From: Axinella damicornis
Taxonomy: Eukaryota > Porifera > Demospongiae > Axinellida > Axinellidae
Assembly: GCA_963931865.1 (NCBI GenBank)
Contig: OZ007516.1
Span: 8,611,615-8,675,614, forward strand
DNA: 64,000 nucleotides
Direction: 5' to 3'
Shown in pieces: positions 1 to 64,000 of this stretch (positions within the stretch are counted from its first letter, which is position 1; each line of letters opens with the position of its first letter). A program made the position numbers and the translations under genes. The notes beneath the pieces are model-generated. The model searched no databases, was not told the origin of the DNA, and worked only from the letters and a program-made list of their open reading frames with translations.

Positions 1-1181
1 TAGAAAAATGTCTAGTCTCTGGGTGGAGAGGCGTTTGATTCGGAGCATTATTTTGTGATCATATGACTATGGGGCTGAAAGCAAGAGTAGGTCAAACACG
101 GTAAATTAGCAAGTGGTGAATATTGCATACCTGTAGCCTCCTAGATGCAAGGTTCCAACTTGTACCTCATACTGTTGTGGAAGTATTTCAGCACAATATC
201 GTCAGAGATATCGAAAATCGTGTAACTTCAAGGCCCTGTATAGCTCCACCGGTTTTGACTTGGTGCAGGTTGCATATTTGCAGTTTGGAGTTAATTGCAG
301 GCACCCAAACATGCACTCTTGCATGGCCTTGGGAAGTGCTTGCTAATGTGTTGTGTGTGACTCACACAGGGGGAACTGTGCTCTTATTGGACATGTAGCT
401 AAGGGTAATGCGGGTATTTCGGAACAGGGGTATAATTCAAAACACCTACTAATTAGGTTGAGTCAAGTCGTCTATCATGGTATAGTCAAGTGTCTTCTCC
501 TGACTGGAGTGGTTACTGAGTTACTAGTTACTAGATAAATGCTGACGACCGTTCCGAAGTTATACGGCGCTGTCTTCCAAAGACGGGAATCAAGATGGCG
601 GTTATTCGCACTCAAGGGTCCTTCTTTCGAAGACAGTTCAACCTAGCCACAAGACGCTTCCGTCCTGCCCTAGAGCTTCCTATGGCGTGTCTTCCAACAG
701 TAGAATGGAGTTGCTAGCGGCCTTCGCACTGGAGATTTTTGGTGAATAGTTTGCTGGAATTGATTTAACCAGCGTACAACGACTACTGTGTGAGCTGCTA
801 TAATGATGTTTAGTCTGCATGTTGACTACCCTCCCTGCTTTGTATCGAGTAAGTTTGATTTCACTAGCTTACTTTCTGTGCAAGAAAAAGGGGGTTGAGC
901 AAACTGTCTGGCCACGCCCACTGCACGGAGATCCCGTAACCTTAAGAATTATATGGAGAATTTAGTTTGCTTCTTTAAGCTGTTTCTTATGGCCGGTAAG
1001 GAGTTAATGTTTATGAAGTTCCGATCACTGATAGCAGCAATTAGCATTGTATCTGACCAATGAAACGTTGCTGTTTATAGTGTTCCAACACGACAATAAA
1101 TGGGCAGCTCTACAACTGGTGAATGATGCTTTCATGTGCTACCATAGTAACATTGCACCAGGTAGAGGATAACTTTACCTA

Positions 1182-1268
1182 GCCTCATTCCCAGGCTCCT
1201 CCCCAGCTTTTTGTCGCATTCTGCGCAAAAACAGGGACAAAGAGCTGGGGAATAGCCGCAGAACAAGG
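1182..1268. repeat. Degenerate foldback of the AGCCTCGTTCCCAGGC family
   Basis: The segment begins TAGCCTCATTCCCAGGCTCC and ends in an imperfect inverted match (AGAGCTGGGGAATAG...AACAAGGCTA). It is a decayed member of a family seen many times in this window. Confidence 0.5.
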
Positions 1269-1884
1269 CTAACTTTACCTATTTGCGGCAAGGAAATACG
1301 GGAGTAAAATGTATAGCTGAAGTCACTCTATAATCATGCACGGAGGAATGTTCCAGAGGTGGGAGGGGCTCAGTTATTATACTCACAAAAGCTAACTTTA
1401 GGCGTTATGAAGTTCATGCAGTAATGACCATCATAATGAACATCTGGCCTGCTGCACATCTGCTATTGTGTATGAAGTTATTAAAGTATAACCCTTTTGC
1501 AGACAACTGTGGAGGAATTCTATGCTACAGGAGAGTCAAGAGGTCTGAACTTCGACCTGCTGTGAAGGGTGCAAGCTCTTGCCAAATAACTGCATGTTCA
1601 TTGCGAGCCTACACATGCTATCTACTCCTTACTTTACAATCCCGTACAGCTACAATCAGAGAATTCTTTATTATTGTACTACCCCTAAGGGCCCTAACAG
1701 TTAGGGGTAGTGTGTATGTACTCACCACAGTAACTGTTATACACTGTGGTGAGTACATAGTCTCGGTACAACCTAGCTGCACTGTAGAAAACACGACTCA
1801 GTGACAACTGAACGGCTGCTATTGTTTGTTCTACCTTGATAGAAAACTGCCAATACTGTTATTACATTTATGTTCACACCGACC

Positions 1885-1936
1885 TAGCCTCGTACCCAGG
1901 CCCGACCGCGGGCAGTCGGGCCTGGGTACGAGGCTA
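1885..1936. repeat. Perfect 22-bp-arm foldback
   Basis: TAGCCTCGTACCCAGGCCC is followed after a short GC loop by its exact reverse complement, so the transcript would form a tight hairpin. It is the most compact copy of the dispersed CCTCGTTCCCAGGC family and probably a miniature inverted-repeat element. Confidence 0.7.
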
Positions 1937-2313
1937 ATACCGACCTTGCAGCCAGTGTGATGTATGAAATGGGTCCAAATGCTAGTTGAAGTTATTCTCT
2001 TAGCTAGCTAAACTTTTATTTTTACCCCTATAGGCAGCCCATCAAGTCACATTTCAGGATTTAATTTTATAGCACTCTTAGAAGGCCTGCATGGATTGTT
2101 GAATGCTTCTTTCTATTTTCACTTGGACTTTGACCATGAAAACACTCCCTAGCCTATTACACAATTCAAGCATTATTTTACTGTTAAAAGAGAAGAGTTT
2201 ACCATGCTCTGGTTACCACAGTTACATCTCAGTTCTTCCTCCACTGTGATAACAAGGAATGTGCCCACAGGAGCAGCCTACTTTGATCCTATTACATCTG
2301 AGAGGAAAACCTA

Positions 2314-2743
2314 TCAGAGATATATCCTATAGATCAAGTTTCTTAGTTCCAGGTAACTAGGAGAAGTAGAAGTGCATGCAGCTGCATGTATAAAAATAAC
2401 AAACAGAAGGGTTGCCTTAGTTGCTGCTTCAATACCAAACAATGTGCATTCAAGCATATCGTTTACACTGCTTGACCACTGTATAGGTCCTCCAATTTCA
2501 GACATACAGATGGTAAGCTAGTAGCTAGCTACCTACAGTCAGCTATACACAACATTCATAGTTGTGGGCACATTCCTTTATTATCACGATGGAGCTGGAG
2601 GAGGCATGCACACTGCAGATGCAACCATGGTGACCAGAGCCCTTCTTCTTTACGGTGATGTATGCAGTACATGACTTGTAGCTACACAGCACCAATTGAT
2701 TGCATTTCACTAAATAGTGAGTGGAGAGGTCTTGCACCGCCAT
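2314..2743 (-). CDS. Weak candidate gene, unknown product
   Basis: Two adjacent reverse-strand open segments look protein-like. The first runs from an ATG in good context at 2743 (GAACATGGCGG, MAVQDLSTHYLVKC...) for 66 codons and is Cys-rich. The second runs from 2505 to 2314 (SEIGGPIQWSSSVND...) and contains a hydrophobic stretch ATLLFVIFIHAAA. No clean splice pair links them and I do not recognise either. The position, head-to-head with the transporter gene at 3273 across a symmetrical promoter-like segment, is the main reason to list them. They could be chance open frames. Confidence 0.22.
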
Positions 2744-2983
2744 GTTCTCTGTTCCAGTCACTCCGCAAGTTCTGTCTTGCCATGGACTCGATTTAAATCC
2801 CCAATTTGCTAAGCCTGGCAAATTTCATCTGGGACTTGACATTGAGCAACTTGACTCTAGATCCTGGCAGTGCAGTTTGGTTATGGTGAAGTCCAGAATG
2901 CCAGCTCACACTTTTCCCCGTGTATCGTGAGTAAACAGCTGGGTACAAAGGTAGGTGGAACTACAGAAAGTGTCGCTGCTTGC

Positions 2984-3080
2984 GTATTGGTCCGGCCGGA
3001 AGTAGATGGCACGCATGCGTATTCAGACCACATGCATGTCCGTACCCTAACTACTGTCCTACTTCCTGCCGGACCAATAA
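2984..3080. promoter_or_regulatory. Palindromic CCAAT/ETS-like promoter segment
   Basis: TATTGGTCCGGCCGGAAGTAG at the left is mirrored by CTACTTCCTGCCGGACCAATA at the right, about 50 bp apart. Each arm holds an inverted CCAAT box and a CCGGAAG ETS-type core. Between them lies CACGCATGCGTA, similar to an NRF1 palindrome. These are known elements of metazoan housekeeping and bidirectional promoters. The segment lies about 190 bp upstream of the transporter ATG. That it works as a promoter is inference; an inserted foldback is the alternative. Confidence 0.45.
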
Positions 3081-3272
3081 CCACTTCGGACAAATCTGAT
3101 CACCGACTCCGGTACGGCAACTACATCGCGCGACTAGCTACCACCTGCAGAACTAAAGTCCTCAACAGGTGGTTGCGTTTTTCTGACCAACGTCCCAGTT
3201 TAGTGGGTGGAAGACATTTCAACCGCCGTGAGCCGCACCTAGCAGTTATAACTATTAAATCTGATTGTCAGC

Positions 3273-6200
3273 ATGGTGAAAGTATCGCGTTGCTGGCCAT
3301 GGAGGGCTCCGCTGGAGACCAAGCACACACCTCTACCCTGGGCAAAGGTGATTGTAATTGCAAACAAGCATGCAACTCTCAAACACTCACCTTCGGCAAA
3401 CTTTAGCGCATGACATTTGTATATACATTCAGGATCAACTATTTCCTCTTCTGAGTGTAGGTTCTAGTCCGCTAGCAGTGAGTTGCTGCTCCGACTTGTT
3501 ATTGTTCCACTGAATCCCTGACAGAAGCAAGGGAATCTAGAAGATTTATAGAATATGTGGTAGCTACAAAGAACGCATGGTGTATTCCTCCTCACTGCAA
3601 CTGTGTACATGCAGGCAGTGAGTCACTGTGAGTGGTGTAGGCAACTGCAGCAGTTACAATTTACTGTTCTATTTCCATTAATGCAGGTCCTTGTGGTTGG
3701 TTCAGTGACTTTTATTGATGCATTTGGTAAGGGAAAACTATCATAGCTATCACAGCAAAACATGCATATCCTCGTTCCCAGGCCTCTACGCCCAGCTTTT
3801 AAGTGACGAAAACTGTGCTTGGAGGCCTGGGAACGAGGCTATGCAAAACAAAGTGTAGTGTGGTGCAGACATGCATGATAACTTCGTAAACATCATGCCA
3901 AGTGACAACCTTCCCTCTTGCCATAGTCACAACTTGTGGTGATGGTATATAACATGTACACTAGCAGCATACTACAATCTTAGTGACAATCTCCTGTAGC
4001 TGCATATTATGCTTTCACCAGGGATGTAGCTATTATGTACAACAATGGGTGGTTTGCAGCAGTGTTGCAGTGCTCCTTTAGCTTACTGCTATGCATGGAT
4101 GTGATCTGCACAGCAGGAAACCGCTTTAGCAAACTACTATATACTTCCATAAGTTGTGTGACTATGATTTTAGTGTTGGTCTAGTGAGGTTTGTTCATTT
4201 AGGTGCAGTCAGTCCGAGCTGATAGCTCACAAGCTGTTAATATAATTATAACCTCCCACTGCATTCTTTAATTGCCATGGGAAGAACAGTAATGCACTAT
4301 CCTTCCCATACCAATTCGTGGATGTCTCAAATATCAACTCTGACTGCACTTGAACGAACTTCACTATATACCCACGCACTGCATGCGCTATATTCTTTGA
4401 AGTAGCATTGAAGGATGGTCACGCAACTGCAGTGACCAAGCTGATTTCCAATATTGTACTGCTGTGTGCATGCAAGGCTAGCTGTTGCAAGCCTCTGAAC
4501 ATCCTCACTTGTGACGAAAAATTAATGTATGCTTTCGCTGTGTTAATTATACAGGGTATAGAACAACCTTAGTCTATATATCCCAAGCCTTACTGTACAC
4601 CTTCAACTATTTGATTACTGATTAATTCATCCCAAAAGATCAGTATGCACTTCAAAGCTGGAACCAACAACATAATAGTAACATGATAGTAACATGATAC
4701 AGTTGGAGTTAGTGGCCCACAATGAAGTACAAGACATGCAATTATCTATGACACATCATTCAATAGAATCGAGACAACACCATCTACTGCAATGTGATCT
4801 TCATGCAGGGCTATAAGTAGTTGTTGAACGATTTGAATCCAGTGATTAAAATCACTGGTAGCTGGTAGCTGCGGATCAGTTGCAATTGGAAAGCATATAT
4901 ATTGTCCTCTAAAATGCAATCCCAGGCAGCTCAAGAGTGGTCTGGATGATCATGGTACTCTTTGTTGGAATTCATATTCATACAATGCATGTGCCTGCTG
5001 CTTGTTAGCAAAGTGTCCCTTGAAAGCATACAATGTCAACAATGTGCCCCCTAAAAGCTCCACAAACAAGGTACATAATATTTTGTTACCAGCAACATAC
5101 TTCCCAAATTAAACATTGTAAGAGTGTTGGAACCTACATATCTACTTGTCTTGAGTTGCTTTTCCAATGTAATTATTGCGTGTTGAATCTAAATTCTTTT
5201 TACAGTGATAAATCTGTGGAAGTTTAAGCATGTAGAGCCATGAGTCAAGGCTTTGTTAGCTGTTAGTTCCAGTTCCCCATCAGATTTTGTTGACAGTATA
5301 TTTCTTGTCCTCTTCACACAGGAGGATACCTGATATTTGCATTTCTCCCATTCATGCTTCATACTTTCTTTCCAAACCTAAAGGCAGAGCAAGTTGGTGA
5401 GATGACTAGCCATCATTAGCTAAGTAGTTACATTGTGCTATGGTGGTTACCGTTCCAAGGCGACTGAATGATTAAACACTGAACCAAGATAATGGAGCTC
5501 TATACATTTGTGTACACAGTCAGGGTGTGTGCATGTTAGATATGCAGCAAGTGACCTACAAGCTGCAGCAGGATGGCAGAGCCGAGTGACAGCTAAGAAG
5601 CAAAGAAGGGAATGCCATTTGATCGATCAATGCCTCGTGGATTGATGTAGCTATACAAAGTAGTCAGTCTACGGGTAATGCATTTGCATGGTGCTTGCTT
5701 TGCTTGCTGCTTGAAATTGGGTGTACGTCATCATAATTTAGGGAGGGGTAGAGGGATCTACATTCAAGGTGTTTTGGCAACTATGTAAACTTTATACTTC
5801 AAAGCATTAGCTAATTAGAATGTCCATTGTTTTATACTGTAGCAAATCACTTGTTCATGCACAAGTAACAATATCCTCTTTGTCATCTGCAGGCTCAAAG
5901 GCAGGAATCTTGGCAGGATCCTACCACGTAGGGAGCCTGGTGGGCAACCCAATCTGGGGTTGGGTATCAGACCTCCTGGGCCGTAGACCAGTGTTGTTGC
6001 TGGGAGTGTGTGGAACTGTTCTCTCAGAGCTACTCTTTGGATTTTCCCTAAACTTCATCTGGGCCGTTGTTGCGAGGTTCTTGTGGGGGGTGTTGAATGG
6101 GTACCTATTTGGAGCTACAAAAGCATATGTGACGGAGGTAAGTGTAAACATTCCTAGTTGCAAACTTATAATTGAATTGACTGCCATTTTTCTTTCCGTA

Positions 6201-9200
6201 TAGATAACTGATGATTCCAACCAAGCCATGGCATTTGCAATAATGTATGCAGGTGTTGGAGGTGGAAAACTACTGGTTAGTTTACTAACTGTTCCCCTGA
6301 ACAGACCACTAAAGAGGTATTTACTATTACTATGACGATAATGCAAATGGAATGCCATGAGAAACTTGATATTTATGAGGAAACTTTATTCCCTGTAAGC
6401 ACCTTCATCAGACATGCTCGGTTGCTGCACAAAGTATATAGCAGCTGGGAAGTTGTTGGCTTTCAAGTTCAGTTGAGTCTGTAACCTCACACAATTATGT
6501 ATTGCATTCTAGTATTTTGCACAATCACAACAAACTCACTATTTGATCAGGAAGGTCAGTTAGAAAAAGTCATAGAATGCATGCAACCAAGAGCTACGAG
6601 CCTCTTAACAAGTCAGTGAGCATATATCGCGGTGTACATATCTAGGCACAGATACACACATGTCTAATGAGCATCCGAGGAAGCCCTGTGTTATTCCAGT
6701 ACATATATCCATATGGCTCAAGCAGCTCCACAGTAGCCATTGTTGCTTGCATGTACGCAGACACTGTCTCCTCTCCTGCACTAGCGAAAACTGCTAATTA
6801 TTGATGCATCTCGTGTAGGGTCCAGTTGCTGGAGGGTTTCTGGCTCGGCCTGGGAGCAAATATGAAGTGCTACAAGTACCCTTCTTCTGCAAGTTTCCCT
6901 ACGCATTACCCTGCTTGGTGGGAGCAGCTGTTAGCATACTCTGCTTCATTGGTAAGCGTAAAGCGTGCAAGTGTAACAACTGCTAATTGAACAGCAGTTT
7001 GATAATGTCTTTTATGCAGCCTCTTACTTCAATCTTGCTGAGCCTATGAAGTGGGCTGAAGAAAGGGAAGCTTCAGATAATGATGACAGTGATGATGATG
7101 ATCACGATCATGTGCATGATTGTGCATGGTCAAGAGCAAATAGAAGAAGTAGTTGGATGAAAATGGGGGTTATTGAAAGTGGGGACTCTGGCAAAGATGT
7201 TGCAACACGAGATACGTCTGGTACAGAAAGTGATGACTCTGCAGAAGATGTGAACACTTCTGCAGTCATGGAAGCAAACCCCCTTCTTGAAGAGGAAGGA
7301 CAGACAGAACGTGTTGGCTGTGTGTCATGTAAAGAAAAATGCACGCTACAAAATGTCAAGTTGTACGTAGTGCGCAAATTCAAGACTGGTCTCACCAAAT
7401 TGAAGAAAGCGGCCACTGTACTGCGTGATCGAAGAGTTTTTCTGTCCATCACTCTGTATATGATGCTTTCATTTAGTGCCATCGTGGGACAAGAAGTAAG
7501 CATACAGCAACGGAAGCATGCATATATCTCTGTGTTGCTTCTAAATTAATGTCTGTCTTTCATTGCACTGTTCACAAATTATGCAACAGCTATTTTCACT
7601 GCTGATGGTGACAAACCATGCTCATGGAGGATACAGTATGGATGGAAATGAAATAGGCACCATTTTTATGGTTGTTGCAGTCTGTGAGTTCACATGGCAG
7701 GTGAGCTTCTCTACAATCATGCATTTTTTATGTCCAAAATGCATAGGGCCAGTTGCTAACAGGTGGATTGTAAACCCACAGTATTCTCTCCATTATAATA
7801 ATTATAATATGCTTGCATATACAATGTAACATTGTTGCTTGCATGAATGGTGTGATTTCAGACTCTTGGACTGCTTTCTTATTTTGATGCAGCTCTCTGG
7901 TTTTCCACTGACCGTCAAATGCATTGGGTATCGATGGACACTTCGACTGGGGCTAGTGCTGTTTGCAGTATCTTGTGTATTGCTCCCATTTTCTAGTCAG
8001 ATCACAGGACCTATTCCAAACACGTCTGTAGTCAATGCTTCTCTTGTTTACTCAGGCAGTGGATCTGGTAGTGGATTTCAGAACAGTACGGCCTTTGATT
8101 ACTGTGGAAATGATTTCGCTGAAGAAATGCATGTCAATGCAAATTCAGTGAAGCGAATCCCCATATACGTGTGGGTGGTTGTGATCACATTCCTTCTCGT
8201 CATGGTTGTTTCCAGGTATGTAAATTCTTGGTGCTGCATGCATGCTGCTTGCAGTATGTACTGTGTGCTACGTGTGTCTAAAGCAATTTGTTAAGCTATC
8301 ACATTTGCTCCCATGCAGGATGGTGAGCTTTGCTACTCTTGCAGTTCTCACAGGCAACTCAACAGTGGTAAATACTAGACAGAACAGTTTCTCCTTGTGA
8401 TGCTCTATATATGTTGGTACAAAGTAACTGCATTCTAGGAGTTATATATCTACTTGTGCTGCAAGAATGATGAGCTCCGTTTTTTGCCTAGTCACGGCTA
8501 TACCACCAATATACAGTGTACTGATGCACATGAAAATAGTGACGTCATGCATGACATTGTGTAATTCCGATTATTGTTATTGTACAGCAATCAACACGAG
8601 GCACAGTGTATGGCTTGAATGAAGGTCTGACTGGTGTATCATCCGCATTGGGACCCATAGTGATCACTCCCTTGTTTGCCTGGAGCGAGAACAATGGTTG
8701 GTGGTTAGAGATTTTTATTATTAATGACAGGTGCTCTCTTTGTAGATGTCATCATTTTGTACGTCATACAGTCTATAGCACTGTGGGAAGTATCCTGGTC
8801 TGTTGTTTAAACAGGCTCCACTGGAAGTTGCATCAACGGTAGACCTTCCTCATATGTTCCTGAACTGCTGCCGTTTGAACAAGGAATCAATAGCAATGAT
8901 TATACCCATTCTAATTACCTACACCTAAGTGTGGAGCTGCAAGTTAACACTGCACAAAATCCAACTGGACTAAACTTGTGACAGCTATATATTTCTGGCT
9001 GCACTCAGGCGATTTGTCTGACTTCTCAATGTGTATAATTATGACACTGATGAGTTTTCATCGCACATACATTGATTTGTTTCACAGGCTTAAGCTGGCC
9101 CCTGAACTACCATTTCGTGTTCTACCTGCTGGCTGCGTCTGGTCTGCTGGGAGCAGCTCTCGCTTTGTTTCTTCCTAGGAGCATTGAGAAGAAGAGAGAT

Positions 9201-9218
9201 ACAGAAATAGACCAGTAA
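3273..9218 (+). CDS. Major facilitator superfamily transporter, ZIF-like
   Basis: Twelve exons: 3273-3347, 3687-3726, 5322-5396, 5893-6137, 6204-6275, 6819-6951, 7020-7495, 7590-7700, 7893-8215, 8319-8367, 8588-8696 and 9088-9218. All have GT-AG junctions and matching phases; they total 1839 nt (612 residues). The product should be a 12-helix membrane carrier. Residues 18-25 read HTPLPWAK, like the TPLP start of ZINC INDUCED FACILITATOR-like proteins. Helix 1 follows, then the family motif A, WGWVSDLLGRR (residues 85-95), after helix 2. Between helices 6 and 7 is a long cytosolic loop with an Asp/His run, SDDDDHDHVHD (about 237-247), and CVSCKEKC. A lumenal or outside loop before the late helices has NTS, NAS and NST sequons and an SG repeat. 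The protein ends SIEKKRDTEIDQ. Plant relatives move zinc-chelators and organic anions; the substrate here is not shown by sequence. The ATG was chosen because its exon joins exon 2 in phase and supplies the expected TPLP motif. Confidence 0.85.
3769..3840. repeat. Foldback element in transporter intron 2
   Basis: CCTCGTTCCCAGGCCTC near the left edge is mirrored by GAGGCCTGGGAACGAGG at the right, with CCCAGCTTTTAAGTGACGAAAA between. It is another member of the dispersed foldback family and lies wholly inside an intron. Confidence 0.7.
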
Positions 9219-9599
9219 AACTAGTAGGTAAAGTTTGCACGTAGATTGCTGATATGGACAACTAGCCTTTGAATACATTGAATGAAATGATTCTGATAAT
9301 TTGGCATGGTAACGATGCAAACTGTAGCTAGCTATTACAAATTAGCAATAACTCTGAGCTGTAGGTGCATAATCCGAGTTCATGATTGCTATCCAAGTCA
9401 ATCCGTTGGAAGTTTGGTCACTTTATCAATAGTTAGTTTTCTAGCAGCAAACAGTTGCTGTCTACTAGCAATTTCTATATTTTTTTATATATATTTTTTT
9501 ATGGAAACAGGTTTATGCAACAGCAAAGGTCACAAGAAGATAGCTACATATATAAGATAGCTAATATTAATCTTGGACCCTGTACACAGACAAGACAAA
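9219..9599. other. Transporter 3' flank
   Basis: AT-rich sequence with a TTTTTTATATATATTTTTTTATG tract near 9479-9500. I see no gene and no clear AATAAA close to the transporter stop. The 3' untranslated region presumably lies here. Confidence 0.4.
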
Positions 9600-10361
9600 A
9601 CACTACACAATAGTTATGTATGTATATAAATATGATTATGCATAAGCACAGACAATAGCATAAATTACTTAGGAAGACAAGAGTCAAGAGTCAGGCGATT
9701 CAAGCTCTTTGAAAAGCGCACGTTTGAATGATGTCAAGGAGCTGACGCAGCTGGTGTCAAAATTTAGAGAGTTCCATAGAGCAGTGGTTGAGGGAAAGTA
9801 GGAGTTTTAAAATTGTTTGTTCTTGCAAAAGGTACTGACAGCTGGGTGGCGTTAGCATGTCGATTGGGATAGTGGGCAATTGTCCTTTCAAAAGGTTTGT
9901 TTGGGTAGACAACCCTGCCAGTCATGAAGTTAAACAATTAATAAACAGAGCTTTAGGACCTTTCTTCTGTTGGTTAAGGTAGGTACGTGGCAATAGCTGA
10001 GAAGAGACTCATAATTTGAGTTCCATGATTTTGAACAAACTCTCAAAGCAAACTTCTGTACATCCACTATCAACTTGATGTCTTTCTCAAGATGAGGGTC
10101 CCATATTGCGCAGGCATAATCCATATGAGGACGAATCAGAGATTTGTATAGTTTCAAAAGTGTTGAGGGGTTCGAGAATTGGTAAAAGTTCCTGTATAAT
10201 AGTCTTATTAGTTTTCGAGTTTTCTTGCAAATTGTATTGATGTGGTAGGACCAGGTAAGATCTGGTGAGAAGTTGACCCCAAGGTATTTGCATATGGTAT
10301 TTGTAATGATCTCTTTTGTTGAGAGAGTGTGAATCTCCAGCACAGAGCGGGGCATTTGCAA
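9600..10361 (-). pseudogene. 5'-truncated LINE reverse transcriptase C-terminus
   Basis: The reverse strand encodes a continuous 143-codon segment matching the region after the catalytic core in LINE ORF2 proteins. Landmarks are KYLGVNFSPDLTWSYHI, LLKLYKSLIRPHMDYACAIW and DVQKFALRVCSKSWNSNYES. The family is CR1/L2/Jockey-like by these motifs. Everything upstream (endonuclease, catalytic reverse transcriptase) is missing, as in a normal 5'-truncated insertion, and 9600-9930 would be its 3' tail. The truncation edge coincides with a 22-bp direct repeat at 10357. Confidence 0.8.
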
Positions 10362-10620
10362 ACATGTTGGCCATGCAGCTATGTATTACTAGCAGGAATA
10401 CCCGGACGTATCTAAAGGAACCGCATAGCTATCGTACATCTTATAATTTATATGGTACATAGCTATGTAAGTACATACAGTTAGCCATGGAAGTACGTAC
10501 AGATAGTAAAGTGTCCTGGTACGAGTCCAACACAGCAAGGCTGCAAGCCCTCCACACTTACTAATACACTCTTGCATGATTCCTCCCCACTGCATGCTTG
10601 CAAACATGTTGGCCATGCAG
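10357..10620. repeat. 220-bp segment between exact 22-bp direct repeats
   Basis: The 22 bp at 10357-10378 (it contains GCAAACATGTTGGCCATGCA) recurs exactly at 10599-10620. The repeats flank a 220-bp segment without coding potential. They look like a long target-site duplication or the scar of a local duplication at the edge of two LINE copies. Confidence 0.7.
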
Positions 10621-11716
10621 TTAGAGGGAGTCACGGTTGTAGAAAGAACGTGACCGACGCCGGGAGGTGCGAAATTTGGCTCTCGCTTTTCTCGGGATTT
10701 TATGGCTTGTAAATATTGTCTGCGGAGACGCCTGTGGTGCCGAAGGTCGCGGTGGAGTGCTGCACACTGTGGGGAGGAGCCTGGTGAGGAGTGCCATACG
10801 GAAGGCTGAGTTCTGGCGAAGAGGTCGGAAGCAGGTGGGAACCAATTGGAATGGACCGCAAAAGACGAAGCAGCTGCTAATTGCCCTACTGCTTTCAGCT
10901 GGTGATATCCACTCCAACCCTGGTCCAACTGCTGAAGCTGTCTGTGACTTCCCCTGCGCAATATGTGGCCAATGTGTGAGTGACGCCTGATGCAGCCATA
11001 TGCTGTGATAAATGTGAGCAATGGACACATATCTGGTGTGGTGGCGGGGTCAGCATGGATGAGTACAACCGGACTCAGTGGTGAATTGTGGCAATGATGA
11101 TACCTGGTTCTGCCCCAGCTGCCTGGTTTCCGAACTGCCATATTTTGAGTTGAGCAGATTCAGCCACGCCAACTGTTCCTCATCGGCCCCCAGTCCTGGT
11201 TCAACCCCTAGACGGTTTCATGGTTGCAAGTCAGGCATGACTTGTATATGCCTGAACGCCAGAAGTATTGTCAACAAAACAATTGACTTGGCAGCAATGA
11301 TAGACACTTGTAACCCTGACATCCTGGCCATTACTGAAACCTTCTTAGGACCAGATATCACCGACAGTGAACTATTCCCGCGAAGCTACCAAGTGTTCAG
11401 GAAAGATCGCAACAGGCATGGAGGAGGTGTGCTGATGGCAGTTCGTGCTTCAATTCAGGAAACCCGTAGACTGGATCTGGAGGAAGGAAACTGTGAGCTC
11501 TTGTGGGCTGAGTTGACCCTTGCAGTTGGTAAACTACTTATTGGCATATACTACCGTCCACCTGGAAGTTCATCAGATGACCTTCAACACCTCCGCCGAT
11601 CCCTAACTGCTATCCCTATGACCCAACCATACATTGTGTGCGGTGACTTCAATGTGCCGAGCATCAACTGGGAAACCATCTTCCCAATTTCTAGCAGTAG
11701 GACAGCCCATGAACTG
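10621..11716 (+). pseudogene. LINE 5' part: 2A-like motif, PHD finger, endonuclease
   Basis: This is the start of a CR1/L2-type non-LTR retrotransposon. From 10667 a frame reaches LLIALLLSAGDIHSNPGP, a 2A-like signature preceded by a hydrophobic leader, as known in some invertebrate LINEs. A PHD-type finger follows (CAICGQC, then CDKCEQW, then WFCPSC), but it is broken by a stop near 10988, a frameshift, and another stop near 11081. From about 11230 an apurinic endonuclease domain is open: LNARSIVNK, ITETFLG, GGGVLMAV, GIYYRPPGS and CGDFNVPSINW. It is cut at 11716 by the Mutator-like element. The 2A-like motif has H where classical 2A has E. The copy is dead. Confidence 0.82.
11708..11716. 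repeat. Left target-site duplication CATGAACTG
   Basis: CATGAACTG stands immediately before the left terminus of the Mutator-like element and recurs exactly at 25861-25869 after the right terminus. Nine bases is the standard duplication length for Mutator-like transposons. Confidence 0.9.
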
Positions 11717-11818
11717 GGGCCTATGGAAAACACAGAAACGGAAAGCGGAAACGGAAACGGAAACGGAAAACGGAAACGGAAAACGGAAACGGAAACGGAA
11801 AACGGAAACGGAAAATTG
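11717..11818 (+). repeat. MULE left terminal inverted repeat
   Basis: About 102 bp. A unique head GGGCCTATGGAAAACACAG is followed by alternating GGAAAC and GGAAAAC units ending GGAAAATTG. The right copy is its reverse complement but about 19 bp shorter, consistent with loss or gain of repeat units by slippage. Confidence 0.9.
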
Positions 11819-11907
11819 TCACGCATGCGCAAAGTAAATTATGCCGATCACGCATGCGCAAAGTTTTAGATAATTTGCAGATCACCGCGTCGCGTCGAGA
11901 TCTCGAG

Positions 11908-14900
11908 ATGGCAGCTAGTGTAGGCTCTGCAGCCAACCCTATTGTCCTGGACGACGAAGCATTAGGAAGCGATACATCGTCAGGAAGCCCCATTTTCTTG
12001 GATGACAAAGACACTTTGTCTGGGAGCCATTTCGAGTAAGTGACATAGATCGTAGTTACTAGTAAGTAGCGAACGCAGTTTTTGTAGTGAATGGTTTCTG
12101 CCAACTATTAATTCATTCATCTTTCGTTTTGACTTGCAGAGTGCCGACAGACGTGGAAGCGCCAACGAAAAGGTACTATGACGGTCTATATGTGTTGCAT
12201 GAGGATGTGTTTGTGGCTAGAGAGTTGCATGCACGCGAAGGGCCATGGTACGTAGCAATAGGTCACCATTCAGTTTCGGGAGTCCGTGTACTTGTGTTTA
12301 CGCCATCTGTACATGCGCTCTTAAGCAAGTATTGCCAACTTGCATTGCGTATATATGAAGTTTGGGATCATTAATATTTTGGCATAGACTGCGCCGACAG
12401 TCTACTGCACTTGATAGGCTGCTAACAGTGTGTGCCCCCTCGCTGCACTTGATAGACTGCTAACAGCGTGCATGTGCTCCCTCGCTGCACTTGATAGACT
12501 GCTAACAGTGTGTGCTCCCTCGCTGCACTTGATAGACTGCTAACAGCGTGCATGTGCTCCCTCGCTGCACTTGATAGACTGCTAACAGTGTGTGCTCCCT
12601 CGCTGCACTTGATAGACTGCTAACAGTGTGTGCTCCCTCGCTGCACTTGATAGACTGCTAACAGGGTGTGCTCCCTCGCTGCACTTGATAGACTGCTAAC
12701 AGGGTGTGCTCCCTCGCTGCACTTGATAGACTGCTAACAGTATGTGCTCCCTCGCTGCACTTGATAGACTGCTAACAGAGTATGCTCACTGCGGAAATTA
12801 GTGTTACAGAGTTATAGTTTTTATCACCAAAACTTAACTGCATGACAGTCATGACTGTGTGTGATGGTAGCCACTCACACCATCATTGCATGGCGTTTTG
12901 CATCATAGCTATATAAATATAGTAAGCAAGATAACTCACATTGACCCCTAAAAATGGTTTTAAGAAAGTTATTTTGTTGTACACATGTAATAGATGGCCT
13001 CAGCAAGGTGGGACTTGCACCTAATTTGTGTCCATCTATTGATGAACCAAAGTTGTGAAATGATAATTAACCTACCATGGCTGTGTGTAGTGTTGCACCT
13101 GTATGGGGTGGGTTACATTATATGTTCCAGGTTTCTCTCATTTGGGTTTAACCTTAGCAGACAGAATCCCTGTTGCAGGTTGTAATGATTGGTAGGAAAA
13201 AATTTTAGTAGTTGGTTCTCTTCCTCAGGATCAAAGTTGAATGTGAGGATGAAGTCATTTCAAGGTACATGGATCTACACTGTTAAAAATGGGGTGTAAG
13301 TTTAACACCCAAATCAGGTGTTACTTGAGTGTCCACTCAGTGACTCTGGGTTTGAGAGTTGAATTGACACCTCTAAAATGGTGTAAGTTTAACACTTAAG
13401 TGGTGTAGAAATACACCCGCTCCAAGGGTAGATTTAGCACTGGAGGATTTGAATCAGCACTAGGAAGGGGTTACTTTAACACCCAAATCAGGTGTCCCTC
13501 GAGTGTCCACTCAGTGACTCTAGGTTTGAGTGTTGAATTGACACTTCCAAGATGGTAAGTTTAACACTTTAGTGTTGAATTGACACTTCCAAGATAGTAA
13601 GTTTAACACTTAAGTGGTGTAGAAATACACCCACTTCAAGGGTAGATTTAGCACTGGAGGATTTGAATCAGCACTAGGAAGGGGTTATTTTAACACCCAA
13701 ATCAGGTGTCCCTCAGTGTCCACTCAGTGACTCTAGGTTTGAGTGTTGAATTGACACTTCCAAGATGGTAAGTTTAACACTTTAGTGTTGAATTGACACT
13801 TCCAAGATAGTAAGTTTAACACTTAAGTGGTGTAGAAATACACCCACTTCAAGGGTAGATTATAGCACTGGAGGATTTGAATCAGCACTAGGAAGGGGTT
13901 ACTTTAACACCCAAATCAGGTGTCCCTCGAGTGTCCACTCAGTGACTCTAGGTTTGAGTGTTGAATTGACACTTCCAAGATAGTAAGTTTAACACTTTAG
14001 TGTTGAATTGGCACTTCCAAGATAGTAAGTTTAACACTTAAGTGGTGTAGAAATACACCCGCTTCAAGGGTAGATTTAGCACTGGAGGATTTGAATCAGC
14101 ACTAGGAAGGGGTTACTTTAACACCCAAATCAGGTGTCCCTCGAGTGTCCACTCAGTGACTCTAGGTTTGAGTGTTGAATTGACACTTCCAAGATAGTAA
14201 GTTTAACACTTAAGTGGTGTAGAAATACACCCACTTCAAGGGTAGATTTAGCACTGGAGGATTTGAATCAGCACTAGGAAGGGGTTACTTTAACACCCAA
14301 ATCAGGTGTCCCTCAAGTGTCCACTCAGTGACTCTAGGTTTGAGTGTTGAACTGACACTTCCAAGATAGTAAGTTTAACACTTAAGTGGTGTAGAAATAC
14401 ACCCGCTCCAAGGGTAGATTTAGCACTGGAGGATTTGAATCAGCACTAGGAAGGGGTTACTTTAACACCCAAATCAGGTGTCCCTCGAGTGTCCACTCAG
14501 TGACTCTAGGTTTGAGTGTTGAACTGACACTTGCAAGATAGTAAGTTTAACACTTAAGTGGTGTAGAAATACACCCGCTCCAAGGGTAGATTTAGCACTG
14601 GAGGATTTGAATCAGCACTAGGAAGGGGTTACTTTAACACCCAAATCAGGTGTCCTTCAAGTGTCCACTCAGTGACTCTAGGTTTGAATGTTGAATTGAC
14701 ACATCCAAGATAGTAAGTTTAACACTTAAGTGGTGTAGAAATATACCAGCTTCATGGCTAGATATAGCACCGGAGGATTTAAATCAGCACTAGAAAGGGG
14801 GTTGTTCCAAGCCCTTATACAAGTGACTCCAGCTAATAGTGCCAAATTGGCACCTTTTAAGTGGAGTCATTTTAAATGTGGTGTTGAGGTTACACCAGTT

Positions 14901-17900
14901 TCCTGGGTAACATTAGCACTGGAGGATTTAAACAAGCACCAAAAAGGTGTACCTCAACACAAATTGTACGCAGAACATTATATTATTTGATACATGAGAA
15001 CGATAAAAGAAGCACTTAATCCATGAAACATCAAGGAACAATATCTAGCTAGGTTAGATGTTAGTTTGGAGACAAACATTGCAATGCATACAATGTAGTA
15101 CTTACAGTTGCAAGGGCACTACTAGTCATCTCTTGCATTCGGAAGCTTGAGAAGAACCTTTCCAAAAGGTACGTTTCACAGTATCATCTATGTTGAGAGA
15201 GTGAGAAGGCAAGTAATCAATGATTCCCTTGCTGCATTGAAAGCAAGATTAGCTAGTACAAGTAGCTTCGCTCGCTCAGCTACTTCCCCCTCGTTCGCCT
15301 ACCGTGAGTAATCTGGCGCCGGACAGCTCTCTGTGCAGAGCTGCTGCTCCACGATTGCGTCCGCTTGCCCCCTGATTGCGTTGACTGCTCACCGCTTGCG
15401 TCAGCTTCGAATCAGCTGCTGCTCCCTGGCCCGATTGCATCCACTTCAACTGCTGTTCCCCGTTTGCGTCCGCTTCCAGCTGCTGCTCCCCGATTGCGCC
15501 CGCTTCAGCTGCTGCTGCATGCTCGCCGCTTTGCGTCCGCTTCAGCTGCTGCTCCCGATCGCGTCCGCTTCGGCTGCTGCTCCCCGATTGCATCCGCTTC
15601 GACTGCTGCTCCCCGATTGCATGCATCCGCTTGCAGCCCCAGCTGGATTCCAGCCCAATGTTCTCGAACAGTCTTCGCGGAGTTCGAGGTTCAGTAAATA
15701 AATTAAAGTACGAAGGTCGCGCGTCACTATAGTCTAGTCCCGCCCCACAAACATCCCACTTCCGTCACTCACACACACACATACAGACACACGTTAAAAT
15801 CTTAATGTATTGATTGCTACCACGCATGCATATGCATGGTCATGTGTAGCACAACCTGTGAAGATGTTCTGGTGGCTTCAGCTACAACTATTAATGTGGG
15901 AATGCAGTGCAGAGGGAGCCCCCCCCCCCCCCCCCCCCCCCAAGCCTCTCTCTCAGTGGGGTTTAGCCACGAAACCAGGCAGTGCGGAGGAGGGGGAAAG
16001 AGCGCCTGGTATCCATTGTTTGCGCATGCGCTTGATTATTACATAAAACCACATGGATTTATGCAGATGACATCGCAAAACTTTCCGGGTGTACGTCTAT
16101 ACTACACAACGAAACCACGAAGACATGATCGCAGCTTTCACACTCACATTTGGAACTTGGTCTGTCATCGATGACATGAGGGATGAAACTACAATGACTA
16201 CGCTGGCATCTCTTCACATCACGGTATAACACAACGACTTACTAAAACCAATGCGTAGCGAGAGTCTCTTCGTATACTCACTTCAAAGATGCCCTCTGCT
16301 CGGTCATCGCTGCACACTCAAGACGCTGAAGGTACGAAACAGCCTGGTCTAGGTCTTGCAAAAAGTCGCCATTATTGACAAAATACAATCGTGATACGGT
16401 TACGAACACATCTGACGTCAACAAGCCACGGGAATGACACATGCAGTCTTATCCGGGATTCCCGGAATGTCGGGAAATTAAGAGCATGCGCAAACAGTGG
16501 ATACCAGGCGCACTTTCCCCCTCCTTCGCACCCGGGTGCGAGGCTAAGTGGGGTGAAGCCATGGACTCGTGACTGGAATCTGGCGATACCAATTGGATTG
16601 CAACCACATGAAAAACTTTCACTGTCGTGCTAACAAAAATTGACAGAGCACCCCTCAAAGCTAGGACATAGTTGGCAAATGTGCGAGAGGGTCACTCATC
16701 GTTTGTTGCTGCTTACGGGATTGACGTTTCGCGAGGTGAGATGTCCAGGTTTGCTTGTAAGAGGTGTCTCGGATCTCAATAAAGCTGGGTATGCCTGGGG
16801 ATGCCTAGGAGTGGGGGAGTGTCCATCTTTTATCACACGAATGATGACACACTACAAGTGACGCAGATGGAATGGTAATCATAAACCCAGTGCCGACCAA
16901 CTCATGCAACTGACGGAATGGGATAAACTCGCACAGAGGAGTCACCGCACACAACTCAACCGGGATAAAGATATAAACCCATGCAGTACAGAGGAAGTCT
17001 GCATGGAGTACCCAGAGTCTCCATTCGCACATGTAAACTGAACTTTAGAAACAGTAATCTTTTTAGAGAAAAAACGATGCAGCAGTGCTTCTTACTTCGG
17101 CACGTTTGTATAGGGTTGAGTCATGATGTCAACTTTTGGGGGTACCTCCAACTATGAGCAGTGGTTGTGGCTGGTGGCAACTTGCTGAGGATCACAAATT
17201 TCCTGCAACAAGAGCATGTAGAAAATATGTAACAACTGGCTAGCTATGTGTCGACATGATCATGCATGCATGGCTAATGCTGAAGTACGTACCAGCACCG
17301 CTTTGGTTGTGTTGTCACGAGCTACACAGCAGAAGGTGCAGAGCATAGCAAGGGATAGACCATCTGAGAAAAACAAACATACACCATGCATATGCATCAG
17401 ACTTGGCCACACAAATGCACTAAACTAGCCTCGCGTTACCAGGCCTACCCGTTTTCTGTTTACATTGAAAATAATACACGGATGTGGAAGAGCAGCGAAA
17501 AACGGGGAAGGCCTGGTATCATTCATAACGTGAGTGACGTCAGGCGGATGCAAGGTGGACGTAGAGGGGGCAGGGGCCGTAGTCATTTCAACCGGTCCTG
17601 GATCAAGATGAAGCTATATATGTCTGAGGTCTCGGAACGTTTGAACCTAGCCAACTGGATGATGAACAGCCAGTGTTTAAACTTATTTGCAGTTGGGCCC
17701 CACCCCCCTAGGACACCAGGTAGGCCTGGGAATGAGGCTACACCTCACAAAGCTTGACAGTCACATGACCACAAGGCCCAACAGGTAAATAAGACTGAGC
17801 CTTGCTCGGTAACTGGGGAGAAGAGCGCCACTGTTCACGGATGCGTTAGCAGTTCTGTTACATTTGCTGTATAATTCATAAGCTGAAACAACGTGGAAAA

Positions 17901-20900
17901 ATATTCGGTAAAATATACGACTCCAGCATCATGCGAGGCCATGGTTTCGGACGGCAATATGCCTTTCTGAAGTGGACGTGAAACACGATACAGATCCACA
18001 GAAAATTCAACCTGGCCGTATGTAACCATACAAACCCATTCTTGCCATTATGCTGTCAGTTGTTCGTCCTCAGTTGGCTTTCCGACCGTACCAAGGCCGT
18101 ATGGCATGGCTTGGCTGAACAGAGCTACATCTTGTAGATGTAAACGACTCCCGTCTTTCAGTAAAGTATGGTCGTGCAACACGGACTAGTATGACAGTAG
18201 CTTACAGTTCCCTACAAAAACCTGGGGAGCCACAAACAGTGGATACCAGGCACTCTTCTCCCCAATTAATGTGTGCCTGGGAACGAGGCTAGACAGTCAC
18301 ACAACCACATGCAGAGCCCAATAGGTCAGAATGATAGCCACACAACCACAAAGCCCAACAGGTGAGACTAACAACCAGTTGACAAACTATACTTTGCTGT
18401 TGGTCTGCTAAAATACCATCATGCAGGCATCTAGGTATTCTAGGAAGCCTGTGGAGTTATGTATTTATATATCAGATTGAAGACCAGGCATGGCCACAAA
18501 GCCCAACACACGCAACACTCATTTGCAAACCTCAACACAGTGAACGCACACAAAAACACTATACACGATATACTTACCCGTCCGTCAACTTGGAACCGAA
18601 CGACTTTGCTTCCTTTTTGTACCAGACACTGAGTTAGAGGCTTCCTGAAGGAACAGCATAGCTTCACCTCAATCGTGCTCTTCTTCTGGTCGATTCAAAA
18701 AATATCAACAGCTGCTCTGAATAAAACCCCGCGCGCTGTATACTTATTCGCGGCACGTGGCATTCACGTGATTTGGTCATTCGCAATAATATCGAGCTGC
18801 GCAGGATTCGATCGAGCATAGCACCGATCTACTGACTGTAATTCAACGAAGAACCCGGCTCTAGTATCTAAAACGCTGTCAAGATAAAGTAACTTGCCGT
18901 TAACCGCCAACGTAGGGCTTACAAGGGATTACTTATAGGTACTGAGTCTCACCGATGGCGCTCGTTGCAAGTTCGGCGGCGCCATATGCCCTTATTCCCA
19001 CGTATTTTGCACTAGCTACGCTGCCAGTTACAGTCACACACTACGTGAAGCAGGAGTACATCGAGCCAGTCAACCCTGTACCTGGTGCTGTATCTACTCC
19101 GGGTAGTTTTATTTTAAGCTGTCGGGTTAAAGCAACGCCAACGCAGTGTTAAAATTAATTACACCTAGCACTAAATAGCTGTGCTTGAATTACCACCCCT
19201 GGTGCTATTCTCACACCCTAGCATGGGTGCCGGTGATCCCTGTACCTGGTGCTATTTCTGGGTGGTTCATTTTAAGCCCTGCTGGTGTTAAACCAACGAA
19301 CGCATTGTTAAATTACACCTATCGGATTAAATTAACACTACATAGATGTGCTAGAATTACCACCCCTGGTGCTATTCTCACACCCCAACATGGGAGTTGG
19401 TGAATCCTGTACCTGGTGCTGTTTCTACTCCGGGTAGTTTTATTTTAAGCTGTCGGGTTAAAGCAACGCCAACGCAGTGTTAAATTACACCTAGCACCAA
19501 ATAGCTGTGCTTGAATTACCACCCCTGGTGCTATTCTCACACCCTAGCATGGGTGCTGGTGAACCCTGTACCTGGTGCTACTTCTGTGTGGTTTAGTTTA
19601 AGCCCTGCTGGTGTTAAACCAACAAACCAGTGTTAAATTACACCTATTGGATTAAATTAACACTACATAGATGTGCTAGAATTACCACCCCTGGTGCTAT
19701 TCTCACACCCCAACATGGGAGTTGGTGAATCCTGTACCTGGTGCTGTTTCTACTCCAGTGGTTTATTGTAAGCCCTGCTGGTGTTAAACCAACAAACGCA
19801 GTGTTAAATTACACCTATCGGATTAAATTAACACTGCATAGATGTGCTAGAATTACCACCCCTGGTGCTAATCTCACACACCCCAAAACTGCATGTATTA
19901 TGTGAACCTCACTTGAGTGCTATTTCTACACACCAGTGGTTTATATCTAGCCGTGTTGGTGTCAAAGTAGCAAACCTAGTGTTGTATTACACCACATGGG
20001 TTAAAAGTTGCACTGCAGGATTAACACTACTGGTGCTAGACTAACACCACTGTTTTAACAGTGTATGCTAGATCACTGAGCACTAAGTAGGTGTACATGT
20101 CCAGAAGGGGCAGTTTTCATGCACTGGACCAGTGGAGCCAGCTCAGCTATAGTGTAATATATTTTATTCACTACTATACCTTACTAATATCCAGTTGCAT
20201 TGACCTTCCTTAAAGTCTTTCCTTGGACTACAAGCCTATACTTCGCTAGGGCGATCTAGGATTTGGTTGTGACACTGCGTGAAGAGCAGGAAGGGCCCTA
20301 GAAGCAACTTCGTGCTTTGCACTGCACTGTTACTGCTTTCTGCTTCTTGGCCATCTTCATATTTCGCTTCTTAGTGCTAGCCTGACACTGGAGCCGTCAG
20401 CTGTAGCTATACAAGTGCATGTATAGCTACAGCCGACGGCTCCAGTTCAAGCATTCTTCTAACTTGTGTTGTCCATCTAGCCTCATGCAGAGGAGTATCC
20501 TTTCAAATGCTTTTGATATGGTTATGTGTTGGGATTAAGCAGTAGGCCATGCAGTGGCTATGACTGCATTTGTGATAACACCTGGTAGATCAAAAAGGAA
20601 ACCTTGGTGCAGTGTTATGGGTTCACTCATGCAAATTGATCATTTAGTTGTTGTCAATTTGTGTAGTACCATGCCTGATTTGATGCCCTGATAACATCTT
20701 GCAGTTTCAGCTCAGATGAAGAGGACTTCAAGCCTGTCCCTCCATTTTCCAAGGCTGGGTCTCCCATCAAAAAGAGGTATGTTTGCATGCTTGCATGTGC
20801 TTTATGCATGCTTGCATGTGCATCAGTTTGCAACATCCATGTGTATATGTAAGCACTGAGTAGAAACTGAGCAACTATATAGTATTTATGGTTACCGTAA

Positions 20901-23900
20901 ATTGAGAATTATTCGAGTTGAAAATATTTCATGTGAAATATTTTCGTGTTAAAATATTTTCGTAGCCCATCCGGGCAACGAAAATTTTTTAACACGAAAT
21001 ATTTTTAACACGTGTACATTTGCGACGCCAAGAAATTCGAGCGATCTGGCATGGAGGAGTTCGAAACAGTCTGTTGTATTCGAGGCTACCATGTGTACAA
21101 AGAAATATGGGAGGCAGCAGCTGGAGAAATGCTGATATGTGAGAGGGAGCCACGCAACGCTCAAAAATAGTTCGTCTCACCTCCTGTATTGACCACGCTG
21201 CTTGCCTGTATCGCTCGTCACCTTCTCCACTTCCTTGTTCGCAAGAGCGATTGCCTGCGAGGGCAGACAAGAAGATAACGACACCCTGGGATCGGGAAGA
21301 CCGTCCTTCGGCTTGAAGTAGCTTCGAATTGACATCGTTGAACTGTTTCGCAATCAGAGTTCGTACCGTAAAATTATCGTTGTTTTAATAATTAGCTGTC
21401 GAAATATTTTCGTGCGTTTAATTTTCGTAGCCGTCTCTGTCTACGAAAATATTTTAACAACGAAACTTTCCCAAATTACGGTACTAGTTGTGTATGTATG
21501 ACTACTGAAGCCCAGGTACACTGTGATAGTCATTCCACACTACTTAATATTTCTGTAGGGACACAGAAGTGAAGACGAAGATTAAGTACCATTGTGGTCG
21601 ACGTGACCTCCCAGTCTACTCTTGTCCTTCCAAACGCATCACTACCACTGAAGCCATGAACATCTTGCTTGATCCCAACCTTGATCATCGTCGAGTGTGC
21701 CAGTGTCAACCGGTTTCAGTCGAACAAAATCTGTTGTTTGTTGTCGACTTGCATCACCTGAACAAACCCAATGACCTACTATGTGACGATATGGGGGTGT
21801 GGATTAACAATGGAAATTACACGGCCTGGGTCAGGGTTGACGAAGAAGGTGAGGTGGATACACTGGGCAAATCGCTGTCTGCAAAGCCGTCAGAAGGCAT
21901 GTACACAGTGCGCAGAAAGTACTACAGCCTGAGGGGCTGTCCAGACTTCCACCGCATGGTGTTTTTTGTTGAAGGTAGGTAAACTTCGTATGTAAGCACC
22001 AGTGATGTATCTGCTAGTCAGATTCTATGTACTAGTTATTGCATGAGGAGTGCAAGGGCTTTAGCATCAAATATTGGCATTGAGCCCTCAGGCCGCAGGC
22101 CCGAGGGCGATATTACTTACAAGTAGCTTCGCTCGCTTCACCCACTCTGCTACTTCCCCCCTCGTTCGCCTACATGTGTAATCTGGTGCCGGACAGCTCT
22201 CTGTGCAGAGCTGCTGCTCTCCGATTGCGTACGCTTCAACTGCTGCTCCCCGATTGCATCCGCCAGCTCTTCTGGAAGATTCCAGCCCATGCCCAATGTT
22301 CGCGGAGTTCGAGGTTCAGTAAATTGAAGTATGAAGGTCGCGCATCACTAGTCTAGTCCCGCCCCACGAACATCCCACTTCCGTTACACACAAACACACG
22401 GTTAAAATGTTAATGTATTGATGCAGCTTATAAATTGCAATTCCCTTGTGTTAAATTTGGATTGGACAGTGAACCCTTTGGAGTTAAAGTGGCTTTGAAA
22501 AAGGGAATTTTTGAAGTAGCAGCTCTAAATTTGCACCTTGCATCTTGCGTAACTAAAGATGGTATTTGTAAAACCCTCATTGGTAGTCTTTCATACGTAC
22601 CCTAGATCATGAAAGAGATCTACTGAACCTGGCACAGGTGCAGTACACGTTTGATGGTACTGAGCACCAAATTTTGCCTCGCCCTCATGGCAATGCGAAA
22701 TCTTCGGGAGCAACCAAGGGCTATGTGCGAACAATGCCTAGCACGATGACCAAGCTGCGTGAAACAACTCAATATCTTCCTCCGAAAATTGCTGTGAGAA
22801 AGTTATGCCAGGACGTTGGTGACATGACTGGGGCTAGTAGTGCATCACAGTTGCCAAGAAGCCGTCAGCAGGCAGCCGACTGCCGACGCAAGCTTACATA
22901 TGGCCCAAACCTAGCAGTTGTCCCAAAATCTGCTGATCCACTCTTTCCGCTTATGTTAATGTGCAAGGAGAGTGAAGGAAAGAAAGATCAAGAAGGACAT
23001 TTTGTTCGGATTGTTGCGAACAGCCCTGAACCCATGGCTGTACTTGCATTCAACTGGACCTTGGAAGATTTGGAAAGATTCTGCACCTGCGAGGCCCAAC
23101 ACACTGTACTGTGCGTCGACCCAACCTTTGATCTTGGCACTTTTCATGTCACTGTCATGTCATACCGCCACTTGATGCTTGTTAACCAAAGGGGTTCTGA
23201 GAAAGGCAAGCACCCAGTAATGCTTGGGCCACTGTTCATCCACCAGCGAAAGCAGTTTTCTTCTTACCATTTCTTCATCTCACAGTTAGTGGGCCTGAGA
23301 CCTGCCTTGCAAAACATCTTGGCGGTTGGTACGGATGGAGAACAGGCACTCGCAAGTGCGCTGACCACCCAATTTAAGCAGGCCATCCATTTGCGTTGCT
23401 TCCTTCACTTGCGTGGTAACTTGGAAGCAAAGCTGTCTGAATTGAAGCTGCCCAAAGATGTAATCAAAGAGTTCGTTTGGGATGTATTTGGCAATCCAGC
23501 ACTTCTTCAGCTTGGGCTTGTTGATGCAGAAGACAGCAGTGATCTTGACTCCCAGTTCGTACGCTTGGAGGGGGTATGGAATGAGAGAGAGAGGTCATTC
23601 ACATCACAAGAGCCAGTGTTCCACTCCTGGTTCCAAACATACACCCTTGAAGTCATCCGAAATGGTATGCTAAAGGAAAAGAGAAGCTTGGCTGGACTAG
23701 GGTGCCCACCTCAACCATTTTACACCAACGATGTCGAGTCAAAGAACAGAATTCTGAAGTACCAGACAAACTACCGCAAGCAGGAACTTCCACAATTTGT
23801 TGAGCACATGAGGGAGTTGTTCATGGAACAGAGGTCAGAAATTGAGAAGGCCATAGCAGGGTTGGGTGAGTATCACCTCACTTCAGCATACCAAAACCTG

Positions 23901-25085
23901 GGAGTGGAGACGAAGCGTTGGTTCATGAAGACTGAGCCTCAAAGGAAGAGGAGTATAGCAAAGTTCATGAATGCAAAACTAGTGGAGTCCCTTGATCCAC
24001 AAATGGGAATGAAAGCAGCCTCTACTTCACAAGACAACGAGTCAGCTGGTGAAGAACATCCACTGCCTTCGAAAGTCAACCCGCTACGTCACACGTCCCT
24101 CCCACAATACACTCAGGATTCCATGTGGGGGAAGGTGCAAAGGTACCTACAAGACCCATCATCCTACACCAGCTCCCCAGGCGTCTCAGACAAGTCATGT
24201 GTCCTGGTGAAGAGTGCGTCTGGCGTCAAGCCACACTTCGTCCAAAGAAGTGGGAAGTCAAAGTACAAGTGTGATAGTGACTGCCTGATGTTCAAGGCCA
24301 CAAGTGGAATCTGCTCACACACACTTCTTGTATCATCCCTAAATGACGAGGTGTGCTCTTTTGTCGGCAGCTACACCAAGTCGAAAGCACCGCTCAACTA
24401 TGCACAGCTTGCTCAGCATGGCCTGCCTGCAGGCGGACGAAAGACTTCAAAGCCACGCAAAGGTGCGAGCAAGAAAAAAACTGCGGCCATTCAACAACTC
24501 CTGCAAAATGCAGAGGAAAGCGAAATGACCAACAGGTCAGACACCAATCCATCAGCCACAACTGACCAATCTCGAAGTGCCCAGCCTTCAGGAAGCACAC
24601 CATCATCTCATCCGGACCCCCTGACTTCAGCTGTTTCTTCACTGGATCCCAACCCTGGTCACAGCGTAAGGATGTCTTCCTCGATGATGTGGCCTCCGTC
24701 ATCATCCCCTTCTCTGAATGTACCTTCCAATACCATTGTAGGTCCACCTCCGTTAATTCCATGTGCAGAAATCTCCCAACCATTTTGGGTAGTGTTTCTG
24801 ACTGGCCGAATATCTCGTTGTCAGGGATGTCTCGGACAAATACACCAGGGCACCGCTCCGTGGAACATAGTCTTACAACACAAACAACAAGTGCTATTCC
24901 AAAACCCGAATACGGGGATATGGCAGCTTTCCAAAGAACTGCGTAATACATACTATCATGTCTCGAAAAAGTGCGTGGTTGCAAAGTATCCGAACTTCGA
25001 CCTGAAGGTTTCCCAGACTGTCAAGCAATGTTTGAGTGATAATCATTTTCGCATTATCACTAACGAGTTTGGGATAACCCTTTGA
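11908..25085 (+). CDS. MULE transposase with SWIM zinc finger
   Basis: Exons 11908-12035, 12140-12172, 20705-20776, 21559-21974 and 22606-25085 have matching phases (2,2,2,1) and total 3129 nt, giving 1042 residues. The enzyme should cut and re-insert the surrounding element in the nucleus. Residues 1-43 contain two acidic-hydrophobic repeats (NPIVLDDE, SPIFLDDKD) like SUMO-interaction motifs. Residues 85-115 have a Cys-containing region (CGRRDLPVYSC), and CQCQP follows near 128. The MULE catalytic domain has D388 (VDPTFDLG), D460 (GTDGEQAL) and E594 (NDVESKNR). A SWIM-type finger uses C772, C776, C786 and H788 (spacing CX3C rather than the usual CXC). A Lys-rich patch (KPRKGASKKK) and a Ser/Pro-rich linker follow. 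The C-terminal PFWVVFLTGRISRCQGC segment with a later HVSKKC could bind another zinc. Intron 2 is 8.5 kb, swollen by nested repeats. No stop or frameshift is seen. Confidence 0.85.
12390..12785 (+). repeat. 38-42-bp minisatellite
   Basis: About ten head-to-tail copies of a unit containing CTCGCTGCACTTGATAGACT and GCTAACAG. They alternate between a GTGTGTG and a longer GCGTGCATGTG spacer. It lies in transposase intron 2, outside the CACTG element. Confidence 0.9.
13278..14760 (+). repeat. Left satellite array, units 170-217 bp
   Basis: Seven or more copies. Markers such as GGGGTTACTTTAACACCC recur at about 13468, 13680, 13897, 14110, 14281, 14451 and 14626. Spacing is about 213 bp at first and about 171 bp later, so a sub-block has been deleted or added. 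Short TTAACAC/GTGTTAA inverted words are scattered through each unit. Confidence 0.9.
15240..15815. repeat. Minisatellite-bearing dispersed element, copy 1
   Basis: It starts with a GTAGCTTCGCTCGCTCAGCTAC stem-like block followed by TTCCCCC. A GC-rich array of a roughly 24-30-bp unit (GCTGCTGCTCCCCGATTGCG) follows. The tail reads AGTTCGAGGTTCAGTAAA, CCCGCCCCACAAACATCCCA and a CACACA run. Two more copies lie at 22112 and 48905 with fewer units. Long open frames on both strands here arise from the repeat itself. Confidence 0.85.
15919..15941 (+). repeat. Poly-C tract
   Basis: An uninterrupted run of about 23 C. Similar homopolymers occur at 31410-31435 (C), 55371-55390 (C) and 62899-62925 (G). 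Lengths may be affected by sequencing error. Confidence 0.9.
15950..17900. other. Non-coding interior of the CACTG element
   Basis: The stretch contains several decayed AGCCTCGTTCCCAGGC-type foldbacks: near 16490-16550, 17428-17520 (GCCTCGCGTTACCAGGCC to GGAAGGCCTGGTATC), and around 17700-17750. A reverse-strand open frame at 16805-17032 (MCEWRLWVLHADFL...) is unusually Trp/Cys-rich and I do not trust it. No gene is supported. Confidence 0.5.
17866..18036 (-). CDS. Candidate exon, unknown
   Basis: The reverse strand is open and protein-like (MVTYGQVEFSVDLYR, then ILPSETMASHDAGVVYF, then LFQLMNYTAN) and is followed by a weak GTAACA donor. A second reverse-strand frame is also open, which weakens the case. 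It might be a remnant of a gene carried by the CACTG element, possibly with the exon at 18578-18700. Confidence 0.22.
18578..18700 (-). CDS. Candidate exon with strong splice donor, unknown
   Basis: The reverse strand reads KKSTIEVKLCCSFRKP, then LVQKGSKVVRFQVDGR, and ends at CGG followed by GTAAGTATA, a near-consensus donor. No acceptor or start is clear, and a stop lies just upstream. It diverges from the plus-strand candidate at 18955, with an E-box palindrome (CACGTGGCATTCACGTG, about 18755-18771) between them. Confidence 0.28.
18955..19071 (+). CDS. Candidate first exon, unknown
   Basis: ATG in good context (CACCGATGG) opens MALVASSAAPYALIPTYF, then ALATLPVTVTHYVKQEYIEP. Codon use looks genuine and a hydrophobic segment is present. 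The frame runs into the first unit of the right satellite array, so it may be a captured and truncated gene piece. I do not recognise it. Confidence 0.3.
19063..20063 (+). repeat. Right satellite array, units about 163 bp
   Basis: GAATTACCACCCCTGGTGCT recurs near 19189, 19352, 19514, 19678 and 19849. The reverse complement of the unit shares GGTGTAA, TTTAACAC and TAGCAC words with the left array. The two arrays therefore look like diverged inverted subterminal repeats of one element. Confidence 0.85.
20387..20445. repeat. Foldback hairpin
   Basis: ACTGGAGCCGTCAGCTGTAG and its near-perfect reverse complement surround the short loop AAGTGCAT. It lies in transposase intron 2 just outside the CACTG element. 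Confidence 0.8.
20893..21483. mobile_element. TA-flanked MITE in transposase intron 3
   Basis: The left end TACCGTAAATTGAG is inverted as CAAATTACGGTA at the right, with further GAAAATATTTTCGT-type inverted words inside. Size (591 bp) and TA ends fit a Tc1/mariner- or PIF-like miniature element. A reverse-strand open frame (about 20989-21270) inside it is not recognised. Confidence 0.65.
22112..22425. repeat. Minisatellite-bearing dispersed element, copy 2
   Basis: Same order of blocks as the copy at 15240: CTTCGCTCGC, then TACTTCCCCCC, then GGACAGCTCTCTGTGCAGAG. It has only about two 24-30-bp units, followed by the shared tail (CGGAGTTCGAGGTTCAGTAA, CCCGCCCCACGAACATCCCA). It lies in transposase intron 4. 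Confidence 0.85.
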
Positions 25086-25307
25086 CTTCTCAAGTGGTCA
25101 CGTAATACAAATTGGCCAATCTTTCACAATCCATATACAATGACTTTTATACCATCTAACTTTCACTTTCTGGTTGTGCTTCGTTGTGATTTGAAGTTCC
25201 AGCTGCTTCTTCTGTGTTCAGTCATAATCATCTGTCTGTACTAGGGTGACACTGACTGTGGTTTGGCTTGGTTTGTGAGACTAGCTCACGTGCATGGTTT
25301 ATTAGCC

Positions 25308-25368
25308 TCGAGGCCTCGTTCGCAGGCTGTGCGCGCGGTGAAGAAAAATGAGCCTGGGAACGAGGCTG
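25308..25368. repeat. Foldback of the CCTCGTTCCCAGGC family
   Basis: GAGGCCTCGTTCGCAGGCTG at the left and AGCCTGGGAACGAGGCTG at the right, with a GCGCGCGGTGAAGAAAAA loop. It lies in the MULE just downstream of the transposase stop. Confidence 0.65.
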
Positions 25369-25777
25369 TAATTAATTATGCATAGCTTCGCTATAAACAG
25401 TATAGCTGGTACATGGTGTAGCGGCCGCGGCCCCAGGGTCTGGGAAGCATGGATAATGCATACTGACGTTGGTACAGGTATATATGTATTACTGGAAACG
25501 AGGTCACGACAAACGGGGCCAGTAAAACGCAAGTTAACTGAGCGCGAAATGCACATGTACCGCGTACACTACTGACTAGCTAAGCTATACGCGTCGAAAT
25601 TATGTTCGTAGCCCCTTACCATATATGCATAGTACCGGGGATTTGGCAAAACCTTCTGAAAAGGGCTGAAGTTCGAGTCAGTCCAGTCTAGTAGTCCTAT
25701 CCTGTGAATAGACAGTACTAGCGCTAGTTTTAATACACGTGACCACGTGCACGCGCTTAAGCGCGCGCGCTAATTAC

Positions 25778-25860
25778 CAATTTTCCGTTTCCGTTTTCCG
25801 TTTCCGTTTTCCGTTTCCGTTTCCGTTTCCGCTTTCCGTTTCTGTGTTTTCCATAGGCCC
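25778..25860 (-). repeat. MULE right terminal inverted repeat
   Basis: About 83 bp, reverse complement of the left terminus. It ends CTGTGTTTTCCATAGGCCC, followed at once by the second CATGAACTG duplication (25861-25869). Confidence 0.9.
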
Positions 25861-25869
25861 CATGAACTG

Positions 25870-26547
25870 TGTAACTTGGTTCAAGACTTCCATTTAACCC
25901 AACTCGTGTCTGATCCTACAAGGGACGGACGTATTCTTGACCTGGTACTCACAAACTCTCCAAGACAGACTCAAGATGTAACTGTCATTGATAATCTGCC
26001 GGGAGCGGACCATCGATCATGCCATACAGTTGGACATTACGACCCCCCCATTGCTCCAAGTACAGCCAAGACGTACCGTCTATAACTTTAAGAAGGCAGA
26101 TTTTGAAGCTTTCCGTCAGAAATTAAATGTTGTATCATGGGATTTTATTTGGCAGAATACCAGCGTGAACCAGGCATGGTTGAAATGGAAGGAGACACTC
26201 CTCAAGGCAGCAGATGAGACCATTCCGAAAGTGGTCTGGAAACCAGGCAAGAGGAAGAACTGGCTGTCCAGTGATGCAAGGAAGCTCATTAAAAAGAAAA
26301 GGAGATACTACAGGAAAACTGGATTGCAGGAACATTGGAGTTTGTACCGCCAGGTCAGTAATCGTCTGCGCGATAGGACTAGGAGGGACCACATGACCTT
26401 TGTGGGAGAGATGACCGCAAATGTCAAGTCCTTTTGGAGGTGGGTCAAGAACATGAAAGGCTCTTCCAATATCATCCCGCAGATTGCCTACCAGAACAGA
26501 GTTTTTGACACCGATAAGCACAAAGCAGAAGCGTTCAATAACTATTT
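25870..26547 (+). pseudogene. LINE continued: endonuclease C-terminus and linker
   Basis: The first codons continue the endonuclease frame cut at 11716 (QDFHLTQLV, SDPTRDGRILDLVLTNSP). After one frameshift near 25990-26085 the usual linker before reverse transcriptase follows: KWKETLLKAADETIP, KKKRRYYRKTG and ending EAFNNYF. Reverse transcriptase should start here, but the sequence changes abruptly to a Ty3/Gypsy integrase. This is a dead copy. Confidence 0.82.
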
Positions 26548-27645
26548 CTGTTGGATGCAACCAGTGATTGCTCGCAAACCTTGGGAAATGGTAGCAGTTG
26601 ACATCTTGAAAGTGCCAATGTCAATATATATTGGTTGCACAAGATTACTTTTCCAAGTGGCCATTTGCCCGAGCAATTCCTGATCAAAAGGCTGACAGGA
26701 TTGTGGATATCCTGAGAGACGATCTTTTCACATTGGTGGGACCTCCACAGAAATTGCACTCAGACCAAGGCTGAAATTTCGAAAGTAGGATTCTTGGTGA
26801 CCTGTGCAGGGCTTTTGGCGTGAAGAAGTCCCGCACAACACCATATCACCCTATGGGCGATGGACTGGTGGAGAGGATGAATCGGTCACTTTTGAGTCTC
26901 CTTTGCGCCTTTGTTGAGAAGGAATACAGCTGGGAAGATCATCTCCAACTGCTCCTGTTCGCTTACAGGACAACAAAGCATTCTACAACAGGACTGTCCC
27001 CTTTTGAAGTTCTGTTTGGGTCTAATCCACCATCCCTGCAGATTCCAGACTTGACAACGTCAGTGATACCAGAACCTTGTGAGTACAGCCAGTGCCTCAA
27101 GCGGAAGCTCCTTGAGTTAAGAGAGATGGAAGAGGCAAACATAGTGGAGTCAGCAGAGCGTCAGCAACAATCCTATGAAGGCTGTGAATCACGTGCGACC
27201 CTTGAAGTGGGACAACAGGTCCTATTGGACAATCCAACCAAAGGGAAGCTGGAGCCTCGATGGACAGGACCGTGGACAGTTAGAGCCCTGAGGGGACCTT
27301 CCACTGTACTGTTGAGGATGGGGACTATGGAGCATGCTGTACACATCAACCGTGTTCGCCCCTTGCTCACAGACAGGTTGGAGGATCGCACTGAACCTGT
27401 TGCAGCAGACTGGACTCCTTCACTGTGAAAATGAACCTGAAAACCCCACCATGGGGACTGCACCTGTGTTTCAAGGTTGTTCTGCAGAAGCACTGGCCTC
27501 TTCGCCTGCGACCCCAGAAGCTGCTCAGCCACAAGCCAATCCCCCTCAAGGAACGATGGTGACCACTCGCAGGGGACGAACAGTTAAACCAGTGCAGTAT
27601 TATGGACATACCTGACTGAGCTGGACTAAGGGGGGAGGTAAGGTA
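26548..27645 (+). pseudogene. Ty3/Gypsy integrase fragment
   Basis: Remnant of the pol gene of an LTR retrotransposon. The integrase core is recognisable: PWEMVAVDIL with the first acidic residue, LHSDQG with the second, and GLVERMNRSLLSL with the Glu. TTKHSTTGLSPFEVLFG follows, then the C-terminal part (EPRWTGPWTVRAL, HINRVRPLL). A frameshift lies near 26640 and an in-frame TGA at about 26772, and the last part (RRGRTVKPVQYYG) is in another frame. Protease, reverse transcriptase and RNase H are absent. It is fused directly to the LINE linker. Confidence 0.85.
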
Positions 27646-27840
27646 TGTGGTATTGGCTATTTGCATTACTGTGTGTACTTGTTATTGTCTTCTTTCTGAC
27701 TTGTGTAGCTATGCTATTGTACTTGTCATTGAGTATGCTTGTCATGACATTTGTCCTTTCTGTAAGACACACGTGATCTCTCTCTGTGATTGTATCTGGA
27801 TTGATAATTGAGAAAAAGCGGTTTGCTCACTGATATCACA
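27629..27840 (+). repeat. Polypurine tract and possible 3' LTR
   Basis: AAGGGGGGAGG just after the pol tail fits a plus-strand priming tract. The following sequence begins TGTGGTATTGG (27646) and could end at GATATCACA near 27840, the TG...CA form of an LTR. No second LTR is visible, so the right boundary is a guess. Confidence 0.4.
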
Positions 27841-30520
27841 TCTTTTTACTATTGCAATTGCACATAATTATTATCTTATGGTGCAAGAATTACAGTGCAC
27901 ATGGTAGGAAACTTTACACAACGTTAGGAACAACGATTAACCTTTGACCTCAATGCACCTGGTCATAATATAGCTAATATGCTTGCAGAAATGTGGATAC
28001 TTTTGAGATCTTCGTCGACTTCGTAAACACTCCAGTTGATAGAACAATTTCAGAAGCAATAATTGTCTCAGTGTCTGTTTGCTGCATGCATAAGTTTCTG
28101 CAATGAATTCTGGATGAAACTACCAACCGATCAATGCACTGTACAGAGAACAGTGTGACAGGGATTTGCAAGAGTCGGTTAACCATAATCATGTTGCTTG
28201 CATGGTGGCCAGTTGTGGACTGGAGGGCTATAGAAGTCTCAAGTTCTAGCCGTACTAGGACAGATATCTCCTCTATATAGCTAGCTACAACACACTCAAA
28301 CTCATCAGGGCACTATCCAAAATTGAAAATAAGGGGTAATTACTTTCATGCATGTCTTTAGCCACCACTGGAAGAGATATTGTAGTAGCTTACCCCAATA
28401 CATTGCACATGCGACTTGCTGATGCAAATTGTTTTGGAGATCTCAACCAATGACTTCTGTGATGCATAGCTAGCTATCAGGGTTGGAACTTGGCAGTGCA
28501 AACAAACCAAACAAACAAACAAACATTACTGCCTCACATTCAGTTTGCTGTGTATTAGCTAGCTATAGCTACTCCTCTGATGCTGCAGGTCTGAATTCAG
28601 GAGATGAAACTGCCAACTGACCCATTTCCAGGCAAACAAGTAGCCACACTTGAGGATTAAATCCAGCCAGTCAATGGTCACCCTGTCAGTGAGGGTTCAT
28701 CCTAGAACTCAACCAACTCAGCTCTACTATGAGCATCTGCTACTCATCAGTAATATTGGTATGCCCCGTTGGAGGGTGGCACAGAAATCTGCTTAACAAT
28801 GTATTTTCCCCGGCCCTAGCTTTCATCGAATGTGAACTAGTGACCGCCTCACTGACAGGAAAACAATTACTCTGACCAATGGAGCATGAATTGTTGCTTG
28901 TGACCCCCACTCCCAGCGATGTCAATAATGAGCTTGAGGTGAAAGTAAATTTTGTAGCTAGCTATGTGCAAGATCAAGGTACCGGATGGTGATCAGCAAT
29001 CAACAAGCATTACTGATGAATAATTATTATTGGTGGATCATTCATAGTTTCATTGTGACGTACCAGTTAGCTACTTTTACACATGTTGCCAGATGTACAC
29101 TGCAGACGAGGCCAATCATAGTCTGATTCCCAGATCAAGGGGGGATTGGGTCCTTGGAACCAGACTAGGTGAATTTGGAAGGTGTGGCTTCGCTGTGTAT
29201 TACATTGAGTATTAGCCATTACAGGAAGTTTTTCGTCGCCAGGAAACGTTGCAACGAGGAACTGCGTCAACCAACACGAAACTGGTGCGATGGCAGCTGG
29301 GGGAGTAGATGTTCTGGTCGATGAAGCCATCCCTGTCTCCCCAGCAGACTCCCTAGTCTCGCGGGCCAGACGTTCGCGGCGCGCGGAAGGGAGGGCGGCG
29401 CGCGGGACTACAGAACTCCCCAGCATATGTGGTGAGACATAAACGTGCATGGAACATACTGGTCTATTATCCCTGTAGCTAGCTCAGCCTCACCATCATG
29501 CAAGTTATGGAGGTGGGAGGTGTGGTGATGCTGTTCATGATGCAGCTTCAGGGCCTTCATATTCTGCCCTTTAGCTGCAAGTGTTGCCAAATGTGCTTGG
29601 CTACAAGAAAGTAGTGTGAGATACCTTTTGGCTGAGAGGTGTAGGCAATGCTATTAGCTTGCTTGTCTTCTGGGTACTGCTCTGGCCTTGCAATTCAAGT
29701 AACCCAGTGACTCTGGTATTTGGAAGTACAAATCCCAACATGTTTACCTTTTCTTGGCGAATGATTCTTCTCTTTAGGGTTTACTCGCAGTCTAAAAGAC
29801 ACTTAAATTTGCACTACCATTTACTCCACAGTGTATAAATTTATGTGACAATGTGTCTAAGTCAACTACCTGTAACTAACTACAGTACCTGTTTGGCAAG
29901 TACATGTGTCTCTGCTTGGTATAGCTTAGCCAAGAATGGTGACAGCAGTCGTTTCTCTTGTTCACAAGGAATCAGGGGCGACTTTCAATCACAATAAAGT
30001 TCTGACAAGTGGCTAGTAAGGCAGACACCATCTTTTTGTTTACAACTATGACATAGGACACATAAGAATATAGCATGTACCCACAAGAGTACAGAACTTA
30101 TTTTGCTCTGTGTTGAAAACAAGCTCTCTTAAAGGAAGCAAAGGGAATTAGAGTTCGTTCCATGGGTGAGGAGAATGTAGTAGCTTGTGATAAGTATGAA
30201 CTACCCAGTGTCATGTGAGCAGTTTCACTATTTACTACTAAAATAGTTGGGGTAGCTGTGGCTCTCAAGCCATCTGTTCACTCATATTTGGAACTGCCAA
30301 GTGGAAACCACCTTTCACTGTACACAAACCACACTACAACTTGGTCAATTTATGAGAATACACGACTTTTCAGAGAACACTGTAAAAGTACGTGCTAAGT
30401 CATAAAAAATCAGCAGTGAATACATGTATGCTCAACAGGTGATTTAGGCTTCTGAAGGTGTTTTTGCATCTGTACTAACAAAGGCTTCATGTTAAGTACC
30501 TGTTATGTACATGTGAAGTA
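27841..30520. other. Intergenic, only weak coding signals
   Basis: No firm gene. The best signal is a reverse-strand segment at about 29500-29601 (QAHLATLAAKGQNMKALKLH...HLHNLHDG). It has an acceptor TTTCTTGTAG on its left and a donor GTGAGG on its right in transcript order. Frames near 29220-29340 are open on both strands (plus: MAAGGVDVLVDEAIPVSP from 29290). A 57-bp TAGTCTCGCGGGCC foldback remnant lies at 29352-29408. I cannot assemble these into a gene. Confidence 0.35.
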
Positions 30521-30525
30521 CAAGT

Positions 30526-30985
30526 TAATGAGATTCATAGTTGATGAGAATGGGCCCTCAAAACGGCCTAGACTTGCACTGTGTGCTACTTTGGGATGGC
30601 TTGCCGATTTTTAATGAGATTCATTGATCCTCCATGCACTTAGATTCATAGTTGATGAGAATGGGCCCTCAAAACGGCCTAGACTTGCACTGTGTGCCAC
30701 TTTGGGATGGTTTGCTGATTTTTAATGAGATTCATTGATCCTCCACGCACATATTAATGAGATTCATAGTTGAGAATGGGCCCTCAAAACGGCCTAGACT
30801 TGCACTGTGTGCCACTTTGGGATGGTTTGCCGATTTTTAATGAGATTCATTGATCCTCCATGCACATACTTAATGAGATTCATAGTTGATGAGAATGGGC
30901 CCTCAAAACGGCCTAGACTTGCACTGTGTGCCACTTTGGGATGGTTTGCCGATTTTAAATGAGATTCATTGATCCTCCATACTAA
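30526..30985 (+). repeat. About 115-bp tandem repeat, four copies
   Basis: Units contain AATGAGATTCATAGTTGATG, GAATGGGCCCTCAAAACGGC and TTTGCCGATTTTTAATGAGA and are over 90% alike by eye. Related AATGAGATTCAT / ATGAATCTCATT words continue to about 31360 in both orientations, so the array sits inside a larger repeat-rich block. Confidence 0.9.
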
Positions 30986-31409
30986 CCCTTTAACCACCAA
31001 ATTCTTCCCACCAAGACAACACATTTTCATGCATTCAGCGCACACCACTTTCGTAGGTACTCCTCTGCCGTAGCATTCGCTCCTCAGTGGCCAAACTTGG
31101 TGGGGCCTGCACACATGGAGAGACCCCTCTGGCAATACCGTTAATGATATTCATGACCCCCCACAAGCCCAGCAATCGGAGGTCAAAGGTGGATGTCAGC
31201 CGGGTTTTCGCCCAGCATTTCCCAAAACTTGGACCAGATCTGACTGATGGCACACCTTACACCACCAATTTGCATGTTTTCTTGAGGCCCAGGGTGGGTC
31301 TATGAATATCATTAGAATCAAAAATCCTCGGGCCAATGAATCTCATTAAAAATAAAAAACCGCCCACGACAGGCGAAGTGGGGGGGGGCTGCTGCCCCCC
31401 CTTTCGATA

Positions 31410-31435
31410 CCCCCCCCCCCCCCCCCCCCCCCCCC
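31410..31435 (+). repeat. Poly-C tract
   Basis: A C26 run close to GGGGGGGG and CCCCCC stretches (31381-31401). It may be an assembly-difficult site. Confidence 0.9.
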
Positions 31436-31439
31436 GCTT

Positions 31440-32000
31440 GTACGTTTAGTGGGGGGTGCGCACCGAAATCTGACCAAATTTTTGAGTTCGCCCCTCAAAG
31501 TCGTCCCTAGGCTATCTGAAGCCTTTTTGGTCTCTTTTTGGACTGACGAGAAGCCCTACAAGTACCTGTTGAAAGGAAACCCTTGCTGTGTAGTGCAGTG
31601 TGCAAAGATTGGGCAATCCGCTGTACTAGTATCACCCCATAAAACCAGTTGCAAAATTTGCATGCATGGTGACAAATATGCAGCTGTCGATACTTTGATG
31701 TCAATAATGCACATCTAGCAAAGTAATTTCAGGATGCATGCCCCATGAACTCTGGAAGTTTGAAGATCGCAAAAAGTTTAACAAGGATAATATTACCTTT
31801 CAGAACCCTGCATGAATGAAACCAGTGCATGTAGCTATGCACTGAAGGGAGGCCTAAAACATTGTCATCCATGGATGAAAGGATTCTGTGCAGCTGTTGG
31901 CTGCAGTTAATTCTTGAAAAAGTAGTACTAGTGTAAAGAAAGGCTGTAGCTAATGGTAGAGTGTTGACGTCATACCATCATTCTGCATTCTGTACTAATC
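31440..32000. other. Intergenic, nothing recognised
   Basis: The plus-strand open frame 31449-31718 (MGGAHRNLTKFLSSPLK...) is 89 codons but has no recognisable motif or splice context. I see nothing else. Confidence 0.35.
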
Positions 32001-32010
32001 AGTGGTTATA

Positions 32011-32066
32011 AATTCTGTACCTGATGAGGCCGGAAGGCCAAAACAGCTGTCACACAGCATAATAAA
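32011..32066 (+). ncRNA. Hammerhead ribozyme-like motif
   Basis: CTGATGA (32021-32027) is followed by a GGCC-GGAA-GGCC stem-loop, then AAAA, and a short palindromic stem ACAG/CTGT ending in GTC, the usual cleavage triplet. CTGT before and ACAG after could form stem I. This is the layout of type I hammerheads found in Penelope-like and other retroelements. The conserved GAAA reads AAAA, so the copy is probably inactive. A chance match is possible. Confidence 0.45.
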
Positions 32067-32744
32067 TGTTTACCATCACTGAACCATTCCCGTCTGGAGA
32101 TCATCATGTAGCCCTACCACGTCGGAAAAAATCAATACTAAACTTCTGCACATGGATATCCTTGCACTACCGTGGGTTCTTGCAACAGGTGTGCAATTGA
32201 CAGAATTGCAACCCAATCCAGGTTAAGGATATTATAGCTACAGATGAGGAGAGTATAGGATGTACTCAGATATAGCACTGTGTTCAATAGCTAATTGTAG
32301 CTAGCGTATAGTCTACTGTTTGCAGCCCAATCAGGTTGCAGTGGTGCCACACTTGTACATCCACCCAAGTGTCATATATCCTGCAGTATTGGGGTGCCCA
32401 GAGACTATAGTGTCTAGCAGGGAGTGTTAGTTTGGTCTTACTCCACTATACTTCTTAGATGACTGGTTGAATGATCCCTAGGTAGCTAGCTAGCTACCGT
32501 TACTTAAACTGTTCCAGTAGGGAGAATTGTACATGTATGATGCATGGTTTTCCATTTAGACACTAGCTATGTTAGTCTTCAAAAGCCGGAAAACCACTAT
32601 AGTACTATGGGTTTCCTTTTTACTCAAACCTTCTGTACTAATTAATACTTGTGGTTTGTAGTGGTTTCCTCTTTGAAACTAATATTGCATGTGGTCTAAC
32701 CATACAGCAGGATTCTAAATTTAACCCAATTCTGGAACAAGTCG

Positions 32745-33005
32745 ATGCTTATACAGTTTAAGTAGCTAAGTACCTTGGGATCATATTCACCTCATATTGA
32801 ATCAGGCTGCATATGCATGTTCTAAATCCAAGAGTTCAAAGCTCTTATTGGACCTTCTATAACCATACTGACTAGTATACTGACTATGGTAGCTACACTC
32901 CGGACCCTCAAACTTTATACCACACTTGTGAGACCACACCTTGAGTATGCAGCCCCAGTGTGGGACCCATTGCTATGGCCAAAGACATCAACTTGTTAAT
33001 TACCC
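32745..33005 (+). pseudogene. LINE reverse-transcriptase C-terminal fragment
   Basis: Decayed plus-strand fragment. KYLGIIFTS (about 32768-32795) and TLKLYTTLVRPHLEYAAPVW (about 32902-32961) match the segment downstream of the catalytic core in CR1/L2-like LINEs, with frameshifts and missing sequence between. It is a different copy from the one at 9.6-10.4 kb. Confidence 0.7.
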
Positions 33006-33042
33006 AGTTTAAATATTTCAGGTGTGTAGAAGGTACACAAAT

Positions 33043-33117
33043 TGAGATATCAATGCCCCCAAAATATGAATTTTCACCAGTTTTTTGTGTTTTTGGGGCA
33101 TTGATATCTTGACTTAT
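33043..33117. repeat. Foldback hairpin
   Basis: GATATCAATGCCCCCAAAA and TTTTTGGGGCATTGATATC form near-perfect arms around an AATTTTCACCAG loop. Confidence 0.7.
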
Positions 33118-33149
33118 GTTAGAGATGGCTGAAAGGTTCTTAGAAGCTA

Positions 33150-33345
33150 CGAAGGGATGTCATCAACCAACAGCGAAGTAAGTCCTCATTACGAGCTGTT
33201 TAAACTGAGCTGTTTTGACTCCTCGATTTCATTGGCCATCTCAAATTCCAGATGGGAAAGGTGTTACATGTAGTGACAAGAAATCGCACTCAAAACACCA
33301 GACCTTCTCCGTGGGGGCGCGCGTGAAGGGCTGGGAATGAGACAG
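33150..33345 (-). repeat. Partial copy of the 55.5-kb TAGTCTCG element
   Basis: The blocks AAGTAAGTCCTCATTACGAG, CATCTCAAATTCCAGATGGG, TTCTCCGTGGGGGCG and GGGAATGAGAC recur in inverted order at 55500-55860. This is a truncated member of that transposon family lying just upstream of the CARD gene start. Confidence 0.6.
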
Positions 33346-33459
33346 TATAGTCAGGTCTAAATGACGTATTTAGACTTGAAAGGGTTAACTTAATTGAGGG
33401 AATTGCAATTTGACCGTAGGCAGCTATTCGGTAGTTACTGGGTGTGAAGTCGAAGTACT

Positions 33460-36400
33460 ATGGCAAGCCCGAGTTCGATCTACATAAACGACTATGAGTT
33501 TGATGAAAAGCTGGAACGTGACCTTTTCCCAAGTCGCCTGGGTGAGAGTAGCTACCTGTATGTTTGCAATCTTGAAGGCTGCCGTTAGATGCAGTGGTAC
33601 GCATATTATGTTACAAGCCCGTATATTATAGCAAGGGCTTTGGTTGAGGGTCGCCCGATCGGCACCGTCCGCTTTACCGCGTAGTTTTACAGTGCAGGTC
33701 TTGTGATTTTTGTACAATGAGAACCCGGCCTCCGCCGATGCATTTTGCTAGTTTCCGGGCCGGGGCAAGATGGTAACTGTGAACGGAAAGATTAACTAAA
33801 AGTCTCTTGAGACCAGGAATCCGGGATGACTCGCAGAAGAAGCTGCACAGAAATTTTAACTCGGAGGACACCATAGCTACTATACCTTCCCTGGTAGCTA
33901 TATCATCATCGGGAGACCTAGCTACATGCATATCTTATTCTGTTGTAGGCACCTTGTGTGCATGCATGGTTGCAACAATGGGGTTGCAGCAATCACACTG
34001 AGTATGCACTAGGAACTTCGTATGCATGGTTAGTGGCTTTGGGTCCACTGAAAGTAGGGACGGAGGCAGCATTCATGTCAATCATGTGGAGCTAAATTGA
34101 TTTAGTGACCCTACTAGCTACCTTAGAAGTATAATTGAATTGAGTCACGGTTGATTGAACAAACTGACGTCAATAACCATTTTTTAATTGTCTTCTGGCT
34201 AAGAAAGGTTTATACATGTAAGCTATTGCAGGTTGGTAGTGCTATAGTTCAGTGACGCCTCAAGGAATTAAGGCGACCCCGAAGTGGGTTTAGACAAACT
34301 GTTTTTGCAGATTCTGATCAAACGGCAGTACACCATCAATGTATCCCGTACCTTCCCAGAGCATGCCTATCTGCCGGATTGACTGGAATATTGCGAAACG
34401 CTTGCTTCACATCCATTTTTGCTAGGAGAGCCCCCCTGGCAATGATGGACTCATATGCCATCAGTTCACCGATCCTGTGAGGCTGGTGGGAGGCCAAGGT
34501 GGCTACATACAAGTTGAAGCATTGCACCCATGTCGCCAGGTCCGGAATGATCTTCCGTGCATTCATCATGTCTGCTGCTTGTACCACCAGGACCTTGCCC
34601 TCAAGAGACTGGGGGACATTGCGGGCCTTCCCTTTTGCTGGGGGTAACTCTGCGAAGTCCATATATTCATTGGCCAGGATTTTGTTTACCAACTTCTTGG
34701 GCAGGGCTGGAAGTCCGGTCCCAGTGATGACCATCGCCTGCGTACTGGGCTCTGCTTCATCCTTTGACTTGCCCGTCCCACTCAGAGTTTCTGCCATCTT
34801 TCTGGCCGGAAATTCCTCCCCTGGCTCATCTTGGGTGCTGCTATGCACCTGCACCCCACTTTCCCGCAAACTGTTGGTGCCAGGCATGGCTCCCAGTGTA
34901 CCTGAAGCCAAAGCAGAGGGAAGGTGCTTTAACTACACTGTATGATTGCTAGCACCCCTCTCATTGATATTCCACTAGCTCTGTACCTCCTCAGTACTGG
35001 CAGTCTGGCACCCCCCTACAATGCATGTGGCCACTGCCCCAATTATATACTTGCACCCCACTTAGGCCCGTTGCACATCAAGCACCACTGCATGTCACCT
35101 GCCCGCACAGCTATATTTGGTGCCCCTACGCCAGCCAGCCTGATATTACAGCCCACTCCTCATGGCTGCTGTGCATCTGCTGGAAGGTTTCGGCAGGTGG
35201 GGCAGCTCCCCTCTTTGTGGCCACTGCACCACCATCCCACCTAACATTTCCAGCTTGTGCACCACCTGTCCCCATAGAACACCCAGTTGTTTGTGGCCAC
35301 TGCATGAGTAGAGGTTCTTTGTGGCCACTGCATGAGTAGAGGTTCTTTGTGGCCACTGCATGAGTAGAGGTTCTTTGTGGCCACTGCATGAGTAGAGGTT
35401 CTTTGTGGCCACTACACCACCTGTCGCATGAGGTGCTAAGTTCTTTGTAGCACCTACCCACCAGATATACCCGTGGCCACTGCACCACCTGCCCGCATGA
35501 CGTACCCAGCTCTTCGTGGCCACTGCACCACCTGCCCCAGGGGCGTCGGAAGCAATTTAGTGTTGGTGAGGTGATGGTTTGCGCGCGGAGCACGCGCGAA
35601 TTTTTTTACGTAGCATTAATCATTCATGAACAGTCGCGCACGTATTACGGTATAGCTGGGATTTGTAGATGGGAGAATTGTTGCTGTGTAGTCTGCGCTC
35701 GCAGAGTATGATGCCTCACAATAATTATTATGAACGTGTAAAGGCCATTGCTTATTCAGGCCAGAAAATTAAGAGTTCGGTTTGTGGTTCTGCGATCGTG
35801 CGACTACTGTACTATGAATTTTAAATAAGCACTTGGTCAAGCATTGGTCCGGCGGCCGCGGGACCTGCGGGACCGGCTCCGGCGCCCCTGTGCCCACATG
35901 ACATACCCATGCAGCTCTTCGTGGCCACTGTGCCACCTGCCACCTGACGTATCCTGCTCTTTTGTGGCCACTGCATCACCTGCACGTGTGAAGTGTTCTG
36001 CTCTTTGTAGCCAATGCACTGCCTGCCAGCATGAAGTCCCTAGCACTTAGTGGCCACTGCACCACCTGCCAGGTTCCATTTTGTTTTGCCTCTCCCATTC
36101 CTTTGTTCCTTAAAGTATCACACCAGAGCACGGAAGAGAAGGAATATAAGGGGGGGAGGGCTACTGACTGATGTGCTTACCTGAGCTCCCATCCCGCCCT
36201 GTGGCTGCTTCTCCGTCCGCACCGCGGCTGGTGCTGGCCTGCAAGATGCCATGGACTCTACGTATGCACCTTGGGCACAGCTTTGGACTCTGAACTTTCA
36301 TTGGCTCCACCCCCCACGCACCTCCGTCCGTGACTATTCTGTTAACTCCGTTTAATGGAATTAGACTGCATATAAACCTGACCTGTACATGAGAGGCACA

Positions 36401-39400
36401 TTGGGTGGTAACGTGAACATGAAACCCTTTTGGACACCTGTAGTAGCATGTGTATATAGCAGCGCCTGTGAAACTTGTGTGCTACAATGGCTTCATGTTC
36501 ATGTTAACATGCTCATTACTATTCATGACCTTCCACTCACATGATAGCAATTTTATTGCCTAGGTTACATAATCTCTAAGGGCTTCTTGCCGTTTAACTG
36601 ATAATCGCGGTGTAGACTTCAACTTCGGTGGCTATGAACTGTCGAACTGTGGCTAAGGGCATCATTGAGCCTCCACCTATCGTTATATGGCCGAGTTGTA
36701 CTCAAGCGCTCACCTTGGAACTCTCCTTTTTCTTGTCCCGTCGATGTCTGCCCTCCAGCAGGTAAGATAGGTACTGCACTGATGCCTCAAGCCTAAACTA
36801 GGCACTTTGAGTGCTACCAATGGCGTTCCATGGGCAAACAAGTTTGCCTATGCTGTCAGTACACAAAACGGTAAAAAAACAGTTAGTGCTTATACTTTAC
36901 TCTTGATCGGTAGGAGGAGCTTATGATTGACTACTGTGAGTCTGCCTCTTCATTACTGTGATTGCCATTATAATTAGCAGGGTTCACCTGTTTCAGTTAG
37001 CTTGTGAAATGGTGGTTAGATGTATAAATACGTCATTCGCGCTGAGTCGAAGTTTTGACAGGCGTATAAATATGTCCATGTGCTCCAAGAGTTAAGTACA
37101 TGTTTCATTGGCAGGAAGATGATCAACTAGAATACCGTAGTCGCGCGTTATTAGGCGCAACTCACTTATTGGCGCATATTTGCTGTTAGGTGCAGGTTCA
37201 ACTCTCGTCCCAGGTACTCGCTGTTAAGCGTTGCAATCTTTGTCCAGAAACTCTGCAATCCTACGGAGTGGAAAACAGCTACCATATAGCGCTTAAATTT
37301 CGCGGGTCTAAATTTTCGCGAATTTCGCGAATTACAGGTCATTCGCGAAATTATTTCAACGGAAATTTTGACACGTGTTGTGCGCCTACAGCTACATGGA
37401 CAGTATTCTAACGTACGCGCGCGACAGCTAGCTTGATGGCTCTGTTTGTGTACTTCAACAGGATGGACAGTAAAGTGTAAGCTTCGGATCCACATGGAGA
37501 GTTCTCCCAAGCAAGAGGTACCGTAGAGCGCTTACGGTACCCATCTGCATGACATGTGCGATATCTGCCAATACTGAAGCTGCCAGCTCGATCCGGCGAA
37601 ACGCCCAGGCAGGTATCTGAAAACGAACTCTGAGAGCGTCGAAGTGGGGAAGAGAGTGTCGCAGAATACAACGCACCGACGAAGTGGTCTGTGGTAGCTA
37701 GTTGAGTTCAGCGCGCACGGGAGTCTTCACGCAAGTGCAGTATATTACACCACACCCATTCTGTGGGCGTGGCGTTTTACCGCGAATTCGCGAAATTTTT
37801 TCAACGAAATGTTCTCGAAGAGCAATTTGCGAAAATTGAGACCCGCGAAATATAAGCGCCATACGGTATAATTTGAATTGAAGCGCACTTCCTATTCGAG
37901 GAATGTCGTTATTATATATTTGTTAATAGGTGCATCTCGTTTATAGGTGCATATTTCCTTCCTGTGGAGTTATAGGCGCATGTGCCTAATAACGCGCGAC
38001 TACGGTATCCTGATAAGTAGACCACAGCCCGAGGGGTGCAGTCTACTTATGCACTCTTGTACATGGGTGCATTAGTGACAGTTTTGACGTGAAGAGGAGG
38101 AGATTACTGAAGTGTGTAATTAGTTCATGGAGGCGACCTCATTACTTGCGATGTGAGGCAGCTCTTTGGTTTTGTAATCCACAGATGAAGCTGCAATGAT
38201 GTAGATAGTTCTTTGGTACCTACAGTGGTAGGGTAATTGAGTGTAGGTGGAGGCAGTCTTTGCCCACAAGCTCCAGCTATTCTCTACTACTACCTCCAGG
38301 CACCAACGATTTGTCGCTTGCACTGCAAGCGACAAACGCTGGGATGAGAAGCAACAAGCACTGGGGTGAGAAGGCCTGGGTACGAGGCTACGACTAGTAT
38401 TTCTGCAGTGCTTACCACTTTTCTCGCGAAGAGCCTTTAGTTTCTCTCTCAGAGTCGTCATGGTACTCGGTAGAATTGGTAGTATGAGATTGACAGATTG
38501 TTGAATAGATTGCACCTCGTGTCAAAACTGTTTGTTTATTGGACTACGATAGTGATATGTCTGTTTCCATTTTTACTTCCATTTAAGCGTTATTGTATTA
38601 TGCTTTGCGAGCGATCCAAATGTGCGGAGCATTCCGTGTTACGATCGTACTACAAGTACGGAACGTGAACATTTTATTGACAGCAACTGTATACTGAAAA
38701 AAGATCTGTAAGGGGGTGTATACTGCACTACTTTAATGCTATCACCCCTACCTTGTTTCCCTGCTTTTGCTGTTCTGCTATCCCTACATCTTTTTTAATG
38801 TTTTTTTATTGATGTCACTTTATAATTTCTTAGCAGTAGGTGCGCTGAACTAACAGAGCAGTGGCTTCCTTAGGTGATGCCAGCCTTGCCCTTGATTTAT
38901 TAACGTGCACAGAGTGCATGGCCTTGAGTTCTTTGTCTATCCCTACTTATAGAGTCTACCGACTCTAGGATACATTGTTTTCCAACTGGCCTTTTAGCTC
39001 AGTCTACCTTGCTTTTTTTCTTTTATATAGCTACAGTGGATGGATGTGACACCATAGCTGATGATGTTCTCAACAAGTTACTATCTCGTCACGACTTGGA
39101 TGCATTATTTGACGTGGAGAGACTTTTACCGCATATGGAGGAGCGACATATCGTCACATCCGATGATAAATATCGAATTGAACACCACTCATCACAAAAA
39201 GCAAAAGTTATAGAATTGATCAATGCTGTAAAAAACAAAGGACAGAGTAGAGCAAAATTAGTGCAGCTCTATGCAAGTGTCTATGATTCCCACGAAGGAG
39301 AACGTGGGCATGGGAAGCACTACGACACCCTCAGATGTTTATCACGAGAAGGTGTGGGAGGTAACCCTATGATACGATTGTGAGGATGAAACCTGTTTGT

Positions 39401-42400
39401 ATTAATTAACTCATTACCAACTACTGCAACAGCTTAAAGAAGCAGAAGAACATGTACTAAGTATTAACGCCTACCCCCTATATAAAGTCTTATGGGCTTA
39501 TGGGGATCCTCCGGGACCATTTGGCTGCTACAGGGTGCAATGGGTTTAACTTAACGCTATCAAAGCCAACATTCCATTATTTATGTAAGTAGCACATGGG
39601 AATATTACTTGTGACCTGATAAATAAAAATAAGACTTGCACTGATGCTGTTGTTCTTCTGCAGATTGTATACCTTGCAGGAACATTGCAAGGAATTCAAT
39701 GATAGCCTGTCCTACTGCATCTCTCAAAAAACCCAAGAAACGCCTTTACCCATCCTCAGCCCCATCACTTTCATATGTAAAATGTCGCATTTAGGGATGG
39801 GATGGGACTGGGGATGACTACCTTGTTCCAAGCCTTCAGTCTCTGATTGTTTACAGTGTCTAAACACAGAGGGGGAAGGCCTGGGAGAGCTGGTCATGTG
39901 CAGTGAAGTCTAGAAACTGGAAATGGTGCCTGACCATAATCATTCCATAATCAAGTTTGTCACATTCCCAAGTGCAATGAGTATGCATGTGCAAACCATT
40001 TTTACAAGATCCCCGTAAAACACAGTACTACAAGCGATTGAAGACTGCATGGAGGTGGAAACTACCTGGGAATGAGGCTAGGCTAATGGAGTTTCACCTT
40101 GTTTTTCTCTGCTTGTTTCTTCTCTGTAAATTAGCTATGAAGATATTTTCGTAAACTACATATACATGAAGATATCTCTGTGATATCTAATTTGCTTGAA
40201 TCTAGTTATGAATGTCCTGATAAAATGATTTAGTAATATAACTTCATACATGCAGCTTGGAATGCTTTGAAAATACCTGCTTGCCAGCAAGAGGAGTACC
40301 AAGGTATGACTGTCATATTAGTTCACAAAATAATTATGTGACAGATTTGAGAAAACGGACCACTTCTCATATTTTGAAATGTGCGTTTCTAAACGAAATG
40401 TGGGTCGTTTACAGAGGAGTATTTTTATGCTAAAAATCAAAACCCACTATCGTAGGATTAGAATTATAGAAATTTCAGGAAATGAATTTGTATCGCTAGA
40501 TTGGATGGACTGTTGTAATAGATACAAATTGTCGCACAGCGTTTGGAGAGAAATCGTTTGTGACCGTGCCGTGCCACGTAGGGTAGGTGTGGGTATTATG
40601 AGACAGCACCAATTATGGGTTTCATGCTTTACTACAATTTATAGACATCGTCACTTTGCCTGAACATTGTCAAATGTATCCTCTACTGTTTGATAGAATG
40701 AATGGTGCAAAGCATTTGGTATTCATGATTTGGACAGTATATAAAATTGTGATGAAATTTTATGGGTAGTTCTGATTGTCCTAATAAAAAATGCACTGCC
40801 AGAATACCAACAAGCATGCTTGCATGGAAATGGTTCTAGCAGAATCTTCTATGCTGGAAGGGTGTAGCTACCTAGCCAAATGATGATCAGGTATGAAACA
40901 TACAGCAAAAAACTGGGGTGTCTCATAATACATACCCTGTCTCATAATTGCCTGATTAACGTGTGAGATAAAAATGCAGCCAAATTGCAGTACATCAACA
41001 ACACTGAAACTTTGCCTACCATGGATTGTTAGTACAATGTATTATCTTGTTAAATCTATGCCACAGTACAATCACATCCTGTTGACAGCTTGTTGGTTAA
41101 CTTGAAATGGTTTTGTGTCTCATAATCGGCGGCTACCCTACTGCATTTCGAGCGTTTGCGACTGTTGTGGCTGCACTATTCCAGGAACTGGGTGTCTACT
41201 GCCATGCCATCATTGCCATGCGCTGCATTTCGAGCGATTGTGACTGTTATTCCAGGAACATGGACATCAACTGCCATAAGCGTTTGTGACTGTTATTCCA
41301 GGAACATGGACATGAACTGCCGTGCCACGCGGCGGCGTTAGTGACTACAGGAAATGGACACCCAAGGCGGCCATGCCACGAGTAGTCTCGCGGGCCAGCC
41401 TCTCGCCACACCCACTGCGGGGAGGGGAGAGTCTGGGAAAATTGCCATATGGCTCTCGTATTGCACGATCAGCAGTAGGGCAGCTGGCTAAGTAGGTGCG
41501 AACGTAATTGGAAGTGTGTGTAGCAAAAAACCATTGATGCTGCACCACATACTAGTGTACTGAAAGGCAACCGCCGCTCCATTGAATCCACTTAACACGC
41601 CAAGAAATTCCTGGCGTGTTAGATACGAGCCGATGATGGGAATTTTCCCAGACTCTCCCCTCCCCGCAGTGGGTGTGGGGAGAGGCTGGCCCGCGAGACT
41701 ATGCCACGAGCTGCATTTCGGCAGTGTGGCTATGGTAATTTCCAAGAAATGGGCATCATCAACATGGATAATACACACTAACGTTAGTGTGTATTATCCA
41801 TGATCATCAACCACGATGCCACGCGCTGAATTTTGTTTGTGACCAAGGGCTGACTGTTGTGCCACGCACTGCATTTCGCAGACTGACTATGAATATAGTG
41901 TACTTTGCAAATGTGTACTTGGAACTCATGTTGTTTTGATAAGTACATTTCCTGGTATGAGTACGTTGGAATCACATAATTAGTGTGCTGAGCTACCACT
42001 TAATTGGATTAGTGGGAATTCCGAATTTCTACAGCTAGATTAGATTTACCGTTTTATTAGCATAAATACAGTACTGTAGCAATTGTGTGGAGATGAAGCC
42101 TTTGGGCTGTAATGTCAGTTGCAGGGTTGAGTTCATGACATTGTCGTTTGTGCGGACTTTTTCAGAAAATGACTGACTTGAAGGTATGTACATGTAACTC
42201 TGGAACAGAGGGTCCATGGGGTTGCTATTTATTAACTTTAGTACTTGCACTGTACCAAGCATTGTCAAGATTGGTTGTGGAAATAATCAAAATTGAAATA
42301 TGCACAAAGTGGTCCAAATCCGGTCACATAATTTCATCTCCTGGTACCATTATTATCTGATGCGTATTGCAATTTTGCCATCCCAAATTAATATGCTGCC

Positions 42401-45400
42401 ATTACATCCTTACAGACCCTGATATAGTAATTGAAAAGGTGCTACACACATGTGATTCACGACCTCAAATGAAAACAGATGCTAGTAAAATCTGCAAGGA
42501 GTTTCGTGAGATGGGACCTGATTGTGGGATTGAAGGTCTAATCCGTGCTCTTCTACAAAGAGACGGCCTGGGACATCTAGCGTCAGGACTTTTTCCTATA
42601 TGTAAGTGCAAATTTCCTGATGCAGGTATAATGCTATATCACGTTTGTTTATGCACATTACTTCATTTATGCATAGGTCGCTCCAACCCTCCCTCAGTCT
42701 GGAATATATTTCAAAGACTTGGAGATACCTGGGCTGAGTTTGCACTTTACCTAGGCTACACAAAGGAACAAGTTGCTAGTATCACCAAACAGTCACCTCA
42801 TAATGTTGATCTCCAAATTCGATTGTTTTTGCGAGAGTTTCAACTTCCAGACATGGATTGCAAAACAAAGTCGATTCTTGTGAGAGCAATTCAAAATGCA
42901 ATCAAGTATGAGTATGACGGTAAGTGTGTTGGTTTATTGTTATAACACACTGCCTTTATTGGCCTTTCTCCATTATTTCAGTGTGTGATGTAACAGCTAT
43001 CAAAGAGCGAAGTAACAGGGAGAGTACACCCAAGGTGCAGTACTCGTTCTGCTAGTTTGATCACCTCGATTCAATTTTCCAATGATGTTTTCTCTACCAA
43101 TTAATTTTGTGAGTAATAATCCTTTCCCATCCTATAATTTGGTATAGGGAGGTATTCACCTGTGAGTGCGTGATATTTGTGAATAATCGCACAAGCCGCA
43201 GGCAGCTGGCCAAATAATTGCACGAGATGTTACTACTTTTCTCAGTGATGCTGTTGTGTGCAGAAGGCTTTAGGACGGAAGCATGGTGTTGTGGTACCAA
43301 GCATCCAGGATTCTAAATTAGCAGCACAGGGCTCTATGTACAAAGCAGCCATAAACGGTTAGCTAGCTAGTATGGCACAATGAAGCGTGCCACCATTTCT
43401 GTGACATTATGTCATCACTTGTCATGCGATTCTCACGGCATTTCTGCTCAGGAACAGAGTAACTGTCCTACGTAGTAAAATAACATGAGAGCTCACACCA
43501 CAGCTATTTTCAACCATTGCTAATAAAACAAGGCCTAGCCATGACACGGGGGCTCAACACTTGGGTGCATGGATCGGTTGGTACATATATACCACAGCTG
43601 CTTTAGTGAGTTGTACACTCACTAAGGCAGCAGCTCATGAGCTGCCTTATATATGCCCTTGGTGTTGCTGAGCAGTTATCTCAGGGAGGAGAAAACATGT
43701 TTCTCTCATCACTTAACTTCTTACCAGAACTCACACACATACTCACATCGTGTCATCCAGGCCACATAATTATTCAAATTTGTGTGAAATTGAAAGCAAC
43801 GTGTTGTCAAGATTCATACATAAATTTTTGATAGGAACTGGTAATTCCCTTTATCCCTTACTCAGGGCAATAAGAATCATGAATTATGTTCTTGATATGT
43901 CCCTGTAGGTTGCTGTGCAGAACAATTTTTACATTTTCAATGAAGCAAGAAAGCCTTTTGTAAGTTTTAGTTTGTGTGCATGACCGCCTGGCTTCTCAGA
44001 TCATTTTTGGGAAGAGCAGCCAATTTACACACCTGGTTAGGGAAATAATAGTGTGAAACTAGGAATGGGCATATGCACATAGTACGTTTCGAGCATAATT
44101 ACGTAATTGGAGTGGTCTTATGTAGTAGGCCAGAAGGTGTTGTAAGAAGAGGGCAAAGCATACCGTTGCTTGTAGTTAAGGTTGCGGGTTACAGTTTGCA
44201 ATTGCGCATGCGCGGCGTGCGCTTGCGGTTTACAGTCAACAGTGAAATGTGTGTGCGACTTTGGCGTCAGTTTTTTATCGCTGAACTTACATCTAACCGT
44301 ATATCAGACTGGATTTCAATTCTACGAAGAAAGGGGCAGGGCGGCTCGAAAAGTTTTACCGAGATAAACATCCTGTTCGTGAGATACTGTGCATTCTACT
44401 TGCCTGATCTGGTGAAAAGCGAATGGCTTTGTGGTATGAACGACCATCACTCGTTTTTCCAACGGCAGCGAAGCGAAGTCGCTCCGAGCCGCTCTCCAGT
44501 CAGTTGAAAACTTCCCATGGGTGCTGCCAAGCTGGCCTGTTAGCCCTTTCTGATTGCAAAATCTGACGCCAAAAATCGCCAACTCGACCTTGAACTTTGA
44601 TGCCACTGCCCGTGTTGGCATGTTGTACTCAGGTGCTAAGATCATACCAGCTAGAAGGTACTCATATTGCTGTTATACCTCGTTTTTGTTGCGTGTCTCT
44701 AGCTAGTTCCTGCACGGAGGGACAAAGGTAACTTGTACGTTATGTATATTTAATGAGCACACGGTATCCCGTAACCTTAACGGCTGAGAGCGAGATAATG
44801 CACGAGCCGAAGGTGAGTGCATTATCCGCCCGAGACCGTTAACTAGATTGCCTGAGTGTACTAAATATAGGTTAGACACTGAGACCAAGGGATCTACGCG
44901 ATTTAGAAACCCGAGGGCCCTGGGCTGTAGCGTCCCGAGCGCAGCGAGGGCGCTACTAAGGGCCCGAGGGTTTCTAAATCGCGTAGATCCCATTGGTCTC
45001 AGTGTCTAACCGATTTAGAGTATAGCAACGGTAACTACGCTAGCGCTTCAGTTGTCAACAAAATAACCTACGAGTCGGAGGTCCTTTTCGAGAAATAACA
45101 GCTGAGACTGGAAACGAGTACAAGGCAGATACTAGCACTGTGTGCCCTCGCTGCACTGCGCTCGGGACGCTACAGCCCAGGGCCCTCAGGTTTCTAGATC
45201 CCTTGGTCTAGAGTACAGCAACGGTAACTACGCTAGCGCTCCAGTTTTCAACAGAACAACTTACCATCGGATGTCCTTTTCGAAGACTACAACAGACTGG
45301 CTACGAGCAGCAGGTAAGCGCTGACAAGGCGCGCACGAGCAGTCATATGGCTCCACCCCTCAACTTAATTGGCTCCACCCCACCAGTGCCGTCATTTACC

Positions 45401-48400
45401 GCTTAGCTCCTCCTTCGAGCTGTCGTGTACTGATGTAGCCGTCCAACAAAGACAAACACAGAGAAGTACGCAGACATGTGCACTGCCAATAATTCTAAAG
45501 CATGCAGCTGCATGCTATAATTTTTATGTAGTTGCCATGGATTTCACGTTGGCAGTAAGCAATAATTGTGTATCCTGGGGGCTCAATAGAAAACCCCGTA
45601 CGAGGTTTTCTATTGAAGACGAGGTTTTCTATCAGATTTAGATACCTCGCAGTGAGTAATCTGATTGGTGGAATTGGTACAACTATACTCTAAACCCTGT
45701 AATGTACTGCAAACTGGTATCTAAACTACTTAGCACTACTCACTGACCCAAAACAGCCGTTAGTGTGCATTATCTAGATAATGCACATGTGATTTTATGT
45801 TCAGTCGTGTGATCGATTCTGAGGCATCTGATTTGTTGAGGGTCACGTGAGTAGCACAAAGTGAGGTAATAATGATCTCAGCACTGATGTAGTGGGTTGG
45901 ACCACTGCATGGCAGCCTTATACTGGGCTTGGAAGAGGCTGCCATTCTTTTAGTGTTGTTGCAATCCATGCACTACAGCTTGCGTGTGAAAGTTTTGGTT
46001 GGTAATCATGAGGCTATGTATGTAGATATGGTGGTGTCAAATTCCTCTAGACAAGATATAGCTAACACATATTATACCAAGAAGTACTGGCTCAAAGTGG
46101 ATACTAAATCTTACGTGGTGCATACAGTTAACATGGAAGGCGAATATGGCCTGTGATGTGCATTACGACAGCTCTCAATCGTGCTCTCTCCTACGTATAC
46201 CCTCCGGTGGCAAGGCACTCCTGAATTGAGCTAGAACAGCGACCTGCGATTGAAAGATTGAAGGATGTTTTCGTGTGGCTACCGTCGCACCAACCACGTC
46301 AAGTCAGAATGCTACCAGACTCTTCCGTTTGTTTATTGCACTCCTGGTAGGGGAAAAATTGTCCCGCTAATTAATCTAATTAATCTAAATAATAAACGTT
46401 TGACTACTTCGGAATGGCCTACAAAGATTCTGACTACACCGCCGCGATCGCTATGATGCAGTGACACAACCACATAATAATTGTGCTGAAACTCATCTTG
46501 GTGCCGGAGATACAAGCACTTTTGTCTCACCGTGGCCGCCATTGCTCGAGCGCTCTCTCCGACTTCCAGTGGCAGTACCGTTCTTAGGAAAGGCACACGA
46601 AGATTCTGACCACACGGCCGTGATCGCTGTCGTTCACTGATGCTTACATGCCAAAACTCACCATGCTGGCGAAGTTGTTAGTACTGTAATAAACTCTTAT
46701 CTTACTCCATTACTGACTTGACATCGCGATCGACGACTGAGCATGGTCCTCACGTGTCATGTGCGTTAATTGGAATGAGCTGCAATACCTAGGTTGCATG
46801 TCCAGCGAGTTGCAACCGGTTGCAACGCGGCTACCAGGAGTGCGGTTGCCCCTCGGTAATGTCAAGTAATAGTTGTACCATGGCTTGCTGGGATTTGGGG
46901 CAGTTTTATGTATTCCCAAGGGCGAAGCCCGAGGGAATACATAAAACTGCACGAAGGGTACAAATCTCGTACACCCTAGCGAAGCCATGGTACAGCTGAC
47001 TTGTACCATAGTGTCAATGATGAAAACCACAGTTGCCATGGAGCCCCCATGTACCCTAGGGTACATGGATGTACCCTGGCTTCAAAGGCACCACTTAGTG
47101 TACATGGGATTTGTCCACTGTGGTGGTGCCTTTCAAATGCCCATGCACTATGGTACAAGTGTGTTGCTCATGGCAGGTCGTGTCACCCCTCATCTCACAG
47201 ATGAAGGTCCAGTGTAGTAAAATAGAAAGCGTCTCACGCTCAACCATGTGACTACGAAGATGTCATTTGCACCCTCCCCCTTAAGCCTTACAATCATGTG
47301 TTTTGGTTACATAACTAAGTGCATGCGTAAACAGTGGAAGCCAGGCCCTTTTCTCCTCCCTCTCTCGGGCCGAGGAATGAGGCTAGACACACTATTAATT
47401 GCACGCATAATGCACGACAGTACCGAGTCGACCCTGCTACATTTTATGCCGGTGCTACAAACTACGTACTACAAACTTGAAAGTTGAGATCACCATGAGC
47501 GAATGGGCTCAGTATAGCCTAGCTATGTATACAACGAAATTAGCCGCATTCCCAGTCCCACACCCAGCTTTTCATTGCTGGCAGTATGGTAAGCGACGAA
47601 AAGCTGGGCGTGGGACTAGGAATGAGGCTACCACGAACTTGAAACTGCAGACTGCCAATGATGAATGACAATTGGCTACATCACAAACGTATGCTCAGGC
47701 CCCACCCCCAGCTTCCCGTATAAGCTGCGCCGCACCGCCTGGGCCTCCCAGCCTATGATCACTTAACAATGCAAATCACTCAGAGAATAATTATTGACAT
47801 GCAGTACATCAGTTTATCAGGCGAGCCCCACAACACCCTGCATTCTCCTAGTAAATAAAGTGAAGTGTGAAGAAAGCAAAGATTTAACAGGATCAACAGA
47901 AGGTTCCATGGCACTTTTCTGTGCTACCTCTCTCAGTTGACAACTTCAATATAGGAGATAGGGATTTGATACCATTGTGACAAACCAAAGGAGGTAGTGC
48001 AGTTATATAGAGGCTTGTATTGTTCGCAACAAAACTTCCACAAACAACATGTCCTGAAATCCATAAGCTATACACAGATAAGCTGTGGTGTTCTTGTGAA
48101 AACACAATTGACACTAATTGACACTGTGGTACAAGTCAGTTGTACCATGGCTTCTAGGGTGTATGAGATTTGTACCCTTCTCACAGTTTTGTGTAGCCTC
48201 GTTCCCAGGCTCCTCCCCCTGTGAACGCCGATGAAAAATACAGGGGGAGAGAGCGTGATACACTTTCACATGTGATGCGTGGCACGTCAACATCATTGCT
48301 ATACTTAACTTATCTGGTACATCACAACTGGAGCTTGCCGACTTTGTGGTAGCGAGAGATCGATGTAGAGAAGGTTATACGATGGCGACGACTGCGGAGA

Positions 48401-51400
48401 AAGTTACCTGGCAATACAGACACCCATGGATAGCGGTATAGTTCAGCATAAGCTACAAAATGCAACTTACTCGTTCCAGACTGTCCGGTGATGAGAATCT
48501 GTCTCCGAGGATTGATTGTAACTCTCGGTTCCATGCATGCTTCACAACTACAGCAGCTACTGTATGTCTGTGCCATGGCATCATGTGCGAAAGTGTACCA
48601 GGCCCTCCCCCTCCATATTTTTCTTCACTGTGTGCACAAGGGGGAGCCTGGGAGCGATGCTAGTTTTATGTATTCCCTTTGGTTTCGCCCTCGGGAATAC
48701 ATAAAACTGCACTCAGGGTACAAATCCCATACACCCTAGCAAGCCATGGAACAACTATTACATCAACAGTATAGCTTCATGGTATATTAATATTAGGAAG
48801 TGATCCGTAGTTACAGCGCATATCAAATTACATGGTATTTAGCCACTGTTACAGGTGAAAACAATTACTGTATCTGAAAAACTGCAATCATCACGTAATT
48901 AATTAGCTGAGCTCGCTTCGCTCGCTCAGCTACTTCCCCCCTCATTCGATTACGTGAGAAATCCGGCGCCGGACAGCTCTCTGTGCAGAGTTGCTGCTCC
49001 CCGAGTGCGTCCGTTCAACTGCTGCTCCCCGACGGTGCGTCCGCTTCAACTGCTGCTCCCCGACTGCGTCTGCTCCAGCTACTGCTCGCCGCTTGCGTTC
49101 GCTTCGGCTGCTGCTCCCTGATTGCGTCCGCTTCGACTGCTGCTCCCCGATTGCGACGCTTGTAGCCCCAGCTGTTCTGGAATATTCCATCCTATGCCCA
49201 TGCTAAGTTCTCGAGCATTCTTCACAGAGTTCAAGGTTCAAGTATGAAGGTCGCGTGTCACTAGTCGAGTCTAGTCCCGCCTCACAAACATCCCACTTCC
49301 GTCACGCACACACACACACGTTAATATATTGATGGTTATTCAATTACTATAGCAATGATTAAGTTAAGGTTAAGACCTCAAGGGTGAGGTTACTGACCAT
49401 AATTGGCTTGCTGAGTCAGTGCAAGAATCGAATTAGTAACATGTATCTGCTTGCAGGTGAATCATAATGAGTTTCTAAGCCTTTACATAATGCCTGTCTC
49501 AGATAAAATGAACCTCTTCACACCTCATTAATGTCAAAGCTTCCACCATATTAATTCTTCATGTATTCTTTCAACTCAGCTCATACTGATTAATTTCTTT
49601 CCATGAATGTATGTAGTTGGAGAGGAACAGACATTTGTCCCAAGGATACCGTTCAATCCAAAGGCAAGTACTTCTGAGTTCAGCATTTTATGCCTTCATC
49701 AATTTGGAAGTTAGTTTCTGTCTCCTTCGCATTGCTTAGGCCTCATCAATTGTTTACACTATACAGAAGTAATGGCATGCGGTGGGCAACTTTATTGGCC
49801 TATTACATATGCATGCACAATGCGGAAGGCCACTATAGCGGCCCAATACAACTAATGCATTTTAACGGTGACTCAACCTCAACTTCAGGATAAACTTTAC
49901 AGGACTTGCATGAGGGTAAGTTCCTGCACATTGAGTAGTAACAAGCATTGGTCGCACCTTTCCACCTGCATCACCATTCAGGAATGGATGGAAGGTGTGG
50001 TACTACTTCGTGAGAACCCTCACATGGGAGGTCAATTACGAACTCTACCACAGGCAGCAAACAAACCCCTGTTTGTATACTTAAGGCATGAGTTCTATCT
50101 TTGAAGTCAGCTTAGTATGAAGTATGAAAAAAATTGGCAATCGTTTCAAGTTTCTGGTGTATAGCTACAGAGAATACCTTGAAGCAAGTATTACTTGGCA
50201 GTAGTCAGCATTTTAGTCCAATGTGCATGCTATCTACACAATCAAGCCACTTAGCACTGCCCAGTGCTTCTGGCACACTTGTTTTACTTTGACTAGCAAA
50301 ATTTTACTCTTTTAATTGACAATTTCTGTGTAGGGACGTACCCACATGATGTAATTTCCACACTGAAGTGTTTTGATCTCAACAATTGGAAAGTACTAAC
50401 GAACATATTAGTTTCCCTCAGCTTCAGCTGGCAGCTGAAGATGAAGTCCAAGTCCTAATTATTCACGAGCAAATGTTGCACCATTTCGCAGTGTCCTAAC
50501 CTGATTCCACATTGTAAGCAGACCTGCAAGGTTCTTGCTTTGCAGTCAAGCAGAAGCATAATTTATGATAATATTAATTTATACTGTCAGTTTTCACTCG
50601 GCCAAACCTGCAAAATTTTAATCCATAATTTAATGTTTCTTACTGTATTTTAGAGCCAATCTGCCAAATTTAATTCGCCAAGTTTCCGGCAATACAGTAT
50701 TACCATCTGCAATATGAATTATAGTAATTGATACTACACAGTTCAGATAACCTGCCAATTTTTGGAGTATGGTGGCATGTATGAGTATTAATGGTTTCCC
50801 ATATACAGTACTAACACACATCACTGCATTTGGTGGTTCAATATGCTCCCGAGAGTTTTGTGTTTTATTTTACTTCTCTGAAATACTCTATAGTTCTCCT
50901 CTGAAGACTGTTCCACTTGCAATTGCTTGGAACCGGACTAAGCAATTTGAGGTGATGTCCTTTTAATTACTAGCAAGTACATAAATTAAGGGTGAGCTTG
51001 AGGGTGTCCCATGCTACTTGCAGTCTATGTAAACTATGGCAGTGAAACAGGTCCGGCAGACCTGGCAACCACCAATTCAATGTTTATTGTATGGCAGATG
51101 TGATCTCAGAATTCCTAAATTTATGTTAGGAGGGGGGGGGAGGTGGGGGAGGGGGTTAGGGCATGCCTCCCTACAAGGTTGTGCTTCACACACCAGTGTA
51201 CAGTGGAACTTGTCTATAGTGGTCACTGTTTAAGGTAGTGACCTCTCTATTTATGGTCACTACAGCTGGTCACCTTTGTAAAGCAGCCATCTGTCCATAA
51301 TGCTTGGCCAATACAATACAAATATACTGGTCTGGCAGGTGCCCACTATGGAGAGGTTCCTCCACTGTACTACCGCAAAACATTTCTGCGCTTTGCAAGA

Positions 51401-54400
51401 TACCATAAACTCGGGAGCATAAGTACCCATCAGGTATAAGTATCCTATGAATACAGGGCCGTAGCCGCCGGTGCGGTTGGTGCGGTTTCAACCGCACCAC
51501 TTTTGAGGGTTCCTAAAAAAAATTTTTTAACTAGTATTTTGTCAAAGACTTGGCGCAATTGCGCTTACGCGGCGCGCGCGGCAGACGAATTGCAGCCGGA
51601 CACCGCTTGATGATCGATACGAAGATGGCTGCGAAAAGCTCGAAGTTGAAGTCACTTCCTAGTCTTCCTGATGAGCCCCATCATCCCAAGAACTTCGAAT
51701 TTCCCAAATGAACGTTTGGTAAGGTCAAACCTGTGCTGTGCTCCGCGCAAAGCCAGTGGTTTACTAGCTGGCCAAAGATATCCATGCCGCCATTGCTCTA
51801 GCTAGCAAGCACTGTGGCCACAGTTGCAGATCTAGCTATATAGACCCCGGTCGCCACATTCTTACCCAAGAATTGCATCCGAAACCACCTCAGAAGGCCA
51901 GAAATCCCAAAATTTTCCTTTGGGGGGGGACCCCCAGACCCCCCTACAGCAGCGCGCTACGCACGCATTTTTTCGCCGCACCCCTAAGCCAACACAGCTG
52001 TTCAACCTCACCACTTCAGATCTCGCGGCTACGGCCCTGGAATATAAGTATACTGTCAAAAACCATTACTGCCCATTTCCTGAACAGAACTACCCATGCG
52101 AACATAATTACCCTATGAGCAATACTACCCTATTGCCCATGGGCCACGGAGTACTTGAAACAATACACGCAACTTTGTGATATAGTCCAGCCAACCACAG
52201 CATGGATACAAGGTTAGCCTAGCAACTATGCATGCTATTACAGAAACATGTGAGTATATATATGTAGCTATCATTTACAAAACGTGACTAACTACAACTG
52301 GTTAAACCTCACCAGAGATCATTTTTTGCCACCTGGAACTGAGCATTCGCTTACTTATGTGCACTTTTGCTAGCTTTAATACACAGCAGGTTTAAAGACC
52401 TTGTCGTATAATACCCATGATCATATGTACCCGTGCAATCAGCACCGTGCAAATGCGTAATTTGGAATAGATCTACCGGTAGTTATACTCCCTAGTTTAC
52501 GGTAATCAACTGCTTTACAGCCTCTGCATCGACGTATAGTGCGTTTGCCTAACAGAAGCTGAAGTGGTACTACCGTCGTCCCTGTGTGTATTATAGTTAT
52601 ACATTAAACTGTACGTACGTCATTTGCATGGACAAATTTTTTGCATGTTGAGTTACCTTGATAGGCTGTACATGTACGAACAGACGATCACATCGCGTGC
52701 AATCACTTTGACATTGTATTATGAGATCACCATCAGAACAATAAAGGGGTGTGTGGCAGAGATAACTGAAGAGTGAGAGAGAACCTCAGAGGTTTGCAGG
52801 GTCTGCTGATAGTAGAGGGGGTAGCTGCAAAAATATCTGAACAGCAGAAAGTTCAAGCACTCTGGATTGGGTTCCATTGGAAGACTGAATATTTTAGTTT
52901 TCTGCATTGATTATTTATCATGAGATCATTGTGGTTCAGGTATGTTTCACCCAAACGCAAGTCACTGAAAACAGTATACATGTTGGAGCTCACTCAGGCT
53001 AGCCCACGGTGTTCATGCATCTATTAGTGTGAACCTGCATTTATTATTGTATCATGTGCAGGGACTACCCACAAATGTTTTGGATCAACCTGTGTTGCAT
53101 CAAGCCTTGAGAAGATTCAGCACAACTTCACAAGTAAGTTTCAGTATTTGAAACAGGTCCTATAACTCTTCTTGTGGGTCTTTGAAGTGAGTTACTTGAT
53201 GCATGCAGGGTAACTCATCTTTAGATTGTCCATAACTGAATAGAAACAGTAACTATTTTGAATCCCAGCCTATCATACAAGCATCTGAGATGACGTTGTT
53301 AAATCTGCTGCGCCTAGGTGTTTAGTACGTTATTATATTATAGTGCAGCACCATGCATTGTTCAAGATAAAATACTGAATGTTTGGTAAGAAAAGTCAAA
53401 CTTTCTACCTTATTGCCGAGTGCATGGAGGATCTAATTCTCACTATATATGTGTGTATGTACATATCGGAACATGTCATGCTCAGGAATGTTGTGGGTTT
53501 CCTGCCGGCCAATTGAGTTTGATTTTGCTGCAAGGGCTCAACAGTACAAGAAGAACAACCTTGAGACTCAGATCAGTGGATGAGCATGCAGTGCCTCCAA
53601 GGGCTTGCAGAGCTGGAGCAGCTTCATATGGAGTCAAACAATCCAAGCACAGTCGACATCTGTTTATATCGCAACTCCTCTATAGCCTTGATCGCATAGC
53701 CAGAGGCTAGGTTACAAGCGAGTGGGGCCTTCAGGGCTTGCAGAGCTAGAGCAGTTACATGTGGAGTTGAACAGTGAGTGCAATCGACATGCTCCAGCTC
53801 CACAGTCAGAAATTCACACTAGCTAGATCGATCATAGTCATAAGCACATGATTAGGTTCGTATGCGGCGTGCACATGAGGCATGATCGATGCGGATACGT
53901 ATACTATATTGCTAGTAACTATATTACTATTAACCCTGATGCCTGGTATCAAGAGTTCATACCAATAAGAGTGTGCAACTGCCTGTGGGTTCCACTACCG
54001 CCATCTCGGCAGTATGACTAGACAATCAGTGGTGAAGTAGTAGCAGCTGGTGGGCAGCTGTATACTCCTTATGAATGAAATTGTGAGTACTATAGAGTTT
54101 ACACAGCCTAGGTACATTAGACCACACTGATTGCCTATGTCATACGGGAACCCATATGGCAGTTGCACACTCTTATTGTTATGAACCAGAGGAGGTTGGA
54201 TACATTTTCTGCACACGACGGAAATAAGTGGCGTGTTTTGCATTCCTAACCTCGCCGGCCTTGTTTCCAAGTCAATATGGCCTGGGACCGAGGGAAAACA
54301 TAAATTTCCAACGAGAAGTGCTGCAGTTGAGTAGGAGGGAGGTAGGAGTACGGTGAAGACGCTTCAGGTTGGGAAGGCTTCCAGGTGGAGTACTGGGAGT

Positions 54401-57400
54401 GTGGCTTCTCTGCCATCCCACGCAGCCGATCCCTCAAGAGACCATACAGCCTAAGCGACCCAGGGGTTGAACGGGGTTGATGGCAAATTTAGAATCTACT
54501 CTACTGGACCTTTCGAATAATTTCAAGTTTGTCGAGATACTCGTAAAGACTACCGAGAACACAATTCGCTATAGTAAACCTCCATATAAATTCATAGGTC
54601 ACATGACCGTGTCCAACCTCCTCTGGTTATGAACTCTTGCTGGTATGTATCACATCATCACTTTGGTGTGTGACTATCCATCCATGTTGATGTACTATAG
54701 AGCCAGGTCTACAGGCTGTTGCAGTCGATCAATTTCATGTTCTTGCGTGTCAGGCGCACCACCCATTACACTGAAATCCGATAATTACATTCCTCTGCAT
54801 GTCTGTCCATCCATGTCTGTCATGCATGCATAGGCCTGTATACTTGGACTCTCTGCATTCTGGGTCCCACCACACTGTTTTACCTCAGCAAATTATTTTA
54901 TGTTGACTAAACAGCCCCTTTCTGGGCTCTACAACCCTTTTGTATATATTATCACTGAGACTACCTGAATTTAGTTCTCATTGATCACCATGCAACTTGT
55001 GGTCAATGATGTATCTGCATGTGGGGCTACACATGTGGTTAGGTTTTCATGCTACATGCTACGAAACTTCTCTCTATGACTAATTTTGAACTCAGTACAG
55101 TTTACAAACGTTTGTTATTTTTTACTATATAGAGTTCATCTGAAGCAGATACAGCAGGTGAGACAGTACTACTAATCTCAGGAGAATCACATACAAAATC
55201 TCGTGTCAAGATACTATTAGTGCTTCAAACAAAACAGGAATTCAAGTACCTAGTTACAGTATTATTAATTTGCATTTCTGGGCACAGGCCTTGTCTGGCA
55301 TTTAAAATGCCTGCCCTGTCAGTATGAGTAGAATGCCATCCGTCAGTCTTGAGAGACTCAATGTAGTAAGCCCCCCCCCCCCCCCCCCCCTCCTTATTGG
55401 CCGTCAGAAACGGGGCAGCTGGGGCGGCCGTGGCCGTCCCACTTTCCGTCCTTTTATAAAATTTTTATGCATGCACTTGGACTTCGAACTTTGATCACAT
55501 GTGGTCACTCAGCAAGCTAGCTAGCTGTAGTCTCGTGCTCAGCCCCATCTACGCACGCCCCCACGGAGAGGGTCTAGTCTTTTGAGTGTGATTTCTTGTC
55601 ACTAACACCTTTCCCATCTGGAATTTGAGATGGCCGAAGAAATTGAGCAGCATGTGCGTAATTTACTACTAATTGTCGTGGATTACGGCACCGATCGATC
55701 AAGGAGTAAAAAACAGCTCAGTTTGAACAGCTCGTAATGAGGACTTACCTCGTTGGTGGTTCGTGACACCCCTTCGTGAGAAGGGGTGTCATGAACCACC
55801 AACGAGGTAAGTCCTCACTACGAGCTGTATAAGAACCTTTCAGCCATCTCCAACTTCGAAAAACAACGGTTTACGGCAATACCGGAATAACAAAGAAGTC
55901 CACCGCCCTTCTGTTACCAGCCGATGTTTTGGGGGTTAGGGGACGTCGCTGACTGCTTGAAGGTAGGGTTACACGACAAATAGTACAGAAAGGAGCGTTT
56001 ACCTTTACATTCTTAGCGCAGTCAGCGCTCCTACGCTGGACATGCCTCTGTGACAAGAAATGTAACTCAGACGTTCTCCCCCGGTGGGTGTGGACGTCTG
56101 GGAACGAGACTAAGCTTAGCTGTCAGTGTGATGATCTATATCTGTGGCTTCGTCAACAGCGATTGGTCAAGTGCCAACGCCAGTGATCAGTGGTGACAAG
56201 ACATACCAACCTTCTTCCTTGCATTCTCCTAAGCACGAGTTTTGGAAATACGGCAATCGTGAAGCGCTCATTTCAGCGGCAGTGGTTCGAGAGGCGGTCA
56301 CGGTCACAGGCCCGGGTAATAGCCTCGTACCCAGGCCCCACCCACAGCTTCCCATTGTGGCCCTGCCCATGGAGTTATGGCTGAGTCACACTTCCACGAG
56401 CAACGCTTTAGACACACTGGCTAGTTTTCATGGTAAGTTGTAGAACACTCTCTCTGGCATCCCAAGATTGCACCCAGAACGAGTAAAATTTCTCAGGGGG
56501 GCATGCCCCCCAGACCCTCTGCCTGCAGCACTTCAACAGCACTCACATCATTCAAGCTCTCACTGTTGGACCAACCAAAAATCACATCCTAAGGGCCAGT
56601 GGTAGAGCAGACCCCTGGGCCCCCTTGGGGCCCAGCTATATCCCTAGCCTAGATACGCCACTGGATGAACCCTATGTTGTCATACGTAATGGCTTGTATG
56701 TTGCCTCGAGGTCGGTTCACTTTAGTTTGCGTAACTAGCAATGAATACCATCAGACCTGCAGACTGGGAACGAGGCTAGCTTACAAGAATGTCTAGAATT
56801 GTTTACCTATACTCAAGGGTAGCAGAACCATGATGTCTACAGGTGCTATTACCCTTCTAAAGTTTATTGGGTGAGCGTCAGCAAGCCCCTTCTAGTGGTC
56901 ACAGTCAATGGCCACAGGCTATAGCATAATTAGATGATGGTGAGAGTGTTGGATCAACTGCTGACTTGTACGACCAACAGCATTACTGTACTTCATGTGG
57001 AAATTCCCATCAGGGATTTTAAAGGCCTGTGCAGGTTCCAAGTACTCTGGACTTCATTGGGAGGGGGCTACAACCCAGAACACTGTCAGAGTAAATGGCT
57101 GCAGAATAGATCTTCACAAAATGAAAAACACTGCTATATGTAGTTCACTTGTCTTTGGCAAGTCAGCCACTGCTCCTAGGCTGAGAGTGCAGCAGATACA
57201 ACGCGAGTTCGTTTCCTATCTTGTAGTCTAAAATGTTGAAAAGCCTACTATTGGATCGATCAAGACAGGAATTCCAGGAATTTAAGCACTCTGGAGTTGA
57301 TACCAAAGTTGTACGTACGCGTACGTCGATTAACACTCTTCTCTTCTTCTTTTCTGCAGAAAGTGAAAGGATCTCTGTAATTTCTGATCCTAGCTCAGAG

Positions 57401-64000: not shown

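Follow-up and report, generated by a model that had tools for sequence, protein, structure and literature searches.

The predicted exon chain

The window, meaning the whole 64,000-nucleotide stretch of Axinella damicornis DNA that was analyzed (C12:8611615-8675614; the searched genome comprises 226 Mb in 120 contigs), carries on its plus strand a predicted chain of exons encoding a CARD, two units that each place a conserved domain (DF) ahead of a death domain (DD), and a Gln-rich coiled coil. The features, in window coordinates, are as follows.

33460..33541 (+): candidate first coding exon, weak; ATG and phase-1 donor, codon score within the best 1.2% of the intronic null
39037..39360 (+): CARD exon, acceptor at 39031 or 39037, both phase 1; just under the Pfam CARD cut-off, supported by paralogs
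40256..40303 (+): candidate short linker exon, placed by phase consistency alone
42416..42601 (+): DF1 exon, unit 1; DF profile 63.6 bits, with the DF1 row itself in the profile
42677..42919 (+): DD1 exon, death domain of unit 1; Pfam Death 21.6 bits on its own, cut-off 22.6
42982-43034 and 43264-43357 (+): two candidate exons after DD1; phase-consistent, could equally end a first gene
49617..49663 (+): candidate bridging exon with a GC donor; may just as well begin a gene, with the ATG at 49607
53062..53133 (+): candidate bridging exon, weak; phase-consistent, codon score no better than null
55133..55157 (+): possible bridging exon of 25 bases; good splice-site scores, too short for assessment
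57360..57434 (+): Ser/Glu-rich exon ahead of DF2; acceptor score 13.8, codon score within the best 0.8% of the null
58652..58882 (+): DF2 exon, unit 2, alternative start 58577, both phase 1; phmmer L024 1e-12, L029 2.9e-10
60084..60320 (+): DD2 exon, death domain of unit 2; phmmer L024 5.7e-16
60402-60487, 61417-61566 and 62062-62161 (+): three phase-consistent exons with no assigned content
62354..62656 (+): Gln-rich heptad coiled coil; heptad pattern in frame
62981..63186 (+): basic Ser/Pro-rich exon with an SRIP motif; codon score no better than null
64772-64884, 64958-65110, 66378-66593 and 66703-67011: four exons past the window (in L036), for an uncharacterized domain and a canonical death domain

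An earlier note on this DNA had joined 19 exons into a product of 889 residues. When the chain from 33460 to 63186 was rebuilt, the phases were consistent and a single stop closed the frame, although we obtained 18 exons and 880 residues; a small exon or an exon boundary differs. None of the 22 candidate exons (18 in the chain and 4 past the window) overlaps the repeats found among the fetched loci. Splice sites were scored with consensus matrices. Codon usage was taken as a hint only, because the score separates poorly: the known CARD exon and the DD2 exon both fall below zero. For the small exons the codon scores were mixed, some favorable and those of 53062-53133 and 62981-63186 not; the three exons with no assigned content reached the top 0.1% (60402-60487), under 0.1% (61417-61566), and 11% (62062-62161) of the null. 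Relatives of the first exon were sought near the CARDs of the paralogs, where none was found, and the small exons at 40256-40303 and 49617-57434 had no convincing relative in the fetched paralog loci. A protein-database search with the 880-residue model returned nothing at E <= 0.001 among the 7,998 candidates scored, and a search of phage DNA gave zero matches. Single-exon profiles worked where the whole model did not, perhaps because the database stores such exons as short proteins.

The surrounding DNA contains several other elements. Within the first intron, 34339-34932 on the minus strand is a 198-aa open frame, without a Pfam match, that looks by eye like a retroelement fragment. Transposable-element pieces lie at 11063-11866, 22587-25082, and 26775-27425, with an endonuclease domain at 56.3 bits and MULE-like transposase and integrase-like matches below cut-off. 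A duplicated block flanks the death-domain locus on both sides (window 2179-7208 and L036 3547-10000, that is, window 67547-74000), matching at 95.8% over 4.2 kb and at 79% over 0.9 kb, and carries MFS transporter exons (Pfam MFS_1, window 5811-6200).

Domain assignments and the paralogous family

A genome search with unit 1 as query returned ten matches, of which three lie inside the window. The fetched paralog set (n = 7) consisted of the 20-kb surroundings of six loci on a different chromosome, C8, and the whole of C96, a small contig. At each of the seven loci, a CARD-like exon, DF, and DD follow one another on the same strand, and each stretch holds one DF-DD unit. Most CARD, DF, and DD exons start in phase 1, as judged by eye. 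At the 10985k locus the DD is spread over two open frames, and an eighth locus, C8:10751k, with a CARD and part of a DF, lies outside the fetched set. Our CARD profile includes two of the seven paralog CARDs (10734k and 10985k); those outside it matched at E values from 3e-45 (10702k, a near-copy of 10734k) to 4.4e-4 (11099k). All seven loci are included in the DF profile, and a single-sequence search with DF2 reached five loci at E <= 2.1e-4, with weak matches to 10734k (0.035 to 0.41) and 10702k (0.057). Contigs of 59,819, 568,598, and 221,492 bases turn up whether the database is searched for DF or for CARD proteins, which suggests that the CARD-DF pair is linked in other contigs too.

The CARD proposed in the earlier note falls just short of Pfam's own standard. 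Against Pfam CARD (PF00619) the window exon scored 23.3 bits, below the curated cut-off of 23.9, and CARD was absent from the matches listed in a Pfam scan of the whole 880-residue model. Across the family, two of eight CARD exons matched Pfam CARD at E <= 1 (best, 6.6e-5) and six did not match, and 2 of 36 database relatives carried a precomputed CARD label. Among solved structures, the CARD profile reached the CARDs of Apaf-1 (0.0064) and RAIDD (0.067); the CARD of CARD11 was a weak match to CARD profiles, at 0.066 in one search and 0.58 in another. TAL-effector and designed helical-repeat chains outscored every CARD in these structure searches and were judged spurious. Backed by its relatives, the window exon is supported as a predicted CARD. 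One database protein, P0045, is identical to the window CARD and enters the counts for two public contigs; for both P0045 and P0040 the listing gives the window as the encoding DNA.

The assignment of two death domains, also made in the earlier note, is firm at the level of sequence comparison: Pfam Death (PF00531) matched the 880-residue model at 33.9 bits (cut-off, 22.6) over two stretches. Scored singly against the same cut-off of 22.6, the open reading frames with the DD exons reached 19.1 and 19.3 (DD2) bits. phmmer found relatives of DD1 at the seven fetched loci (E <= 3e-6), and seven of the eight members of the DD alignment matched Pfam Death at E <= 1 (best, 1.3e-8). When the DD profile was compared with solved structures, FADD came out on top, followed by RIPK1, RAIDD (CRADD, 0.0031), ankyrin, and PIDD, at E values of 0.0009 to 0.01. 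A structure search with unit 1 gave weak matches to RAIDD and PIDD (0.11 and 0.68); one with unit 2 retrieved only spike-protein matches (E 1.8), which were set aside as spurious. Single-sequence folding of 42361-42942 was poor (pLDDT, 40.7). The 75 bases between DF1 and DD1 contain no stop in the window, and we read them as an intron, given that the ends of the two exons agree with those of the paralogs and that a near-copy of DF1 in the database (P0035) breaks off inside them.

The domain ahead of each DD, which the earlier note had described as a death-fold partner, is by sequence comparison a conserved, unnamed domain covered by no Pfam family. It spans about 75 to 85 residues with a C-terminal motif like LVEALxTxxGLGxxVS, and weak matches to Death were obtained for 4 of its 27 members (best, 0.11). 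At E <= 0.1 the DF profile retrieved 40 database proteins. Of these, 37 reached E <= 3.6e-11 and include P0005 and P0035, near-copies of DF2 and DF1 in the window; the remaining three include P0040, which is the window itself. By phmmer alone, DF1 matched weakly (0.0029 to 0.08). It is about 16 residues shorter internally than DF2, a loss that only P0035 shares in the DF alignment, whose 27 rows come from the window and from database proteins. For DF2 there are two candidate starts, 58652 and about 58577: the first matches the DF start in five of the seven fetched paralogs (by eye), although the acceptor at 58577 scores 9.1 versus 3.2. The fold itself is probably that of the death superfamily, a putative assignment. 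When the DF profile was run against a 74-kb six-frame translation, the canonical death domain at 66703-67008 ranked first apart from self matches, in register (E 0.096). A structure model of DF2 and DF1 reached a pLDDT of 56.7 with no structural match, DF profiles retrieved no death-fold chain among solved structures, and a comparison of the DF and DD profiles gave no convincing alignment and found no relation.

In the tree, unit 2 groups with C8:10985k and C8:11099k (support, 95/97), and unit 1 lies elsewhere, on the longest end branch (1.1); the program warns of long branches. A recent tandem duplication giving rise to units 1 and 2 does not fit this tree. Two DF-DD units are present as the earlier note had drawn them, but "tandem repeats" is an imprecise term for units from different branches.

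That note's further suggestion, a lineage-expanded CARD/death-domain adaptor, is supported by the seven fetched CARD-DF-DD paralogs and by the large CARD and Death repertoire of the genome. We counted at least 43 CARD matches, 37 caspase matches, and at least 150 Death matches, the last figure being all of the 150 scored among 980 candidates. For the sponge Dysidea avara, PMC12909245 gives 39 CARD genes and 128 DEATH genes. Separately, contig C77 (G000:C77:21702-72733), which is small, holds a tandem caspase array of nine caspase-domain matches, all on the plus strand. Past the DD of the 10702k paralog by 4.5 kb lies a Pfam Ank match (40.7 bits; L021 5216-5590, minus strand) that would belong to the same gene only by inference; with it, the family may have variable C termini.

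Gene boundaries between 43.4 and 67 kb

Because the two units come from different family branches and there is one CARD, unit 2 may share that CARD or may be part of a separate gene. We lean slightly toward either two genes or a fused gene longer than the one drawn. There is nearly an even chance that two neighboring genes lie here. The first would encode CARD-DF-DD and end near 43.4 kb; the second, beginning near 49.6 kb or farther on, would encode DF-DD and the coiled coil and have lost its CARD. Each product would be a family adaptor. An in-frame TAG at 43360-43362, an AATAAA at 43522, and an ATG at 49607 in frame with the exon at 49617 all fit such a division. The polyadenylation signal is weak evidence, since 34 AATAAA or ATTAAA hexamers occur on the plus strand in 64 kb and one within 160 bases of the stop means little. 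The single DF-DD unit at all seven fetched paralogs, the separate branches of the tree, and the brevity of the bridging exons (47, 72, 25, and 75 bases, with the 53062 exon no better than null) argue in the same direction. Yet the bridge from 43.4 to 58.6 kb is phase-consistent, and there is only one CARD, whereas the nearest relatives of unit 2 have a CARD-like exon of their own; a search of the interval from 43.4 to 58.6 kb detected no second CARD, also when the CARD profile was widened.

The earlier note's single continuous product is a putative one, with the phase-consistent bridge in its favor and the stop at 43360, the ATG at 49607, and a possible run-on to 67011 against it. Ending that product at 63186, as the 889-residue drawing did, appears unlikely. 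The chain is consistent in phase and none of its 18 exons overlaps a repeat, but the codon score of the last exon is no better than null, the stop sits in a 33-base tandem repeat (about two repeats at 63169-63232), the start exon and the bridging exons are unsupported, and DF2 has two candidate starts.

Upstream of that stop, the heptad coiled coil claimed in the earlier note looks real in the drawn frame: 10 of its 11 repeat units keep M, L, I, or V at the same place with differing codons. A match to the coiled coil and its basic tail elsewhere in the genome (G000:C4:20283085-20283477, minus strand; E 2.3e-7) contains two stops and may be low complexity.

Downstream, the chain could run past the window as one gene encoding CARD-DF-DD-DF-DD-coiled coil, the uncharacterized domain, and a canonical C-terminal death domain, with its stop at 67009-67011 (C12:8678623-8678625). 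We regard this as a serious possibility that falls short of an even chance. The open reading frame at 66703-67008 matches Pfam Death at 42.5 bits, the four exons are in compatible phase, and of four joins tested from the coiled-coil exon or the last exon, three read through as far as 67009-67011. The exon at 64772 is entered in phase 1, its open frame has no upstream ATG, and at 11099k an SRIP linker and then a canonical death domain likewise follow, about 9 kb past the DD. Against this extension, phase-1 donors that keep the SRIP motif score 0.0 or less or give a stop, repeat occupies much of the DNA before the added exons (63272-63653 and 63750-64371), the middle domain has no relative that was found in the genome, and that the 11099k death domain shares one gene with its CARD is itself a presumption.

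The SRIP motif recurs ahead of the death domain in the death-domain exons of L027 and L032, both of which lie upstream of a CARD. SxIP-type motifs bind the microtubule-end protein EB1. Compared with shuffled sequences, exon 62981-63186 and the linkers showed a modest excess of SxIP (P = 0.032, 0.0026, 0.054, and 0.048), with the motif chosen post hoc and L027 and L032 being near-copies in this comparison. It is improbable, though conceivable, that a single product combines the CARD, two DF-DD pairs of different ancestry, the coiled coil, the SxIP-type motif, and the C-terminal canonical death domain as a multivalent death-fold scaffold at microtubule tips, built on an undescribed death-superfamily domain.

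Least plausible of all is that the locus is a copy of a gene from the C8 cluster, in decay and without a functional product. The loss of about 16 residues from DF1 and the long end branch of unit 1 would fit decay, but the domain exons remain open. P0035 retains all 62 of the 62 DF1 residues, its frame departing from the window just before and just after the exon and its intronic codons differing, and P0005 keeps 75 of the 77 residues of DF2, a difference of 2. The 221,492-base contig carries P0005, P0035, and P0045. This agreement, together with that of P0045, argues against decay of the DF1, DF2, and CARD exons.

A predicted RAIDD-like adaptor

On balance, and by a modest degree, we favor the reading that the locus belongs to the CARD-like/DF/DD family and that its product is a RAIDD-like adaptor, with predicted input through the DD and predicted output through the CARD. 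An upstream death-domain protein, once activated, would be bound by the DD, and a CARD-bearing effector would be recruited by the CARD. The coiled coil may hold several copies together so that their CARDs seed assembly, and DF may add a second helical contact beside each DD. Such an adaptor would pass on cell-death or immune signals.

Downstream of the 11099k paralog lies a death-domain exon and, about 2.7 kb beyond it on the same strand, a caspase open reading frame (111 bits; L040 2356-3246, minus strand; C8:11086356-11087246) with SGHG and DACRG motifs. This frame is about 14 kb away from the CARD-like exon of the paralog, which would place an effector close at hand there. Within 50 kb of the 37 caspase matches, the genome CARD search placed no Pfam CARD match.

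RAIDD, or CRADD, is the adaptor of the PIDDosome; it binds PIDD through its DD and caspase-2 through its CARD. By predicted domain order the locus most resembles RAIDD with an added domain. As in RAIDD, a CARD, here a predicted one below Pfam's cut-off, precedes a death domain, and both profiles from the locus reach RAIDD structures (CARD 0.067, DD 0.0031). RAIDD has only these two domains, whereas the window locus inserts DF between them and, in the drawn model, adds a second DF-DD unit and the coiled coil; moreover, FADD (for the DD) and Apaf-1 (for the CARD) score better than RAIDD against the window profiles.

Other known systems share parts of this arrangement. Proteins of the sponge Amphimedon, as described in PMC8195603, are likewise lineage-expanded and begin with death-superfamily domains (one to three death-like domains), followed by TRADD-N and a variable C terminus, to which the ankyrin repeat near the 10702k paralog may correspond. 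Searching the genome for TRADD-N (PF13820 and PF20694) gave zero matches, and control genomes were equally silent. The CARD-coiled-coil family, CARD9/10/11/14 (PMC5978004), resembles the drawn product in joining a CARD and a coiled coil; in CARD9/11, however, the coiled coil directly follows the CARD, whereas in the drawn model about 575 residues with the DF-DD units intervene. Sponge NLRC and NLRD receptors, described in PMC12909245, also have an N-terminal CARD or death domain and form large expansions. Unlike an NLR, the 880-residue model gave no Pfam match to NACHT or LRR at E <= 1. A limited literature search brought up no description of a CARD-DF-DD architecture.

Death-domain repertoires are large in sponges and other early animals, and the adaptors among them are mostly without assignment. 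The conserved CARD-DF-DD triad, with its non-Pfam domain, offers a testable module among them. It raises the question of whether RAIDD-like bridging, with death-domain input and CARD output, may have arisen separately in this lineage, and of what DF contributes beside each death domain.
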